Made by a program: the position numbers and the translations under genes
Assembly: GCA_001804785.1 (NCBI GenBank)
Contig: MHBG01000073.1
Coordinates: 1 to 64,000, forward strand
Direction of reading: 5' to 3'
Source of the DNA: Lentisphaerae bacterium GWF2_45_14
GTDB taxonomy: Bacteria > Verrucomicrobiota > Lentisphaeria > Victivallales > GWF2-45-14
DNA length: 64,000 bases
Notes under the pieces: model-generated
Told to the model about the DNA's origin: nothing
Databases searched by the model: none
Seen by the model: only the letters and a program-made list of their open reading frames with translations
Shown: positions 1 through 64,000 of the stretch, one piece after another
Layout of the letters: every line of letters starts with the position of its first letter
Position numbering within the stretch: the stretch's first letter is position 1

Positions 1-136
1 CATAAATCGAGTATGAGCCGATGTATTCCAGTTGGCAAGGTTTTTACGTGTGCGATTTTATCAGGCCACAGACTTTTGGCGGGACCATCGCATTACCTTT
101 GTTCAGGTCTTGCCTGGGAAAAACTTGGATTAGCTC

Positions 137-165
137 TTGACTTGCTTCCATTTCAGATATAATAA
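137..165 (+). promoter_or_regulatory. Candidate sigma-70 promoter for the NagB-like gene
   Basis: A TTGACT hexamer at 137-142 is followed by TATAAT at 158-163 (15-base spacer). An overlapping TAATAA at 160-165 would give a 17-base spacer. The site lies about 45 bases upstream of the first ORF start at 213. The short spacer of the better -10 hexamer keeps this tentative. Nothing else is recognised in positions 1-212. Confidence 0.4.
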
Positions 166-212
166 TATAGCTTAACAGATAAATTCTATTAATAAGCTGA
201 AGGAATAGAAAC

Positions 213-1139
213 ATGAGACCTCTAAGCAAAGTGGCGCCTGAATGGTGGGATTACACAACACTGGACAAAGCAATTCTTGACGATGCCGCACGGCTCAGCG
301 CAAAGGACCTTGAAGGTCTTTCACGTGAGGGTTTTAGCATAAAGTTTTACGACACGGTTCAGGAATTCTACCTCGCCGAGGCTCTCGAATATATCACGTC
401 GTGGAAGCAGGCAACCGAAAGCAAACCCGCCGGGATATGCGGCCCCATCGGGCCAACCGAGCAGCTGCCGCTCGTCGCAAGAATCGTAAATGAGCTTAAC
501 ATAAATCTCAGGCATTGCCACTTTTGGGGCATGGATGAATGGGTAATCGACGGGAAAGAGGCCGACATTAATTTTCCGCTCGGGTTCGCCAAGGCCGATA
601 TGGATCTGTGTTTCGGCAGGATTAAACCCGAACTCAGGATGCCGATGGAAAATATGCACTTTCCTGCGGTTGACACTAAAAAATATGTGGAGTCGTGGGA
701 TAAGGCTCGCTGTCTCGTAATGCAGGGCGGCCAGGGCGAGACAAAGCACTGGGCTTTCAACGATCCTCTCAAGCGCGAAGGCAAGTACAAGGACAATCCG
801 CCGACACCGGCGGAGTACCGACAGTTCGGGACAAGGGTTGTCGAGATTCATCCCATAACATTGATTCAGAACGCGCGGACATCGGGCGGCGGCACAGTCC
901 AGAATGTACCGTGCAGCGCCGTCACAGTCGGCCCCCGCGAAACATGGAAGGCTGAAAAAGTCTCAATCTGGCACCCGGGGCACCACGACAACCCGTTTGG
1001 AATGCGTCTTACTTCCCTTATGATATCTAAAAAGATACCGGACGCGTCGGTTCCGATGTCTCTGCTCGCGGAGCATCCGAATGTACAGTTCAATTTCCTC
1101 CGCAGCGGAATAGGCGTCTGCGACGTCGAAATGCACTAA
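213..1139 (+). CDS. NagB-like glucosamine-6-phosphate isomerase family protein
   Basis: A 308-residue protein of the sugar-phosphate isomerase/NagB fold, whose members deaminate and isomerise glucosamine-6-phosphate to fructose-6-phosphate in the cytoplasm. Family landmarks are present: a phosphate-loop-like [10 protein letters not shown] at residues 78-86, FWGMDEWV around 104-111 (the NagB DEY region with the proton-shuttle Asp) and [14 protein letters not shown] at 172-185, aligning with the family GGIGxDGHIAFNEP. In that last motif the active-site His is kept, but the Asp preceding it is Thr and the Glu after it is Asp. The reaction may therefore differ from canonical NagB. ATG at 213 is preceded by AAGGA. 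The next gene (PIG-L deacetylase) starts 14 bases downstream, so the pair probably acts together on an amino sugar. The fold is fairly sure, the substrate is not. Confidence 0.75.
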
Positions 1140-1153
1140 GGAGCGAACTGAAA

Positions 1154-1945
1154 ATGAAAAAAAAAGCTATCGCGATAGGCTGTCATCCGGACGATATAGA
1201 GTTCATGATGGTCGGGACGTTGATTAATCTGCGGGATGCGGGTTACGAAATTCACTACATCAATGTGGCTAATGGTTCCTGCGGCACAAACAGGCACGAC
1301 CGCGAAACCATAATAGGTATTCGCCGCGAGGAGTCAATAGCCGCGACAAAACTCATCGGTGCGACGTATCACGAGAGTCTCGCTGACGATATCGAGGTAC
1401 TTTATGAGCTCAAGACACTTCGCGGGCTCACTGCAGTCGTGCGCGAAGTCGCCCCTGAAATTATTCTGACCCACTATCCGTATGAATATATGGAAGACCA
1501 CTCCAATACATGCCGTCTCGCGGTAAGCGCCGCATTCTGCCGGGGAATGGTGCCGTTCTACAGCACACCTGAACAGAAAGTCACAGAACAGGACGTGACC
1601 GTGTATCACACGATTCCCTACGGACTCTGCGACCAGCTCCGCAGAAAAGTAAAAGGCGAAATATATGTGGACGTGTCGGAGACTATCGAAACGAAAAAGG
1701 CAATGCTTTCCTGCCACAAAAGCCAGAAGCAATGGCTCGATGACAGTCAGGGAATGGATTCCTATCTTGTAAACATGACCGACATGTGCGCCTCCATCGC
1801 AAAACTTTACGGCAATTTCAAATTCGCAGAAGCCTGGATACGCCACAACTATCGCGGATTCTGCGCTCCGAATGCCGACCCGTTGACTGCGGCCCTAGGA
1901 GCTAAGGCGGTCATCGACCCGTCATTCGAAGCAAGTCTCGGCTGA
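1154..1945 (+). CDS. PIG-L family N-acetylglucosaminyl deacetylase
   Basis: A 263-residue zinc-dependent deacetylase of the PIG-L/LmbE family. The diagnostic HPDDIE motif is at residues 11-16 (zinc ligands His and Asp, catalytic base Asp), and the second family signature, a DH pair followed by ST/NT, is at residues 115-118. These enzymes remove the acetyl group from N-acetylglucosamine linked to lipids, inositol, malate or other carriers. No signal peptide is visible, so it is probably cytoplasmic. ATG at 1154 has AAGGAG ten bases upstream, overlapping the stop of the preceding NagB-like gene, which suggests one transcript. A deacetylase followed by deamination/isomerisation of the freed glucosamine unit would make a short amino-sugar route; the exact substrate cannot be told. 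Confidence 0.85.
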   Translation: MKKKAIAIGCHPDDIEFMMVGTLINLRDAGYEIHYINVANGSCGTNRHDRETIIGIRREESIAATKLIGATYHESLADDIEVLYELKTLRGLTAVVREVAPEIILTHYPYEYMEDHSNTCRLAVSAAFCRGMVPFYSTPEQKVTEQDVTVYHTIPYGLCDQLRRKVKGEIYVDVSETIETKKAMLSCHKSQKQWLDDSQGMDSYLVNMTDMCASIAKLYGNFKFAEAWIRHNYRGFCAPNADPLTAALGAKAVIDPSFEASLG

Positions 1946-2015
1946 AAAACCGTCATTGAAAAGCCCCTGATATAGGTATATTTTAGGTAATTCGTAAATA
2001 TATCAGAGGTCAATC

Positions 2016-3044
2016 ATGTTCAAGAGAAAGCTTTTTGTCGCCGCCATGACAGTGTCGCCCCTCATCGTAACAGCCGTTGCAAATCCATGGCCTGAAAAGG
2101 TCAGGGAAATAGAATACAAATCTTCCGCCGACGGTTCGATGCAGAAGGCAATGTTCTATGCGCCGCAGGGTAAAAAGAAACTGCCTCTCGTTGTCGCGCT
2201 TCATACATGGTCGGCAGATTATACTCAGCCGAATACGGTTCCTGCCAAATGGGCGATTAAAAAAGACTGGGTATTCATTCACCCCAACTTCAGGGGTCCG
2301 AACTGGACACTGCAGGGAATGGGGTCCGAACTGGCCGTTCAGGACATCATCGACGCCGTCGAATACGCGAAATCCCAGGCCGATATAGATACCGACAGAA
2401 TTTACCTGATTGGCGGCTCGGGCGGCGGCTACGCCACGCTCCTCATGGCAGGAAGAGCTCCGCAGATATGGGCGGCATGCTCGGCGTGGTGTCCAATATC
2501 CGACCTCAAAAAATGGCATGACGAATGCAGAAAAGCAAAGCGCGGTTATTATGAGCATATAGAGAAATCCGCGGGGGGCAATCCGCAGAAAGACCAGAAA
2601 GCGGCCGATGAATGCGTGAAAAGATCCGCAAACACATATCTTGCGAATGCAAAAGATATTCCAGTCGACATATCAACAGGCATCCATGACGGGCATTCCG
2701 GCAGTGTGCCGGTGAGCCACGCACTTGAGGCATTCAATGTTTTGGCCAATCCGGCGGACAGGATTTCCGATGAGGATATAAAATATTTCGTCGAAAAAGA
2801 AGCCGTTCCACCGCATCTCGCGATGAAAGAAAAAGAGATCATTCCGACGACCGGCAAAGTAATTCATTTCAGAAGAGTCTCCGGCAATGTCAGAGTGACT
2901 ATATTCGAAGGCGGACATGACATTCTTCCGAATCCGGGACTTAACTGGCTTGAACAGCAGAAAAAAGGCCAGGCTCCGAACTGGGATACAAAAATCAATA
3001 CGAAGATCAAGGTCAGCACTTCCGACACCAAGGTTGGGAAATAA
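2016..3044 (+). CDS. Exported alpha/beta hydrolase (S9-like esterase/peptidase family)
   Basis: A 342-residue protein with an N-terminal export signal (positive MFKRK, hydrophobic stretch to about residue 22). The body is an alpha/beta hydrolase: the nucleophile elbow GGSGGGY is near residues 133-139, an Asp in GIHDGHSG near 227, and a C-terminal His in GGHDILPNP near 308-316 complete a plausible Ser-Asp-His triad. The family includes prolyl-oligopeptidase-like peptidases and carbohydrate esterases. Location is likely periplasm or outer surface. AGAGG precedes the ATG at 2016. Its stop overlaps the start of the next hydrolase (TAATG), so the two are translationally coupled and probably share a polysaccharide or ester substrate. 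Substrate unknown. Confidence 0.7.
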   Translation: MFKRKLFVAAMTVSPLIVTAVANPWPEKVREIEYKSSADGSMQKAMFYAPQGKKKLPLVVALHTWSADYTQPNTVPAKWAIKKDWVFIHPNFRGPNWTLQGMGSELAVQDIIDAVEYAKSQADIDTDRIYLIGGSGGGYATLLMAGRAPQIWAACSAWCPISDLKKWHDECRKAKRGYYEHIEKSAGGNPQKDQKAADECVKRSANTYLANAKDIPVDISTGIHDGHSGSVPVSHALEAFNVLANPADRISDEDIKYFVEKEAVPPHLAMKEKEIIPTTGKVIHFRRVSGNVRVTIFEGGHDILPNPGLNWLEQQKKGQAPNWDTKINTKIKVSTSDTKVGK

Positions 3045-4108
3045 TGGGAGTTCTCAAAATGTCCACCAGAAACCTTAGTCCGCAGGCGATGTTTATAAAG
3101 ATGGCGGCGGAACATGTACCGTCAATGACGTTCAAGGGTAAATCGGAAAATGACTTCAAAAAGTGGAAGGCAAAAACCCTGCCCGAAGTGATGAAGACGC
3201 TAGGCGATTCTCCTGAAAAAGTAGAGCTTAACCCTCTGTTGCTCGCCGAATGGGAACACGAAGGACTCCGCAAACAGAAGTGGCTTATCAACGTGTCGAA
3301 GCATATATCGGCGACGTTGCTCGTGAATTATCCGGCGAAGCCGAAGGGAAGGGGAAAGAATCCCGCAATCATGTGCTGTCACGGACACGGCCCCTTCGGG
3401 AAGGATCCGGTGATGGGAAACGATTCGACGCCCGAACTGAAAGCTCAGATACAGACTCATAACTATAATTACGGCCACCAGATGGCGAAAGCCGGGTTCA
3501 TAACCTTCGCCATAGACTGGATTGGGTTCGGCGAACGTAATGACAACAACAAGCCCAACTGGCGGCATCAGGCGGGGCGCGACTGGTGCAATCTTTACTA
3601 CCTTCACGCCACGATGTTCGGAATGACCTCGCTTTCAATAAATATAACACACGGCAAGGCGGCTGTCGATTTTATCAGCACATTGCCCGAAGTAGATTCT
3701 AAGAAACTCGGTGTGATGGGGCTCAGCGGCGGCGGTACAATGACCCTCTGGATGGCGCTCTGTGATGAGCGGCTTAAGGCCGCTGAGATCATCTGCTACA
3801 GTGATTTGTGGGCGCATTTCGGGATTCGCGACATTAATTACTGCGGCATGCAGGTGGCTCCTGGTTTATACAAGCTTGTGGATCTTCCTGATCTTCAGGG
3901 ACTCTTGGCTCCAAGGCCTTTGCTTATCGATATAGGCGCATATGACGACTGTTTCAAGGTGGATACGGCAAAAGCATGCTTTGACAAGCTTCAGAAAATA
4001 TATAAGGCGGCGGGGGCTTCCGCCAGACTTCATCTCGATCTTCATCCAGGTACCCATGCCTGGGGAGGAAACATGTCATGCGAATTTTTCGGTAAATATC
4101 TGTCGTAA
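3044..4108 (+). CDS. Alpha/beta hydrolase, acetyl-esterase/dienelactone-hydrolase-like
   Basis: A 354-residue alpha/beta hydrolase without a clear signal peptide. The nucleophile elbow is MGLSGGG near residues 225-231, a candidate acid is in the GAYDDCF segment near 298, and the His lies in HPGTHAWGG near 340-346. The order and spacing fit acetyl-xylan-esterase-type (AXE1/DLH) enzymes. The annotated ATG at 3044 overlaps the previous stop (TAATG). An alternative in-frame ATG at 3059 has GGGAG eight bases upstream and may be the true start. The coupling to the exported hydrolase upstream suggests a shared pathway, for example sequential removal of ester groups, but this is inference. Confidence 0.7.
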   Translation: MGVLKMSTRNLSPQAMFIKMAAEHVPSMTFKGKSENDFKKWKAKTLPEVMKTLGDSPEKVELNPLLLAEWEHEGLRKQKWLINVSKHISATLLVNYPAKPKGRGKNPAIMCCHGHGPFGKDPVMGNDSTPELKAQIQTHNYNYGHQMAKAGFITFAIDWIGFGERNDNNKPNWRHQAGRDWCNLYYLHATMFGMTSLSINITHGKAAVDFISTLPEVDSKKLGVMGLSGGGTMTLWMALCDERLKAAEIICYSDLWAHFGIRDINYCGMQVAPGLYKLVDLPDLQGLLAPRPLLIDIGAYDDCFKVDTAKACFDKLQKIYKAAGASARLHLDLHPGTHAWGGNMSCEFFGKYLS

Positions 4109-4239
4109 CTTCCGTCATCGACTTGATGTTTTTGGGGGCAAGTTTTCTCGCCTGAAGAAAATATTTCCGTTTATCCGCGGGTTTTATTTCAAGCCCTGTC
4201 TTCTTGTTTTGAGTTCAAAATTGCTCTTTTTTTGTTCGC

Positions 4240-4254
4240 TGGCACATTTTTTGC
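4240..4254 (+). promoter_or_regulatory. Sigma-54 promoter for fliW
   Basis: TGGCAC, five bases, then TTGC: the -24 GG (4241-4242) and -12 GC (4253-4254) are separated by exactly ten bases, a full match to the sigma-54 core consensus. Predicted transcription start is near 4266, leaving a leader of about 45 bases before the fliW ATG at 4312. An upstream activator site is not evident by eye. Confidence 0.75.
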
Positions 4255-4311
4255 GAAGAATCTGAGGCAAACTCAAAATACGAAAGAGAATAAAAACACG
4301 AGGACCGAAAA

Positions 4312-4809
4312 ATGAGACCAGTAATAGATTTCGCAAGAGCATCGGCGATGGAGATCAGCAGTGACAACAGGTGTATAATAAAGACGGTGTATCCGGAGAA
4401 TATTTTTGCATTCCCTGAGGGTATACTTGGATTCGAGAACATAAAAGAATATGTGTTTCTTATGAACGACAAGGTTAAGCCGTTCCTTTTTATGCAGGCA
4501 CTTCATGATTCAGACCTTTCCTTTGTCTGTGTGGAAACGTTCCTTATAAAATCAGATTTCGGGATGAAGCTTCCTGAACGTTCCGTAGAGTTTCTCGAAC
4601 TCGAAAAACCGGAGGATGCCCTTATCCTGAGTCTTGTAACGGTTAGAAAGAAGATTGAGGACATTACGGCCAATCTCATGAGTCCGATAGTCATCAATCT
4701 GCGCAATTCACGCGCCAAACAGATTATTTTTGATAAGTCCCCGTACCCTGTACAGTACAGGATATGGGAAGCATTATCAGCGGCGGATCATTCATTGAAG
4801 GTTGGTTGA
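4312..4809 (+). CDS. fliW: Flagellar assembly factor FliW
   Basis: A 165-residue cytoplasmic FliW. The family pattern is clear: FPEGILGFENIKEYVF near residues 26-42, PFLFMQALHDSDLSFVCVE in the middle, and the C-terminal block with LSLVTVR, LMSPIVINLRN and AKQIIF. In other bacteria FliW binds flagellin and the translational repressor CsrA, tying flagellin synthesis to hook completion; no csrA is seen in this window. GAGGA stands about eight bases before the ATG at 4312, and a strong sigma-54 promoter lies upstream. flgB follows behind its own sigma-54 site. The protein has an extension of about 20 residues before the usual FliW start, so an internal start is possible. Confidence 0.9.
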   Translation: MRPVIDFARASAMEISSDNRCIIKTVYPENIFAFPEGILGFENIKEYVFLMNDKVKPFLFMQALHDSDLSFVCVETFLIKSDFGMKLPERSVEFLELEKPEDALILSLVTVRKKIEDITANLMSPIVINLRNSRAKQIIFDKSPYPVQYRIWEALSAADHSLKVG

Positions 4810-4815
4810 AAAAGC

Positions 4816-4830
4816 TGGCACGATGGATGC
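4816..4830 (+). promoter_or_regulatory. Sigma-54 promoter for flgB-flgC-fliE
   Basis: TGGCAC, GATGG, ATGC: GG at 4817-4818 and GC at 4829-4830 are ten bases apart. The site starts seven bases after the fliW stop, and the flgB ATG at 4873 lies about 30 bases beyond the predicted start point. The -12 element is ATGC rather than TTGC, so it is slightly weaker than the fliW site. Confidence 0.65.
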
Positions 4831-4872
4831 GTAAAAGTTCCTCCGTTGAGAAATGAAAATGGAGAAAGTATC

Positions 4873-5244
4873 ATGCGTATGGAGTCTTTGATATTCGACG
4901 ATGTGTCGGTCCTGAACAGTAAGCTCATGGAGATTGCACAGGAACAGCAGAAGGTCACGGCCAATAACATGGCCAACGCCGAGACTCCCGGATACATAAG
5001 GCGTGAACTTGATTTCCAGGGCCGCCTCAAGCAGTTGATGAGTGAAGGGAATACGGAAGCCATAGGAGACCTTAAACCGGAGCTTGTACTCGATAATTCC
5101 GGTACGGTAAGGGACGATGGCAACAATGTGACAATCTCCCAGGAGATGAATGACATGATGCAGAACGGCATCTACTTCAACTTGTTAGCAAAGGCTTTTG
5201 CCACAAGAATAAACATACTTAGAACAGCCATATCAGGCTCTTAA
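4873..5244 (+). CDS. flgB: Flagellar basal-body rod protein FlgB
   Basis: A 123-residue rod protein. It carries the N-terminal rod-protein signature of the axial family (QKVTANNMANAETPGYIRR near residues 27-45), with the NxANxxTPGY core, and a C-terminal helix of the usual type. FlgB forms part of the proximal rod above the MS ring and is exported by the flagellar type III apparatus, so it has no signal peptide. I chose the ATG at 4873, preceded by GGAGAAAG, rather than upstream TTG codons. flgC starts 24 bases after the stop and fliE follows, the common flgBC-fliE order. Confidence 0.92.
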   Translation: MRMESLIFDDVSVLNSKLMEIAQEQQKVTANNMANAETPGYIRRELDFQGRLKQLMSEGNTEAIGDLKPELVLDNSGTVRDDGNNVTISQEMNDMMQNGIYFNLLAKAFATRINILRTAISGS

Positions 5245-5268
5245 AGCTGAAAAACGGAGGAATAAAAA

Positions 5269-5703
5269 ATGTCTTTAAATTTAATACCAGGAGCCGACAT
5301 AACTTCAAGCGCGCTCACGGCCGAACGCATGAGGATGGAAGTAATAGCCAACAATATAGCCAACGTCAACTCGACATCCGGCGACGGCGGAGGCGTTTAC
5401 CAGAGAAGAGTTCCCATCTTTGATGCGGTTTTCAAGGATGCACTCGGCGGACCCCAGGCTGATGGACTCGCAGGCGTAAAAATTGAAGAAATAGCGCTTG
5501 ACGGACGTGATCCACTTATGGTTTATGCGCCTTATCACCCGCACGCCGACAAGACGACCGGGATGCTTATGACTCCGAATATATCCCCAATGGAGGAAAT
5601 GGTCGACATGATAACCGCGACCAGGGCCTATGAAGCGAACCTTTCCGTTGTGAAGCAGAGTAAGGGCATGGCGGAAAGAACTATAACAATGTTCAAAAAT
5701 TGA
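5269..5703 (+). CDS. flgC: Flagellar basal-body rod protein FlgC
   Basis: A 144-residue proximal rod protein of typical length. The N-terminal axial motif ANNIANVNST lies near residues 27-36, followed by the YQRRVPIF segment, and the C-terminal helix holds the MVDMITATRAYEANL signature. A CGGAGG ribosome-binding site precedes the ATG at 5269. It sits between flgB and fliE in one operon under the sigma-54 site at 4816-4830. Confidence 0.95.
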   Translation: MSLNLIPGADITSSALTAERMRMEVIANNIANVNSTSGDGGGVYQRRVPIFDAVFKDALGGPQADGLAGVKIEEIALDGRDPLMVYAPYHPHADKTTGMLMTPNISPMEEMVDMITATRAYEANLSVVKQSKGMAERTITMFKN

Positions 5704-5766
5704 CCTTTAAATCATCATTGATGTATGGTATAGTAGCAAGACAGATTTTAATACGGGAGAGACAAT

Positions 5767-6093
5767 ATGATAGATAGAATATCATCGGATATGCTCATAA
5801 AGCAGATGGAGCAGATGAAAGAGTCGGTAAACGTCTCTCCTCCCAATTCTATGGTGCCGGAGGATTCATCGGAAGGCGATTTCCGACAGGTACTCGGCAA
5901 GCTAATCTCAGACGTGGATACGGCTCAGAAAGATGCCGATGCTTCTCTTAAGGGACTTGCCACCGGAGAGACCACAAGCATCCAGGAAGTCGTGATGAAG
6001 ATGGAACAGGCTGACCTTTCTTTCAAGCTCATGAAGGAGATTCGCGACAAGCTTCTTACCGCCTATAAAGACATCATGTCAATGCAGACCTGA
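5767..6093 (+). CDS. fliE: Flagellar hook-basal body complex protein FliE
   Basis: A 108-residue FliE, the adapter between the MS ring and the proximal rod. The C-terminal family block is present: the pattern QEVVMKMEQADLSFKLMKEI followed by RDKLLTAYKDIMSMQ. The usual length is about 100 residues. ATG at 5767 follows GGGAGAG. The 3' end overlaps, tail to tail, with the last 15 bases of the reverse-strand membrane gene ending at 6079, so the flagellar operon stops here instead of continuing into fliF. Confidence 0.93.
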   Translation: MIDRISSDMLIKQMEQMKESVNVSPPNSMVPEDSSEGDFRQVLGKLISDVDTAQKDADASLKGLATGETTSIQEVVMKMEQADLSFKLMKEIRDKLLTAYKDIMSMQT

Positions 6094-8004
6094 GGTTTTT
6101 TCTTCAACCGCGTTCTCTAAAGTATAAATATTGTAGCATTCGTTCGCATGGGCCAATGGCAGTTCCTTGTCAAGTACGGCTCCAATATCCGGAAATACCT
6201 CCTTGTGAACCAGAAGTACTTTGCAATTATATTTTTTCATCTTTTCTTTTATCACTCGTGCGGCGTCTGCCGGGCGTTTCCCGATGTCATCATAGAATAC
6301 GCTGAGCTCTTTGCGGAGTTTTTTTCCGGTATTAGTAATACAGCCGTCTCCAAGATCGCCGAAGCCAGGTCTTAGCGACGCTATCTTGAATCTTTGTCCG
6401 TCTGACGGTCTGACCATGGTAAAGATCATTGTACCGGAGGCCGTATTGGAGACAACCCATTCCTTCGCGTCTTCAAATGACCTCAGTTCCGCGGCACATC
6501 GTGAGGAGGTGAATTTTTCAAGGATATTCCAACTGCCGAGACCGGCCGTAGCGTCAAGGATATCGCCGATTTTCATTTTGACAGAGCTTGACGCGAAAGG
6601 CATGAACAACATGACGATTGAGCAGTAAATTATCAGGACATTCTTCCATAACTCTTTTTTTCGGCCAATTGCCGTCATCGTAAGTATTATAAGTAGAAAT
6701 GCAATGAGGGGGATTTTTAGTATCACATTGTATTTTACATCATTGGTTTCATCTATGTTGACGTGCGGGAACAGCCAGGTGAGCGTTTTAGGCTGAATGT
6801 CAAGACGGCTGCCGGACATGGTGAAAAGGCAGAAAATAATCGCGGCTGCGCTTAAAAAGTAAAGCGGACGTGATTTGACGAAGCAACGGCCTTTCAGGAC
6901 ATAGAACAGTGCGAGCAGTTCCAGAAGGAAGAGTACGAATTTGGTACTTCTCATGAATATTGAGCTAATACCCATTTGCGACAAGGCCACGAAATGATAT
7001 CCGGCAAATCCCATCAGGACATGGAGCGAAAGGGCCGTGAAGAAGATTCCCCTCAGAAAGACAAAGAGTTTTTTGTCGTCTTTGTCTTCGGGAACTGTTT
7101 TAATGAAGAAAAGCATGATTAGCGCAGCAAAAACGTATGGAAGAAATGTGAACTGCAGGAGCCAGAATGAATTCATGTTAAAGAATTTTGCTGCAAAATC
7201 CTGGTCTTTTATGAAAAGTTCCGTCACCTTTTTTATGGTGTAGCTCAGTGCGTCGGTATCGAACATTGAGGTCGTAAAAGAATTGAGGAAAAGATAGATT
7301 CCGATCCCAAAGGGAATGGCCCCTATTGCGATGAGCGTCAGCATTTTTCTGTTCATTCGGGAACGTTTTACTATCATCCAGTGTATGAATATTGTAACGA
7401 TTACAGTTATTCCCGTCTGCGGATGGAGTTGTGAGATCACTGCGCCAGCTGCGGCTATTATAAAAATTGGGGGAAGGATGAATCCTTTGATCAGAATGTC
7501 TTTTCCCTTGAAGTAGTAAAGAACAAAGAGGGGCATAAATATCCCGAATGTCGCACGGGCTGTGGCATTTCTCAGGTCAATGAATCCGTTACATTCAAAG
7601 ACTGGTGCCTTGATATAGACCATCGTTATAAAAAACGACGCGATGACGGACTGAAGAGTATTAATATTTCTGAAGAGGCCTTTGAGCACGTAAAACATGG
7701 AAATGAGTGTCAGTGATATTTGTGTGAACATTAGAAGCTTCAATGCGGAAATATATGAACCCGTGAGTTTCATCAGTGTTTCTATCATAAACATGTGGGG
7801 CTTGAGATAATATACGTTGTCTTGGGCAATTATCGGGTCACATTTGAAGTTTTCGCCATGCAATGCCTTGATTGCCCAGTTCGCGATATTGCACATATCC
7901 CCGTCCAGAAAGAATACTGATGAACTGACCGAAATAAAAGAAAAGAATGCGGCGAAAAGAATAAAAAAAGCTATTGCAGTGATGTCGGCTTCTCTTATTT
8001 TCAT
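6079..8004 (-). CDS. Polytopic membrane protein, possible GT-C-type glycosyltransferase
   Basis: A 641-residue protein with roughly twelve hydrophobic segments across the first 500 residues and a soluble C-terminal part of about 120 residues. The architecture (acidic DGD in the first large loop near residue 34, many transmembrane helices, C-terminal extracytoplasmic domain) resembles GT-C glycosyltransferases that use lipid-linked sugars, but no diagnostic motif convinces me, so function is not assigned. ATG at 8004 follows AAGGATGG. A well-formed sigma-70 promoter lies just upstream. It stands alone between the flagellar operon and the fibre-like cluster, in the opposite direction to both. 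Confidence 0.7.
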   Translation of the reverse strand: MKIREADITAIAFFILFAAFFSFISVSSSVFFLDGDMCNIANWAIKALHGENFKCDPIIAQDNVYYLKPHMFMIETLMKLTGSYISALKLLMFTQISLTLISMFYVLKGLFRNINTLQSVIASFFITMVYIKAPVFECNGFIDLRNATARATFGIFMPLFVLYYFKGKDILIKGFILPPIFIIAAAGAVISQLHPQTGITVIVTIFIHWMIVKRSRMNRKMLTLIAIGAIPFGIGIYLFLNSFTTSMFDTDALSYTIKKVTELFIKDQDFAAKFFNMNSFWLLQFTFLPYVFAALIMLFFIKTVPEDKDDKKLFVFLRGIFFTALSLHVLMGFAGYHFVALSQMGISSIFMRSTKFVLFLLELLALFYVLKGRCFVKSRPLYFLSAAAIIFCLFTMSGSRLDIQPKTLTWLFPHVNIDETNDVKYNVILKIPLIAFLLIILTMTAIGRKKELWKNVLIIYCSIVMLFMPFASSSVKMKIGDILDATAGLGSWNILEKFTSSRCAAELRSFEDAKEWVVSNTASGTMIFTMVRPSDGQRFKIASLRPGFGDLGDGCITNTGKKLRKELSVFYDDIGKRPADAARVIKEKMKKYNCKVLLVHKEVFPDIGAVLDKELPLAHANECYNIYTLENAVEEKTSGLH

Positions 8005-8032
8005 CTAGTCCATCCTTAAATGTGAAACTGCA

Positions 8033-8061
8033 ATTATAGACCGGTTATGGTGATATTTCAA
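8033..8061 (-). promoter_or_regulatory. Sigma-70 promoter for the 6079-8004 membrane gene
   Basis: On the reverse strand TTGAAA (8061-8056) and TATAAT (8038-8033) are separated by 17 bases, near-consensus. The predicted start leaves a leader of about 22 bases to the ATG at 8004. Confidence 0.65.
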
Positions 8062-8153
8062 ATGCCCTCAGATTGACGAGTTTAAAAGTTTTTATCAGTA
8101 TCGCCTTGAAAAGAGCCTTTTGGGTTTATAAAGTTACGGTCATAGACAAAAAA

Positions 8154-10289
8154 ATGAGGATGCTTATGTTTTTAAGGGGGATGCTTTTTCCGCTGGTTGC
8201 GGCGTTTTTCGCTTTTCTTCCATCATCGGTTGCCCGAAGCGATGCGGATCCTGAAGTCTTTTCGTACATATCATGTGGCACTTTTGAGTACAATGGCAAG
8301 GCTAATTTCAGGGTTCAGAATGCCGGAATCATTGATGTGATGCGGCAGAAGGTAGCGGATGACGATTTTTCATATACCTTCATGACCCGCACGAAGATGA
8401 TGCTCGGCGATAATCAGAAAAACGCAGAGATCGAATCCCCTCCGTTTATCGTGGCACGCGACAAGGCAAACAGCCGTCTTACGGGCGGACTTGACTGCCT
8501 GAAGGACTTCGGCGATGTCGGAAACGAGGCGCTTGCACTCACCGGAAGCCGGGTCATTACAGATAATAAGTGGCGGCATTATGACCTTCCGATGGGGACG
8601 ACGAAGTTTTATCCCACTACCCCTGGAATAAATGTAAAATATCGCTATATCGAGAGCAAGACCCTCGGCCCCTGCGTGCTTACTACTGCCTCAACGGACT
8701 TTTTCGTCTGCGAGATTCCCGATGAAAAGCGTTTTCTTTCCGGAATGTTCAAAGTAGTCATGCTTTCCGACCCTACGATGCGGAAGATGTATTATCGCTG
8801 TTCGGGTTACGAGGCCAGGTCGGGAGATGAACAGGTAAATGCGAAGGACAATTTCTGGCTGAGTTCAAGCCAAACCGGGGGGCCTGTCAATATTTCCGAT
8901 ATCAGAAGCGAGCTGGATGCTGAACTTGCTTCAATTTACATGCCTGACAAAGGAATTCTGAAGACTGATACTACGGTTCCGCCGTGGGCTGTCCACGCCT
9001 TATCGGTTAAGCGTTATATGGACACTGTTACCGGCGCGGTTATCGAAGGCCAGCCGAACTTTGCCATAATGGCGACTATCGCCGGGGTACTTCTCGTTGA
9101 TTCGGCGGTAAGTCTCGGTTCTGAAGTTCTAGCCTGGGGCGTTAAAAAGGCATTTAACAAGGATATCCCCGTTTATCAGGGTATTCCCAATTATATAGGA
9201 CAGGGGATTGGATGGGGTTCTTCCAAAATATACGAAAAAGCTACGGGCAACAAGGCCGACACTGCAAAGTGGAAGAAGATAGGCGGCGATATCTCGGATA
9301 TAGCTTCGATGTTCATCTCTCCCAGGATAATGAACAAGGGTATTCAGGTGATTGGCAAAAGTGTCAAGTTTATTGATTCGACTGTGGACGCGCTCCGAAT
9401 AGGTAAGCATGCGCTTTCCATAAAAGTCGTTGACATGATAGGCAAATTCTTCAACTGGAAGACCGGCATACAGAAAATACTTGATTATGCTCCATCGGTT
9501 ACTGGTCTATGGGGCGGCGGTTCAGGAGGAACAACTCCCGGTGCTCCTGGAAGTTCAGGCGGGCAGGGGGGAAGCAGCGGCGGAGCTCGAGGACCGCCGG
9601 GCGGAATCACGTTCGAGGGCGATGCCGGGAATCTTGACGTGAAGACGGTAAGCTTTTTTCCGACGGAGAATAAATTTATGATCAACGGAGGAATATCATA
9701 CAAAAATCCGCTCAGGCCTTCATCAATGGCCGCGGTAATGAAGCATGTGGCGGATGATGAGACATTCGGGGTTTCCCTGGCGGGGCGGATTGCCGGAGAG
9801 TCTAGTGATGCCGAAATCCGCAGGGTGCTTGAGCTTTGCGACCGCTTCCTTGGGAATGTAATATTCGGAAGGCCTGAAAAAGTCCCGGAAGGCTGTAAAA
9901 TTGATCCGGCGGTAAGGCTTGAAAGTGTTTCGGATGACAAGCTCGGCACCATTTGTGTCCACTTCAGTTTTAAATGCATTTTAAAAGTGGACGGCAGTGA
10001 ACTTAAACGTGATTCGGCCTCCATTGGAATTGAGCTTCTGCCCAATGATCCGGCGAAGGCTAAATCCGGCACTTATGAGTATGCAGATAAGTCGGTAATG
10101 GATAAAACCGCTCTTAACGTTTATGAGAAAAATAAGACTGATTTCAACCAGAATTACTATATGTCCTTGCCTGCTGTGGAAAATGTTGTAGATTATGCGG
10201 AAGCAGTTGCTTTCGCCCGTTCGCTCCGCAGAAGCGGGGTCGATTTGAAGAGGCTTTCGTCTGAAATACTCCTAAATTCAAAAGATTGA
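8154..10289 (+). CDS. Exported protein of unknown function with Gly-rich linker
   Basis: A 711-residue protein from the ATG at 8154. A longer form from a TTG at 8073 would place about 27 residues before an evident signal peptide, so I prefer a start at 8154 or the nearby ATGs at 8160 and 8166. The signal peptide ends near VARSDA. An N-terminal domain of about 270 residues is followed by a hydrophobic stretch near residues 303-319. A Gly/Ser/Pro-rich linker at about residues 454-484 leads to a C-terminal domain of about 220 residues. I do not recognise the domains. It is the first gene of a same-strand run of exported proteins, with the TolB/CsgG-like-FGE fusion 11 bases downstream. It is probably a periplasmic or surface component of that system. 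Confidence 0.7.
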   Translation: MRMLMFLRGMLFPLVAAFFAFLPSSVARSDADPEVFSYISCGTFEYNGKANFRVQNAGIIDVMRQKVADDDFSYTFMTRTKMMLGDNQKNAEIESPPFIVARDKANSRLTGGLDCLKDFGDVGNEALALTGSRVITDNKWRHYDLPMGTTKFYPTTPGINVKYRYIESKTLGPCVLTTASTDFFVCEIPDEKRFLSGMFKVVMLSDPTMRKMYYRCSGYEARSGDEQVNAKDNFWLSSSQTGGPVNISDIRSELDAELASIYMPDKGILKTDTTVPPWAVHALSVKRYMDTVTGAVIEGQPNFAIMATIAGVLLVDSAVSLGSEVLAWGVKKAFNKDIPVYQGIPNYIGQGIGWGSSKIYEKATGNKADTAKWKKIGGDISDIASMFISPRIMNKGIQVIGKSVKFIDSTVDALRIGKHALSIKVVDMIGKFFNWKTGIQKILDYAPSVTGLWGGGSGGTTPGAPGSSGGQGGSSGGARGPPGGITFEGDAGNLDVKTVSFFPTENKFMINGGISYKNPLRPSSMAAVMKHVADDETFGVSLAGRIAGESSDAEIRRVLELCDRFLGNVIFGRPEKVPEGCKIDPAVRLESVSDDKLGTICVHFSFKCILKVDGSELKRDSASIGIELLPNDPAKAKSGTYEYADKSVMDKTALNVYEKNKTDFNQNYYMSLPAVENVVDYAEAVAFARSLRRSGVDLKRLSSEILLNSKD

Positions 10290-10299
10290 AGAAGAAAAA

Positions 10300-12168
10300 A
10301 TGAGAATATTTTTTATAATAGGTACGGTCTTTTTGTCTTTTATCACATTTCTTTCCGCGATAGAAAAAAAAGAGACTGCGGCTGTACACGATTTCAATGT
10401 CACTCCGGCTCTCACAAAGCTTAATATCTCGCCCTGGTGGCTGTCCGAGAGGATGGAAAATGAGCTTGTCCAATCAGGAAAATACACGATGATTACGAGG
10501 GCCAGGATTGCCCGTGTGCTTAAGGAGCAGAACATATCATCCGGCCCGGAGCTTAAGCCGCAGGAACTTGGGAAAATAAGCGGTGCTCAGTACATTGTTA
10601 CTGGACAGGCCGACTACTCCGGCGGGCGCATAAATATCGTTGTGAATATCATTGATGTTACAGTCAAGGCCGGTGAGATTAAGAGGAGTTTTGATATTTC
10701 CGTATTTTCGCCGGAGCAGGAGGTCGCATCGCGGCTCCCTGAGCTTCTGGAGAAACTCGCGAAGAAGCTCTCAATGACACCGGGCGAATTTCTCGAGCAA
10801 GGCCTTGAGATGATGAAAGCAGGCGATTACGAAAGGGCTGTTCAATGTTTTCAGGAGCTTGGACGTGAGGCCGATATGCAGAAGATAGCGTCGCTGACGA
10901 AAATGGTAAGTCAGAAGCAGCTTGAGAAAGAGGCGGCGGCAGTGACGGTATCTGGCGAAACTCCCGGTGAAATGCTTGATTACGGATTGAATCTGATGTA
11001 CAATGGCGACCTTAACAAGGCAGCACTGGTTTTCTATCGGCTTCAGAAAAGCAAGATGGGCCAGGAGATAGGAAATCTGATGAGGGCCGCGAAACACGGG
11101 GCTAAAAAGAAAGAGGAGGTAATAACTACTCTTATTGATTCGGCACGGAAAAAATTTGAAAACGCAATCGTAAGCCGCGATGAGAAGGAGCGCCAGAAGG
11201 ATCCAACTCTTCTTTGCGACGAGGCAGTAACGGAGCTTCAGGCTTTCCTGGGAAACCCGAAAGTACATCTGTCCGATGACGAGAAACGCCGGATAACGGA
11301 TTTGATAGGTGAAATAGAGTCGTTCCGAAAGAAACTTTTTGCTGGTCCGTCGAAGGACAGGGCCTGGGCGATTCCCGGTCTCAAAATGGAATTTATTCCT
11401 GTCGCCGCGGGTTCTTTTACTTCTTCGGGCGAGGGCGCAAAAGAAGACAGGGTTGAACACGAATATACGGTCAAAATAACAAAGCCTTTCTGGATAGGGA
11501 AGTATGAGGTAAGTGTCGGCGAATTTCTCTATTATCTCAAGAGCAATTCGGGGCTCAATCGGAACGAGCGTTTTGAAATAAACCGCGATATAGATTTCGA
11601 ATCGCCAAACTGCCCCATTAATGCGTCATACCAGATAAAAAAGGGCTTTTTGCCGGATATGCCGATGAGCTGCATAAGCTGGCGCGGTGCGAAGAAATTC
11701 TGCGAATGGCTGAGCGCATCGGAAAAAAAAGAAGGGCGGCTTCCCCTCAATTATGAGTACCGTCTGCCGACAGAGGCCGAGTGGGAGTCAGGGTGCAGGG
11801 CTGGTACTAAGACGGCTTTCTCTTTCGGGGACACTACTCAGGGCCTGGAGAATTACGCCTGGTACCGCAATAATACTTCGGGGCATCAGGAAAAATGCGG
11901 AACGAAGCAGCCCAACAAATGGGGTATTTACGATATGCACGGCAATCTGTGGGAATGGTGTTATGACTGGTATAGCGATACGTTCGTCGTGGCGGACTCT
12001 GAAGATCCGCGCGGACCTGATTCCTCGACCGACAACCTGAAAGTTCTTCGAGGCGGGTCTTTTACTAGCGAGCCCGTGGATTTACAGTGCGGTTCACGCT
12101 ATTGTTTTGACTTTAAAACGTCTAAGAAAAATATCGGGTTCAGGGCGGTATGCGCCCCCGAGCTGTGA
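10300..12168 (+). CDS. Exported TolB/CsgG-like domain + TPR-like repeats + FGE-sulfatase domain
   Basis: A 622-residue protein in three parts. After a signal peptide (to about residue 20), residues 27-137 look like the alpha/beta domain of TolB-N/CsgG-type proteins: a DFNV strand, a helix, YTMITRARIARVLKEQ, then the GAQYIVTGQ pattern. Residues about 164-253 hold two TPR-like helical repeats with a GDYERA / GDLNKA signature. Residues about 358-622 are a formylglycine-generating-enzyme (FGE-sulfatase) fold: MEFIPVAAGSF, RLPTEAEWE, GNLWEWCYDWY and RGGSF near 587. Most bacterial members of this fold are not true FGE enzymes; many bind or modify other partners. The gene follows the upstream one by 11 bases. 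An envelope role linked to the CsgG-like genes downstream is inferred. Confidence 0.8.
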   Translation: MRIFFIIGTVFLSFITFLSAIEKKETAAVHDFNVTPALTKLNISPWWLSERMENELVQSGKYTMITRARIARVLKEQNISSGPELKPQELGKISGAQYIVTGQADYSGGRINIVVNIIDVTVKAGEIKRSFDISVFSPEQEVASRLPELLEKLAKKLSMTPGEFLEQGLEMMKAGDYERAVQCFQELGREADMQKIASLTKMVSQKQLEKEAAAVTVSGETPGEMLDYGLNLMYNGDLNKAALVFYRLQKSKMGQEIGNLMRAAKHGAKKKEEVITTLIDSARKKFENAIVSRDEKERQKDPTLLCDEAVTELQAFLGNPKVHLSDDEKRRITDLIGEIESFRKKLFAGPSKDRAWAIPGLKMEFIPVAAGSFTSSGEGAKEDRVEHEYTVKITKPFWIGKYEVSVGEFLYYLKSNSGLNRNERFEINRDIDFESPNCPINASYQIKKGFLPDMPMSCISWRGAKKFCEWLSASEKKEGRLPLNYEYRLPTEAEWESGCRAGTKTAFSFGDTTQGLENYAWYRNNTSGHQEKCGTKQPNKWGIYDMHGNLWEWCYDWYSDTFVVADSEDPRGPDSSTDNLKVLRGGSFTSEPVDLQCGSRYCFDFKTSKKNIGFRAVCAPEL

Positions 12169-12205
12169 GTAATTGGTTAAATCGTTTTGTTTGAATCCCA
12201 AATCG

Positions 12206-12234
12206 TTGAAAAAGGCGTGGTTGTGCAGTATACT
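12206..12234 (+). promoter_or_regulatory. Sigma-70 promoter for the repeat-protein operon
   Basis: TTGAAA at 12206-12211 and TATACT at 12229-12234 are 17 bases apart. It lies between the FGE-domain gene and the first repeat-protein gene (ATG 12288), giving a leader of about 47 bases, so the repeat and CsgG-like genes can be transcribed independently of the two genes before them. Confidence 0.65.
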
Positions 12235-12287
12235 CAATAAAGGAGTTTTGTGTTTTGTTTGCAAATTTTTCACAAAAGAGGGATGCA

Positions 12288-13160
12288 ATGAAAGCTTTAT
12301 TTCTGATGGTCTCTATTGCTTTCATTTTGGAGGTTCAGGCACTGCCAAAGAACGGTGCGTCCGGAACCGAGGTCAAGGATTCTTTTATCATTAATGAGAA
12401 TAAGGATGTCAAAGTCAATTCCTCGAATCATTCAGCGGTGAATACCGGGATACAGGCGAGAGGTGCGGTGATAAGGGACTCGGAACTGTCCAATAAATTC
12501 ACGGGGACCGTGAACGCACGGAACAGTTCGTTTGTAAATACCGGGATAAAGGCCGACGGCGCGGTGATAAGGAATTCGGAAATAAATGTGGATACCGATG
12601 CGAATATCAGCGCCGATCGTTCGGTCGTCAAGACCGGGGTTGACATAAGCGGTGCATCAAATGCCAAAATAAATACCACATACGGCGGGAATATAGATGC
12701 ATCGAACACGACCGTTAAGGCCGGTTCGGTGGAGGGCAATGTCAGAAATAAGAAAGTCACGACAAATGTGAATGAGAATATAAATGCAGCCGGAAGAGGG
12801 GTGATTATCGGAACGGTCAAGGACGGCGGCGGCAGGCCTTCTGTTTATAATGACACCAAAGGGCTTGATTTCAGCAAGCGCGGCGACGGTCCGGCGGCGA
12901 GAATAGGGAATGTCGATATAGAGGGCGGCCAGGTGCGAGAGGTCAAGACCTCCGTCGGTACCGGCAATGTTGTCGAAGGCGTGAAGACGCGTCACATGGC
13001 AAATGTCTATAAAGAAACGGGCGGAGTCGACCCGAGCGGGACCAAGCACGTCTACGTAAACGCAAAAGAGAAGGAAAAGGCGAAAAAGACCGGTGGAGCT
13101 GTCGGAAATACCACCGTAGCCGATCCAAGAATCAAAAGGGTAAATACCTATGTTGAGTAA
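12288..13160 (+). CDS. Exported N/T/S-rich repeat protein (fibre-subunit candidate A)
   Basis: A 290-residue protein with a signal peptide ending near VQALPK. About residues 30-150 consist of imperfect repeats of 31-34 residues. Each has an acidic or polar start (DSFIINENKDV, NSEINVDTDANI), then an S-x-V-N-T-G-I-x-A-x-G-A-V-I-R core. The core is clearly related to the INSGI repeats of the proteins at 16247 and 19256. The repeat style fits a beta-solenoid or amyloid-like fibre, analogous to but not matching the curlin repeat (S-X5-Q-X-G-X2-N-X-A-X3-Q). The C-terminal half is less regular and rich in K, G and V. ATG at 12288 follows GAGGG; an upstream alternative start lacks support. The 3' end overlaps the CsgG-like gene by 11 bases. 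A secreted substrate of the CsgG-like proteins is inferred. Confidence 0.75.
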   Translation: MKALFLMVSIAFILEVQALPKNGASGTEVKDSFIINENKDVKVNSSNHSAVNTGIQARGAVIRDSELSNKFTGTVNARNSSFVNTGIKADGAVIRNSEINVDTDANISADRSVVKTGVDISGASNAKINTTYGGNIDASNTTVKAGSVEGNVRNKKVTTNVNENINAAGRGVIIGTVKDGGGRPSVYNDTKGLDFSKRGDGPAARIGNVDIEGGQVREVKTSVGTGNVVEGVKTRHMANVYKETGGVDPSGTKHVYVNAKEKEKAKKTGGAVGNTTVADPRIKRVNTYVE

Positions 13161-14724
13161 GGCCTACAAAGTTTTAATATTGTCCATGGGAGCGGCGTTG
13201 CCCCTGTTATGCTCTTCCTGCGGCTGGTTCGGTGCTGAGATTAATGATCAGGAAGTGCTTGACATGGACAATGAGATGAAGGCCGAAAAGAGGACGACCG
13301 TTTTCGAGGGCGCACTCCGCGATTTAGGCGAAATTCTTCTGGCCTATGACATTCCCAGGACTGTCGTCCAGAGCAAGAACGTCGGCAATCAGACAGCAGA
13401 GAAGAATCTGCCGAGCGACCTTTATACAATGATAGCCGCGACCATAAGCAAGGTCGGCCCGCAGATTGTTTTCGTTCCATACGACGCCCAATACGTGATC
13501 AGCGAAGCGACCACAGGTGGTACAATAACGAGACTTTACCCTCAGGTGGTCATCGCGGGCGGAATTACCGGGTTCGACAAGGAAATGTTTGAGAAGGAAC
13601 GCGAAGCTGAAGCCTCCGGCGGCTGGGCGGGCGCCCAAGGCGGGGGGCGCATATCGGCGTCATCTGAATATTCTCGTCTGACATTGGATCTGAACATGCT
13701 GGACTACAAGACGCAGGCATACTTCCCGGGCGTGATAGCGTCAAATGCCATAGCGCTTACAAGAAGCAAACTTGGCTGGGGCGTTCATGCCTATTATATG
13801 GGTAATGGCGGGTCATTCGATTATGAACTCAAGAAAAAACAGGGCGTTCATGCTGCTTTGCGCACGTTGACGGAGTACAGCATTATAGAGCTTTTGGGTA
13901 AATATTTTGAGGTTCCCTACTGGCGTTGCGTCCCCGGTGCGAATTCCGATGACGATATGCTGAAGAGGATCAAAGACCGGTTTGTCGAGCAGCAGAAGGA
14001 GCGTCAGATGCTCATGATAAAGAAGATGCTCTTCCTACACGGCTTTAACGGGCTTGACAGGGATGACCCCGTTTTCAAGGGCAGCGAGGAAGGTTCGCTG
14101 AAAGAAGGAATGCGGCTTACCTCGACATCGAATTTGCCTGACCTTTATGTTGCGCTGTGGAAAAGTGTTCCGCTCAAGTCCGCGGCCAGACGCGTAATGA
14201 TAGACCGCCGCCGCAGGGCCAAGGAGGCGCATCTGAAAAACGCAGAACTCGCGAAGGTCGCAGCTGCCAAGGCGGCCGATCAGGAAAATGCGAAGAAGGC
14301 CGCTGCTGAAGAACACCGTCAGAAGGTAGAAAAATATAATGCGCACATAACGAGGGCCGACAGACTTTATCAGGAAAAGAAATATGACGAGGCATTGAAG
14401 GAGTACGGCGAGGCACGCTACCTTTTTGGCGGCGAACAGTATCCCGCGCAGATGATAAATACCATAAGTCAGATACTTTCACAGCGGAAGGCTGCTGATG
14501 ACAATTATCGTAAGGGGATTGAATATGCCGACAGTCTTTACTCTTCCGCAGAGTCGGCCAGCTTTAATTACACAAGCTATAAAAAGGCGCTCGCCGCCTA
14601 TGAATCAGCTTTGAAGCTTAAGCCGCAGGACAATTATCCGGCGGAAAAGATTAGTCTTATAAAAAGCAAAATGAGCAAATACAGTACTGTTCTTGAAAAA
14701 GGAAATGGAGATAACGAATGGTAA
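13150..14724 (+). CDS. CsgG-like lipoprotein with C-terminal TPR region (copy 1)
   Basis: A 524-residue predicted lipoprotein: the signal sequence ends in LLCSSC (candidate lipid-bearing Cys at residue 24, with an unusual Cys at -3). Residues about 40-270 follow the order of CsgG/HfaB-type outer-membrane secretion lipoproteins. A strand-helix domain comes first, then a PQVVIAGGITGFD segment, a Gly-rich stretch and RLTLDLNMLDYKTQ, ending in ALRTLTEYSIIELLGKYF, which resembles the terminal helix of CsgG. An Ala/Lys-rich coiled coil (about 355-390) leads into TPR-like repeats (about 395-510). CsgG forms a nonameric outer-membrane pore that exports curli subunits. Neighbours on both sides are repeat proteins, and the next gene is a paralogue. 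The CsgG assignment rests on pattern only. Confidence 0.6.
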   Translation: MLSKAYKVLILSMGAALPLLCSSCGWFGAEINDQEVLDMDNEMKAEKRTTVFEGALRDLGEILLAYDIPRTVVQSKNVGNQTAEKNLPSDLYTMIAATISKVGPQIVFVPYDAQYVISEATTGGTITRLYPQVVIAGGITGFDKEMFEKEREAEASGGWAGAQGGGRISASSEYSRLTLDLNMLDYKTQAYFPGVIASNAIALTRSKLGWGVHAYYMGNGGSFDYELKKKQGVHAALRTLTEYSIIELLGKYFEVPYWRCVPGANSDDDMLKRIKDRFVEQQKERQMLMIKKMLFLHGFNGLDRDDPVFKGSEEGSLKEGMRLTSTSNLPDLYVALWKSVPLKSAARRVMIDRRRRAKEAHLKNAELAKVAAAKAADQENAKKAAAEEHRQKVEKYNAHITRADRLYQEKKYDEALKEYGEARYLFGGEQYPAQMINTISQILSQRKAADDNYRKGIEYADSLYSSAESASFNYTSYKKALAAYESALKLKPQDNYPAEKISLIKSKMSKYSTVLEKGNGDNEW

Positions 14725-16199
14725 TCATGCTGAAAAATGGAAAGAGATTCTCGTGCGCAATCGCGAAGGTGGCCTTCTGCATCGCGTTGGCGGGGGCGCT
14801 CTCATCGTGTGCGGTTGTCGACTGGTTCATGGGAAAGACCAGCGATGAGGAAGTCAAGGAGATGGATAACGAGATCGCGCAGTCAATGACAGCGAAGAAA
14901 ACCCCGTATGATGAAGCCTTGAGGCAGTTTGGCATGATGTTGGACGCCTATAACATTTCCGAAGTAAGGGTTCAGAGTAAACTCATAAGCAATCAGACCG
15001 CTGAAAAAGAGCTTCCCGACGATGTTTCACGGATGCTTATTTCCGCGGTGAATAAGATCAGTAAAAAAGTCGTGTATATTCCGTATGACCCGAGCTATGT
15101 CCTCAACGAGGCCAATACAGGCGGCGACATTGCCAGAGCGCTGCCCCAGATAGTTCTTTCCGGCGGCATAACCGAATTCGATAAGGACCTTATCGAAAAG
15201 GGGCGCGAGCTCAAGGCCGAAGCCAGTGTCCAGAAAGGCGATTACGGCTCGAACTATTCGCATGACGGCGGGGCCGGTTACCAGGCGGAGTCTGGTGTAT
15301 CAAGGATAACGCTTGACCTTCAGCTGCTCAACTACAAGACGCAGACCTATCTGCCCGGCATTCAGGGCATAAATTCAGTAAATATAAGAAAGACGAAGCT
15401 CGGCTGGGGCGTGGGATATTTCTTCCAAGGCTCCGGAATGTCTTTCCAGTATTCGCTCCAGCAGAAACAGGGCAAGTACCAGGCGCTTCGCCTTCTTGTG
15501 GAACTCAGCGTGCTTGAAGTCATGGGGAAATATTTCGACATTCCTTACTGGAAGTGCATCCCCGGTATGCCTGCCGATAACGCCATGATTTCCAGAATCC
15601 GTGAGGAGTTCGCCTCGCTGGATGACGCCAGGCAAAACTTCTTTATAAAGGAATACGCCTATTTCCACGGCGAGACCGCTTTCGATCGACAGACTTCATC
15701 AATGAACGCTTCTGAAATGGCGCTTCTTGATCAGCTTATGAAAAAAAATAACTGTGCCGACAGGGCCGATCTCTTCGTTAAGCTGTGGGAAACTGTCCCG
15801 GTCGAAGATGCCATAAAGCGTAATAAGGACTATGCACGCGAGCTTGCCAAAAAGGCAATGGCGGCGCGCGAGGAGGCCGGAGAAAAAGCTTCCCAGTACA
15901 ATGCACTGATCTCACATGCCGATACCCTTTTCAGTTCAGGCAGGCTTGATGAGGCCAGAGAAGCCTATAGAAAGGCCAACAGTATATTCCCCGACCAGAA
16001 AGATCCCGTTGATATGATGGTCAGGATTGATAAGCAGATGGCTGCCAAGAATCAACAGCAGGCAGCTCCCGCCGCGAATCCACCGGTGGTGACGATGGCA
16101 GCCCCTCAAGCCCAGCCTGCGGATTCTGCCGAGAAACAAAATACGGGAACCAAGAAAAAGGAGGCCCCGCTTAACCCGTTTAAGCAGGTCGACTGGTAA
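14718..16199 (+). CDS. CsgG-like lipoprotein with C-terminal TPR region (copy 2)
   Basis: A 493-residue paralogue of the preceding gene, collinear through the CsgG-like part. Shared blocks include VQSK..xNQTAEK.LP, YDxxYV, EAxTGG, PQxVxxGGIT, RxTLDLxxLxYKTQ and GKYF.xPYW+C.PG. The lipobox is canonical (LSSC, Cys 31). The C-terminal part has one or two TPR-like helices (about 390-435), followed by a Pro/Ala/Gln-rich tail. The start ATG overlaps the stop of copy 1 by seven bases and has GGAG upstream, so the two are translationally coupled. Tandem copies suggest a hetero-oligomeric pore or two pores with different substrates. The next gene is the most regular repeat protein, at 16247. Confidence 0.62.
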   Translation: MVIMLKNGKRFSCAIAKVAFCIALAGALSSCAVVDWFMGKTSDEEVKEMDNEIAQSMTAKKTPYDEALRQFGMMLDAYNISEVRVQSKLISNQTAEKELPDDVSRMLISAVNKISKKVVYIPYDPSYVLNEANTGGDIARALPQIVLSGGITEFDKDLIEKGRELKAEASVQKGDYGSNYSHDGGAGYQAESGVSRITLDLQLLNYKTQTYLPGIQGINSVNIRKTKLGWGVGYFFQGSGMSFQYSLQQKQGKYQALRLLVELSVLEVMGKYFDIPYWKCIPGMPADNAMISRIREEFASLDDARQNFFIKEYAYFHGETAFDRQTSSMNASEMALLDQLMKKNNCADRADLFVKLWETVPVEDAIKRNKDYARELAKKAMAAREEAGEKASQYNALISHADTLFSSGRLDEAREAYRKANSIFPDQKDPVDMMVRIDKQMAAKNQQQAAPAANPPVVTMAAPQAQPADSAEKQNTGTKKKEAPLNPFKQVDW

Positions 16200-16246
16200 A
16201 AATATGGTACAAGTATAAGTCCAAACAAAAATAGGAGGATTCGAAG

Positions 16247-17137
16247 ATGAAAATGAAACAACTGTTAGTGCTCGTAGGAATCGGAATGATGTCGGCGTCC
16301 CTCATGGCGTTGCCGGACAGCAGCGGCGGCGGTGGAACGACTACCGTGAAGGATTCGACAATCATCAATACAAATCAAAACGTAACCAATACGGCTCAGG
16401 ATGAGTCCAAGATTAACTCCGGTATCAAGGCAAGAGGGTCCACGATACAGAATTCAACTCTTATGAACGATAACAAGGACGTTGTCAATACCGCTATAAA
16501 TCGTTCGAAAATCAACTCCGGTATTGAAGCAAACGACGCGACAATAAAAGACTCCACTCTCATTAATACAAATAAGAACGTGAACAATACCGCAGTGAAT
16601 GAGTCAACGATTAATTCCGGTATCAGCGCGAACAGTGCGGACATTAAGAATTCAACGTTGATCAATGACAACACGAATGTGAATAATACCGCCCTCGAAA
16701 AATCAAAAATTAATTCCGGTATCAGTGCGGACGGATCCACTATTCAGGATTCGACAATCCTTAACACAAACAAAGACGTGAACAATATGGCCGTAAACGG
16801 TTCAACAATCAATTCCGGCGTAAACGCGGATAATGCGACCATAAAGAATTCAACGCTCATGAACGACAACCAAAACGTAAATAATACCGCTATAAATGAG
16901 TCCAAAATCAACTCCGGTATCAATGCCGAAGGTGCTGATGTTAAGGATTCTACCCTTATCAATACAAATAAGGATGTGAACAATATGGCGAGGGATGGTT
17001 CGACAATCAATTCCGGTATCAGCGTGAAGGGTGCCACAGTCAATAACTCCACGATAATGAACGACAACAAGAACGTGAACAATACCGCCACGAACAAGTC
17101 CGAAATAAATTCCGGTGTTGATCTCGGCGGAAATTAA
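16247..17137 (+). CDS. Exported 33-residue-repeat protein (fibre-subunit candidate B)
   Basis: A 296-residue protein with signal peptide (cleavage near MA-LPD), a Gly-rich spacer and then, from residue 37 to the end, seven full and one partial 33-residue repeats. The consensus is S-T-[IL]-[ILM]-N-[TD]-N-x-[ND]-V-N-N-[TM]-A-x3-S-x-I-N-S-G-[IV]-x-A-x2-A-x-[IV]-[KQN]-[ND]. The T/D position alternates strictly: units 1, 3, 5, 7 read NTN and units 2, 4, 6, 8 read NDN, a 66-residue super-repeat. It is almost free of aromatic residues and Cys, and Asn-, Ser- and Thr-rich like curlin and other beta-solenoids. AGGAGG precedes the ATG at 16247. It lies between the CsgG-like pair and the LPP20-like genes. 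A secreted polymer subunit is the best guess. Confidence 0.8.
   Translation: MKMKQLLVLVGIGMMSASLMALPDSSGGGGTTTVKDSTIINTNQNVTNTAQDESKINSGIKARGSTIQNSTLMNDNKDVVNTAINRSKINSGIEANDATIKDSTLINTNKNVNNTAVNESTINSGISANSADIKNSTLINDNTNVNNTALEKSKINSGISADGSTIQDSTILNTNKDVNNMAVNGSTINSGVNADNATIKNSTLMNDNQNVNNTAINESKINSGINAEGADVKDSTLINTNKDVNNMARDGSTINSGISVKGATVNNSTIMNDNKNVNNTATNKSEINSGVDLGGN
16355..17134 (+). repeat. 99-base coding tandem repeat, seven full units and one partial
   Basis: Tandem 99-base units inside the 16247 gene, starting at 16355 with an 87-base last unit. Units share short words such as AATTCCGGTAT and GTGAACAATA but differ at many silent positions, so the repetition is old and kept at the protein level. 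Confidence 0.9.
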
Positions 17138-17156
17138 TCTGTAAATGGAACGCAAT

Positions 17157-17585
17157 ATGAAAAAAATTCTCATAATGGCGTTCATGACGGCGCTGTCCCT
17201 GCTGGCCAGCGGGGATAACCGCCGTCTGATGGCTGAAAGGGTAAAGGAGCTTCAGGAGCTCAATCGCCAGGTATTGGAAAAAATCAAGGGCCTTGAGCAG
17301 TACAGCGGCAAAGATATCTACGTCAAGGTGAGAGTCGTCCAGAAACCTGACGGAAGCTCCGTGGCTATCGTCGATAAAATATCTATTGACAAAATAGAAT
17401 TGGACCCTGCCGATGTCGCCGGGAAGGTGCTTTATCTTAAGGGTACTGTATCTAAATCATTGGATGACAGTGTATTCAAGCTTGACCTTGAACACGTTTT
17501 GCCCGAAGAAGGTGATGCGGCAGCGGGAAAATCGGGCGCTGAAGCGTCAAAGAAAAATCAAAAGGAAGGCAACGGTAAAAAATGA
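17157..17585 (+). CDS. Small exported protein, unknown function
   Basis: A 142-residue protein starting MKKILIMAFM with a signal peptide to about residue 19. A helical, probably coiled-coil segment (RRLMAERVKELQELNRQVLE) follows, then a beta-rich domain (VKVRVVQKPDG, VAIVDKISIDKIEL) and a Lys/Glu-rich tail. An upstream ATG at 17145 is possible, but the start at 17157 gives a standard signal peptide with GGA upstream. It overlaps the next gene by four bases (ATGA). No family is recognised; its position suggests a periplasmic helper of the repeat-protein/CsgG-like system. Confidence 0.65.
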   Translation: MKKILIMAFMTALSLLASGDNRRLMAERVKELQELNRQVLEKIKGLEQYSGKDIYVKVRVVQKPDGSSVAIVDKISIDKIELDPADVAGKVLYLKGTVSKSLDDSVFKLDLEHVLPEEGDAAAGKSGAEASKKNQKEGNGKK

Positions 17586-18391
17586 TGATTAGACGAATTA
17601 TTTTTCTTCTGGCGCTGGTATTGACTCTTTCGTCTGCCATGGCGGACAGTAAGAAGCTCAATTCTGTTAATTGCGCCAGAGTGCTCGCCGAGCGAAGCAT
17701 AGTCGAAACTGTTTATGGCGTTAAAATTCGCTTTATCGAGGAGGTTACAGATCTCAGTGAGGGCAATTTTCTCGGCACCACAGAGACGAAGACGGGAAAG
17801 CGCGCCATAAAAGGGATAGAGTTTATGGAGAAGTATGATCCGAAGACGGACATCGCTCAGGTCACCGCCATTCTGAAGCTTAAAAGGATAGCCGATATAG
17901 TCGATATGGAAAAGTTTCAGCTGGACAAGTTTCCCAATAAGGCTGTACGCAGAACGGCGTTCGCATCGTCAACCCCTGCGAATGCGAAGAAGCTGGCCGC
18001 TCTCAGGGCCGCGGAGCTAGACGCCTACAAAAATCTCTACAAGAAAATCGGGGGCTTTACTCTCGAAAGTCAGAGCAAGGTGGAAAACTTTGTTCTGAAG
18101 TCGGATGTGGTCAAGTCTACGGTTGTCGGCGCACTTATGGGCGCTGAATATATGGGCTTTGCCTGGGACGGCAAAGGCGACAGTGCCGAGGCTGTAGTGA
18201 AGGTTCGCCTCAATCTCCGTGAGCTTTCTGAAATGCTTGGAGAAAAGATAATCGACTATGATGGCGAATATGTCGAGGCCGAGGGCAGGGCGGCGCAGGC
18301 TGATATGGTCGCTTCTCAAAAGAAAAGCCCGGATAAGCCAGGGAAAGTAACGACCGACGTCATAGAGGGTAATATCGAGGTAATGCCCTAG
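17582..18391 (+). CDS. Exported LPP20-like domain protein
   Basis: A 269-residue protein with signal peptide (cleavage near AMADSK). Residues about 130-225 show the LPP20/FlgP-type pattern: LAALRAAELDAYKNLYKKIGGFTLESQSKVENFVL-type helix-strand (shown here only in outline), then SDVVKSTVVGALMGAE and a valine-rich strand AVVKVRLNL. LPP20-domain proteins include Helicobacter Lpp20 and Vibrio FlgP, envelope proteins of which the latter forms part of the outer-membrane flagellar disk. Here there is no lipobox Cys, so it would be soluble in the periplasm. Its start overlaps the preceding stop. The N-terminal 110 residues are not recognised. Whether it serves the flagellum or the neighbouring fibre-like system is open. 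Confidence 0.65.
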   Translation: MMIRRIIFLLALVLTLSSAMADSKKLNSVNCARVLAERSIVETVYGVKIRFIEEVTDLSEGNFLGTTETKTGKRAIKGIEFMEKYDPKTDIAQVTAILKLKRIADIVDMEKFQLDKFPNKAVRRTAFASSTPANAKKLAALRAAELDAYKNLYKKIGGFTLESQSKVENFVLKSDVVKSTVVGALMGAEYMGFAWDGKGDSAEAVVKVRLNLRELSEMLGEKIIDYDGEYVEAEGRAAQADMVASQKKSPDKPGKVTTDVIEGNIEVMP

Positions 18392-18409
18392 TTTTTTATA
18401 GGTGCTCAA

Positions 18410-19237
18410 ATGTATCGCAGAATTTTCATATCATCTGTTCTTGCATTCTGGCTTCTTCCTTCGGTCAGCTGTCTGGCCGAATCCTACGAGAAGCTGGACA
18501 AGAAAATTGTAGACGCCTACAACTCCGAACCAAAGCGGATGCAGGATGTCTATGTCTATGCCATGCAGATTCTTGAGCGGACGCGTCTTGATAACTCAGA
18601 CGACTCTTCCCAGTGGGAGGATAAGGCGCAGAAGCTTGTTACCGTCGCGGCCTATGGTGAAACAGACCGCGCCATAGATAATAAGGACTACCGCGAGGCA
18701 TACGTCTGGGCGATGCGCGGGATTACCAACGGCGCGTCGCGCGGAGAGATTGACGGAGTGACGATGAAACAGGTTTACGACGCACTGAAGGACCTAGCCG
18801 ACAAGCTTGCCCGAGAGCCCGTTGTAAAGGAAATGAAGTACGGCAAAACCATGCAGGAAGTTCTTGATTACCGGAAGGTGCGCAAGTCAAGCGATTACCT
18901 TCCGCGCGACAAAAAAGACGTTGCCGGTCGACCTGAAATTAAGGAGAAAAATTATCAGCTTCTGGAAGGCCCCTCACAGGATTCGAGCGGGAATCTTTAC
19001 GTTAAAGTAAAATACGATTTCGGCGCGATTATAACGATACGGTATTATGTAAAGCGCGGCTGGAAAAATATTAATCTGCCGGATGCTTCAGCGGATGCCC
19101 CTTATTATTTGTCGTGGCAGGAGTGCGCTGACGCGAACGCGGATATATCGAAGTTGAGGAATGCGCCGGAGCCAGTCAGGAAAAAAGATCCGGGAAAGAA
19201 GCTTTATTTTGAAGAGGCGAAGCCTTCCGAATTATAA
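18410..19237 (+). CDS. Exported protein, unknown function
   Basis: A 275-residue protein with a signal peptide (to about residue 24, SCLAES). Residues 25-150 are largely helical, with a MQDVYVYAMQILERT segment and many charged residues. The second half is mixed, with a strand-rich part (NLYVKVKYDFGAIITIRYY) and a basic, Pro-rich tail. A Cys in the signal region is not placed as a good lipobox. ATG at 18410 follows AGG and lies 18 bases after the LPP20-like gene. I do not recognise a family. Context puts it in the exported-protein cluster. Confidence 0.6.
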   Translation: MYRRIFISSVLAFWLLPSVSCLAESYEKLDKKIVDAYNSEPKRMQDVYVYAMQILERTRLDNSDDSSQWEDKAQKLVTVAAYGETDRAIDNKDYREAYVWAMRGITNGASRGEIDGVTMKQVYDALKDLADKLAREPVVKEMKYGKTMQEVLDYRKVRKSSDYLPRDKKDVAGRPEIKEKNYQLLEGPSQDSSGNLYVKVKYDFGAIITIRYYVKRGWKNINLPDASADAPYYLSWQECADANADISKLRNAPEPVRKKDPGKKLYFEEAKPSEL

Positions 19238-19255
19238 GGAATAGGAGTGGGAAAA

Positions 19256-19948
19256 ATGAAGAGGAATATTATATCTCTATTCGTAATGTTGTCGGCAGCT
19301 GGTCTTGCCGGTGAAAATGTTATAAGCAACGTCCGTGAGAATGTTGTAAATATCCAGGACTCCGGTTCTTCGGTCAACAGCGGCATAAGCCTTGGCGATA
19401 AATCATCCGAGAGCGGAATGATTAAGGGAAATGGGGAAAGAGCATCTGTAAAAAGGGAAATAGCGTCGTTTGATTCTATCAGCGTTTCCGGTGCATTTAT
19501 CGTCAATATTGAAATAACTTCCGGCACGAAAATGGAACTCGAAATAACCTCAGACTCGAATATCGCTGACTGTATAGGGACAGATGTCGAAAATGGAATC
19601 CTTACAATTTCCACGTCTAAATCCTATTCATCAGAAAATCCCGTGTCGTTCAATATAAAGTTATCTTCACTGAAAAATATTGCCTGCGGCGGCGCATGCA
19701 AAGTTACAATTTCAGGGAAAACGGAGAACCTTTCCGTGGAGCTGAGGGGCGCATCTAAACTCAGCGCTTTGGGACTTGATGCCGCGAATTTAGTGATTGA
19801 AGCAGGCGGGGCTTCCCATGCTGAAGTGTCTGCATCAAAAAGTCTTACGGTTAATGGCTCCGGTGCGGCGAAGGTGCTGTACAAGGGGACAGCCTCAAAA
19901 ATAACGAAGGAACTCAGCGGCGCGTCGTCGCTGGTTAATATGGAATAG
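19256..19948 (+). CDS. Exported repeat + GIN-domain (DUF2807-like) protein (candidate C)
   Basis: A 230-residue protein with signal peptide (near AGLAGE). It then carries one copy of the cluster's repeat signature (NVRENVVNIQDSGSSVNSGI). From about residue 60 it has a DUF2807 (auto-transporter adhesin head GIN) domain: the opening FDSISVSGAFIVNIEITSG, then short right-handed beta-helix rungs with GGACKVTISGK, LRGASKLSAL and the closing GAAKVLYKGTASKI. DUF2807 domains occur in exported surface proteins. Start chosen at ATG 19256 with AGGAG upstream; an upstream GTG is less likely. The join of the repeat motif to a beta-helix adhesin domain suggests a cap, anchor or nucleator of the fibre made by the other two repeat proteins, in analogy with CsgB; this is inference. 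Confidence 0.72.
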   Translation: MKRNIISLFVMLSAAGLAGENVISNVRENVVNIQDSGSSVNSGISLGDKSSESGMIKGNGERASVKREIASFDSISVSGAFIVNIEITSGTKMELEITSDSNIADCIGTDVENGILTISTSKSYSSENPVSFNIKLSSLKNIACGGACKVTISGKTENLSVELRGASKLSALGLDAANLVIEAGGASHAEVSASKSLTVNGSGAAKVLYKGTASKITKELSGASSLVNME

Positions 19949-19964
19949 AAGGAATAGGTTTAAT

Positions 19965-21152
19965 ATGAGAAGTTTGCTGGTTTTTCTGATGGTATTTACT
20001 GCGTATCTTCTTTATGCCGAGGGTGAAGTAGAGGTTGTGGGGCGCGGCTCCGGAAATCCTGATACCGCCCGTGAGCTTGCGCTTGCCGATGCGTTGCGGA
20101 ACGCAGTGAGGCAAGGAGCGGGGGTTGATATTCTCAGCGAGAGCAAGGTACAGAATTTTCAGATGGAATATGACCGCGTGATGACGTCTTCATTCGGTTA
20201 TGTTGAGGATTACGAAATCATATCGCAGAATTATGACAAGGCAAAGAGCGAATACACCGTGAAGCTCAAGGCGAAGGTCTCGAAGGGCAGTCCTCAGATG
20301 GATAAGGTGCTCGCGCTCAGGCTCCTCGTGAGGAGGATGCAGTCGCCGCGCGTAATCGTTGAGTGTAAAGAAGATATAGCAGGCGAAGGTTTCTCTGGGG
20401 ATGGAGCCTTGACTGCCGCCTTACTTGAGGAAATGGCCCAGAAAACAGGCTTTGAAATATTCAAGGAATCGACAATAAAAGCGAGAGACGATAAGGAGGC
20501 GTTGAGGGCTGAGCTTCTCGGTGATGACTTCGAGTCGAAGGTAAAAAGGGCAGGGATTCAGAGTACTTCAGATTTCAAGATAATAGCGAAGGTCAAGGGC
20601 CAGGTCGGTCAGATGAAAGAGCCCTTTCCTGACGTGAAGGTCAGGGATGTCGCGCTGGGTGTTGACCTTCAGGCTGTCTGGGCCGATACCGGAGAAGTCG
20701 CAGCTACGGTATCTCTCCCAACCACTTACCACAAGGGAGAAAGCCAGATGAGTCTCCCCTTTGATATGCCTCAGCAGCTTGTAAGGCACTACCTTCTCAC
20801 AATGCTTTCCGGCTCGGAACCGGCGTTTAAGGACAACAATGCGTACAATCTCTTTCGCCGCATTATCGCCAAGTGGATAACGGAACTTGATCTGGGCGCG
20901 AAGGTACAGCTCGAATTTAAGCAGATTGACAAGGATAGTCTCAATAAATTAATGGCTGCACTTGAGAAAACACCGTCCATATCCTATGTCTGGCGTAGAG
21001 AATTTGATAGAAGGCTTTTTTCCATAGTCGAGGTCGAGACAAGGCTCACTCCTGAGCAGCTCGAGGATGCAGTCCTTAAGAATACGAACGGCAAATACGT
21101 TACCGAGACGGCCACAAAGCGTCGTCTGCGTTTCTCACCTGTAAAAAAATAA
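19965..21152 (+). CDS. Exported FlgT_N/LPP20-like protein
   Basis: A 395-residue exported protein (signal peptide to about residue 18). Residues 20-110 follow the FlgT N-terminal/LPP20 pattern: EVEVVGRGSGNPDTARELAL, ALRNAVRQGAGVDILSESKV, then SFGYVEDYEIISQNYD and YTVKLKAKVS. The middle part (about 115-260) has a TolB/FlgT-M-like alternation of strands and helices (RVIVECKEDI, FEIFKESTIK, FKIIAKVKGQVG). The C-terminal 130 residues are unassigned. In Vibrio, FlgT builds the H ring around the basal body, but related proteins occur in non-flagellar envelope operons. It starts 17 bases after the GIN-domain gene. It shares the cluster's direction, so I treat it as part of that system while noting the flagellar alternative. 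Confidence 0.65.
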   Translation: MRSLLVFLMVFTAYLLYAEGEVEVVGRGSGNPDTARELALADALRNAVRQGAGVDILSESKVQNFQMEYDRVMTSSFGYVEDYEIISQNYDKAKSEYTVKLKAKVSKGSPQMDKVLALRLLVRRMQSPRVIVECKEDIAGEGFSGDGALTAALLEEMAQKTGFEIFKESTIKARDDKEALRAELLGDDFESKVKRAGIQSTSDFKIIAKVKGQVGQMKEPFPDVKVRDVALGVDLQAVWADTGEVAATVSLPTTYHKGESQMSLPFDMPQQLVRHYLLTMLSGSEPAFKDNNAYNLFRRIIAKWITELDLGAKVQLEFKQIDKDSLNKLMAALEKTPSISYVWRREFDRRLFSIVEVETRLTPEQLEDAVLKNTNGKYVTETATKRRLRFSPVKK

Positions 21153-21189
21153 ACATCACAAAAAATAAAATGACAAGGAGAACAAATCC

Positions 21190-21552
21190 ATGCGGAAAAT
21201 TTTTATTTCTGCAACCGCCGGAATCACGTTACTGATGATTCTCACCGGATGCTTTTCGGCCCCGGCCGGAATAGCGGCCTCAACAATGCCGATAACATCC
21301 AAGGACAGCTACACCATCGTGAGAAGGAATGCCGAAGGCTCTGACTGGCGGGTAGTCCTGCTGGGAATTCCGCTCGGTCCGCTGAGTGCACATGATGCCC
21401 TTGAAGACGCCAAGAAACAGAACAATGCGGATGCACTTGTAAACGTGACAGGAGAGAACAGATATAAGTTTTTCCTGCTTCTATGGACAGAGCAAATGAT
21501 AATACAAGGCGATGCAATCAAATTCCGTGTCGCAGGCGAAGATGTTGAATAA
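21190..21552 (+). CDS. Small lipoprotein, paralogue pair member 1
   Basis: A 120-residue lipoprotein: the signal sequence ends in LTGC (Cys 21). The mature part holds the block MPITSKDSYT, then LLGIPLGPLSAHDALEDAKKQNNADALVNVT, and ends in IKFRVAGEDVE. The same blocks occur in the next gene (TPITSKDTYT, LGVIPLGPQSPSRYARDNAI, GNALIEVT, IKFERKGADIE), so the two arose by tandem duplication. The general plan (short lipoprotein, GADALINV-type motif) resembles TRL-like proteins of unknown role. AAGGAG precedes the ATG at 21190. Confidence 0.75.
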   Translation: MRKIFISATAGITLLMILTGCFSAPAGIAASTMPITSKDSYTIVRRNAEGSDWRVVLLGIPLGPLSAHDALEDAKKQNNADALVNVTGENRYKFFLLLWTEQMIIQGDAIKFRVAGEDVE

Positions 21553-21573
21553 CTGATTTACGAGAGGCTGATA

Positions 21574-21930
21574 ATGAAAAAAATACTAATAGTTTTTTGT
21601 GCGGCGGCGCTGCTTGCAGTTACCGGTTGTACGAGCATGATTACAATGGCTCCGTCGTCGACCCCGATAACGTCTAAAGATACCTACACCAAGCTAGGGC
21701 CTACAGTCGGCAGAGCTGCCTGTGTAATCATCTTAGGGGTAATTCCGCTCGGTCCGCAGAGTCCTTCCAGGTATGCCAGGGATAATGCAATCGAAAATAA
21801 GGGCGGAAACGCCTTGATAGAAGTAACACAGGAGTATAATGTAATGAATCTTCTCGTCGTTCAGTTTTCTTGGACGAAGGTAGAAGGAGTAGCTATAAAA
21901 TTTGAACGCAAAGGAGCAGACATAGAGTAA
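21574..21930 (+). CDS. Small lipoprotein, paralogue pair member 2
   Basis: A 118-residue lipoprotein with lipobox VTGC (Cys 19), paralogous to the gene 21 bases upstream over its whole length. The shared features are the P-I-T-S-K-D-x-Y-T opening, the LGxIPLGP segment and the closing I-K-F-x-x-x-G-x-D-[VI]-E. The third lipoprotein gene begins two bases after its stop, so these are one operon. Function unknown. Confidence 0.75.
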   Translation: MKKILIVFCAAALLAVTGCTSMITMAPSSTPITSKDTYTKLGPTVGRAACVIILGVIPLGPQSPSRYARDNAIENKGGNALIEVTQEYNVMNLLVVQFSWTKVEGVAIKFERKGADIE

Positions 21931-21932
21931 TT

Positions 21933-22520
21933 ATGAAAAGATTCAAAGCCCCCCTCTTTTTTGCCGTCATATTGTTGGCGGCCGGATGTAACTCGACTTT
22001 CATGCCGTCGGCAGATCCGAACATGTCGGATCTGACTCAGTCTCAGACACAGGAAATATCCAAGCGGAAAATTCATGTTCCGTGCAGGGTTGAGGTCCAT
22101 TGTGATGACAGTCTGGTCGGACAGCGTGATTCGCTTTTCTTTACAAACTATTATTACTACCCTCTCAAAGCTATATTGACTAACAGCTTCCGGAGCGCGG
22201 CCTATCAGGTCTTCGACCAAGCGGGCGGTGAAGTCATAGATGCCTTTACTATCCATGTGTCGGTTCCTGAATCGAACCTTGACGTGGCTTGGGGAAAGGC
22301 CAACTATACTTTGCAGATAATAGTTCGCTTTGACGAACCCGGTGAAAAGAAGATTACCGCTTTTTCGGTTACCAAAAGCGCCCAGGTGCCGTTCATGGAT
22401 GGAAACAAAGTACCGGAGGCCGTATACAATACCTGTCGCGATGCGGCTTTTGAAGCTGTTCAGCAGATGCTGAAGAGCCCTAAGCTCTGGGCGACAATAA
22501 AACGATTTGAAGACCGCTGA
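21933..22520 (+). CDS. Lipoprotein, unknown function
   Basis: A 195-residue lipoprotein (LLAAGC, Cys 19). After a polar linker the body is a mixed alpha/beta domain with IHVPCRVEVHC, SFRSAAYQVFDQAGG, TLQIIVRFDEPG and a C-terminal helix. It has the general look of small outer-membrane-associated lipoproteins that probe assembly, such as YajG or LptE, without a convincing motif for either. It starts two bases after the preceding stop. Confidence 0.65.
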   Translation: MKRFKAPLFFAVILLAAGCNSTFMPSADPNMSDLTQSQTQEISKRKIHVPCRVEVHCDDSLVGQRDSLFFTNYYYYPLKAILTNSFRSAAYQVFDQAGGEVIDAFTIHVSVPESNLDVAWGKANYTLQIIVRFDEPGEKKITAFSVTKSAQVPFMDGNKVPEAVYNTCRDAAFEAVQQMLKSPKLWATIKRFEDR

Positions 22521-22547
22521 TAATAAAAAAATGGGGGAGATTGGATT

Positions 22548-22853
22548 ATGAAAAACTTAACGTTTGCCGCCGTATTTGCGGGAGTTTTTGTCTTTGCCGG
22601 CATAGGGTTCTACAGCTATGCCAGTAATGGAGGTGGAGCACCGAATATAACGCCGTCTATTACAACCTCGCGTTTTTTGATGTTCGGCGCGCCATATACA
22701 GTAAAAAGCGAACTTAAGGGCGAAGCCGCGTCTTCCGAAAGCGGAGTTTTCCGGATAGACACTTATACCGGCAAAGTCTGGGTATTGCGTACTATGAAGG
22801 CCGAAGACGGCCAATCCGTTCAGAAGTGGCAGCTTATCGAGGACAACAACTGA
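22548..22853 (+). CDS. Small exported or membrane-anchored protein
   Basis: A 101-residue protein with a hydrophobic N-terminus (about residues 3-25), either a signal peptide or a membrane anchor. A Gly/Pro/Thr-rich spacer follows, then a small C-terminal domain with FRIDTYTGKVWVLRT, a pattern like one blade of a beta-propeller or a tip domain. GGGGGAG precedes the ATG. It is the last gene of the exported-protein cluster; its stop lies six bases from a displaced copy of the rlmN 3' end. Confidence 0.6.
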   Translation: MKNLTFAAVFAGVFVFAGIGFYSYASNGGGAPNITPSITTSRFLMFGAPYTVKSELKGEAASSESGVFRIDTYTGKVWVLRTMKAEDGQSVQKWQLIEDNN

Positions 22854-22856
22854 TTC

Positions 22857-22916
22857 AGATCAACTCTTTTTCTTCAGCTGCGCGGCCCTGAGCTGGCCGC
22901 ACGCGGCTGATTCGGA
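22857..22916 (-). repeat. Displaced copy of the rlmN 3' end (left direct repeat)
   Basis: Sixty bases match 23875-23934 at 56 positions. Read on the reverse strand the copy still encodes the RlmN C-terminus (AACGQLRAAQLKKKS and stop). Of the four differences three are silent and one changes Lys to Glu. It is separated from the intact gene by the 1-kb insert carrying the MORN-like gene. Confidence 0.85.
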
Positions 22917-22981
22917 TGTCAATACCTGCTTCCTTTATTCCAGAAACTGGGAAATCCAAAATCTATACAGCATCAGTTATC

Positions 22982-23770
22982 CTAGATGTCCTCTTCTTCT
23001 AGATAGAATATAGAAGAAGATTCTTTTATAGATTCTATGGCTTCTCCCAAAGAAATTATTTGATTGTCTTTTAACCTTTTTGCCAAAACCACGATTCCAT
23101 TTTTAAATTCCAGCCATATCCCGTAACTTACAAAAGTTCCATCCCATAAATCTCCATCTTTATATATGCCTTTTGCTAACAAGTGGCTTGACGAATCATA
23201 CCACAGAGCCTCCCCATCAGGCTCACCCTGCTGATTATAGTTTATGTTATATCTCACATTTTGATTTTTATAATATTTGATATCATGGCCAACCGTTTTA
23301 CCATCTTTATAATAAGTTATAGATCTTCTATTCCCATTTGAATACCATGTCTCAGCCAATCCATCCAGCAAACCATCTTTATAATGACCCCTTTCCCACA
23401 ATTTTCCTTGTGAACTGTAGGATTCAAAAAGGCCATTTTTCTTCCCACCTAGATAATAAACATCAATATCTTTTATCCCATCCGGATAATATTTTATAAA
23501 TCTTCGCGGTGTTTTAAAAAAGAATCTATTTTGCGGCTTCTCTTTTCCGCCATACACATCATATATAGCTTCGGAATAAAACCATATAAATTCACTTCTG
23601 CACCGTAAAAATTCATAGGGTTCATACACGACATACATGATTTTGCCTAATCCTACACGTTCAGATAATGGCAACAGTATTGGGTATAATAAAAGATACA
23701 TTAGTATAACAGCAAAAGAATAGATTAGAATTCGGCTCTGCTTATAAAATTGTGTAAATGGTAAATTCAT
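22982..23770 (-). CDS. Membrane-anchored MORN-variant (YwqK-like) repeat protein
   Basis: A 262-residue protein with an N-terminal membrane segment (about residues 12-35) and, from about residue 95, repeated MORN-variant units. Examples are GGKKNGLFESYSSQGKLWERG, DGLLDGLAETWYSNGNRRS and DGKTVGHDIKYYKNQNVRYN; this is the pattern of the YwqK family, often labelled antitoxin component. Base composition is much richer in A+T than the neighbours, with Lys and Tyr from AAA and TAT codons, so recent acquisition is likely. It lies between two near-identical copies of the rlmN 3' end, as if inserted there. ATG at 23770 follows AAAGG. The biochemical role of YwqK proteins is not settled. Confidence 0.75.
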   Translation of the reverse strand: MNLPFTQFYKQSRILIYSFAVILMYLLLYPILLPLSERVGLGKIMYVVYEPYEFLRCRSEFIWFYSEAIYDVYGGKEKPQNRFFFKTPRRFIKYYPDGIKDIDVYYLGGKKNGLFESYSSQGKLWERGHYKDGLLDGLAETWYSNGNRRSITYYKDGKTVGHDIKYYKNQNVRYNINYNQQGEPDGEALWYDSSSHLLAKGIYKDGDLWDGTFVSYGIWLEFKNGIVVLAKRLKDNQIISLGEAIESIKESSSIFYLEEEDI

Positions 23771-23827
23771 ATTGATACCTTTTTATATGCGCTTAGCTCC
23801 TAATCTGGAGTACTTTATAGGTTTCGT

Positions 23828-23850
23828 CCGGGGTGATGACGGCACCCCGG
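23828..23850 (-). terminator. Hairpin downstream of rlmN
   Basis: CCGGGGTG at 23828-23835 pairs perfectly with CACCCCGG at 23843-23850 across a 7-base loop, 28 bases past the rlmN stop. No clear T-run follows on either strand, so termination activity is uncertain. Confidence 0.35.
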
Positions 23851-23874
23851 CGCGGTATTCGGATTTGTTAAATA

Positions 23875-23934
23875 AGATCAACTCTTTTTCTTCAGCTGCG
23901 CGGCTCTAAGCTGGCCGCACGCAGCTGATTTGGA
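23875..23934 (-). repeat. Current rlmN 3' end (right direct repeat)
   Basis: The partner of the copy at 22857-22916. It includes the active rlmN stop at 23878-23880 and the codons for the catalytic C-terminal Cys. Confidence 0.85.
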
Positions 23935-24915
23935 CGAGCCTTTCTCGGTTCGGCGCGTAAACTGAATTCCGTTACGTGCGAGGATTGCCTCGAATTTTCC
24001 TATTGTTTCTTCCTTCGGTCTTGAGAATTTCGGAGAGCCTATTTCGTTATATGGAATCAAATTTACTTTAGCGTGATGGGTTCGTGCCAGTTTTGAAAGT
24101 GCGACCGCATCGTTGGAACTGTCGTTAATTCCTTTAAGCATCGTATATTCAAAGGTTACCATCCGCCCGACGTTTTCCCTATAAGTATCGCATGCTTTAA
24201 GTATTTCGGATATGGGCCGACGGAACTTGTCGGGGATAAGTTTTTCTCTGATTTTATCATCTGCCGCGTGAAGCGAGAGAGCAAGATTGAACTGTTTCCG
24301 GAGTCTTGCCAGTTCGAGTATGCCTTTAGTCCATCCGCTGGTCGAGACTGTTATTCTTCTAGGGGAGAGTGAGAAGCGGTCCGAATCGACGAGAGTGAGA
24401 AGCGCGGCTGAAAGATTTTCGAAGTTGAGGAGTCCCTCGCCGATGCCCATAAACACTATGTTGTCGGGAGCTTTTCCGGCTGTCTCACAGGTTAGAAGGA
24501 ACTGCTCAATTATTTCGCCGGCCTTGAGATTTCGTTCCAGTCCATTTTTCCCACTTGCGCAGAAGCGGCATTGGACGGGACAGCCTACCTGTGAGCTCAA
24601 GCAGAAGGTGATCCTTTCGCGGGAAGGGATTATTACGGACTCAATGAATTTGCCGTCGGAAAGTTTTATCAGGAGTTTTTTTGTTCCGTCTTCGGCCTCG
24701 GATACTTCCTCAATTTTAGAGGAGGCGCATATGAAGTTTTCTGACAATGCGTCCCTCAGTTTTTTAGGGATATTTAGCATTTTTGCCGGGTCATCCACTC
24801 TTTTATTGAAAATCCAGTCGATGAGCTGTTTAGTTCTGAAGACTTCAAACCCATTTTCTGTTAGAAAGTGCTTTAGTGTTCCGGCGTCAGATAAGCAGAG
24901 GAATGGTTTCCGCAT
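23878..24915 (-). CDS. rlmN: 23S rRNA/tRNA (adenine-C2)-methyltransferase RlmN
   Basis: A 345-residue radical-SAM enzyme that methylates C2 of A2503 in 23S rRNA and A37 in some tRNAs. The iron-sulfur motif is CPVQCRFC (Cys 112, 116, 119) and the C-terminal methyl-carrier Cys is in SAACGQLRAAQ (Cys 333). FMGIGEGLLNFENL and SLHAADDKIREKL are further family blocks. I chose the ATG at 24915, with AAGGA eight bases upstream; a longer ORF adds 45 residues that are the neighbour's sequence in another frame. The first 29 bases overlap the end of the glycosyltransferase gene. The 3' end is one of two near-identical copies. Confidence 0.93.
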   Translation of the reverse strand: MRKPFLCLSDAGTLKHFLTENGFEVFRTKQLIDWIFNKRVDDPAKMLNIPKKLRDALSENFICASSKIEEVSEAEDGTKKLLIKLSDGKFIESVIIPSRERITFCLSSQVGCPVQCRFCASGKNGLERNLKAGEIIEQFLLTCETAGKAPDNIVFMGIGEGLLNFENLSAALLTLVDSDRFSLSPRRITVSTSGWTKGILELARLRKQFNLALSLHAADDKIREKLIPDKFRRPISEILKACDTYRENVGRMVTFEYTMLKGINDSSNDAVALSKLARTHHAKVNLIPYNEIGSPKFSRPKEETIGKFEAILARNGIQFTRRTEKGSSKSAACGQLRAAQLKKKS

Positions 24916-26602
24916 CCTGATTTTCCTTGTTTTTAGATGATTTAGCTTTGTCCACTTTTTCGCCCTTCCATAGATATATTTTTTTGTCTTTGTGCTGCAT
25001 GTGGCGAGGCAGCAGGTTGGTCCAGAGTCTTTCTGTGAATATAGGAACATCGGTGCTGAGAAGGAATACCTCGTCTTTTTCCGGAGGCAGCTCAGAATAT
25101 GACCGCATTTCCCTGATGTTGCAGCCCAGGTAGTAGCATTCTCCGTATAGTCCGTCTATTACGCTGTCCTTGTAGACGGTCATGCTGGGCGAATATGATT
25201 TTCCGAGTGCGTTGCGCAGATAAATTCCTAGGCTGCTCTTTGAGTTTTCCTGTGACTTGTACGGGTGACCTATGGACCAGAAAACAAGCATTCCGCAAGT
25301 GGTCAGAAGCAGGATATGCGCCCACAATCGGATTCCATATTTTGCTTTGACCATCAGGAAGATTCCTGTCAATATCAGGAGTGAGCCATGAACGGTTCCC
25401 ATGATTATATACTTTGAGTTTTCTCTGAAGTCGATGCCCCTGTTTGGATTAATGATATCCTCCCACCATGAGACCGGAACAAGATAGAATGCTATTATTC
25501 CGGCGCCTGCGAGGATAGGGGCAATTGAGAGAAATTTGAGAAATTTTGCATACTGGAATCTGTGCCGTCTCGCAAAAAGTTGATAGTTTATTCCGATCAG
25601 GATGGCCAGCGGCGGGCAGAGTATAAGTATGTCCCTTGTTTTTGTGTAGGGACTGAGGCATATCAGCGCGAATATGGAAATAACAATTGTCCTTAGGTAC
25701 CTTGAGAATATTGGATTTTTATCCAGAGGGAAGTAGGCAGGGCAGAATGGCGGCCAGATTATGATAGCCCATGGCAACAGCCTCATTAAAGTGTCAACGG
25801 GAAATAGAAAGATGTGAGCTATATATTCCGAAAGGTTTTCCGAGTAGAAAGGATAGCCTGCGAAAGGTATATCTGACCCCGTTCTCCATCTGGGAATACC
25901 CCATATCAGGACAAAGAAGAGAATGATGCCCAGTCCCGCTAAAAACCCTGGTTTTCTGAGTTTTTGCCATACAGTCAGTGGGCGTCTCATGAAAATGAGC
26001 GGGAAAAAGAAGTAAATAATGGACGACCAGCCGATTGTGTAAAAAGCGAGTCCGCAGAAAAAGCTGCTTACGGCCCAGGCGATGTTCCAGGAGCCTCTCA
26101 CCGCTCCATAGGTAAACCACGTAAACCATGCGGCGGACAGAAAGAGAAGGGCTGTCATATTCGGATAGCCGTCAAGGGTTTTTTCTATTACGATATTCGA
26201 TGAGATCATGACGGCCGCGGCGACAGTCGCAGCCTGAATCCCTGCCGCGCGACGCCCAGTCTCCCATACAATGACGGCGAGTCCCGCCAATGAAAGTATT
26301 GAAATAAGTCTGAGGGCGATGACTGTATCCATTCCCAGTACCTGGTTACAGTAAGCGGCGAGCCACGGGAAGAGCGGGTATGTGTCAGAGATTATTTTGC
26401 CGTGAGCGGTAGTTATCGGCATCATGAAGTTTATTTCGTTTGCGACGGCGGCGTAATCTGATTCTCGCCAGTAAAGCTCCCTGTCCCCTATCTGTAAGGG
26501 AAAATACAACATGACGAAGGCGCAGGAAATAAGGATTGCCGCCTTATACCATTTGAGAACGCTTTCCTCCCTGTCGGGTCTAAATTTTTCCTGCTGTTCC
26601 AT
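24887..26602 (-). CDS. ArnT/GT39-like membrane glycosyltransferase
   Basis: A 571-residue polytopic protein with an N-terminal cytoplasmic stretch, then RELYWRESDYAAVANEI near residue 45, equivalent to the acidic periplasmic loop motif of ArnT/PMT (GT39, GT83) transferases. About eleven transmembrane segments follow, then a C-terminal soluble region. These enzymes move a sugar from an undecaprenyl or dolichyl carrier to lipid A or protein on the periplasmic face. I prefer the ATG at 26602 (MEQQEKFRPDREES) to the upstream start that would overlap mgtE. It overlaps rlmN by 29 bases at its end. The acceptor is unknown. Confidence 0.75.
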   Translation of the reverse strand: MEQQEKFRPDREESVLKWYKAAILISCAFVMLYFPLQIGDRELYWRESDYAAVANEINFMMPITTAHGKIISDTYPLFPWLAAYCNQVLGMDTVIALRLISILSLAGLAVIVWETGRRAAGIQAATVAAAVMISSNIVIEKTLDGYPNMTALLFLSAAWFTWFTYGAVRGSWNIAWAVSSFFCGLAFYTIGWSSIIYFFFPLIFMRRPLTVWQKLRKPGFLAGLGIILFFVLIWGIPRWRTGSDIPFAGYPFYSENLSEYIAHIFLFPVDTLMRLLPWAIIIWPPFCPAYFPLDKNPIFSRYLRTIVISIFALICLSPYTKTRDILILCPPLAILIGINYQLFARRHRFQYAKFLKFLSIAPILAGAGIIAFYLVPVSWWEDIINPNRGIDFRENSKYIIMGTVHGSLLILTGIFLMVKAKYGIRLWAHILLLTTCGMLVFWSIGHPYKSQENSKSSLGIYLRNALGKSYSPSMTVYKDSVIDGLYGECYYLGCNIREMRSYSELPPEKDEVFLLSTDVPIFTERLWTNLLPRHMQHKDKKIYLWKGEKVDKAKSSKNKENQDAETIPLLI

Positions 26603-26631
26603 GTTTCTTAATACAATTCGATTCAATTTGT

Positions 26632-28002
26632 TTAGATAGAGAGGAGAATATAGCACATTAACATGTAAATGAGAGATGCTGAAAGGTCATTTCCTGTAGA
26701 AATAAATGGTCCCGACGCGACGGCAGGGTCTATTTTGAGCTGGTTGAGGAATATCGGGAACATCGAGCCGGATACGGCGGCGAATGTCATGGCGGTACAC
26801 ATAGAGCCTCCCACGATGAATGAGAGCCTGAGCGGCGAATGGCCCATGTCGCCACCCGTATGGAAAACGCTTATTGCCGTGAATACCGTAAGGCCTATTA
26901 TTATTCCGCAGACTAGTCCCATGATGAAGCCTACGAATATTTCTCTGAAAAGAACTTTGAACAATTTGTTGAATCCGATTTCACCGAGCGCGATGCTTCT
27001 TATCGTTACTATTGACGCCTGTATCCCTGTATTGCCTCCCATTCCGAGTATGGCAGGGACGAATGCCGCAAGTCCTATCGCGCTGTTGAGGCTGATTATT
27101 TTATTGACGATAAGGCTTACAAGCATTCCTGAGATGAGGGTTATCATAAGCCACGGAAGCCTGAGCTTTACTATTTTGAACGGGGAATCCTCATTCTGCT
27201 CGATGTCGGGTGCGCCGGCCATTCTTGCTAAGTCTTCACTGGCCTCCTCGTGCATTACATCCATCACGTCATCGGCGGTGATTCGGCCTATCAGCCTGTT
27301 ATCCTTGTCAACGACGGGCATCACGTGCAGGTCGTACTTCCTGAAGTTGTTGGCGATTTTTTCCTGGTCATCGTCAACGGCCGCGACTATCGGGACAGGG
27401 GTTGCGATGTCCTTAATCAGAACGTTGCGGGGTTTTGTGATGAGTGTGGAAATATTTACGCAGCCGCTTAGTTTTCTCTCATCATCGATGACGAATATTA
27501 CGAAAATAGGATCGGAGAATTCTTCTTTGCCGAGCGCGTCTATGGCTTGCTGCACTGTCGCGGTGCCATTGACGGCGCAGAGTTCGGGTGTCATTATCCC
27601 CCCGGCGGAATCGTCATCATAGCCGAGAAGGCTTTTGAGTTCTTCTTTTATTTCGCCATTCAGCAGGTCCCATACCGATTTCTGTTCTTCGGGGTCGAGT
27701 TCTCTCAGAAAGTCAGTGGCATCATCGGGTGCCATTTCCGATACGATGCGGGCGATTTTTTCGGGAGGCAGTTTTTCCATAACCTCGTCGATGTTTTCCG
27801 GTTCCATTTCCACTATAACATCCGAAGCCGTCTCGTCGTCGAGCGAGCTGAACACCCTTTCAATATCTTCGGGGTCAAGCTCCTCCATGAGATCGGCTGC
27901 GTCGGCAGGGTCTGTCTGGCTAAATCTTTTTCTTAGACCCTCGCTGTTTTTCGCTTCAAGAAGCTGCCTTAGCTCATGTTTTTCAAGTTTGGACTTTTGC
28001 AT
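26632..28002 (-). CDS. mgtE: Magnesium transporter MgtE
   Basis: A 456-residue channel of standard length. It has an acidic N-terminal helical domain (about 1-130, with DPADAADLMEELDPEDIERV), then a CBS pair (about 131-260, with AGGIMTPE and DVMDVMHEE). Five transmembrane segments follow (about 280-456), including the pore region AFVPAILGMGGNTGIQAS. MgtE is a homodimeric Mg2+ channel gated by Mg2+ bound between the N and CBS domains. ATG at 28002. The leader is short and I see no M-box-like structure. Downstream genes on the same strand are unrelated. Confidence 0.95.
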   Translation of the reverse strand: MQKSKLEKHELRQLLEAKNSEGLRKRFSQTDPADAADLMEELDPEDIERVFSSLDDETASDVIVEMEPENIDEVMEKLPPEKIARIVSEMAPDDATDFLRELDPEEQKSVWDLLNGEIKEELKSLLGYDDDSAGGIMTPELCAVNGTATVQQAIDALGKEEFSDPIFVIFVIDDERKLSGCVNISTLITKPRNVLIKDIATPVPIVAAVDDDQEKIANNFRKYDLHVMPVVDKDNRLIGRITADDVMDVMHEEASEDLARMAGAPDIEQNEDSPFKIVKLRLPWLMITLISGMLVSLIVNKIISLNSAIGLAAFVPAILGMGGNTGIQASIVTIRSIALGEIGFNKLFKVLFREIFVGFIMGLVCGIIIGLTVFTAISVFHTGGDMGHSPLRLSFIVGGSMCTAMTFAAVSGSMFPIFLNQLKIDPAVASGPFISTGNDLSASLIYMLMCYILLSI

Positions 28003-28139
28003 GGCGACCCCTGTTGCGGTTATATAAAAAACTCAACTCTTAAGATGGTTATTTTATACGAAAAAACAAGTCTGATTACATTGGATTTTTATTAAATTCC
28101 GTTACATTGAACCTGTTACATCTATACTTAGGAATTTTT

Positions 28140-29162
28140 ATGGGAAAATCTGTTCTGGTTTGGACTTATCACAGGGTGCTGCCTGAGGGCGGACCGGGTG
28201 CGGTAGGTGTAAATGTATTTGAAGCGCAGATCGCATATCTATCCGCCAAGGGATATCGTTTCCTTGATACGGCAGGACTTGAAGAATGGCTGGACGGTAA
28301 ACTCGACCGCTCAATACCTTATACGATGATAAGTTTCGACGATGGCTGGGCAGATAATTTTATCTACGCCTCGCCAGTCCTTGAGAAGTACAAGATCAGG
28401 GCCGTCCTTGCACTTAATACCGCCCTCGCAGGAGCCCCCGAACGGGAAGGGGAGTTTAAAATAACAGACTACAAAGAGGCGCTGCGACTTGCCGCCTATG
28501 GCATTGACAAGTCCTCATTTCTTACCTGGAGCGAACTCTTTAAGATGAAAGAAAGTTCCCTTTGGGACATTCAGGCGCACGGTAACAGCCACTTCGGTTC
28601 CTTCCAGTCTCTGGGAAAAGTTCGCGGCTTTTATCCCGCCTTTGACCACTGGACGCTCGAATATGCATTGGGCGCCCCCCCCTTTTTAGGTGCGCCGCGT
28701 GCCGAGTTTAGAAGCTCGCTGAGTGCGCCACGGACATTTCCCGATGAGAAATTCAAGGAACTTATTAAGCATGCTCCCGACGATGAAGCTCGTTTCCAGA
28801 TCTGCCGGGAGCTCGGAGCAGGGGCTCTTATTGCCGGCGAGACCGAACCTGAATTCCTTAAACGGATAGAAGAAGACTTCCATTCCTGCTCCGGCATTAT
28901 TTCCGACAAGCTTTCGATTCGCCCCACCTCATTCTTCTGGCCATGGGGCCATTATTCGCCACTTTCCATAAAAAGCGCCCTCAATTGCGGATATAGGATG
29001 CTTTTTACTATGAATAAGGACGCTGTGACGGCACTTGCTCGGAAGGATGAGATCCCGAGAATCGCCGCGCCGGACAGTGTCGGACGCTTCAAAAAACAGG
29101 AAAGAATATTCGCAAGTCCGCTTCTTCGCAGGTTCAGAAAACTTTTCATGAAGAAAAATTGA
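28140..29162 (+). CDS. Polysaccharide deacetylase (CE4/NodB family)
   Basis: A 340-residue protein of the polysaccharide deacetylase family, which removes acetyl groups from N-acetylglucosamine polymers with a metal. The motif order is right: TYHRV near the N-terminus, SFDDGWADN (general base and metal Asp), HGNSHFGS (metal His pair) and FFWPWGHYS near residue 265. An insert of about 80 residues between the second and third motifs resembles PgaB/IcaB-like members. No signal peptide is evident. A TTG upstream would add 11 residues; the ATG at 28140 has AGGA upstream. It stands alone; the flanking genes are on the opposite strand. Confidence 0.82.
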   Translation: MGKSVLVWTYHRVLPEGGPGAVGVNVFEAQIAYLSAKGYRFLDTAGLEEWLDGKLDRSIPYTMISFDDGWADNFIYASPVLEKYKIRAVLALNTALAGAPEREGEFKITDYKEALRLAAYGIDKSSFLTWSELFKMKESSLWDIQAHGNSHFGSFQSLGKVRGFYPAFDHWTLEYALGAPPFLGAPRAEFRSSLSAPRTFPDEKFKELIKHAPDDEARFQICRELGAGALIAGETEPEFLKRIEEDFHSCSGIISDKLSIRPTSFFWPWGHYSPLSIKSALNCGYRMLFTMNKDAVTALARKDEIPRIAAPDSVGRFKKQERIFASPLLRRFRKLFMKKN

Positions 29163-29286
29163 GAAATAATAAGATTTCAGAACGAAAGCATTGAGCTTCT
29201 TTCCTGCGGATAATCAGCGAACACTGCCGACAGGCCTGAAGGCGAAAGGGGAAGGCGACAACTTAAAGGAAAAGTTGAAAAAGCCC

Positions 29287-29571
29287 TCAGGCCCCGCGTG
29301 CTGCCAGTTCTTCGCGCATGCTGAACAGTATCTTGTCAATCTGTTCGTCAGAGAGTGGCTGCCAGTTCTTTATTATGGCCTTTCCGTTCCGTATCGCATC
29401 GTCACGGAGCTTCTCTGAGTTATCAAGTGCGCTCAGTTCTGAGAGTGACTGGGACAGTCTATCGACGAGTTCAATGAACTCAATGGGGCGCGAGGCATCT
29501 TCCGGCTTGGCGAATATCTCCGTCGAGCCGTCAACCCTTACATATAATTTGTTCCCGTCTTCCGAGTTCAT
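29287..29571 (-). CDS. Small hypothetical protein
   Basis: A 94-residue acidic protein starting MNSEDGNKLYVRVDG at an ATG with AAAGGAAGAG upstream. The first 30 residues look like a beta-hairpin, the rest like two helices (FIELVDRLSQSLSELS, DEQIDKILFSMREELAA). No family recognised. The ribosome-binding site and clean composition argue that it is real. Confidence 0.55.
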   Translation of the reverse strand: MNSEDGNKLYVRVDGSTEIFAKPEDASRPIEFIELVDRLSQSLSELSALDNSEKLRDDAIRNGKAIIKNWQPLSDEQIDKILFSMREELAARGA

Positions 29572-29958
29572 AATCTCTTCCTTTAAAACTGTTCTTAATA
29601 TAGATAATCGGAGTTCTGAAGAAAAGATATAGCGACTTTTGTAAAAAACAGCAAAAAAACGCATTTTTCTGTTTGTGATGCCTTATTTTCGGTTACTCAT
29701 AAGGGAATCTGCCGACTTTAGAAGACTTTCGGAAAGCGGGTTTACTTTCATGTCCCGGCCTTCTCTATACAATATAGCGTGGAAACCATCAAAAAAACTG
29801 TAGCTGCGAAATTTTTCCGCGAATGCCAGTAATGCGGGGCTCCTTGTGTTGATTGCCAATCTGATTTTTTCATCTTCTGAAACGAATAATCGTTGACTTT
29901 TTTTGCGATATAATATATCGTTACTGTCGAAACGATATATCAAAAACCCGCAGGAACA
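29572..29958. other. Stretch without a confident gene, with operator-like palindromes
   Basis: No convincing gene. A reverse ORF (29683-29943, TTG start, 86 codons) lacks a ribosome-binding site and family features. The right end holds a perfect inverted repeat CGATATA-A-TATATCG (29906-29920) and an 8-base palindrome GATATATC (29934-29941), next to a TTGACT hexamer at 29893-29898. It looks like the control region of a lost regulator gene. Confidence 0.45.
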
Positions 29959-30110
29959 ATACGCCGGCCCTCGCCACGGTTGCGTAGCCGCGAATGGAGC
30001 AGGGAGAGCTTGCCGCCGATTTGCTTTTACGTCTTATCGCCGGGGAGACCGATGTGGAATCGGTTTTTCTTAATCCGAAGATTGTTGAGCGTGAGAGTTG
30101 CCGTTTGTGA
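29959..30110 (+). pseudogene. Remnant of a LacI-family regulator, C-terminal end
   Basis: In one frame the segment reads TPALATVA-stop-PRMEQGELAADLLLRL, then IAGETDVESVFLNPKIVERES. This is the typical C-terminal end of LacI/GalR regulators (LTTV.QP..ELG..AA.LLL..I.G, then P.LV.RES). A TAG replaces what is usually a Gln codon, and no N-terminal DNA-binding or ligand-binding part is found upstream. A decayed regulator beside the DUF4434-like gene is the simplest reading. Confidence 0.6.
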
Positions 30111-30171
30111 CGAAATCAGGTCGCCGCCTGTTTAAATCAATAGAAGCAAAAGTAGTTATAAGGGAGGAATC

Positions 30172-31128
30172 ATGAAGATTGTAGGAACGTTTTTGGACGA
30201 AATTTCGCATGACATTCCGCATCAAAACTGGGGACGTGAAGAGTGGGATTGCGACTTCAAGGCGATGCATGCAATGGGAATCGATACGGTGGTCCTTATC
30301 CGTAGCGGTCATAAGCGCTGGATGACCTATCCTTCGGAAGTGCTTGCGAAGCGCGAGAACGGATATATGCCTCCAGTCGATTTGGTTGATATGTACCTGG
30401 AATTCTCCGAAAAATACGGCATGAAGTTTTTTCTCGGCACCTACGACTCAGGGTGCTACTGGCATAACGGCGAATATCGAAAAGAACTCGATATAAACAA
30501 GGCCGTCGTCGAAGAAGTATGGAAAAAGTACGGGCACCGCAAGGCGTTTAAGGGCTGGTATCTGACTCAGGAAGTCGGACGGGCTAAGCTTGGGATTATC
30601 GATATTTATGCCGAGATGGGTAAGTTCTGCAAGAGTATCTCAGGCGGATTGCCTGTCCTGATCTCTCCTTATATCAAAGGCGTTAAGGCGGTATGGGCTT
30701 TCAGCCCTGAAATAAATGCAAAAGATTCTATCGGCGTCGACACGCATTCTAAGGAATGGAATGAAATCCTATCCGGCATTCAGGGCGCGGTGGATATCAT
30801 GGCTTTCCAGGACGGTCATTGTGACTACCATGAACTGGCTGATTTTATGGTCGTGAATAAAGCGCTGGCGACACGTTACGGCATGGAATGCTGGACAAAC
30901 TGCGAGTCGTTCGATCGCGATATGCCAATCAAATTCCTGCCGATTAAATGGGAAAAAATGCTGCTAAAATTGAAGGCTGCCCAAAAAGCCGGTGTCGAAC
31001 GTGCAATCACGTTTGAGTTCTCGCATTTCATGAGCCCGAACAGCGCCTATCTCCAAGCAGGCGGGCTCTTTGACCGCTACTGCGAATATAACAATCTTCC
31101 CGCCCGAGCGAAGGATTTCAGAGGATAA
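30172..31128 (+). CDS. DUF4434-like TIM-barrel protein, possible glycoside hydrolase
   Basis: A 318-residue protein resembling DUF4434 domains: VGTFLDEISHDIPHQNWG at the start, then MGIDTVVLIRSGHKRW, a strand-helix series typical of a TIM barrel. Acidic residues stand at strand ends (LTQEVGRAK near residue 143, ITFEFSHFM near 285). No signal peptide. The family is linked to glycan breakdown, but no reaction can be asserted. AGGGAGGAAT precedes the ATG at 30172. Upstream lies the remnant of a LacI-type regulator, which may once have controlled it. A hairpin terminator follows. Confidence 0.6.
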   Translation: MKIVGTFLDEISHDIPHQNWGREEWDCDFKAMHAMGIDTVVLIRSGHKRWMTYPSEVLAKRENGYMPPVDLVDMYLEFSEKYGMKFFLGTYDSGCYWHNGEYRKELDINKAVVEEVWKKYGHRKAFKGWYLTQEVGRAKLGIIDIYAEMGKFCKSISGGLPVLISPYIKGVKAVWAFSPEINAKDSIGVDTHSKEWNEILSGIQGAVDIMAFQDGHCDYHELADFMVVNKALATRYGMECWTNCESFDRDMPIKFLPIKWEKMLLKLKAAQKAGVERAITFEFSHFMSPNSAYLQAGGLFDRYCEYNNLPARAKDFRG

Positions 31129-31148
31129 AGCTGACAAAATAAAAAACT

Positions 31149-31175
31149 GCCGCCCCTGATTTTTCCAGGAGCGGC
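31149..31175. terminator. Bidirectional terminator between convergent genes
   Basis: GCCGCCCCTG (31149-31158) pairs with CAGGAGCGGC (31166-31175) with one mismatch around a TTTTTC-containing loop. A-rich sequence precedes it and T-rich sequence follows. It lies between the DUF4434-like gene and the convergent hsp20 gene and could serve both. Confidence 0.7.
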
Positions 31176-31191
31176 ATTCTTTCACTTTCAA

Positions 31192-31584
31192 TCAATCAGC
31201 GGTGACTTCTATTTTTCTCGGTTGCGCCTTTTCTGATTTCGGAAGAACTATTCTGAGTACTCCGTTATTCATTTTTGCGCTAATCTTCTCAGCATCGATG
31301 TCGGAGAGGATGTTGAACGATCTCTTGAAGACGCCTGTCTTTGCGCCGCCGTGGAGGAGGTTGAATCCTTCAGGGACGGCTTCGGACTGTGCTCCCGTCA
31401 GCGACAGTATGTCGTCGTTGAACGTGATGTCGAGCGCGCTCTGTTCGACTCCCGGCATATCGGCTATTATCTGGATATCACTCTTGGTTTCATATACATC
31501 CACCGCCGGACTGAAAACCGGGCGTTTATCGTCTTCGTGATGCTGCTCGGGCAGATGATTTGATTTTGCAAGTTTGTTTGACAT
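31192..31584 (-). CDS. Small heat-shock protein (Hsp20 family), second of a pair
   Basis: A 130-residue alpha-crystallin-domain chaperone. The domain runs from about VDVYETKSDIQIIADMPGV to NNGVLRIVLPKSE, with the conserved A-x-x-x-N-G-V-L motif and a short C-terminal tail. Such proteins bind unfolding proteins as ATP-independent oligomers in the cytoplasm. ATG at 31584 with AAGGAGG upstream is preferred to a GTG three codons earlier. It is the downstream member of a two-gene operon, 15 bases after the other hsp20. Confidence 0.9.
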   Translation of the reverse strand: MSNKLAKSNHLPEQHHEDDKRPVFSPAVDVYETKSDIQIIADMPGVEQSALDITFNDDILSLTGAQSEAVPEGFNLLHGGAKTGVFKRSFNILSDIDAEKISAKMNNGVLRIVLPKSEKAQPRKIEVTAD

Positions 31585-31599
31585 GATACTCACCTCCTT

Positions 31600-32025
31600 T
31601 TACTCGGCTGCTACGGCTATTTTTTTCGGCTTACTTGCTTCAGCCCTCGGCATGGACATGTAGAGTACGCCGTTTTTGTATTTCGCGCTTATCTTCAAGG
31701 CGTCTACATCATAAGGCAACCTGAAGGCCCTGAGGAATTTGCCTGAGCCGCGTTCGCGCCTGTGCCATGTCTTCAGGTCGGGTGGTGTTTCTTTTTTTCT
31801 TTCTCCTTCTATTTGTATGGTGTCGCCTTGCACGCTCACGTTGATGTCGGCAGGCTGCATTCCCGGCAGTTCGGCGGTCAGCAGGACTTCGTTCTCTTTT
31901 CTATAGACGTTTACGGACGGGAACGTGTCCTTATTTGCGCTTTCGAAGAGCCGGTTCATTTCCCGCTGAAGGCCGCTGAGACTTTCGAACGGGTCCGCAT
32001 AATCGTTTGTGATTGGCCAGAACAT
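31600..32025 (-). CDS. Small heat-shock protein (Hsp20 family), first of a pair
   Basis: A 141-residue Hsp20: N-terminal arm with DPFESLSGLQREMNRLFE, then the alpha-crystallin domain from FPSVNVYRKENEVLLTAELPG to KNGVLYMSMPRAE, ending in KPKKIAV. It diverges clearly from the next gene, so the pair is not a recent duplication. Hetero-oligomers are common for such pairs. TAGGAGG precedes the ATG. A sigma-54-type -24/-12 site lies 50-63 bases upstream; no CIRCE element is visible. Confidence 0.93.
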   Translation of the reverse strand: MFWPITNDYADPFESLSGLQREMNRLFESANKDTFPSVNVYRKENEVLLTAELPGMQPADINVSVQGDTIQIEGERKKETPPDLKTWHRRERGSGKFLRAFRLPYDVDALKISAKYKNGVLYMSMPRAEASKPKKIAVAAE

Positions 32026-32073
32026 TTTTCAAACCTCCTATTTTGTTTTTTTTCGTTTCCTGCCTTACCTTTA

Positions 32074-32088
32074 GCAGAGGGTATGCCA
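32074..32088 (-). promoter_or_regulatory. Sigma-54-like promoter for the hsp20 pair
   Basis: On the reverse strand TGGCAT, ACCCT, CTGC: GG (32087-32086) and GC (32075-32074) are ten bases apart. The predicted start near 32062 leaves a leader of about 37 bases to the ATG at 32025. It fits the same form (TGGCAC/T...YTGC) as the flagellar sites in this window. Confidence 0.55.
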
Positions 32089-32312
32089 AACTGATTTTAT
32101 TAGACGTAACCCCTTTGTTGTTAGGTACATGACAATTCAAGTTGAGTTGTTGTTTCTTTTATGCTTTGTGACATTTTGTCTCAATTATTACCTGAGGCTT
32201 ATTGTCTCTGCTGGTAAAAATTGTCACATGGCGGCCCCTCGGATTGAAAACAGTCGTACTCAGGCTAATTTAAAACACGTTTATAATTTGAGGAAGGCGA
32301 TGCAGAGGGGCA

Positions 32313-33977
32313 GTGAAATATAATATTATACGGAAAAATAGGCTGATTCTTTGTAGTATGACATTTATTGTCGTTGTTATCGGTTTTTTTCTGAGGTTCG
32401 ATGATTTGATTAGCCGTGGTCTTGAGTATGACGAGATTTGGACCTTGAAGCATTATACGAGTCAATCTCTGAATAAAATATTTACGGACCTCACCACTCC
32501 GAACAATCACCCGCTTCACAGTTTCGCTGTAAAATCTGCCTTTGCTGCATTCGGCCCTGGTGTTTTTGCGTTGAGGTTCGATGCCTTCCTTGCCGGAATG
32601 GCGCTTATCGGAATAATCGCTTATCTTGCACGGATGCTTCTGAACTCAAGAATCGCCGCTTTTTACAGTGCTGTCCTTTGCGCATTTAGCGGCGCTCTTA
32701 TACATTATTCGCAGACGTCGCGCGGCTACATGCTTCAAGCCTTTCTTATCGCCGTTGTCGCTGTGGGGATAATGCTTTATACTCGAAATAAGAGAGTGCT
32801 TGGCCCGGGAATAGTCTGCGCGGCGTCCATAGCCGCGATTCTTACGCTGTCAACATCAATACTGTTTATCGTTCCCATTTTTATTGTCGCAATGCTTCCG
32901 AAGCTGTGCATGAAAGATATTTCCGGAACGATTAGGCAGAATATTCCCCTTATTACGGCGTTTGGAGTAACAGCTCTTTTCTGTGTTTTCTGGTATACTC
33001 TCAATTTTGAACAATTTCAGGCGGGGAAGAAAGCTTTCGGCAACAGTCCGGCTACTCTTTTCGGATGGGGTGACGCCATTTATATAATAATAAGAGACTG
33101 TGGAAGTTTCCTCGTACCGCTTTCACTTCTTATGTTCTTCGATAAAAAGCTGAGGTTATTTCTTGGAGCCTTTCTCTTTATATTTCTTTTTCCGTTTCTC
33201 TGTGCGCCTCTGACAACGCTTGGTCCGGCGCGGGCCTATCTTCCCTTGATCCCCTTCGCCTGCATCGCGGCTTCAGGCGGAGTTCTTGCTGTTCAAAAGC
33301 TTATTGCAAAGAGAATTAATGACCGCATGAATCGTGGGCTTTTTGCTCTCTTTGCGGGACTCCTTGTGGTTTCTCTCGCCTTTTTTAGCGGGAAGAGGGA
33401 ATTGAGAAATTGGACGCCGCTCGACTGGGCAAGGGCGTTTCCGCTGATAAGCGATCAGGTGCCCTTAGATGCTTTTATCGCATATCCAGCGGGTGAAGGG
33501 CTGCCCATTGCCGGAAACAACAATAATGCGCCTTCTGACAATATTCGGCGAGTTCCTTCTGAGAAAAAGGAATATCTTTTCATAAATGTAATTAACGATG
33601 ATATAAGCGGAATAGATGTTAAGGACAATGCCTGTCTTTCGATAAAGCCGCCGGCGTCGGATAAGGTCATTGAGTATCCATTGAATATTAAGGGCAGGGT
33701 TTACAGGCTCATTCCCCTGGCATTCACGGGGAAGGTTTTTTCAGGGATAACCGTAATGGCGCTTAATATAGTATCCCGGGATAAAGCCTATGCGCTGATA
33801 TCAGAGCTCAAATCAAGGCATGGATGGCTGTTGCTGAATACATTTCTTACGCCAAAGACCGTTCCCTATAAAGCTCTTCTTATAAGTAAGAACCCGGGGA
33901 TTTCGCGTGAGTCCATGCTAAAAATAGAAGCTGCGAACCCTGCTGAAATTTTATTCTTTTCACTGGAGCCGTTATGA
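32313..33977 (+). CDS. GT39/ArnT-like membrane glycosyltransferase
   Basis: A 554-residue polytopic protein. The first periplasmic loop holds LEYDEIWTLKHY near residues 37-48 and TTPNNHPLHSF near 60-70, the D-E and H-P-x-L pattern of GT39/GT83 transferases that use polyprenyl-phosphate sugars. About ten transmembrane segments follow, with a soluble C-terminal region of about 150 residues. The start is a GTG with AGGGG very close upstream. Its stop overlaps the next gene (ATGA), so it forms an operon with the GT2-membrane fusion and the methyltransferase. Confidence 0.72.
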   Translation: MKYNIIRKNRLILCSMTFIVVVIGFFLRFDDLISRGLEYDEIWTLKHYTSQSLNKIFTDLTTPNNHPLHSFAVKSAFAAFGPGVFALRFDAFLAGMALIGIIAYLARMLLNSRIAAFYSAVLCAFSGALIHYSQTSRGYMLQAFLIAVVAVGIMLYTRNKRVLGPGIVCAASIAAILTLSTSILFIVPIFIVAMLPKLCMKDISGTIRQNIPLITAFGVTALFCVFWYTLNFEQFQAGKKAFGNSPATLFGWGDAIYIIIRDCGSFLVPLSLLMFFDKKLRLFLGAFLFIFLFPFLCAPLTTLGPARAYLPLIPFACIAASGGVLAVQKLIAKRINDRMNRGLFALFAGLLVVSLAFFSGKRELRNWTPLDWARAFPLISDQVPLDAFIAYPAGEGLPIAGNNNNAPSDNIRRVPSEKKEYLFINVINDDISGIDVKDNACLSIKPPASDKVIEYPLNIKGRVYRLIPLAFTGKVFSGITVMALNIVSRDKAYALISELKSRHGWLLLNTFLTPKTVPYKALLISKNPGISRESMLKIEAANPAEILFFSLEPL

Positions 33978-36097
33978 AACAGAAAACTCTCTCAATAATA
34001 ATTCCCGTATACAACGAGGAGGGCACTATAAAAAAGCTCCTCGAACTCGTGAAAAATGCGCCGCTCGCGATAAATAAGGAACTTGTCATTGTCAACGACG
34101 GTTCGCTCGATTCAAGCAGGGATATCATCCTGAAATGGCGGCTTGAGAATCCCGATACCGCCTCGTTCAGTACTCTTTACATAGACAAGGCGAACGGCGG
34201 CAAGGGATCCGCAGTTCGCGAGGGAATCATCAAGTCCAGCGGTGATATCGTTATAATTCAGGATGCCGATCTCGAATATGACCCAGCCGATTACCAGATA
34301 TGTATCGACCCGATATTGAACGGCGAAACAAAAGTCGTTTACGGTTCGAGGGAGCTTTCCAATCGTAACCGGATTTATTCTACACCGTCATTTTATATCG
34401 GAGGGCTTACTCTTACGTACTGGATAAATCTGCTTTATGGAAGCGACCTTACCGATGAGCCGACCTGTTATAAAACCTTTGACGGCAAGTTGATAAGAAC
34501 ACTGCTCTTTAGAGGGGATAAATTCGAGTGGGAACCCGAAATTACCGCAAAGCTTTTGCGGCTGGGCTACACGATAAAGGAGGTTACCGTAACCTACAGG
34601 CCGAGAAAGCTTGAAGAAGGCAAGAAGATTAAGTGGACCGACGGCGTTTCAGGGCTCTGGTGTGCGCTCTACTGGAGGTTTGCAGGGATATCGTCCGAAA
34701 GAAAAAAACTCACCTCAATCTTATCCGAGCATTCTCTGGTTCGCGATTGCCGTCGTAAATTCTATGCTATGCTTAGTATTTTTATAATTGCGTTAGCGAT
34801 ACGGCTTCTCTGTGCGATTCCTGGGATGAGTGAACCTGAAAAACTTTTGTTCCGTCCTGATTCGAGTCAGTACTACAATATAGCGCTTTCAATCCTTCAG
34901 GACGGGGCATATAATACGGCGCCGGGGTCGGGTATTCCGGCTGTGGTGAGGGTTCCCGGCTATCCTGCCTATCTTGCGGCACTGCTTTTTATCAGCAATA
35001 ACAGTCTGCCGTTCTGTGTGATTGTGTCATGTTTTCTGAGCGCACTGATATGTGTGGTCATATTCTATACCGGTGATTACGTTGCGGGTTGGCGGGTCGG
35101 GGCTGTTGCGTCCCTTCTCTTTGCTCTTAACATAACTTCGATTGCGTTGGGGCCGATGTTTCTTTCGGATACTCTATTTGCCTGTGTTGCCGCCGTGCAG
35201 ATGTATTTTTTCTTTCGCTTTTATTACAGCAAGATGTTCTTTTATCTGCTGATTTCGATAGGGTTTGCTTCGCTTGGAGCGTTGATAAGGCCGCTTAATC
35301 AGTTTTGGATAGCGCCATGTCTTGTCCTTATTTTGATGGGGAATCTGTCGTTAAAGAAAAAGGGCGGGGCTTCGATTTGCGCCGTTCTCATTTTTGGTAT
35401 TATAATAGGGCCGTGGGTGTTGCGCAACAAACTTTGCGGGGCAGGGTGGCGACTTGACGGAATATCGGGAGATATTGTTTTTCACAATGGCGCCGTGCTT
35501 TTGAGCAAGATGACAGGTGATGACCAGGGCAAGGTGAGGGCTCGCCTGTTTGCCGAGGCGAAGGACGAGTTTGAAAAACATCCTGGGCTTTATAGGGACG
35601 CGGGCAGTCGTATCGCTTGGGGTGAAAAGCGTTTTTACTCAATGGTAGGGGATGCCCCGTTTACCTATCTGGGATTGCATTTCAGGCCGTATGTTCTTTT
35701 CCCTGATGCTCCCAGCTTCCTCCAGAATCTCGGAATTACTGTCGGTGAGCGCGGCACCTTCGATGTCTTGAGCCGTCACGGGATTGTCGCCGCGGTAAAG
35801 CATTACTTTAAGTCCGGTTATGGACCGTTGTTCATGGTTATGCCGCTGTTGCTTATCGCATTTTGTACTTATTGTGCGGCAGGTGCTTTTCTTCTGAGGT
35901 CGCTTTGGAAAAGGCAATGGTTCATGCTGCTGTGTTTTCTGGCTTTCGTCGAATTCTATCTTTTCGTGCCGGGTCCGATAAATATGCCGCGTTATCAGCT
36001 TCCGGCGTTGCCGCTACTCTGTGTTTTTGCCGCGGTGTATGTATTTTCCATAAAAAAATATCTGGAGGAACATGGCTTCAAGCTTCGTATATTCTGA
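33974..36097 (+). CDS. GT2 polyprenyl-phosphate glycosyltransferase fused to a GT-C-like membrane domain
   Basis: A 707-residue two-part protein. Residues 1-240 are a GT2 (dolichyl-phosphate mannose synthase-like) domain: LSIIIPVYNEEGTIKKLL, VIVNDGSLDSS, NGGKGSAVREG, the metal-binding QDADLEYDP and a late WEPEITAKLLR. Such enzymes charge a polyprenyl phosphate with a sugar on the cytoplasmic face. Residues about 265-707 contain about ten transmembrane helices. Near residue 300 a polar loop (FRPDSSQYYNIALSIL, PGYPAYLA) resembles GT39-type membrane transferases. The fusion would join synthesis of the lipid-linked sugar to its transfer. It overlaps both neighbours (4 bases and 26 bases). Confidence 0.75.
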   Translation: MKQKTLSIIIPVYNEEGTIKKLLELVKNAPLAINKELVIVNDGSLDSSRDIILKWRLENPDTASFSTLYIDKANGGKGSAVREGIIKSSGDIVIIQDADLEYDPADYQICIDPILNGETKVVYGSRELSNRNRIYSTPSFYIGGLTLTYWINLLYGSDLTDEPTCYKTFDGKLIRTLLFRGDKFEWEPEITAKLLRLGYTIKEVTVTYRPRKLEEGKKIKWTDGVSGLWCALYWRFAGISSERKKLTSILSEHSLVRDCRRKFYAMLSIFIIALAIRLLCAIPGMSEPEKLLFRPDSSQYYNIALSILQDGAYNTAPGSGIPAVVRVPGYPAYLAALLFISNNSLPFCVIVSCFLSALICVVIFYTGDYVAGWRVGAVASLLFALNITSIALGPMFLSDTLFACVAAVQMYFFFRFYYSKMFFYLLISIGFASLGALIRPLNQFWIAPCLVLILMGNLSLKKKGGASICAVLIFGIIIGPWVLRNKLCGAGWRLDGISGDIVFHNGAVLLSKMTGDDQGKVRARLFAEAKDEFEKHPGLYRDAGSRIAWGEKRFYSMVGDAPFTYLGLHFRPYVLFPDAPSFLQNLGITVGERGTFDVLSRHGIVAAVKHYFKSGYGPLFMVMPLLLIAFCTYCAAGAFLLRSLWKRQWFMLLCFLAFVEFYLFVPGPINMPRYQLPALPLLCVFAAVYVFSIKKYLEEHGFKLRIF

Positions 36098-36794
36098 TCA
36101 GGAACTGATGTCTGACGCACAGAATTACAGAAAATTTCTCTTCAGCCTTCTCAAGCCTTACATAAGGGGAAGAATTCTTGAAATAGGCTCGGGGATAGGC
36201 AACGTCACGTCCATGGCCCTCTCGTGTCCTGCCGATAAGATATCTTCGTACACGTGCATAGAACCGGAAAAATCCTGTATCCCGTCGCTTGAAAAACTTA
36301 TCTCTGCGAGCGGTATCCATGGTGAAATCATAAATGGTTCATTTCCCGAGGCCCTTCCTTGCGGCACTGGGGAATTCGACTTGATTTTCAGCTATAATGT
36401 CATGGAGCACATAGAAGAAGATGTCGCGGCGTTCCGTATATGTAATTCCCTGCTTGCGGAGAATGGTGTGCTTTTTGTTTTTGTGCCGGCCTTTATGTGT
36501 CTCTTCGGCAGTATGGACAGGCATTTGAAGCACTTTCGGCGTTATACCAAAAAAGATATTGCGAATAAGCTTGAGCTGGCTGGGTTTAGAATCGAATTAA
36601 TGAGATATTGCAATTTTGCCGGTTTCTGGGGATGGTTTCTGAATAACAGGATTCTTAAAATATCGAGTCAGAAGTCTTCGCAGATTGCACTCTTCGACAA
36701 AGTAATACTTCCCGCGCAACAGTTTATTGAAAATATCATCGAACCGCCGCTGGGGCAGAATCTTTACGTTGTCGCGGTGAAGGGGAAGCATTGA
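36072..36794 (+). CDS. Class I SAM-dependent methyltransferase
   Basis: A 240-residue methyltransferase with the Rossmann motif I ILEIGSGIGNVT near residues 35-46, motif II acidic residue in TCIEPEK, and motif IV FDLIFSYNVMEHIEED near 102-117. A late FRRYTKKDI segment is typical of the Methyltransf_11/23-type family that modifies glycans or lipids. TGGAGG precedes the ATG, inside the 3' end of the glycosyltransferase gene. An acceptor glycan from the same operon is plausible. Confidence 0.82.
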   Translation: MASSFVYSDQELMSDAQNYRKFLFSLLKPYIRGRILEIGSGIGNVTSMALSCPADKISSYTCIEPEKSCIPSLEKLISASGIHGEIINGSFPEALPCGTGEFDLIFSYNVMEHIEEDVAAFRICNSLLAENGVLFVFVPAFMCLFGSMDRHLKHFRRYTKKDIANKLELAGFRIELMRYCNFAGFWGWFLNNRILKISSQKSSQIALFDKVILPAQQFIENIIEPPLGQNLYVVAVKGKH

Positions 36795-36857
36795 ATTTGA
36801 TATGTAAAAGGATTTGTGCGATATTAGGCATTGAACCTAAATGTGGAGAATTTTATT

Positions 36858-38339
36858 TTGAAAAAGACTTATCTTGCTTTCGATCTCGGCGCTTCAAGCG
36901 GAAGGGCAATACTCGGAATCCTTGAAAATGGAAAGCTCTCGCTCGAAGAGGTGCATCGTTTTTCCAACGGCCCCGTTGAGATGGAAGGATCTCTTTACTG
37001 GGATTTCGGTTCCATTTGTTCAGAAATAAAAACAGGACTGAAAAAGGCACTTGCCGTTGAGAAAAATATTTCGGGGATGGCTGTGGACACCTGGGGCGTC
37101 GACTACGTCATACTTAAGAAGGATGGGAGCTGTGCTCGTCTTCCATATAATTATCGCGATCCGCGTACGGATTCCATGCCTGAAAAGGTTTTTTCCGTAA
37201 TTCCTAAAGAGAAACTTTATGAGAGGACCGGTATTCAATTTATGCAGTTGAATACGATTTACCAGCTGGCCGCACACAGGGAAAAGCATCCCGGCGACTT
37301 CGAAGAAGGCAATACGCTTCTCTTCGTCCCCGACGCAATAACCTATATGCTTTGCGGTAAGAAATCATGCGAATATACTATTGCGTCCACCAGCAACCTT
37401 GTGGACGCTGAAAAGAGGGATTGGGACAGGGAGCTCATTTCAATGCTGGGGCTTCCGTGCGGCCTTTTTCCCTCAATAAAGATGCCGGGAACCGTTGCGG
37501 GAACTCTTTCCCCTCAAATCATGAATGAGTTGAATTGCGGGCCTGTTCCCGTAATGTACGTGGGAAGCCACGATACGGCTTCCGCTGTTGCCTCCGTTCC
37601 TGCCGATGAGTCGAAAAAATGGGCCTACATCAGTTGCGGCACATGGGCCTTGCTTGGCGCAGAGCTTAAATCTCCGATTCTCTCAATGGATGCGATGGAT
37701 TCGGATTATACGAACGAGGGAGGGCTCTGCGGCAGCATAAGGTTCCTTACCAACATAATGGGCTCATGGCTCTTCCAGGAGACAAAGCGCGTGTGGAATG
37801 AAAAGGGAAACCCTATCGGCTTTGCCGAAATGTCAAAACTAGCCTCATCAGCGGAACCGTTCAAGTATTTTATCAATCCGAACGATAAGCGTTTTTTTAC
37901 TCCTTGCGACATGCCTGAAAATATCAGGCGCTCGTGCAAAGAGAGCGGGCAGGGGGCTATTGAAGACGATGCCGCGCTTCTTCGTTGCATATATGATTCG
38001 CTGGCGCTCTGTTTCAGATACAAAATAGAAAAGCTTGAAAAGCTGCTGGGTGTTAATTATGAGTGCCTTAACATGGTCGGCGGTGCGACGAGGGATACTC
38101 TCCTGATGCAGCTTACATCCGACTGTGTCGGGATTCCTGTATATGCCGGACCTGTCGAGGCTACCTCGATTGGCAATATTTGCACTCAGGCAATGGCAGA
38201 TGGCGCTATTCCGAATCTTGCGCTCGCCAGGGGACTGATAAGGGACTCCTTCGATATTCCGGAATTCAAGCCGGACAAGGCGGCCTCTTCGGGATGGGGC
38301 AGCGCCTATAGTCGTTTTAAGGGAGTGACAGGCCTTTGA
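36858..38339 (+). CDS. rhaB: Rhamnulokinase
   Basis: A 493-residue FGGY-family sugar kinase. It opens with YLAFDLGASSGRAILG (phosphate 1 motif) and has VDTWGVDYVILK, YRDPRT and an Asp in GSHDTASAVASVP, matching RhaB more closely than xylulokinase or glycerol kinase. Further C-terminal blocks are SCGTWALLG and NMVGGATRDTLLMQ. RhaB phosphorylates L-rhamnulose to L-rhamnulose-1-phosphate. The start is likely the TTG at 36858 with GGAG nine bases upstream; a TTG at 36831 would add nine residues. No other rhamnose genes are adjacent. Confidence 0.85.
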   Translation: MKKTYLAFDLGASSGRAILGILENGKLSLEEVHRFSNGPVEMEGSLYWDFGSICSEIKTGLKKALAVEKNISGMAVDTWGVDYVILKKDGSCARLPYNYRDPRTDSMPEKVFSVIPKEKLYERTGIQFMQLNTIYQLAAHREKHPGDFEEGNTLLFVPDAITYMLCGKKSCEYTIASTSNLVDAEKRDWDRELISMLGLPCGLFPSIKMPGTVAGTLSPQIMNELNCGPVPVMYVGSHDTASAVASVPADESKKWAYISCGTWALLGAELKSPILSMDAMDSDYTNEGGLCGSIRFLTNIMGSWLFQETKRVWNEKGNPIGFAEMSKLASSAEPFKYFINPNDKRFFTPCDMPENIRRSCKESGQGAIEDDAALLRCIYDSLALCFRYKIEKLEKLLGVNYECLNMVGGATRDTLLMQLTSDCVGIPVYAGPVEATSIGNICTQAMADGAIPNLALARGLIRDSFDIPEFKPDKAASSGWGSAYSRFKGVTGL

Positions 38340-38666
38340 TGTGCTGTAAGTTGTTGTTGGTAAATATATTGCGCCTAAGTGTCTTAATTTGAGCAAGGAT
38401 TCGACAACTTATAAAAAATATAAGTTTTTTGTTTGATTTCTTCGCTTATTCTGTTAGATTCTTTACTGTCGTCCGTGGGGGTAGACCCGGTGCCTGTTAA
38501 TAACCTGTTTGCAAGTTGTTGACTTTCTTCGGAGCTGTGCCTTAATGACCTTTCGCAGAAAGTCTTAGGATGTTTTTTGTGTAAGGGTTTGGAATTTCGC
38601 CGAATGGGGTTAATATTAGGCTTTTGTGGCTGTTAAACTTTACTTATTTGTGTGAGGGGAAATAAA
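38340..38666. other. Intergenic region before dnaA
   Basis: 327 bases between rhaB and dnaA, A+T-rich at the left. I looked for DnaA boxes (TTWTNCACA) on both strands and found none within one mismatch, and no convincing terminator or promoter. A TTGACT at 38519-38524 lacks a matching -10. So there is no visible basis to call an origin here. Confidence 0.4.
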
Positions 38667-40067
38667 ATGCTTAAGGGCATTTCAGATGTGAATATCGCAT
38701 GGGAAATGGCGTGCGTTGAACTTAAAAAGAAGGTTTCTGTTCAGACCTTCGAACATTGGTTCAACCCGATAGTTCCCGTGGATTTCAAAGATGGCAAAAT
38801 AGTGCTTGGAGTGTCAGACGATTTTTTTGCGGACTGGCTTCTTAGCAATTACGAGGATATTCTTGCGGAGGCTCTCAGTGCCGCGATGGGACAGGAGACC
38901 GCGCTGGAACTTAAGCTGGGATACCTTCCGCCTGAAAGTGTGCAAATCAAGGAGGAATGTCCCGAGAAACTTGTCAACGGTGGGACGACGGCAGCAGTAC
39001 CGAACGCCAAAAGCGTAGTCAATGCTCAGGCCCCGAATTGTCTTCAGCGCCATACCTTCGCGAACTTTGTTGTTGGCGAGGAAAATCGTTATGCTTATAC
39101 CGCAGCGCTCACTGCGGGCCAGTCGCCCGGAGGCGTATATAATCCTCTTTATATTTATGGAGGCACAGGACTTGGGAAGACGCATCTTCTTCAGGCAGTT
39201 GCGCACGAGGTGCTCCAGCACAATCCGAGAGCTAGGATCGAATATACAACCTGCGAATCTTTCCTGAACAGCTACGTAGACTCGCTTCAGCAGAAGAAAC
39301 ACGGTGAGTTCAGGGGACATTTCAGGAACGTTGATGTGCTTCTTATTGACGATGTCCACCAGCTCGCGAACAAAATACAGCTCCAGGAAGAGTTTTTTAA
39401 CACATTCAATACGCTCTACAACGGAAACAAGCAGATAATACTTACTTCCGACAAGCAGCCCTGTGAGATACACGGGCTTGAGGAAAGGCTTGTTTCCCGC
39501 TTTGAATGGGGCATTACGACCGAGATAACAGCGCCGGGCCTTGAGACGCGCCTGGCAATCCTGCGTATGAAACAACAGGAGCACCTGATAAAACTTGACG
39601 ACGATGTTTTATTTTTTCTGGCTTCGAATATTACATCGAGCATCAGAAGGCTTGAGGGCGCACTTCTGAGACTTGTGGCCTTTTCGTCGGCGATGTCGAA
39701 CTGTAAGATTACGGTACAGAAAGCGGAAGAGCTGCTCGGCAAGCTTATCGAGGAAGATGCCAGCGGCAAAAAAATTTCCATAGACAATATTCTCAAATCT
39801 GTTGCCGATTATTTTGAGCTGAGAGTACATGATTTGACGGGTTCAAGAAGGCCGAAGAACATAGTCGAGCCACGCATGATAGCCATGTATATTACAAGGA
39901 CGCTTACGGCGTTTTCGCTTCCTGAAATCGGAATGGCTTTCGGCGGCAGGAATCACGCTACAGTGATACACGCGGTGAAAAAAGTCAGATCCGATTGCGA
40001 AAAAGATGAAAACATGAGAAGAACCGTTTCAATGCTCGAACGCCAGGTACAACGTGGCGTGAGCTGA
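38667..40067 (+). CDS. dnaA: Chromosomal replication initiator protein DnaA
   Basis: A 466-residue DnaA of normal length. Domain I (about 1-85) has SVQTFEHWFNPI. A short linker leads to the AAA+ domain with Walker A GGTGLGKT (165-172), Walker B VLLIDDVHQ and the sensor-like SIRRLEGALLRL. Domain IV has the DNA-binding signature EPRMIAMYITRTLT and GGRNHATVIHAVKKV (commonly GGRDHTTVLHA, so Asn replaces Asp). ATG at 38667 follows GAGGGGA; a GTG upstream is less likely. dnaN and gyrase genes are not beside it, unlike in many bacteria. Confidence 0.95.
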   Translation: MLKGISDVNIAWEMACVELKKKVSVQTFEHWFNPIVPVDFKDGKIVLGVSDDFFADWLLSNYEDILAEALSAAMGQETALELKLGYLPPESVQIKEECPEKLVNGGTTAAVPNAKSVVNAQAPNCLQRHTFANFVVGEENRYAYTAALTAGQSPGGVYNPLYIYGGTGLGKTHLLQAVAHEVLQHNPRARIEYTTCESFLNSYVDSLQQKKHGEFRGHFRNVDVLLIDDVHQLANKIQLQEEFFNTFNTLYNGNKQIILTSDKQPCEIHGLEERLVSRFEWGITTEITAPGLETRLAILRMKQQEHLIKLDDDVLFFLASNITSSIRRLEGALLRLVAFSSAMSNCKITVQKAEELLGKLIEEDASGKKISIDNILKSVADYFELRVHDLTGSRRPKNIVEPRMIAMYITRTLTAFSLPEIGMAFGGRNHATVIHAVKKVRSDCEKDENMRRTVSMLERQVQRGVS

Positions 40068-40102
40068 GTTTTTCTTTAATATTGTGAGGGCTTTCGGCTC
40101 TT

Positions 40103-40906
40103 ATGCTTGCGGACTACCATACACATACATATCTTTGCAAACACGCTTCCGGCGAGCCCGAGGAGTATCTACGCCAGGCCGAGAGGGCTGGACTTGCGGA
40201 AATCGGGGTCTCTGATCATTGTCCGTGGCCGGATGGCTACGATACTGAGTGCCGGATGGCCGTGGAGGAATACGGTCTTTACCGTGATATAACAGCCAAA
40301 CTTCAATCCTTAGGCTCAAAGGTAAAGGTGCGTATCGGTCTTGAGGTTGACTGGGTGCCAGGGCAGATGGAGATTGTGCGGGAGAAGGTGGAGTCAGGGA
40401 ACTTTGACTATATCATAGGCTCGGTACATTATGTTGACGATTTTCCGTTTGACAACCCGGCTATGCTTGAAGAATGGGCGAAGCCCGGGAAGCAGGAATG
40501 GGTATGGGCGAATTACGCGTCCTTGCTGACTGAGTATATAATGAATTTTGACTTTGAGATAATAGGGCATATGGATTTGCCGAAGAAGTTTGGGCATTTT
40601 CCCTGCGAGATGAAGAAATTTATGGAAAAGGCAGACTATGCCTTTGAACTTGCGGGAGCAAAAAATATGTCCATTGAACTTAATACCTCTGGCCTGAGAA
40701 AGCCGGTGAAGGAAATATATCCATCATTGGAGATCCTGAAGCTGGCGAAATTCCGAGGACTTACGATTACGCTGGGTTCTGATGCCCACCATCCTAGCGA
40801 AGTCGCGGCGAATTTCAAGGATGCCGTCGAGCTGGCAACGCTGGCTGGCTACAAAGAATTCGCGCTCTACTCGGCGAGGGAAGCAAGTCTTGCTTCGCTT
40901 TTCTGA
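40103..40906 (+). CDS. hisJ: Histidinol-phosphatase, PHP family (HisJ-like)
   Basis: A 267-residue PHP-superfamily phosphatase. Metal-site residues are visible in the usual order: DYHTHTYLCKHA at residues 4-15, SDHCPW near 37-42, a Glu in GLEVDWVPG, IIGSVHYVDDFP near 104-115, GHMDL and GSDAHHPSEV near 224-233. HisJ removes phosphate from histidinol phosphate in histidine synthesis. No other his genes are near, so related sugar-phosphate substrates are not excluded. The gene follows dnaA by 35 bases. Confidence 0.82.
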   Translation: MLADYHTHTYLCKHASGEPEEYLRQAERAGLAEIGVSDHCPWPDGYDTECRMAVEEYGLYRDITAKLQSLGSKVKVRIGLEVDWVPGQMEIVREKVESGNFDYIIGSVHYVDDFPFDNPAMLEEWAKPGKQEWVWANYASLLTEYIMNFDFEIIGHMDLPKKFGHFPCEMKKFMEKADYAFELAGAKNMSIELNTSGLRKPVKEIYPSLEILKLAKFRGLTITLGSDAHHPSEVAANFKDAVELATLAGYKEFALYSAREASLASLF

Positions 40907-40925
40907 AATAAACTCCTAAAAAAAC

Positions 40926-40940
40926 TGGCACACCCCCTGC
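40926..40940 (+). promoter_or_regulatory. Sigma-54 promoter for the flgF operon
   Basis: TGGCAC, ACCCC, CTGC: GG at 40927-40928 and GC at 40939-40940 are ten bases apart. The flgF ATG at 40981 follows about 28 bases after the predicted start. It heads the long flagellar operon flgF to flgL. Confidence 0.7.
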
Positions 40941-40980
40941 GTCAAATCTATTCCAGAAACTAAAAAAGGATTCAGGAAAG

Positions 40981-41748
40981 ATGTCAGACACACTCTATAC
41001 AGCGACCTCCGGAATGATTCTCGATATGAAGCGACAGGAAGTTATAGCTCGCAATCTAGCGGCGGTGAACATTCCCGGCTTCAAAAGAGAATACGTGCTT
41101 TCCCAGGAATTCAAAAATGCGCTCAGTACTGAGCTGCAGGACGATCTGAATGGTACGACGCCTGGCGAGGTGAGGGTCGATTTTACACAGGGAAACCTTA
41201 GAAATACCAGCCGTCCGCTTGATTTTGCAATCGAGGGGGACGGTTTTTTTGAAATGACTACTAATGATAACAGGACGCTCTACACACGTAATGGCGCGTT
41301 TTTTGTATCCAGTGATGGCAAGCTTGTCACATCTGAAGGCTATCCGGTCTCGGGCGAGAGCGGAGAAATACAATTCTCGACCGATGACAATCTTGCGACA
41401 CTGCAGGTTACAGGGGACGGTCTGCTTCGAGTGAGGCAGGGTGCCGACGCGAACTACATGATGAAGGAAATCGGGAAGATTAAAATTTCCGATGTCGGAG
41501 ATAAGAACAAGCTTGTCAGATTATCCGCTAATTATTTTTCTGTCGCGGATGGGAATATGGGGCAGATCAAGCCTCAGGAGCCTGAGAAATTCAAACTGAT
41601 GAACAATTTCTTGGAATCGGCGAATTCGGAACCCGTGCATGACATGGTCGCAATGATTGAGTGTCAGCGCCAGTTTGAAACGGGTCAGAAGCTTCTAAAG
41701 ATGCTTATGGATCAGGGAAGTGCGGAACGCGCGGCATACGGCGCATGA
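40981..41748 (+). CDS. flgF: Flagellar basal-body rod protein FlgF
   Basis: A 255-residue rod protein. The N-terminal axial motif is present (MSDTLYTATSGMILDMKRQEVIARNLAAVN), then the FAIEGDGFFEM segment shared by FlgE/F/G. The C-terminal block (LESANSEPVHDMVAMIECQRQFETGQKLL) is in the family form. The flanking flgG confirms the order. CAGGAAAG precedes the ATG. Exported through the flagellar type III system. Confidence 0.9.
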   Translation: MSDTLYTATSGMILDMKRQEVIARNLAAVNIPGFKREYVLSQEFKNALSTELQDDLNGTTPGEVRVDFTQGNLRNTSRPLDFAIEGDGFFEMTTNDNRTLYTRNGAFFVSSDGKLVTSEGYPVSGESGEIQFSTDDNLATLQVTGDGLLRVRQGADANYMMKEIGKIKISDVGDKNKLVRLSANYFSVADGNMGQIKPQEPEKFKLMNNFLESANSEPVHDMVAMIECQRQFETGQKLLKMLMDQGSAERAAYGA

Positions 41749-41792
41749 ACTTAAAAAGAAAAAAGCAAGAATAAAATAAGGAGAATCAAACC

Positions 41793-42569
41793 ATGATGCG
41801 GACACTGTGGATAGCGGCGAGCGGCATGGAAGCACAGCAGCTCAGGGTTGACACGATAGCTAACAATATAGCTAACGTTAATACAACATCTTACAAAGGG
41901 AGTACCGCGCACTTTCAGGACATGCTCTATGAGGAAGTTGCGATGCCGGGTTCAAGTTCATCTGTTTCGTATCTACCGGCGGGGATACAGATTGGTACCG
42001 GGGTTATGACGAATACGGTATCCAAGAATTTTGAGCAGGGCCCGTTGCAGGCTTCGAGCTCAGATTTGGACATTGCGATAGAGGGGGTTGGTTTTTTTCA
42101 AGTTCAGCTTCCCGATGGTTCTACGGCCTATACCAGGGACGGTGGATTGCACATGGATGCGACAGGAAAGGTTGTTAGCGCGGAAGGTTACGAAATAACA
42201 GGATTCCCGACTATCGATCCGAGTGCGACATCAATAACCATAGCATCGGATGGGACGGTTTCTTATTATCTGAGCGGCGCGATAACGAACGCGGGCCGCA
42301 TTCAGCTTGCGAGATTTCCAAACCCTGAGGGGTTGATATACAACGGGTTCAACAGGTATTCTCAGACAGAGGCCAGCGGTGCCCCCGAAACGGGTAATCC
42401 CGGCGAAAATAATTATGGATACGTAGCCCAGCATTACTTGGAAAATTCGAACGTGGAAATCGTTGAGGAAATGGTTGCCATGATTGCGGCTCAGAGGGCT
42501 TACGAGATGAACTCGAAGTCAATAACCACCGCCGACGAAATGCTTAGAAATATAGTCAACTTGAAATAA
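41793..42569 (+). CDS. flgG: Flagellar distal rod protein FlgG
   Basis: A 258-residue FlgG of typical length (about 260). N-terminal MRTLWIAASGMEAQQL and IANNIANVNTTSYKG, the rod-specific internal segment IQIGTGVMTNTV near residue 65, IAIEGVGFFQVQLPDG and the C-terminal LENSNVEIVEEMVAMIAAQRAYEMNSK are all canonical. An AAGGAG site precedes the ATG at 41793; a second ATG follows directly. Confidence 0.96.
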   Translation: MMRTLWIAASGMEAQQLRVDTIANNIANVNTTSYKGSTAHFQDMLYEEVAMPGSSSSVSYLPAGIQIGTGVMTNTVSKNFEQGPLQASSSDLDIAIEGVGFFQVQLPDGSTAYTRDGGLHMDATGKVVSAEGYEITGFPTIDPSATSITIASDGTVSYYLSGAITNAGRIQLARFPNPEGLIYNGFNRYSQTEASGAPETGNPGENNYGYVAQHYLENSNVEIVEEMVAMIAAQRAYEMNSKSITTADEMLRNIVNLK

Positions 42570-42593
42570 CAAGATAAAGCAGGGGATTGATAA

Positions 42594-43592
42594 ATGAACT
42601 CGTTCTCGAATGAAATAAGAAATGCCATGATATGGACAGTGCTTGCGGCAGGAATGCTTTGCGGACAGCTGGCATTTTCGGTCAAGGCATCGCCGGAAAC
42701 CGTGAAGAGGACGATAAACATAAAGGAACGCGTTGAATCGGACAGGAACGCGGTGAAGCTTAAGGATTTTGTTATAAACAAGGGAATGCTTTCGGACGAG
42801 GAGCTGGAGTTTGATATTGTAGAAGTTTCTGAAAAAAGGGAAAAGACGCTTTCTCTCGTTGATCTTGCGTGTGTTCTGCAGAATTATAATTCACTGATGA
42901 ATGTACAGCTTCGCGGGCCCTCATACATAACGGTCAGGAGACTGAAGAGTTCTGAGCATTTGGACAGGGCCAGAAGGGAAATAGCAGATTATATCAAGGG
43001 TAACCCTCCGTGGAATGACTGGGAGGTTGATGTTCTTTTGAACTCGAATGATGAACTTTTGTTGTCGAAAGCCGGGGAATTCAGCAAACTTGAAGTGAAA
43101 TCCTACTCCAGCAGCAAAATGCTCGGAACTGTAGCGTTTCGCATCATTCTATACGATATGGACGGACGGCAGAAGGACATTCTTGCTATAAATCCGGTGA
43201 TACAAAGGAAGGTAGACGTCATAGTTGCGGCCGATAGTCTTCAAAAAGGCCAGATAATACGGAAGGGCGACCTCAAAACGGCACCGATGTGGATAGACGG
43301 CAGTTCGCGGGATATGATTCTCGACGAGGCAGACTGCATTGGCAAGGAAGTTGCGAAAAAGGTAAACAGCGGCGAATTCATAAGGACATCGGATGTACTT
43401 ATGCCGGTATGCGCGAAGAAGGGCGACATCATATGGGTTGAATGCATATCGGGGGCTCTTTCAGTAAGAGTGGCCGCCACGGTACTTGAAAATGGACGAC
43501 TTGGCGACTTTATAAAAGTGAGGAACAATTCATCGCAAAAGGTGATCGATGTTGAACTTACGGAAGAAAAAACGGCGCGAAAGAGAATTTAA
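42594..43592 (+). CDS. flgA: Flagella basal body P-ring formation protein FlgA
   Basis: A 332-residue periplasmic chaperone for the P ring. A signal peptide (hydrophobic about residues 12-30, ending near VKASPE) is followed by a long N-terminal region. The C-terminal SAF domain reads VDVIVAADSLQKGQIIRKGDL, then GKEVAKKVNSGEFIRTSDV and KKGDIIWVEC. It is longer than enterobacterial FlgA (about 220), with the extra length before the SAF part. It sits between flgG and flgH. Confidence 0.9.
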   Translation: MNSFSNEIRNAMIWTVLAAGMLCGQLAFSVKASPETVKRTINIKERVESDRNAVKLKDFVINKGMLSDEELEFDIVEVSEKREKTLSLVDLACVLQNYNSLMNVQLRGPSYITVRRLKSSEHLDRARREIADYIKGNPPWNDWEVDVLLNSNDELLLSKAGEFSKLEVKSYSSSKMLGTVAFRIILYDMDGRQKDILAINPVIQRKVDVIVAADSLQKGQIIRKGDLKTAPMWIDGSSRDMILDEADCIGKEVAKKVNSGEFIRTSDVLMPVCAKKGDIIWVECISGALSVRVAATVLENGRLGDFIKVRNNSSQKVIDVELTEEKTARKRI

Positions 43593-43609
43593 AACAATAG
43601 GTGTTTGAT

Positions 43610-44266
43610 ATGAAAAAAACGACATTATTCCTAGCGATATCAGTTGCTGGTGCAGGAGCGTTTGCCGACCTCAGCCCCAACGACAATATCACTCTAGCCC
43701 TGAATATGTACTCAAATCAGCGGGCCAGAAAGATTGGGGATCTGCTTACCATAATAATCGAAGAAAAAAATACGTCGAAGAAGACTGAAGACATGAAAAC
43801 CGCGAAGACCGCGAAGGCTCAGGCCGATGCCCCGATATTCGGTAGTTCTCTGGAAGGATCGAAAAATATGTTTCAGAGCATGCACCAGTTTGTAGCAACC
43901 GCCTCCGAAAAGGGGTATATGCCGATGGGCCCCGACTATAAGGTTGAAGCATCAAGCTCTTTTGATGGGTCAGGATCAACAAGTTCGTCGGACACACTGG
44001 AGTCCGAATTTACCGTCAGAGTTGTTGACGTCCTTGAGAATGGTACGCTCGTGGTAAGGGGCGATCGTAAAGTGATGATAAGGCTTGAAACGGTAAGCAT
44101 GGTTATTACAGGGCTTGTAAGGACAAGGGATATTGATGAGTTCAATAAAGTTCCCTCAACCAGACTTGCCGATGCGCACATATACTATGAAACCGGCGGC
44201 GAAGCCAGCCGTGGTGCAAGGCCGGGATACGCATGGCGGGTATTCCAGCTGCTGAACCCGTTCTAA
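43610..44266 (+). CDS. flgH: Flagellar L-ring protein FlgH, without a lipobox
   Basis: A 218-residue FlgH. Family blocks are clear: ARKIGDLLTIIIEEKNTSKKTED, FTVRVVDVLENGTLVVRGDRKVMI, and VSMVITGLVRTRDIDEFNKVPSTRLADAHI. FlgH normally is a lipoprotein whose lipid anchors the L ring in the outer membrane. Here the signal sequence ends in GAGAFADLSPN, a signal-peptidase-I-type site, with no Cys. ATG at 43610 follows AGGTG; an in-frame GTG lies nine bases upstream. Confidence 0.92.
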   Translation: MKKTTLFLAISVAGAGAFADLSPNDNITLALNMYSNQRARKIGDLLTIIIEEKNTSKKTEDMKTAKTAKAQADAPIFGSSLEGSKNMFQSMHQFVATASEKGYMPMGPDYKVEASSSFDGSGSTSSSDTLESEFTVRVVDVLENGTLVVRGDRKVMIRLETVSMVITGLVRTRDIDEFNKVPSTRLADAHIYYETGGEASRGARPGYAWRVFQLLNPF

Positions 44267-44289
44267 ACCTGAAAGGATATAATGACATC

Positions 44290-45438
44290 ATGAAGAAGGC
44301 GCTAATATTTCTCGCAACGGTGCTGGCAGGCGTAGGCCTTATCGCATCGGCATGGGCCCAGACAGGCGCATCGCTGAAGGTCAGGATAAAAGATGTCGCC
44401 CGCATATCCGGGGATGACGAGATGTATGTGCTTGTCGGATACGGGGTAGTTGCGGGGCTTAACAAGTCCGGCGACAGCGATAAGACCCTTATCCAGAGGA
44501 CAATCGCCAACCTTATGCAGAACTTCAACATAATAGTCAGCGAAAATGATATAAAGGCCCAGAACAGTGCCGCTGTAATGGTGACAGCCACTATCCGCGG
44601 CTCAAAACGCAAAGGCGATCTTGCGCCTGCAGAAATAGCGTCGATAGGCGACTGTAAATCCTTGCTCGGCGGCATACTCCTGCTTACTCCCTTACTTGGA
44701 GCGGACGGTGAACCGTGGGCAATAGCTCAGGGGCCGGTAACCACCGGAGGTTTTTCCTTTGGAAGCGACAATGGGGCCGAGGGCGGAAACGTTGTTATGA
44801 AGAATCATCCGACATCGGGGATGCTCACCAACGGTGTCAAGCTTCTCCGTGATATGGGAATTGATTACAAGAACAACGATGTCCTTGTCTATAATCTGAA
44901 ACGACCGGATTTTACGTCTGCAGTAAATATGGCAAGTTCGATAAACAAGAAGTTTTTCGGGTCGGCTATCGCCGAGGATGACGCGACCGTAAAGGTCAGG
45001 ATTCCAGCATCCTATAAGAACGAAGATAAGATAACAACTTTTGTAAGCGAAATAGAGCGGTTGAGTTTTGAGACGGACTCGGTCGCCAAGGTTGTCTTCA
45101 ATGAGAGGACCGGCACGATTGTAATGGGGTCGGACGTGAAGATATCCAGCGCAGCCGTAAGCCACGCCAATCTTTTTGTGAATATAAAGAACTCTGTCGG
45201 CGTAAGCCAGCCTAATGCTTTCACAGAATCTTCTGGAGCCAAAACGGAGAAGGTAGTAGACCAGACGACGATGGCCAAGGAGCAAAATACCAAGGTATTC
45301 GAACTGCCGAATGTTACGACAGTCGGAGAGCTTGTCAGAGTACTCAACACCCTTGGTGTAGGGTCACGCGACATAATTATAATATTCCATTGCTTGAGGC
45401 AGGCAGGCGCACTTCATGCGGAACTTGAAGCCATGTAA
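44290..45438 (+). CDS. flgI: Flagellar P-ring protein FlgI
   Basis: A 382-residue P-ring subunit with a signal peptide (cleavage near SAWAQT). Typical segments are VRIKDVARISGDDEMYVLVGYGVVAGL, AAVMVTATI, DCKSLLGGILLLTPLLGADG, AIAQGPVTTGGFSF, ERTGTIVMGSDVKI and LVRVLNTLGVGSRDIIIIF. I chose the ATG at 44290 with AAGGA upstream; the longer ORF overlapping flgH has no signal peptide at its start. FlgI polymerises around the rod in the peptidoglycan layer with FlgA as chaperone. Confidence 0.95.
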   Translation: MKKALIFLATVLAGVGLIASAWAQTGASLKVRIKDVARISGDDEMYVLVGYGVVAGLNKSGDSDKTLIQRTIANLMQNFNIIVSENDIKAQNSAAVMVTATIRGSKRKGDLAPAEIASIGDCKSLLGGILLLTPLLGADGEPWAIAQGPVTTGGFSFGSDNGAEGGNVVMKNHPTSGMLTNGVKLLRDMGIDYKNNDVLVYNLKRPDFTSAVNMASSINKKFFGSAIAEDDATVKVRIPASYKNEDKITTFVSEIERLSFETDSVAKVVFNERTGTIVMGSDVKISSAAVSHANLFVNIKNSVGVSQPNAFTESSGAKTEKVVDQTTMAKEQNTKVFELPNVTTVGELVRVLNTLGVGSRDIIIIFHCLRQAGALHAELEAM

Positions 45439-45453
45439 CTCAGGAGAATTCTG

Positions 45454-45834
45454 ATGAATCCAATAGATGTATCAAGTTACGGACCGGCGCTCGGTATAAA
45501 TAGTTTGATAACTCCGGGAAAAGAGGATAAGGCGGGTGCGGCCGACGCAAAGTTGAAAAGTGCTTGCAATGATTTCGAGGCTGTTCTGACATCAATAATC
45601 CTCAAGGAGGGGTTGAAAAATGCCCAGGAAATGGGAGACAGCCCAGGCGGTGAAGGAGAAGACAGTGGAAGCAAAAAATATAACGAAATGGCGTATGAGC
45701 AGATAGCATATTTTATAGGCCGCCAAGGTACAATGGGGCTCGGTCAGATGATTTATGAAAAAGTAAAAGAACAAGTGAGCAGTCAGAATATAAAGAACAC
45801 GGAGGGGATGAGCAATGAACAATCTGGCAACTGA
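45454..45834 (+). CDS. flgJ: Rod-binding protein FlgJ (no muramidase domain)
   Basis: A 126-residue protein matching the N-terminal rod-binding part of FlgJ: KLKSACNDFEAVLTSIILKEGL near residues 32-53, then KYNEMAYEQIAYFIGRQGTMGLGQMIYEKV. The peptidoglycan hydrolase domain of enterobacterial FlgJ is absent, as in many phyla, so another enzyme must open the wall. CAGGAG precedes the ATG. Its end overlaps flgN by 20 bases. Confidence 0.88.
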   Translation: MNPIDVSSYGPALGINSLITPGKEDKAGAADAKLKSACNDFEAVLTSIILKEGLKNAQEMGDSPGGEGEDSGSKKYNEMAYEQIAYFIGRQGTMGLGQMIYEKVKEQVSSQNIKNTEGMSNEQSGN

Positions 45835-46267
45835 AGGCAGAACATTGAGCGGTTTTCAGGGACTGGCTTCCAAGATAAAGGCATCGCTAAACAGCCTTAT
45901 AGAGTCCTCAAAAGGACTTCAGAAGGCAATAATTAAAAAAGATATCGATACTATCTGGAAGATACTTGCGGACCAACAGGAAAGTATCAACGAGTTTGAG
46001 AAGTACAACCATTTATGGGGACAACTCTCAGCGGCAGGAATAAGTTCCCCGGGGCTCCCTGCCGTCAAGGACGAAATAAATTCCGACATAAAGAGACTCC
46101 GTGAGACGGGCAAGGGCAATGCCAGACTGATAATGAGCTTCCTTTCCGCGATAAAGAGAGCGATGAAGCATACAGGGACGGACATAGCGTCAAAAACAAA
46201 GGTCTATGGGAAGTCAGGGAAAATGCACATGAAGCAGGTATCCCTGAAAGTTAATTGCGTAGGATAA
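45815..46267 (+). CDS. flgN: FlgN-like flagellar export chaperone
   Basis: A 150-residue, mostly helical protein with the FlgN plan. A long N-terminal helix (ASKIKASLNSLIESSKGLQKAI) and the middle KDIDTIWKILADQQESINEFE are followed by a C-terminal helix with RLIMSFLSAIKRAMKHT. FlgN escorts FlgK and FlgL to the export gate. Placement between flgJ and flgK supports the call more than sequence does. GGAGGGG precedes the ATG at 45815. Confidence 0.72.
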   Translation: MNNLATEGRTLSGFQGLASKIKASLNSLIESSKGLQKAIIKKDIDTIWKILADQQESINEFEKYNHLWGQLSAAGISSPGLPAVKDEINSDIKRLRETGKGNARLIMSFLSAIKRAMKHTGTDIASKTKVYGKSGKMHMKQVSLKVNCVG

Positions 46268-46294
46268 ATAATTTATATATAAAGGGATTGGAAA

Positions 46295-47983
46295 ATGTCT
46301 GTAGGTCTTGACATTGCAATGGTTGCGGCAAAAAGTTCTCTGATTACACGCCAGAAGGAAATGGCGGTTATAAGTCAGAACGTGGCCATGTCTAATGATC
46401 CAAACTACCGACGCAGGACAACTATCGTAGATTCCAACGTAATGGTACTCGGCGACAGCGGCTATTTCGGTACCGGCTGCCACGTACAGACCATTCTCAG
46501 AAATTATGATTCAGCCCTTGAAACGAGCCTCCGCAACGCCACTTCGGAGAATTCTTATCAGGAAACCTACTTCGACTCCATAAGGAATATAGAAGACATT
46601 CTTGCTCCCGGTGGTGAAGATCAGCTCAATAATATGGTACAGTCCCTTGCCGCCCAGGCGCAGGCCATAGGTACAAGCCCCGAAGAGCTGGCCAACCGTG
46701 TGGCATTTATACGTACGGCTGAAAACATGGCCGACCGTTTTAATCAAAACTACACAAATCTCGCCCAGTTAAGGGATAATATCGCAGGTAATAACGCTGT
46801 CGGTACCGGGTCAATATCAAAGGCGCTGAGCGACCTCAAGAGTCTCCTTGGCAGGGTTCCCGTACTTAACGACAGGATAAGAAGCCTCGAAGAGGATGCT
46901 TTCCTTAATCAGCAGGCTAATGATCTGCGCGATGAAAGAGATAAGATCGTATCTCAAATATCTGAGTTTATTGACATATCAGTGCAAGAGGAAACCGATG
47001 GCAGATACACCATAACATGCGACGGCAATGTTCTCATCGATGGGGTTTACAGCCCGCAGAGAGGAGCGGATACACTTAGCCTCGTAATGACTAATACTCC
47101 CCCCAGTCCCTACTTTGTTCCCTCTATCGTACTTGCCAGCGATAGTACCGTGACTGTTAATTTGGAGGGCGGGAAAATAAAGGGTTCCCTTGATGCCAGA
47201 CAGTATATCACTGACAGGATGGACGACCTTTACGACTACGCTGAAAATTTTGGCGATTCCGTTGCCTACCCTGCAGATTTCTGGGAAGAGAACGTTGATT
47301 ATGCGCTCAATGATGTAATAAGACCGGAACCTTCTAATGGCTTTGTATACGAGCTTACTGCAAAAGTCGGCACTTCCGGGACTGTTCAGCCCACATGGCC
47401 AGTAGCCGTTGGCGATACCGTTGTCGATGCCGAAGGGAATACCTGGACTTGCGCGGATGAATTCAGCACATTCAATACCGCACATATGGCGGGTTACGAC
47501 CTCTTTGGCGACCCAGGCGCAAAAGTATTCAGCACGAACGCGCTCCAGCCGGCTGGAGGAACCATATTGACCGTATCTATTACTGATCCTCAGACAATAG
47601 CCGCCTCTGCTGTGGGCGATGAGACTGCGGCTGCTCCGGAGAACGCCGTTCAGAAGGGTAATGGACAGAATATGACGGCGCTATGGCAAACTATGAGTGA
47701 CCCTGCAGCGACCAACCCGAACCTCTCCGGCGAATCAATGATGAGCTATTCAAACCGCATGATTGGTGATATATCCCAGGACGTTGCCATTGCCAGGAGC
47801 CAGAGTGAAACCACACTTAATATCCAGAACATGTTTCAGAACTCCGTTCTCGGACTCAGTGGTGTGAATATGGATGAAGAAATGACCAATATGCTCGAGA
47901 TTCAAAAGGCCTATCAGGCCAGTGCCAAGCTGATAAAGACTCTCGATGACATGATGGCGATGGTTCTGAATATGTTGTCTTGA
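46295..47983 (+). CDS. flgK: Flagellar hook-associated protein 1 FlgK
   Basis: A 562-residue hook-filament junction protein. The N-terminus has the axial pattern (VAAKSSLITRQKEMAVISQNVAMSNDPNYRRR) and a FlgK-type middle helical region (DLRDERDKIVSQISEFIDISVQ). The C-terminus ends in LSGVNMDEEMTNMLEIQKAYQASAKLIKTLDDMMAMVL, diagnostic for FlgK. Family lengths are 450-650. AAAGGGATTGG precedes the ATG. A 47-codon gene follows 24 bases after the stop. Confidence 0.95.
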   Translation: MSVGLDIAMVAAKSSLITRQKEMAVISQNVAMSNDPNYRRRTTIVDSNVMVLGDSGYFGTGCHVQTILRNYDSALETSLRNATSENSYQETYFDSIRNIEDILAPGGEDQLNNMVQSLAAQAQAIGTSPEELANRVAFIRTAENMADRFNQNYTNLAQLRDNIAGNNAVGTGSISKALSDLKSLLGRVPVLNDRIRSLEEDAFLNQQANDLRDERDKIVSQISEFIDISVQEETDGRYTITCDGNVLIDGVYSPQRGADTLSLVMTNTPPSPYFVPSIVLASDSTVTVNLEGGKIKGSLDARQYITDRMDDLYDYAENFGDSVAYPADFWEENVDYALNDVIRPEPSNGFVYELTAKVGTSGTVQPTWPVAVGDTVVDAEGNTWTCADEFSTFNTAHMAGYDLFGDPGAKVFSTNALQPAGGTILTVSITDPQTIAASAVGDETAAAPENAVQKGNGQNMTALWQTMSDPAATNPNLSGESMMSYSNRMIGDISQDVAIARSQSETTLNIQNMFQNSVLGLSGVNMDEEMTNMLEIQKAYQASAKLIKTLDDMMAMVLNMLS

Positions 47984-48007
47984 AAAATTTCCAAAATGGA
48001 GGAGATT

Positions 48008-48151
48008 ATGAAAATATTAAAGAGTATCCTGCAAAAAAAACAGCTTAAAGAAAAAGTGCCTGTTGAATCTATTCTTAAAGAAATTAATGTTCGTCTGTGT
48101 GGTTATGCGGAAGCCCTTAAAGCGGCGTCCCTTAAAGTTAATATAAACTAA
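48008..48151 (+). CDS. 47-residue protein between flgK and the nucleotidyltransferase gene
   Basis: A complete small ORF: ATG at 48008 with GGAGGAG six to seven bases upstream, stop at 48149-48151. The product is Lys-rich and helical (MKILKSILQKKQLKEK start, PVESILKEINVRLCGYAEAL middle). It is too short and of the wrong sequence to be CsrA. It could be an antagonist, chaperone or regulator tied to late flagellar assembly. The strong ribosome-binding site and its place inside the operon are the main support. Confidence 0.55.
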   Translation: MKILKSILQKKQLKEKVPVESILKEINVRLCGYAEALKAASLKVNIN

Positions 48152-48170
48152 AAGATACGGATGTTGGGGC

Positions 48171-49253
48171 ATGGTTGCGGAACAGATTACAAAAAAAGAT
48201 TTTGAAAATGCTATCGTCAATCACCGCGTGTGCATTGAAGAGGCTCTTTCTCACATGGGAAACGAAGCGGCTATAGTAGTCGACGACGATAATAAACTCT
48301 GCGGTATCGTTACCGACGGAGATATTCGCCGCGGTTTTCTTGCCGGAGCCGGCATGCAGACTCCAATATCGGAAATCATGACGATATCCCCAATCGCGGC
48401 AAGATCGAAAATGTCCAGAGAGGAAATACTCTCTATAATGCTCAAAAAGCAGATAAGACACTTGCCGGTCGTCGATAATGAAAATCATCCCATAGGTCTT
48501 GAACTGCTTAAAAACCAGTACGATGATTCTATTGGCGCGGCGGTCCTCATGGCCGGGGGAAAAGGCACCAGGCTCCGTCCCCTTACCGATTATACACCGA
48601 AGCCGCTTGTAAGAATAGGCGAAAATACCATCCTTGATAATGTCCTCAACGGACTTAAGAAAAGCGGAGTTTGCGATATCGCCATCTCCGTAAACTACCT
48701 CGGCGAGCAGATAAAGAACCATGTGAAGAACGGAAGCTCATATAACCTGAGTATATCATATCTTGAGGAAAAAAGAGCGCTCGGTACTGCTGGCGCCCTT
48801 TCTCTTATTCAGCCACGCCCCTCAAAAAGTTTTATCGTGATGAATGCTGACCTTCTTACGGAAATAGATTATCAGGCCTTTTACCGCTTCCATAAAAAAG
48901 AAAACAACGATTTCTCTGTTTGCGTCAGAACTATCAAAAATACTATTCCCTACGGTGTCGTCAAGCTTTCCGGCTGCAATTCCAGAATAGGGGATGTTGT
49001 CGAAAAACCGGAGCATTCATATCTTGTCAATGCCGGAATTTACCTGATGGAACCCAAAATAATAGAGCTTGTTCCGCATAACCAGTTCTTCGACATGGTG
49101 TCTCTGATAAAAAAAGCTATCGATTCAGATCTTAAAGTCGGCGCGTTCCCCATCTACGAGTACTGGCGCGATATCGGGCAGCACGATCAGATGAAAATTG
49201 CGGCACGGGAATTGCGTAAAAAGAAACCCGTAACTGAAAAAATTGAAGAATAA
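48171..49253 (+). CDS. CBS-pair + sugar nucleotidyltransferase (PtmE-like)
   Basis: A 360-residue protein. Residues 1-120 form a CBS pair (AAIVVDDDNKLCGIVTDGDIRRG, then IRHLPVVDNENHPIG). Residues 123-345 are a nucleotidyltransferase of the NTP_transferase family (AAVLMAGGKGTRLRPLTDYTPKPL, the metal-binding NADLLTEIDY, EKPEHSYLVNAGIYL, YWRDIGQHDQ). The same two-part plan is found in Campylobacter PtmE, which makes GDP-glucosamine for legionaminic acid on flagellin. Placement between flgK and flgL suggests a role in flagellar glycosylation. The nucleotide and sugar are not known. Confidence 0.78.
   Translation: MVAEQITKKDFENAIVNHRVCIEEALSHMGNEAAIVVDDDNKLCGIVTDGDIRRGFLAGAGMQTPISEIMTISPIAARSKMSREEILSIMLKKQIRHLPVVDNENHPIGLELLKNQYDDSIGAAVLMAGGKGTRLRPLTDYTPKPLVRIGENTILDNVLNGLKKSGVCDIAISVNYLGEQIKNHVKNGSSYNLSISYLEEKRALGTAGALSLIQPRPSKSFIVMNADLLTEIDYQAFYRFHKKENNDFSVCVRTIKNTIPYGVVKLSGCNSRIGDVVEKPEHSYLVNAGIYLMEPKIIELVPHNQFFDMVSLIKKAIDSDLKVGAFPIYEYWRDIGQHDQMKIAARELRKKKPVTEKIEE
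49202..49215 (+). promoter_or_regulatory. Sigma-54-like site inside the nucleotidyltransferase gene, before flgL
   Basis: GGCACGGGAATTGC: GG at 49202-49203 and GC at 49214-49215, ten bases apart; only the leading T of TGGCAC is C. It lies in the last codons of the PtmE-like gene, 54 bases before the flgL ATG at 49270. It could raise flgL expression separately. Confidence 0.5.
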
Positions 49254-49269
49254 GGGTTTAAGGTGAATT

Positions 49270-50274
49270 ATGTACGGCTCAAGAATACCTAGCTTGACAT
49301 TGTCCAACACACTGGTGGACGCTATGAAGTTTAACCGTGATGGTTATTCAAGGCTCCAGGTCCAGGTATCTACCGGAAAAAAATACCTAGCCCGCTCCGA
49401 TGATCCAATCGACACTAACGAGGCCGCCACGCTACAGAATACAACCGCGCAGTTAAATCAATGGCGCAAAAATGTGAATACCTGTGTAGACTGGGAAAAG
49501 GCTACCGACTCCGTACTCCAGAGCATACTCGAAACAATGCAGCGCGCTAATGAAGTTGTGGTTGAGGCCAATGACGGTACCAATGCCGCCAATAGGGCAA
49601 CAATTGCCGAAGAAATCGACGGCGTCATAGAGTCGCTCGTAAATGGCGCCAACTCGAAGTACACTGGACGCTACCTCTTCGGAGGAGTAGGCGGCACGGG
49701 TATGACCGGCGTTGATCCATTCGCAATAACCCGCGACGCTTCCGGAAAAATAACAAGTGTCGATTATCAGGGAAGTACCGATCGACGTGTTGTCCAAATA
49801 TCGGATACGGGCTCAACTCAGTATGGACTTGTTGGCGAGGGTACTGCCAGCGGAACACCCGATGAGGATATTGGAATATTCAAATTTGAAAACTATGAGA
49901 ATACAGCTGCCGAAGGCGACCCTGCAGACTGGCAGAATGTTGAAGTCGGTATTTTCGACACCCTTATCAATCTTCGCGACAGCCTTCGCAATAGTGATTT
50001 TACCGACTGGGAAAAAAAGCTTAACAGGGTGCAGTCCGGCCTGGACCATGTGATTACAAAGGTCATTGATAATGCCACCAGCCAACAGAAATTCGAACGA
50101 ATAGTAGGTAACATCGATGCTCTCGAATCAAGTCAGGTCTCTCGCCTCAGCGACCTTGAAGACCTCGACATGGCTGTGGCATTCAATAATCTGACGATGA
50201 TGCAGACTAATCTTCAGGCATCCCTTCAGATGATAACACGAATGAATGCTCTATCCATCGTCAATTTTATCTGA
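49270..50274 (+). CDS. flgL: Flagellar hook-associated protein 3 FlgL
   Basis: A 334-residue flagellin-like junction protein. The N-terminus follows the flagellin/FlgL pattern (YSRLQVQVSTGKKYLARSDDPIDTNEAATLQ) and the C-terminus LEDLDMAVAFNNLTMMQTNLQASLQMITRMNALSIVNFI is typical of FlgL. A YTGRYLFGG segment near residue 132 is a FlgL landmark. AAGGTGAATT precedes the ATG. It is the last gene of the operon; no flagellin gene follows. Confidence 0.93.
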   Translation: MYGSRIPSLTLSNTLVDAMKFNRDGYSRLQVQVSTGKKYLARSDDPIDTNEAATLQNTTAQLNQWRKNVNTCVDWEKATDSVLQSILETMQRANEVVVEANDGTNAANRATIAEEIDGVIESLVNGANSKYTGRYLFGGVGGTGMTGVDPFAITRDASGKITSVDYQGSTDRRVVQISDTGSTQYGLVGEGTASGTPDEDIGIFKFENYENTAAEGDPADWQNVEVGIFDTLINLRDSLRNSDFTDWEKKLNRVQSGLDHVITKVIDNATSQQKFERIVGNIDALESSQVSRLSDLEDLDMAVAFNNLTMMQTNLQASLQMITRMNALSIVNFI

Positions 50275-50436
50275 CCGCGGAGTGCATGTCTCTAGTTACC
50301 GATGTCATAAAATTATATATGACCCCCCTTCGGTAGGTATTCCATTGCTTTATTCCTTAAACCCCCGTGATATTATTGAATTATTTCAACTTTTGTGATA
50401 GGTTTAATTCCATAAATAATTCAAAGGATTTTCATC

Positions 50437-51180
50437 ATGAAATTATCCAGAGCTTTTTATTCGTTCCTCTCACTTTTTGTTATGTTCTATTTAACGGGGC
50501 TTTTCGCAGATGAAATAAAAACTGAAAAACCAAGCTCTGAAAAGGCGGTCCAGATACTGAAGGACGGCAATGAAAGATTCGTGCAGGGGCAGGGGACTCA
50601 TCCGCATAGTGGAATGGACAGGGTTTTTCTTGCGAATAAAGAAAGCCAGGCAAAATATGCGTATGCTACAATTCTTTCGTGCTCAGATTCCCGTGTTCCC
50701 CCTGAGATTATCTTTGACACCGGCATAATGGATATATTCGTTATCAGAATCGCTGGAAATATATCTAATACAGATGAGGCGGCGTCAATAGAATACGGGC
50801 TTTTTAATGTGAAAACACCGCTCCTGATAATTCTAGGACACTCGCAATGCGGTGCCGTATCGGCAGTTGTTCAGGCCAAAAAGGGACACGCGCAGAAGTT
50901 TGAAAAAAATATTCCATCTCTGGTTGATTTTATAAAGCCGTCCGTAAAACGTGTTATGGACAGCAATCCAAACATGGATGAACAAAAGCTCCTGGACCTA
51001 TGCGTTGAGGAGAATGTATGCCAATCTTTTGAAAATCTTTTTATAGAAAGTCCAGCCACTCGCGAGCTGGTTAAAAGCGGAAAGATTAAGGCCCTTGGTG
51101 CGATTTACGATCTGAGTACGGGAAGAGTCAATTGGCTTTCCGAAGGAAAGGTTATGCAGATACTCGATAAAGTCGAGTAA
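50437..51180 (+). CDS. Exported beta-carbonic anhydrase
   Basis: A 247-residue beta-class carbonic anhydrase interconverting CO2 and bicarbonate. Zinc-site residues are all visible: CSDSRVPPE (Cys 82, Asp 84, Arg 86) and HSQCG (His 135, Cys 138). Residues 1-24 form a signal peptide (hydrophobic, then LFADEI), so the enzyme would act in the periplasm, unlike the usual cytoplasmic Can/CynT. CAAAGGA precedes the ATG. The 162 bases before it hold a GTCATA/TATGAC inverted repeat (50304-50323) of unknown role. Confidence 0.9.
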   Translation: MKLSRAFYSFLSLFVMFYLTGLFADEIKTEKPSSEKAVQILKDGNERFVQGQGTHPHSGMDRVFLANKESQAKYAYATILSCSDSRVPPEIIFDTGIMDIFVIRIAGNISNTDEAASIEYGLFNVKTPLLIILGHSQCGAVSAVVQAKKGHAQKFEKNIPSLVDFIKPSVKRVMDSNPNMDEQKLLDLCVEENVCQSFENLFIESPATRELVKSGKIKALGAIYDLSTGRVNWLSEGKVMQILDKVE

Positions 51181-51202
51181 AATTCCTCAAAGTGACCCAA
51201 TA

Positions 51203-51223
51203 AATCAGCTGAAGAGGCTGATT
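51203..51223. terminator. Hairpin between convergent genes
   Basis: AATCAGC (51203-51209) pairs perfectly with GCTGATT (51217-51223) around a 7-base loop, between the carbonic anhydrase stop and the convergent oxidoreductase gene. The following bases are A-rich on the plus strand, so its strength is doubtful. Confidence 0.4.
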
Positions 51224-51270
51224 GAAAAAAACTTTTCAAAAATGTACGCATTGGCAATTGCCGTCTTTTC

Positions 51271-52662
51271 TCATTTTAGCAGATGTATATTGGCGATTGT
51301 TATTCCGCTGAACATGGCGCCTGTGATACCCAGAAAGCCTTGATCGGTTCCGCAGATGTAGAGATTGTCGATATATGTTCTGCCATCCCTGATTTTGAAA
51401 GGCGTGCCGTATATGGCGCCGTTGATGTGTCCGGAGAATCTGAAGTAAGTTCTTGGCGTGGCCGTATCTATCATCAGTGCATTTTCTTCGATATTGTCGA
51501 TTCCGGTTACTTCGCTGGTTTTCTTAAGTATCATCGATGACGCGGCGGCCTTCATCTGTTTATAGTTGCTGTCTGGCGTATTAATCCAGTAATCGCAGTT
51601 TGCGAGGGTCGATGCCCGGATGGAGTAACCCGGTGTCTGGTCACCTGCCTTAAACTTGAAGTTCATCGGAAAGCATATTATTCCGCTGTCGAGCGAGGTA
51701 AGAGTTTCGGGCTTATTGAATTTAAACTCTTCCGTCGAATTAAAGAACAGTATGGTTTCCTTGTGCTCGGGAGCGATGTCTTTTTCCATCACGGCGATTG
51801 TCTCTATGAAGGATATCTCGCCGGGCGGCACGCTTTCGTCGAAGGCGGGCTTCTGGTCACAGAGGTAGACTGTTTCCAGGTAGCCGGCCGATGAGAGTAC
51901 GTTTTTACATTCGAGAAATTCGCCCTTTGCTGTGACGACTCCTGACGCGACGCCGTCTTTTGACACGATCTTTCTCACGGGGGTATTGAGTTTTATTTCG
52001 CCGCCGGACTCGGTGAAGCGCTCTTTTAGGAGTTTGAGAATCAATCTTATACCTTGTCCTGCAGGGCGCGAGAGGCCCTCCTTGAAAATACTTTTATAAA
52101 GGAGTGCGAACATTGAAAAATCCATGTCGTCGGCGCTCGCGCTTCCGTAATACATCATCGGGCAGAGGAGCATGTTTCTGAGTAGTTCGTCGTTTATGTG
52201 CTCATCGAGAACGAGACGGGAGGACATGTATCTGTTTGAGAGGTCAAGTTCGTTGAAGCCCGTTATCATAGCGTCTAGCTTTTTGAATGAATCAATCTCG
52301 TCCGGGAAATTGTCCGCGACCGAATTTTCGAATTCGGAAAAGTTGTTTGAAAAACGCAGCGTCTTTTCCGGGAACTGGACCAGCGAGTGATTCTGTTCTC
52401 TCAGCTCAAGAGCCTCGTAGGGTATCCTTAATTGGCGCAGAAGCTTGCAGAGTGTTGACGAGCGGGAGTCGCCTTTTGCGAAATTCGTCATCGCATGAAG
52501 GCCTGTTTCCATTTCGAACGACTTCATGTTGTAATATGAATTAAGGCCTCCGGGCCTGTCGTGCTGTTCGCAGATGCAGACTTTTTTCCCGAAATGCGCC
52601 ATTCTTATTCCTGCTGCAAGTCCGGAAAGGCCGGCCCCGATTATAATACAGTCATAAAGCAT
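51271..52662 (-). CDS. FAD-dependent oxidoreductase, CrtI/CrtISO-like
   Basis: A 463-residue flavoprotein. The dinucleotide-binding fold begins at once: CIIIGAGLSGLAAGIRMAHFGKKVCICEQHDRPGGLNS, a phytoene-desaturase/carotenoid-isomerase type opening. The C-terminus has the FAD motif YICGTDQGFLGITGAMFSGITIAN. Family members include carotene desaturases, isomerases and all-trans-retinol saturases. No carotenoid genes are near, so the substrate is open. ATG at 52662 with AGGGGAG upstream is preferred to a start nine codons earlier. It follows the YihY-like gene by 19 bases. Confidence 0.8.
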   Translation of the reverse strand: MLYDCIIIGAGLSGLAAGIRMAHFGKKVCICEQHDRPGGLNSYYNMKSFEMETGLHAMTNFAKGDSRSSTLCKLLRQLRIPYEALELREQNHSLVQFPEKTLRFSNNFSEFENSVADNFPDEIDSFKKLDAMITGFNELDLSNRYMSSRLVLDEHINDELLRNMLLCPMMYYGSASADDMDFSMFALLYKSIFKEGLSRPAGQGIRLILKLLKERFTESGGEIKLNTPVRKIVSKDGVASGVVTAKGEFLECKNVLSSAGYLETVYLCDQKPAFDESVPPGEISFIETIAVMEKDIAPEHKETILFFNSTEEFKFNKPETLTSLDSGIICFPMNFKFKAGDQTPGYSIRASTLANCDYWINTPDSNYKQMKAAASSMILKKTSEVTGIDNIEENALMIDTATPRTYFRFSGHINGAIYGTPFKIRDGRTYIDNLYICGTDQGFLGITGAMFSGITIANIHLLK

Positions 52663-52681
52663 ATAAAAAACTCCCCTTTGG

Positions 52682-54013
52682 TCAGGCAATATCTTTTAAA
52701 AGTACATTCGCCGGAGATTTTTCGAGTTCTTCCCTGAAGCGGGAAAAAGTATCCACTATATTTTTAAACGATTCGTCCTCCCTTGTCGGCAGCCGGCCTA
52801 ACTCGCCGGAGTCCATAGCATCAAGAACCCTTACTATGGAGAACTTGTCAATGTCGAGTGCCGGCTGGTAACCGGATGCGGTATCATCTGGGAAAACGAC
52901 CTCGGAAAGTACCCCGCCTTTCACAAGCGTAAAAAGCAGTTCTCTTACAAGCCTGATAGGAATATCGAGAGCGTCAACGATTTCCATATCGGACGGTGCC
53001 CGCTTGATTGCGCAGAATCGTTTGACGATATAGTGACATATTCTCAGGGCAATGAGTTTTTTGTATGACAAGCTGAGTCTCAAGCAGTCGGGTTCGTACT
53101 CAGTATTTTCGACATTCTGAACGGCGAAGGAAATTTCTGCTCCGAAGAGGACGATGAGCCAGCTCAGTCTCAACCATACAAGGAAGAGCGGAAGTGCCGA
53201 AAAGCTGCCGTAAATGGCATTGTAGCTGGAAAGTGCTATCTGTACGAAAACATAGAATTCCTGGAGGAACTGGTATGTCGACCCGGCGATTATTCCTGCC
53301 GTGAGTGCGGAGTAAAAGCGGACTTTTGTATTGGGCATAAAGGAGTATATAAATGTAAAGAGCACCCATATAACTATAATGGGAAGCAGTCTCACCGTGT
53401 AAACGATAACGGGGCCGAGAAGTTCCTGATAAGCGAGCATTCCGCCAATGCTTTTGAGCTGCGCAGAGACAAATACCGTCGCGCTGCTTGAGATTATTAT
53501 GAGTACCGGACATATAAGCGTCAGCGAGAGGTAATCGGTTATTTTTCTGCTGATGGAGCGGGATTTTTTAATGCCCCATATCGAGTTGAAGGATGATTCT
53601 ATATTTCCGAAGATCTGGATAACTGTCCAGAAGAGAAGTATCACGCCGAAGCCGGCGATTACCCCGCCTTTTGCGTTTTCGAGGAACGATTCGGCGAAGG
53701 CGACTATTCGGTTTAGTACCTCTTCCTGGCCGGCAAAGCGTTCGTAGAGAAGGATCTTGAGTTTTTCGTCATAACCGAAACCTTTTGCTATTCCGAAGAG
53801 CATGGCGCAGACTGGCACCAGAGAGAGCAGAGAGTAGAATGTGAGCGCTGAAGCCCACAACTCGCATTTGTCATTTATATAGCCTTTTACGGCCAGGATA
53901 AAGACCTTGAAGCATCTCAGGAACGTCGATTTATTTCTGGGCAGTGTCTTAAGCCTGATACGCCAGATGTCCTCGTAAATGAAATCTTTGATTTTTTTCA
54001 GAAATTTAAACAT
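52682..54013 (-). CDS. YihY/BrkB-family membrane protein
   Basis: A 443-residue inner-membrane protein of the UPF0761 (YihY/BrkB) family. Blocks are WASALTFYSLLSLVPVCAMLFGIAKGFG, SSFNSIWGIKKSRSISRKITDYL, YSFMPNTKVRFYSALTAGIIAGSTYQFLQEFYV, and SFSALPLFLVWLRLSWLIVLFGAEISFA. Six transmembrane segments are expected. The C-terminal 140 residues add a winged-helix-like domain (PSDMEIVDALDIPIRLVRELLFTLVKGG), as in many long members. Function in the family is unknown. ATG at 54013 is preferred to TTG at 54019. Confidence 0.85.
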   Translation of the reverse strand: MFKFLKKIKDFIYEDIWRIRLKTLPRNKSTFLRCFKVFILAVKGYINDKCELWASALTFYSLLSLVPVCAMLFGIAKGFGYDEKLKILLYERFAGQEEVLNRIVAFAESFLENAKGGVIAGFGVILLFWTVIQIFGNIESSFNSIWGIKKSRSISRKITDYLSLTLICPVLIIISSSATVFVSAQLKSIGGMLAYQELLGPVIVYTVRLLPIIVIWVLFTFIYSFMPNTKVRFYSALTAGIIAGSTYQFLQEFYVFVQIALSSYNAIYGSFSALPLFLVWLRLSWLIVLFGAEISFAVQNVENTEYEPDCLRLSLSYKKLIALRICHYIVKRFCAIKRAPSDMEIVDALDIPIRLVRELLFTLVKGGVLSEVVFPDDTASGYQPALDIDKFSIVRVLDAMDSGELGRLPTREDESFKNIVDTFSRFREELEKSPANVLLKDIA

Positions 54014-54072
54014 AAGCAATTTTCCCCCTGGAGTTAAAATAACATGGATGAACGATTTTTCCAGAACACTGC

Positions 54073-54756
54073 TTATTCTGTGACGATTTGGCCGTCGCGC
54101 AAAAATATTGTTCTGTCGGCGAGTTTTGCGATATTTTCGTTATGAGTTACCATTATGATCGTTGCCTTTGTCGAGGCTGAATGGATATCCTTGAATATCT
54201 TGAGGATTTCTTCGCCGGTAACCGAGTCCAGGTTCCCCGTCGGTTCGTCCGCAAGCACGAGTTCCGGTGAATTTATGAGCGCTCTCGCAATCGCCGCGCG
54301 CTGCTGTTCGCCTCCGGAAAGTTCGTTGGGTCTGTGTTTTAATCTGTGGGTAAGTCCTACGCGGGAAAGGAGTTCTGTTGCCTGTTCCTTAAGTTCGCGC
54401 CGCGCGCAGCTTTCGAGCATTCCTGGCAGCATTACGTTTTCGAGCACGTTCAGTTCCGGCAGCATGTGGTATGCCTGGAAGATGAACCCGACTTTGCGGC
54501 ACCTGAAGAAAACCTTCTGTCGTGAACTTAATTTAGAAAATCTGGTATTTTCATAAAAAATCTCGCCGCTGTCGTGTTTTTCAAGCGTCCCGAGCAGGTT
54601 GAGCAACGTCGTTTTTCCGCTTCCTGATGCGCCGAGCAGCGCGACCCACTCGCCTCTGGTTATTTCCAGATTGATGCCCTTCAACACATTTATGATGGTT
54701 TTGCCAAGGCGGTAGTCCTTGAACACGTTTTCTGTTTTAAGGAGTATTTCGCTCAT
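54073..54756 (-). CDS. lolD: Lipoprotein-releasing ABC transporter ATPase LolD
   Basis: A 227-residue ATPase: Walker A GASGSGKTT near residues 42-50, Q-loop FIFQAYHMLPELNVLENV, signature LSGGEQQRAAIARALINSPELVLADEPTGNLD, and the H-loop THNENIA. The QAYHMLPE / PTGNLD form is typical of LolD and MacB-type ATPases. It lies nine bases after the LolC/E permease gene, so the two form the complex that releases lipoproteins from the inner membrane toward the outer membrane. The window's many lipoproteins are its likely clients. Confidence 0.88.
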   Translation of the reverse strand: MSEILLKTENVFKDYRLGKTIINVLKGINLEITRGEWVALLGASGSGKTTLLNLLGTLEKHDSGEIFYENTRFSKLSSRQKVFFRCRKVGFIFQAYHMLPELNVLENVMLPGMLESCARRELKEQATELLSRVGLTHRLKHRPNELSGGEQQRAAIARALINSPELVLADEPTGNLDSVTGEEILKIFKDIHSASTKATIIMVTHNENIAKLADRTIFLRDGQIVTE

Positions 54757-54765
54757 AGTTTCTTC

Positions 54766-56046
54766 CTATTCGTATCTCAGTGAGCGTGCGGGGTCAAGTA
54801 TCGCCGCCCGCCATGCCGGGATCAACGCCCCGAAAGTGCAGAGGATTATGGAGACGACCGCTATCCATGCGACGTCTCCGGCGACTATGTGCGCGGGCAG
54901 TTCGTTGAAGAAGTAAAACTCCTTCGGGAAAAGCTCCATGCCCGTATTACGTGATACGAACCTCATGAGGTCGTTCCTGAAATGAATCACGAGGAAACCC
55001 ATAATCGTTCCCGAGAACGTTCCAATTACGCCGACTAGGAAGCCTTGAAGAACAAATATCCGCATGACTCCCCCTGATGTCGCGCCTAATGCCTTCAGGA
55101 GGCCGACTTCGCGTGTCTTCTGGATTACCACCGTGATGAGGGTATTGGCGATGCTGAACGCAGCCACTATCACTATAAATATAAGGAGGAAGAACATCAT
55201 GTTTTTCTCGACGGAGAGTACTCCGAGCAGTTTCTGGTTGATATCCGCCCATGATCTCACGTACATATCAGGGAGTTTTCCGGCGAGCTCCTTTATTTCA
55301 TTGCTCATATTGAACGGGTCTTTAACCCATCCGTAGATCATTGTGCATGCGCCCCAGGGAAGTCCCACGATATCATCGGCGTCGTCGAGATTCATGAAGA
55401 TAATCATCTTGTCGAAATCATATTTGTCGAAAGAGTAAATTCCTTTTACCGTAAATTCATCGGGCAGATAAACTTCGGACGCTTTTTTTACGTCTATTCC
55501 GCCGCCTTTTTTGACGTTCACCATTTTTGAGAGTTTGTTCGGAGAGTGGAGCAGTATCTTGTCGCCGACTGATACGTCAAGTTGCTTCGCCGTGACCTGG
55601 CTTATAAGAACCTCGCCCTTTTCGAGAGAGTATTCGCCGTACTTCATTGTGTCTTTCAGATTTATTCTGCCCGTATTGGCCGGGTCTATTCCGATAATCG
55701 CTTTCGGGAAAAAACTGTCTTTGCTCTGCGCAAGAACCTGTGAATATACGACTGGCGCGCCCTCGATTCCGCATTCTTTCATCTTTTTTATTGCGGCTGA
55801 AGGATTTTTTATGGCTCCGGATGGGTTTTGGTAATTTACGTATGAGTGAATCTGAAGGTGCGCGGTCGTCTCAAGAATTTTTTCTTTCATGAGGTCTGTG
55901 AAGCCGGTCATCACGGAAAGGACGATTATCAGTACCGCCACTCCGAGGGAGACACCGACAATGGAAATACAGGTTATGACCGAGATCGCGTTGCGCTTCG
56001 GTCTTAAATAACGCCATGCAAGAAATAGTTCGCTTCTGATATTCAT
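54766..56046 (-). CDS. lolC: Lipoprotein-releasing ABC transporter permease LolC/LolE
   Basis: A 426-residue permease. N-terminal SELFLAWRYLRPKRNAISVITCISIVGVSLGVAVLIIVLSVMTGFTDLMKEKIL is characteristic of LolC/LolE, followed by a periplasmic MacB-like core (residues about 50-270) and three further transmembrane helices (about 285-420). Only one permease gene is present, so it may act as a homodimer (LolF-like arrangement). AAAGG precedes the ATG at 56046. Confidence 0.87.
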   Translation of the reverse strand: MNIRSELFLAWRYLRPKRNAISVITCISIVGVSLGVAVLIIVLSVMTGFTDLMKEKILETTAHLQIHSYVNYQNPSGAIKNPSAAIKKMKECGIEGAPVVYSQVLAQSKDSFFPKAIIGIDPANTGRINLKDTMKYGEYSLEKGEVLISQVTAKQLDVSVGDKILLHSPNKLSKMVNVKKGGGIDVKKASEVYLPDEFTVKGIYSFDKYDFDKMIIFMNLDDADDIVGLPWGACTMIYGWVKDPFNMSNEIKELAGKLPDMYVRSWADINQKLLGVLSVEKNMMFFLLIFIVIVAAFSIANTLITVVIQKTREVGLLKALGATSGGVMRIFVLQGFLVGVIGTFSGTIMGFLVIHFRNDLMRFVSRNTGMELFPKEFYFFNELPAHIVAGDVAWIAVVSIILCTFGALIPAWRAAILDPARSLRYE

Positions 56047-56132
56047 AGAGCCTTTAAATAAACATAAAAGGGTATATTATTCAAACTGAATTCACAAATA
56101 TTTTTAATTAGAGCATTTGCGGCGTATATTTC

Positions 56133-58349
56133 ATGATGAACAAAAAAAACGACAGTCTTCCAGAACTTCTCGCTCCAGCCGGTGATCTCGCTTGCGGGAT
56201 AAGCGCTTTTGAAAACGGGGCGGATGCTGTTTATGCAGGTACCGGGAGTTTCAATGCCCGCCAGCGCGCGGAAAATTTCAGCACTGATGATATGTCGCGC
56301 CTTATTGCGTTCGCGCATAAAAGAGAGAAAAAGGTTTATATTACCCTTAACACGCTTGTGAAAGAAACTGAGATACCCGAAGTCTTCAACATCCTGCGGG
56401 AATTGGCCGTGCTCGGTCCGGATGCCGTAATCGTGCAGGATGTCGGGATTGTCAGGATGATTCGCGAATATTTCCCCTCGCTCACGATACATGCTTCGAC
56501 ACAGATGGGGATACATAATAGTCGGGGTATCGCATTTGCACGCAAACTCGGCATAAAGAGAGTCATCCTCGAACGCCAGATTATGCTTGAGGAGCTCAAG
56601 CTTATCGCCGCTAAATCGGCAGGCGTGGAACTTGAGATCTTTGTCTTCGGTGCGCTCTGCTGCTGCCTCTCCGGCTCATGTCTTTTTTCATCGTGGATGG
56701 GAGGCGCAAGCGGCAATCGCGGACTCTGCAAGCAGCCCTGCCGCAGAAACTACAGGTCAGTGAAGGAAGGAGACGGATTTTTCTTTTCGACTTCCGACCT
56801 CTCAGCCTCCCGAATGATAGATGAACTTGTCGGGCTTGGTATAAAATCTTTCAAGATAGAAGGGCGCCTCAGAAAAGCCGATTATGTGAGGGACACCGTA
56901 AGGGCTTTTAGAATATTGCTTGACTCCCCAGGCTCCTCTGATGCCGAGGTTAAGAGACTCCTTTCTTCATCGCATCACAGAATGCTTTCGGATGGTTTCC
57001 TCTCAGCGTCCTCGATGAGAAACCTTATATTGAAAGACAAAATCGGAGTTTCAGGCTCATTTTGCGGTAGAGCGCTCAGGCATGTTTCCGGCGGCTTCCT
57101 CGCGAAGATATCGTCGAAAATCCACCTCGGCGATAAAATAAGGATTCAGCCGGACTCGGGTGATGAAGGTCTGCTTTTGACAGTTAAGCATATTGACGTA
57201 AATGGCGAATCCGTCAAAAAGGCCCTTGCCGGGACCATGTGCGTGCTAAAGACAGATAAAGATATTCCCCCTGGAGATATATACAAAACAGGTCAGGAGG
57301 ATTCCGCAGGCTCCGTCAATCCGGAAAAGTTCCCGCTTGTCAAAGCCGCGCTTTCTCTTGATGTGGCTCTTTCCGATAAGGGGATTGCCGTAGAAGTAAA
57401 AAATACCTTCCTCAAGTGGGGGAAAGATTTCAGCCCGCCGAAAGCAGAGAAGCATCCGGTCTCCGTCGAAAAATTAAAGGAGGAATTTGCAACGGCGCTC
57501 TCTGATTCCTTCGAAGTTGTTAATATATCGGCATCATCCGCCGACAATTACTTTATCGCCTCTTCCGAACTTAGAAGCATCCGCCGTGAGTTCTGGGAAT
57601 ATCTTCACAAAAATCTCGATCCCAAGACCGTTGCCGCCGGAGTCCTCGCTCCTTCTGATAAATTTATGGACGACTATCTGAGGGATACAGCGATGTCCGT
57701 AAATATTTATCCTAAGGTAACGGCTGTCTTCGGGACTGAAGTTAAAGAATCAGGCCTAATAGCAAGGAGTATTTTTGAAGTCATATCCGGCGCAGCCGCC
57801 GATGAAATAATCCTTCCCGCCTTCTGCCCTGAAAAGGAGTTGGGAACGCTTCAAAAGATGATTGAAAAATGTGTCAAAAACGGCGCCCGGGTTTTTCGCG
57901 CAACATCTTTTTACGCACTGGAGCTCCTCGGGACTTTCAAGGATATAACAATAAAGACATCTTTCCCGATGCCTGTATGTAATTCTCTGGCGGTCAGTGA
58001 GTTGATGGATTTTGGAGCGGCGGGCGTTCAAGCCTGGGTGGAGCTTGAGAAGCCTGTGCTTGAAAAGCTTATTTCGCGCTCCGCGTTGCCTGTAGAGATC
58101 TATTGCCGTGGACGGATGGAACTTCTTTCGACCCGTGCCCGCATTCCGGTGGATGGTGAAATTTTCGATTCCCGTGGGAATAGATTTATCGTGAGCGCCA
58201 CAGACAATTACGGATTGACGCATCTATACTCCGACAGGATCTTTTCTGTCTCCCCATTATCCGGCGCCAGCGAATTTTACGATCTTCGTCATTCTTCAGG
58301 GGCGGATGACCGCCCCTCGGATTTTAACTTCAAGTCTGAATTGAAGTAA
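56133..58349 (+). CDS. U32 peptidase-family protein (RlhA/YdcP-like)
   Basis: A 738-residue U32 protein. The opening PELLAPAGDLACGISAFENGADAVYAG and the IHASTQMGIHNSRGIAFARKLGIKRVILERQ block, with the Cys-rich GALCCCLSGSCLFSSWMGGASGNRGLCKQPCR segment (iron-sulfur ligands), are diagnostic. A long C-terminal part with a DUF3656-like middle follows. In E. coli the long member RlhA makes 5-hydroxycytidine at C2501 of 23S rRNA. Interestingly rlmN (A2503) is in the same window but not linked. ATG at 56133. A hairpin sits in its last codons. Confidence 0.85.
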   Translation: MMNKKNDSLPELLAPAGDLACGISAFENGADAVYAGTGSFNARQRAENFSTDDMSRLIAFAHKREKKVYITLNTLVKETEIPEVFNILRELAVLGPDAVIVQDVGIVRMIREYFPSLTIHASTQMGIHNSRGIAFARKLGIKRVILERQIMLEELKLIAAKSAGVELEIFVFGALCCCLSGSCLFSSWMGGASGNRGLCKQPCRRNYRSVKEGDGFFFSTSDLSASRMIDELVGLGIKSFKIEGRLRKADYVRDTVRAFRILLDSPGSSDAEVKRLLSSSHHRMLSDGFLSASSMRNLILKDKIGVSGSFCGRALRHVSGGFLAKISSKIHLGDKIRIQPDSGDEGLLLTVKHIDVNGESVKKALAGTMCVLKTDKDIPPGDIYKTGQEDSAGSVNPEKFPLVKAALSLDVALSDKGIAVEVKNTFLKWGKDFSPPKAEKHPVSVEKLKEEFATALSDSFEVVNISASSADNYFIASSELRSIRREFWEYLHKNLDPKTVAAGVLAPSDKFMDDYLRDTAMSVNIYPKVTAVFGTEVKESGLIARSIFEVISGAAADEIILPAFCPEKELGTLQKMIEKCVKNGARVFRATSFYALELLGTFKDITIKTSFPMPVCNSLAVSELMDFGAAGVQAWVELEKPVLEKLISRSALPVEIYCRGRMELLSTRARIPVDGEIFDSRGNRFIVSATDNYGLTHLYSDRIFSVSPLSGASEFYDLRHSSGADDRPSDFNFKSELK
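58298..58317. terminator. Hairpin in the last codons of the U32 gene
   Basis: AGGGGCGG (58298-58305) pairs perfectly with CCGCCCCT (58310-58317) with an ATGA loop, followed by CGGATTTT. It lies inside the coding sequence, 32 bases before the stop and 70 bases past the convergent ATPase stop. It may end transcription on either strand. Confidence 0.35.
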
Positions 58350-58386
58350 ATCATTTCTGCTCTTCTGATGAAAATCCCTGCAAAAT

Positions 58387-60945
58387 TCAGCTGTTTATCT
58401 TTTGGCGCCTGCCAAAGCGGATTCCTTTATGGTCGAAGAGATCATAGGCCATAAGCTTTACCCTGTCGGTTATGAGCATTTGGAAGGATGCGTAAATCCA
58501 GACAAAGAGAACGTACCAGCCTATGGGCGCCATCATAAAGCCGAACGCGCATATAAGCGAAACGATGACCTTTGAAATAAGTGAAGACAAGAGAATCCCT
58601 TTGCCGGGAGCAATTGACCACATGGGCCCTTTTGACCTGGAAAGAAAAACTGTCATGTTCCCCGCTATCGCAAGCTCGGCAAAAACAAGTGTCTGTACCT
58701 GCGGGAAGCTCAAAGAACCGAACGTGCCGACCATCCAGTTCCTCATATGAACAATGTATTCCGTGACTAAGTCGCCTCTGTAAAGGCTGGGGGCCTTATA
58801 GTCGGCATTAAGCCAGTGGAGCCCGATATAGAAAATAAGGAATGTGAAAATAACATTCGTCAGTCCCAGAACTGTTCCGATTCCAATGACTTTCCGCATT
58901 TCCCATTGTTCCGGCTTGTTTCCAAATTTGGCATTGTCGTAGGCTATCGCCATTATAGGGAAGTCGTTGAATACGGCAAGCATCACGATCATTATCGCAG
59001 TTACCGGATATTCCCTGAAGATTAATATGGCAAGCACCGTAAAGAAGAGGACGTCCTGCGTTTCGGATATTCTGTAGATAGCGTAGCTCTGCATACGCTG
59101 GAATATCTTGCGGCTTTCCTTAATCGCGTCAACAATGACTGAAAGTCCGGGCCTTGTGAAGACGATGGATGCGGCGGATTTCGCGGCATCGGTGGCTCCC
59201 GCCACTGCAATCCCCGTGTCGGCCTTTTTCAATGCGGGGGCATCGTTTACCCCGTCCCCGGTCATACCGACTATATGATTGTGTTTTTGCAGGAGTTCCA
59301 CGATTTCATATTTGTGTTCGGGGAAGACCTGGCTGAAGCCGTCGGCGCTTTCCACAAGCTGAAGGGCTTTCCTGTCGGGCGCGTCGGAAAGTTCTTTGGC
59401 TGGGAATATGTTGGGGCCTATGTTTACCTGTTTTGCGATTTCCTTCGCGATAGCGCCGTGGTCGCCTGTTATCATCTTCACTTTTACGCCGAGTTCCTGT
59501 GCCGATTTGATAGTGGCCGCCGAATCTTCACGCGGGGGATCTTCGAGGCATATGAGCCCGACGAATACCCAGTCGCCAGCGGCATTCGTTTTCGCCACTC
59601 CCAGCGTCCTGTAGCCTTTTACTCCCGCCTCATCAACCATTTTGTTGACTTGTTCCGCGATAATATCCTTGTCTTTGCACAAATCAATAATTACCTGCGG
59701 CGCGCCTTTGGTAACTTTGAAAATTGCCGCATCGCTTCCACAGATTTCAGACTCGGTACGCTTTGAGACAGGGTCGAACGGTTTAAATTTATTTTCCTTG
59801 AACCCTGAAATTTGCTTCTTTAAATCCTCTCTGGCATTCAGTTTTTCAAGTATGGCGTCGTCAATCGGGTCATGATTTTCAGCTTTTGACGAAAGAGAGG
59901 AGTAAAGAATAATATCTTCTTCCTTGAAGTCACCTATAATCTTGAACCCTTTGACCGTTAAAACGTTTTGGGTTATTGTCCCCGTTTTATCGGAACAAAG
60001 TATGTCCATTCCTGCCATTTCCTCAATTGCAACAAGCTTGCTGACTATGGCTCCTTTTTTGGAGAGCATCAATGCGCCGGCAGCCATCGTCACGCTCAGA
60101 ACGGCGGGCATGGCCGACGGAATGGCCGCGACGGTAAGAACAAGCGAAAACTGAATCAGCTCCCAGAAGCTCTGATGCCTGAAAAGCCCCGCTACTACGA
60201 TAATACTTACAAGGACAAAGTTGAGAGCGATGAGGTAATCACCTATTTTCTCCACAGCCTTCTGGAAATGACTTTCCGTCTTTGCGTCTGAAACAAGCTT
60301 GGCTGTCCTGCCGAAGAACGTATTTGTCGCCGTCCCATAGACGAGGGCAAGCATTTCACCCTGCTTGGCAATCGAACCCGAATAGGCTATGTCCGATTCA
60401 TGTTTTTCGACGGGAAGCGATTCCCCCGTCAGCGCGGCCTCGTCGACGAGAAGATAATCCCCCTTGAGCAGTTTTATATCCGCAGGGATTATGTCGCCGA
60501 GCCTGACCCTGATAATATCTCCGGGAACAAGGAGCCGGGCTTCCATTTCAGCCCATTTCCCGTCGCGAAGCACTCGAGTTTTGCTAGCAAGCCGTTTTTT
60601 CAGGGCATCAATGGCGTTGCCTGCTTTATATTCCTGGAAAAACTCAATACAGGCATTCAATAGCAGAAGGAAAGCTATAATCGCGAAATCGTCCCAATGC
60701 TCTATGATAGCGCTTAGTATGGCTGCAATTTCAATCATCCAGGGAATAGGACCCCAGAAATTTCTGAAGAACTTTATGAGAAGACTTTCTTTTTTCTCCT
60801 CGAGTTCATTGAGCCCGTATTCATTCATCCGGCTTTCGGCTTCGGACTGCGTGAGTCCCGCCGCCATATCGGACGAAAGGTCCTTCAAAAGACTATCGAT
60901 TGCTTCCTTCTGCGCTTTATCCGTATCAATAAGAATTACCGACAT
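58387..60945 (-). CDS. P-type ATPase, probable proton pump (P3A)
   Basis: An 852-residue P-type ATPase. The phosphorylated Asp is in CSDKTGT (Asp 319); the actuator loop has LTGES at 172-176, and the hinge TGDGVNDAPALKKADTGIAV is present. Sequence around the actuator (GDIIPADIKLLKGDYLLVDEAALTGES) and the overall length match plasma-membrane H+-ATPases more closely than Ca2+ or heavy-metal pumps; no N-terminal metal-binding domain is seen. Ten transmembrane helices are expected. GGGGGATG precedes the ATG at 60945. It probably exports protons, but Mg2+-type pumps are an alternative. Confidence 0.85.
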   Translation of the reverse strand: MSVILIDTDKAQKEAIDSLLKDLSSDMAAGLTQSEAESRMNEYGLNELEEKKESLLIKFFRNFWGPIPWMIEIAAILSAIIEHWDDFAIIAFLLLLNACIEFFQEYKAGNAIDALKKRLASKTRVLRDGKWAEMEARLLVPGDIIRVRLGDIIPADIKLLKGDYLLVDEAALTGESLPVEKHESDIAYSGSIAKQGEMLALVYGTATNTFFGRTAKLVSDAKTESHFQKAVEKIGDYLIALNFVLVSIIVVAGLFRHQSFWELIQFSLVLTVAAIPSAMPAVLSVTMAAGALMLSKKGAIVSKLVAIEEMAGMDILCSDKTGTITQNVLTVKGFKIIGDFKEEDIILYSSLSSKAENHDPIDDAILEKLNAREDLKKQISGFKENKFKPFDPVSKRTESEICGSDAAIFKVTKGAPQVIIDLCKDKDIIAEQVNKMVDEAGVKGYRTLGVAKTNAAGDWVFVGLICLEDPPREDSAATIKSAQELGVKVKMITGDHGAIAKEIAKQVNIGPNIFPAKELSDAPDRKALQLVESADGFSQVFPEHKYEIVELLQKHNHIVGMTGDGVNDAPALKKADTGIAVAGATDAAKSAASIVFTRPGLSVIVDAIKESRKIFQRMQSYAIYRISETQDVLFFTVLAILIFREYPVTAIMIVMLAVFNDFPIMAIAYDNAKFGNKPEQWEMRKVIGIGTVLGLTNVIFTFLIFYIGLHWLNADYKAPSLYRGDLVTEYIVHMRNWMVGTFGSLSFPQVQTLVFAELAIAGNMTVFLSRSKGPMWSIAPGKGILLSSLISKVIVSLICAFGFMMAPIGWYVLFVWIYASFQMLITDRVKLMAYDLFDHKGIRFGRRQKINS

Positions 60946-61052
60946 TTTTCATCCCCCTGCTTAGGTTTCTCTATTCCTGGCAATCTTCGAATCTAGCCTT
61001 TTGTAAGGCTTTTTACAAGCATAGGGCTGAGAAGAACTGTGGCGGGAATGTT

Positions 61053-62969
61053 TTACTTCAGTTCAACAAGAAGGCATGAATGCTTTTTCAGCTCTGCTGT
61101 TATTCTGCCATTCTTTATTGAGATTTTCTTATTGTTCCAGAAATCCAAAGCGGAACCCATGTTTTCCATTTTGTTTTTCATCAGATCGAAAGAAAATTCC
61201 TTTGACTCTTCTCCCCAGTTGATCAAAAGCAGCCTGGCTTTATTGTTCTTAAGTCTCTGCACCCAGACGGAAGGTTTTTCAGAAGAGAACAGATCAAGCG
61301 GAATGCCTGCTTCTCCGACTTCGGCAGAAAGTGTTTTTCTTGCCAGTTCCAGTCCGTCCTTATTGAGTTTTGTAATGTCATCGGAAAGGTTTATCGCGCC
61401 GCCGCTGATAAGAATGAGACTCAGGAGTATTTCAACTTCCTTTTGATTTATTTTAACAATACTTGTGTTGAAAAAAGGCGGATATTCTTTGACTTCAGGT
61501 TCAACATAAACCAGGCAGGGCTTTAATCTGTTAAGATCTTTATCGTTAGATGTTTCCTGGCCTCTGCAAAGCGTGAAGTCAGGGTCGTTTATCCAGAATT
61601 TTCCATTACTCCAGAAACGTGACGCGATAGAAAATACATTTTCACATACATGCTTCCAATCTGCATGTATGTCGGCAGAGACTCTTACGGCATCTACATA
61701 TTTATTCCCCGCCATGAACGGATAATTACAGCCTAGTATATCGGCTTTGCCAACGGTCGCTTTGTATACTGATTCGACGATTTTTCTGACTATTTTCCCC
61801 CTTGGAACTGCCGGATTTGCAAAGGCCGGCGCTCTTAATGTGGACTCAAGAAAATCCAGTTTGAAATATTTATATCCCATTTCTGTGTAACGTTTGAACA
61901 GCTCATACAGCCATTTCTGTACCTTCGGCAATGAAGGATCCAGCACGAAGCCGTAACGTTTCATGCAACTAAAAACAAGCGCGGGAAGGCCAGATTCACC
62001 TTTCGCCAGCATCTCTGAATCCCACTGCGCTATACGTGCGTGCGGTTCTATTATGGACGGGGCAAACCACAGGCCTGGTTCGAAGCCCATTTTCGTTATT
62101 TTATCTGCAAGCGATTTCATCCCTGACTTGAACAGTGGGTTCGCGTCCCATTCTCCGTAGCAGTACTCCCAGCCGTCATCCACGATGATGCGTTTGACGT
62201 ATTTCGACAATACCGGGTCACGCTTTATAAATTCGGCGTTTTTAAGCACCTCGTCTTCTGTTATCGTCCACCTGTAATAATCCCAGCTGTTCCAGCCCGG
62301 CGTGACTTCCTTGGGCGATTTTTTTACCTCGATATTTTCATCGGCCCACAAATTCATCATGCCGTGCCCGTCGCGTGACACTTTGATTTTCAATGAGTTA
62401 GACTCTGCTGTCTGACCCTTTTTGCCGTCCCCTGTTTCTGTTTGTACCGACAGCGACTTAATTGAGTTTTTAATCATGCTCCCGCTTATTGACGATATAT
62501 TGTCCTGCATCATCTTGTGAGACAGCTGCATGGTTTCGCCCTTGAACGTCAACATGTGCATAAAATAACTTTTGAAGGATTCCTCTTTCTTTATATTTCC
62601 GGTGACGAATGAACGGCATCCTCCCATTTTTAAGCCGTGCTGCAAAACATGCTCCGCTTTGACGTTTTCGGTATGTAGAGAAACTAATTTCAATTTACTT
62701 ATATTGCGTGAGAGAGTTCCCTTAAAATCTATCGATATCTCATCCTGATTTTTTATGGAAAACGTGAGCGACCACTTACCCATATCATTCTTGGTTTCAA
62801 AACTTATTTTACTGGCGTTCGAATCAATCCTTTTCCATTTGAAATCGTCAAAAATTTCTTCATCGTCTCCATGTATCAGCCTGGTGACGCAGTTGTCCAG
62901 TTTTAGAGAAGACAGTTCAATCGAAAATTTGCCATTTTTTACTGAGACCGGCATCTTGTTTGTTTTCAT
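61053..62969 (-). CDS. Alpha-galactosidase-like glycoside hydrolase (clan GH-D, GH36/27)
   Basis: A 638-residue glycosidase without signal peptide. An N-terminal beta-sandwich (about 1-215) precedes the barrel beginning PGWNSWDYYRW (224-234). Then come VDDGWEYCYGEWDAN, GFEPGLWFAPSI, the nucleophile in YKYFKLDFLES (Asp 372) and the acid/base in VRVSADIHADW (Asp 433). A C-terminal beta-domain closes it. It removes terminal alpha-galactosyl units (or related sugars) from oligosaccharides in the cytoplasm. The regulator gene ends 17 bases upstream on the same strand, suggesting local control. Confidence 0.85.
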   Translation of the reverse strand: MKTNKMPVSVKNGKFSIELSSLKLDNCVTRLIHGDDEEIFDDFKWKRIDSNASKISFETKNDMGKWSLTFSIKNQDEISIDFKGTLSRNISKLKLVSLHTENVKAEHVLQHGLKMGGCRSFVTGNIKKEESFKSYFMHMLTFKGETMQLSHKMMQDNISSISGSMIKNSIKSLSVQTETGDGKKGQTAESNSLKIKVSRDGHGMMNLWADENIEVKKSPKEVTPGWNSWDYYRWTITEDEVLKNAEFIKRDPVLSKYVKRIIVDDGWEYCYGEWDANPLFKSGMKSLADKITKMGFEPGLWFAPSIIEPHARIAQWDSEMLAKGESGLPALVFSCMKRYGFVLDPSLPKVQKWLYELFKRYTEMGYKYFKLDFLESTLRAPAFANPAVPRGKIVRKIVESVYKATVGKADILGCNYPFMAGNKYVDAVRVSADIHADWKHVCENVFSIASRFWSNGKFWINDPDFTLCRGQETSNDKDLNRLKPCLVYVEPEVKEYPPFFNTSIVKINQKEVEILLSLILISGGAINLSDDITKLNKDGLELARKTLSAEVGEAGIPLDLFSSEKPSVWVQRLKNNKARLLLINWGEESKEFSFDLMKNKMENMGSALDFWNNKKISIKNGRITAELKKHSCLLVELK

Positions 62970-62985
62970 CTTAACTACCTTTTAT

Positions 62986-64000
62986 TTAAGAACTCTGGCG
63001 TACCACGAGTTCAGGTTTTATTTTTACATCTATGATTTTACCGTTCAGGAAATCTTCGTTCCGGAAGAGTCTCACAGCTTCCGCTCCCTGCGTTTTCCAG
63101 TTTGTATCGACAGTCGTGAGGGGAGGGGAATAAAATTCAGACTCAGGAAGATTGTCGAAGCCGCATAGCGCCAGTTTTTCCGGGACTTTTATTCCGGAAT
63201 TTCTGCAAAAAGAGAGAATATTTAGCGCATGGATGTCGGTGGCCGCGAAAATAGCGGTCGGCGGCGCGGACAATTCCATCAATGATTTCACGGCGGAAGC
63301 CGTTTCTTCATAACTGTCCTTCTCGACTCCTTTAATAAGCCGCAAGTCTAGGTCTATATCGTTTTCGTGCAAGGTTTTTGTGTAGGCTTCAAGTCGCGAT
63401 ACGAACCAGTACCCGCTCTTTCCCGTGATGAAGGCGATCCTTTTATGTCCCTGTCCAAGAAGATACTTCATTGCAATCACCGCCGCGTTTTTTAAGTCGG
63501 AACGCACTGTTGAAAAGGTCTTATCCTTTGTTATCGAATGATATTTTACAATTTTCCAAAGCGCCTGATCCTTGAGTTTTTCGAACAATACTCCTTCGGA
63601 TGCCGGGGCAATGAGATTCAACTCTTTTATCGTATTCAGGTTGTTAAGTATAAAATCGGAGGAAACTGTTTTTATTTCTATATTGTTTTTTGCGGCTTCC
63701 TCAATGATTCCCTGATTTATCTGGCTGTATATGATGGACTGATTGTTGTTTGCGGGACCTATCAGGAAAATCTCTTTTACCATCCTGTCCCTTTTTATTA
63801 CGGACGATCCGGTCTTAGTGGATTTCTTAATCAGTCCCTGGGCCGCAAGTTCGGCTATCACACGCCTTGCAGTGATTCCGCTTACTTCGTACTGAATGCA
63901 TATTTCGCGGAGCGTCGGAAATTTGCTTTTATTGAAGAGGCCGCGTTCTATTTCGACTTTCAAATCGGTGCTTACTTTTTTCCAAAGTGACTCTTTTGCT
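62986..64000 (-). CDS. GntR-LacI hybrid transcriptional regulator, 5' end beyond the window
   Basis: At least 338 residues. The ORF stays open to the window edge: upstream of a TTG at 63963 it reads ESLWKKVSTDLKVEIERG, the usual start of a GntR winged helix, so the true start lies outside. The DNA-binding part has PTLREICIQYEVSGITARRVIAEL and LIKKSTKTGSSVI. The remainder is a LacI-type sugar-binding domain with GPANNNQSIIY, KRIAFITGKSGYW, PTAIFAATDIHAL, LALCGFDNLPES and the LacI-like tail KPELVVRQS. It sits directly upstream of the alpha-galactosidase gene on the same strand and probably controls it in response to a sugar. Confidence 0.85.
   Translation of the reverse strand, partial: AKESLWKKVSTDLKVEIERGLFNKSKFPTLREICIQYEVSGITARRVIAELAAQGLIKKSTKTGSSVIKRDRMVKEIFLIGPANNNQSIIYSQINQGIIEEAAKNNIEIKTVSSDFILNNLNTIKELNLIAPASEGVLFEKLKDQALWKIVKYHSITKDKTFSTVRSDLKNAAVIAMKYLLGQGHKRIAFITGKSGYWFVSRLEAYTKTLHENDIDLDLRLIKGVEKDSYEETASAVKSLMELSAPPTAIFAATDIHALNILSFCRNSGIKVPEKLALCGFDNLPESEFYSPPLTTVDTNWKTQGAEAVRLFRNEDFLNGKIIDVKIKPELVVRQSS

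Follow-up and report, generated by a model that had tools for sequence, protein, structure and literature searches.

A conserved cluster of exported proteins in Lentisphaerota that pairs CsgG-like lipoproteins with a predicted solenoid repeat protein

Introduction

Does a row of genes for exported proteins, with CsgG-like lipoproteins and repeat proteins side by side, encode a curli system, or does it put a similar pore to another use? Curli serve as the standard example of controlled amyloid secretion. If CsgG pores had a second lineage, with repeat subunits of an unrelated kind, one could tell what is general in such secretion (the pore) from what is replaceable (subunit, chaperone and plug). 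Many "DUF4384" and hypothetical proteins that lack an annotation would gain a name and a way to be tested, and the lineage could supply solenoid building blocks and CsgG-type pores that are new. CsgG is in use as a sequencing nanopore. The question is raised here by a locus on contig 73 of a draft genome of 3.77 Mb, which is 89% complete and has Lentisphaerae and Victivallales MAGs as its closest named relatives; "the window" in the following means the whole stretch of DNA that was analysed, 64,000 nucleotides. An earlier note on this DNA had proposed a curli-like polymer system with different subunits and accessory factors.

Gene content and arrangement

Fifteen open reading frames (g01 to g15, Table 1) follow each other on the plus strand between positions 8154 and 22853. 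The N-terminus is strongly hydrophobic in all fifteen proteins, and g05, g12, g13 and g14 have a canonical lipobox, so that the consecutive same-strand genes for exported proteins listed in the earlier note are indeed present. The very short gaps and overlaps that it also reported are found between all neighbours (-11 to +47 bp) with the sole exception of g02 and g03, which are 119 bp apart. A promoter-like site, recognised by its match to the consensus only, lies within this long gap, and the cluster may therefore consist of two transcription units split at this point. For g03, g07 and g10 the better start positions are given (12288, 17157 and 19256). Rfam and tRNA scans of the whole window came back empty.

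Table 1. Genes of the cluster and one putative regulatory site (window positions)
Feature	Start	End	Strand	Description
g01	8154	10289	+	711-aa exported protein; no Pfam family
g02	10300	12168	+	exported; TolB/CsgG-like half domain, TPR-like region, FGE-sulfatase domain
promoter-like site	12206	12234	+	in the g02-g03 gap; consensus match only
g03	12288	13160	+	exported minor repeat protein (putative role), degenerate INSGI-type repeats
g04	13150	14724	+	CsgG-like outer-membrane lipoprotein, paralogue a; TPR tail
g05	14718	16199	+	CsgG-like outer-membrane lipoprotein, paralogue b; PG-binding-like segment, TPR tail
g06	16247	17137	+	exported major repeat protein (putative role), eight 33-aa repeats, predicted beta-solenoid
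g07	17157	17585	+	small exported protein; position conserved
g08	17582	18391	+	LPP20-like exported protein; position conserved
g09	18410	19237	+	exported protein without assigned family; position conserved
g10	19256	19948	+	one repeat-like unit, then DUF2807 head-GIN adhesin-like domain
g11	19965	21152	+	FlgT_N-like exported protein
g12	21190	21552	+	small lipoprotein
g13	21574	21930	+	small lipoprotein, paralogue of g12
g14	21933	22520	+	lipoprotein without assigned family
g15	22548	22853	+	small protein, hydrophobic segment at the N-terminus; closes the conserved cluster

Several domain assignments made from the sequence alone were borne out: g02 joins a partial CsgG/TolB-like domain to an FGE domain, g11 is FlgT_N-like, the lipoproteins g12 and g13 are paralogues (37% identical), and g08 resembles LPP20 with a match that stays below the Pfam cut-off (E 6e-4). 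Flagellar genes lie on either side of the cluster, at 4846-6093 (apparent flgB, flgC and fliE, read by eye) and at 44233-47983 (FlgI and FlgK, by Pfam). Right behind the cluster, at 22982-23770 on the minus strand, is a gene for a protein with a variant of the MORN repeat.

The CsgG-like proteins

The earlier claim of two tandem CsgG-like lipoproteins needed a better test, because the Pfam CsgG family (PF03783) matches neither g04 nor g05 at E<=1; a homologue from Campylobacterota scores 20.0 bits against a curated cut-off of 20.8. The g05 protein was modelled by AlphaFold with 30 homologues, and the model, whose core is confident, was compared with the PDB using Foldseek. All 25 of the 25 best matches are CsgG, with a best E-value of 1.6e-7 and a probability of 1.00, at TM-scores of just 0.4-0.57 when normalised to the target. 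The model has low confidence in the region of the CsgG pore hairpins (residues 160-191 and 227-249). A comparison at the profile level covers this region as well. When the g04/g05 family, including homologues from other phyla, was aligned with an 11-sequence CsgG alignment, the two were collinear over 240 columns, pore-hairpin segment included, with P 1.4e-7. A repeat run gave P 1e-7, while the best of 30 column-shuffled controls reached 0.07 and the reversed control 0.13. Earlier comparisons of this kind had been weak (P 0.004-0.008), and significance came only with the homologues from other phyla; a search of PDB sequences with the g04/g05 profiles returned TPR proteins only. By fold and by collinear profile match, g04 and g05 are CsgG homologues, as the earlier note had supposed, and the structural comparison it had called for, that of the product of the gene at 14718 with CsgG, ended in a match. 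That they form a pore is something we infer, since the model has low confidence at or close to the hairpins that make the barrel in CsgG.

The two proteins are paralogues, 40% identical to each other. When a tree is built from the core, a branch with support 100/99 divides paralogues a from paralogues b, which is consistent with a single duplication in Lentisphaerota. The lipobox cysteine is invariant in a 30-row alignment of the family, and g04 reads CSSC where its relatives read LSSC. Behind the core, some distant homologues have a PG_binding_1 domain above cut-off (L100, L107 and L104) and others a weak match; the corresponding PG-binding-like segment of g05 was placed by alignment at about residues 304-360. 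The C-terminal part consists of TPRs in the Lentisphaerota proteins and of DUF4384 in many of the proteobacterial ones.

After CsgG, FlgT and PelC rank next among the structural matches of the g05 model. Together with the FlgT_N-like and LPP20-like domains of g11 and g08 and the flagellar genes that flank the cluster in the window, this would suit a periplasmic scaffold of the envelope, in which the CsgG-like lipoproteins and their FlgT_N-, LPP20- and TolB-like partners build, for example, a ring for the flagellum or for cell wall synthesis and the repeat proteins are exported no further. We regard such a scaffold as improbable: the E-value for CsgG is better than that for FlgT by about three orders of magnitude, the relatives examined have no recognisable flagellar genes beside the cluster, and exported repeat proteins with GIN adhesin-like domains are a better fit to a role at the surface.

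The repeat proteins

The earlier note counted three repeat proteins, of which g06 is a strong case, g03 a degenerate one and g10, with its one unit, a marginal one. In g06 a near-perfect unit of 33 residues occurs eight times, with a super-period of 66 residues, and none of 500 shuffles matched its repeat score. The structure prediction suggested for the repeat proteins was run on g06, and the AlphaFold model is a regular beta-solenoid with a pLDDT of about 97-99 across most of residues 31-290. No close solved amyloid or solenoid was found for it in the PDB (TM-scores of at most 0.28 among the ten best-ranked matches). AlphaFold rather readily yields confident solenoids for near-perfect repeats, and for this reason the predicted fold is likely rather than established.

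The g03 protein belongs to the g06 repeat family by a genome-wide profile match (E = 7.5e-20); taken by itself, it has no significant periodicity (p = 0.12). It has a conserved basic tail that ends in motifs of the type IGxV..REV. A family shared by the g03 tail and its proteobacterial counterparts with such motifs, which are likewise encoded upstream of CsgG-like genes, was considered, and is kept as a suggestion only, given best E-values of about 0.04 and about 0.08 in the two directions. After the signal peptide, g06 and g03 have a stretch in common, read from the sequences, that begins with ALP... and continues with TxVK.S.I.N. In g10 the DUF2807/GIN domain is recognised by Pfam with E = 3e-22. 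NCBIfam has no family for g03, g06 or g10.

In two related clusters the repeats are attached to much larger proteins: an 835-aa protein in L046 ends in g06-type repeats, and in L050 the g03 sequence forms the C-terminus of an 846-aa protein. The repeat thus appears to act as a module that is joined to other cargo. Directly before these two proteins, and inside the cluster, are RHS-repeat proteins of about 1015 aa (L046:4811-7867 on the minus strand and L050:5033-8080 on the plus strand). This arrangement could point to a contact-dependent or toxin-delivering surface system in which the solenoid repeats serve to display large cargo. Such a function is very improbable for the cluster as a whole, as the large proteins are found in only two of the clusters. 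The large g01 of the window had been a candidate for a homologue of them, and was rejected: no relation was detected and no repeat was seen in it.

Conservation in Lentisphaerota

Of 120 related genomes, roughly one in eight was found to have homologues of g04 and g05, mostly as tandem pairs. Six near-complete clusters in other Lentisphaerota MAGs have nearly the same order of g02 to g15, and shorter contigs agree. The order is identical in L039 and L041; L043 and L044 also have it, with two extra g06-type genes, and the L044 cluster begins with g04, where its contig ends. In L045, g02 was not found and there is one extra repeat gene. In L050, g02 stands at the end instead, no g10 was found, and the g03 sequence is part of the larger protein mentioned above. 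Since gene order is conserved across genera, the clustering is far beyond chance, and g02 to g15 can, on this conservation of order, be taken as a functional unit. While g02 is linked to the cluster in most relatives, g01 is tied to it in one genome only: the single orthologue found for it (31%) is in the cluster of L045, between g05 and g06. It is a candidate accessory protein or cargo.

The repeat itself is nearly confined to the cluster. In seven Lentisphaerota genomes, 21 of the 22 strong matches to the g06 repeat are inside it. The one exception is a g06-like gene at L108:6657-7343 (contig 8 of G105), which lies beside several genes for exported proteins.

A lone, divergent CsgG-like gene, 24% identical to g05, is present at L052:9164-10696 (G015), with no repeat or cluster genes nearby.

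Comparison with known systems and proposed mechanism

CsgG has been noted as a member of a larger family (PMC3521004), and curli, the type VIII system, are the obvious comparison. In both cases the gene of an outer-membrane lipoprotein with the CsgG fold adjoins genes of exported repeat proteins that are rich in N, S and T and predicted to be beta-solenoids. The repeat units differ, however, with 33-37 residues here and an average of 23 +/- 5 in curlin (PMC10192328). Neither curlin repeats (PF07012, CsgA/CsgB) nor CsgE or CsgF were matched in the genome that carries the cluster (draft, 89% complete), and curlin repeats are likewise missing from the cluster proteins. In addition, the cluster has two CsgG paralogues, with an extra TPR tail and PG-binding-like segment, and about ten more exported proteins. 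Because these curlin, CsgE and CsgF searches gave no match, the cluster is, on sequence comparison, not a curli system by its subunits or accessory proteins. It is best read as a new form of export that depends on a CsgG-type pore. We found no description of a CsgG-like pore paired with solenoid repeats in open-licence papers, which agrees with the earlier remark that the arrangement was not recognised as a described system. As for its curli-like polymer, the different subunits and accessory factors have held up, and the polymer, like its passage through the pore, is something we infer from homology, signal peptides and the predicted solenoid.

The mechanism that we propose, with a probability of roughly 0.6, is a CsgG-type system for export and assembly at the outer membrane. 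One or both of the g04 and g05 lipoproteins would form a ring of the CsgG type and insert a beta-barrel into the outer membrane, and the PG-binding-like segment and TPR tail at the periplasmic mouth of the ring would fix the pore to the cell wall. The periplasmic parts of g04 and g05 would also receive the substrates, which is the role of CsgE in curli. Repeat proteins exported by Sec would cross the pore unfolded, possibly with the stretch common to g06 and g03 as an export signal. Outside the cell g06, the putative major subunit, would fold into a beta-solenoid with rungs of 33 residues and stack into a fibre or surface layer; g03 would be a minor subunit that nucleates or caps it, and g10 would contribute the adhesive part with its GIN adhesin-like domain. 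The remaining exported proteins and lipoproteins may be chaperones, plugs or anchors.

A CsgG relative can also serve surface proteins that are not curlins. In the holdfast anchor HfaABD of Caulobacter, the CsgG relative HfaB directs HfaA and HfaD to the cell surface and anchors polysaccharide (PMC6707917). The gene content of that system differs from the cluster described here, and g10 differs from other DUF2807 head-GIN proteins, with which it shares the domain, in its linkage to CsgG-like genes and its repeat-like N-terminal unit. By analogy with HfaABD, the solenoid and GIN proteins might form a patch that tethers a capsule, holdfast or S-layer and makes no fibre. The PG-binding-like and TPR parts, which suggest a large fixed complex, would suit such an anchor, and so would the GIN-domain proteins that are found beside CsgG-like genes in distant loci too (L096, L098 and L105). 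We nevertheless consider the anchor unlikely. When the genes around the cluster were read by eye in relatives, none was recognised as serving polysaccharide synthesis. With its near-perfect repeats, and sometimes with two or three gene copies per cluster (L043 and L044), g06 looks more like a major structural subunit, as the export and assembly mechanism would have it.

Related loci in other phyla

When 84,980 species genomes were scanned, g05-like genes outside Lentisphaerota and related MAGs turned up in two Campylobacterota genomes and in one MAG of Thiotrichales, and more came to light with wider sampling. At these distant loci, all six matches to the g06 profile (E<1e-3) lie no more than 1 kb upstream of the CsgG-like gene, a placement with P 4e-6 relative to all ORFs, or 3e-5 when the near-duplicate L078 is left out. 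Most of the distant CsgG-like genes, in Campylobacterota and Gammaproteobacteria, have an exported protein with a period of 32-37 residues upstream, recognised by periodicity alone; this is unclear at L098, L103 and L104. The genome-neighbourhood survey that the earlier note had proposed has thus shown repeat genes and CsgG-like genes together in many other genomes, in Campylobacterota and Proteobacteria with a reduced version of the pairing. Neither of the two outcomes that the note had named as refuting its reading was obtained.

A similar locus is in a cultured organism that could serve as a host for study, Azospirillum lipoferum 4B, on its plasmid AZO_p4 (NC_016587.1, L110). Here the CsgG-like gene (L110:5953-7524), annotated only as a DUF4384 protein, is preceded by a small exported protein with a 37-residue period (L110:3954-4247) and a second small exported protein, and an OmpA-family gene follows downstream. 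In A. ramasamyi, the upstream genes that were read include no repeat protein of this type. Proteobacterial DUF4384/PG-binding proteins of this kind resemble g04 and g05 in their CsgG-like core and in their position just downstream of exported proteins with a 37-residue period. They differ in having a DUF4384 tail in place of TPRs, and most accessory genes of the cluster were not seen beside them.

The distant loci and the cluster may belong to a separate and widespread non-curli class of CsgG-dependent surface assembly, for and against which we see an even balance. It would combine solenoids of 32-37-residue repeats with CsgG-like pores to which PG-binding, TPR or DUF4384 parts are joined, and it would span Lentisphaerota, Campylobacterota, Gammaproteobacteria and Alphaproteobacteria. 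The Lentisphaerota form would be an elaborated one, in which the pore is duplicated and about ten accessory proteins are present.

A caspase-domain protein (L079:7320-8684) and, at L096:14233-16593 and L098:42-2747, proteins partly similar to it are encoded close to CsgG-like genes of Gammaproteobacteria.
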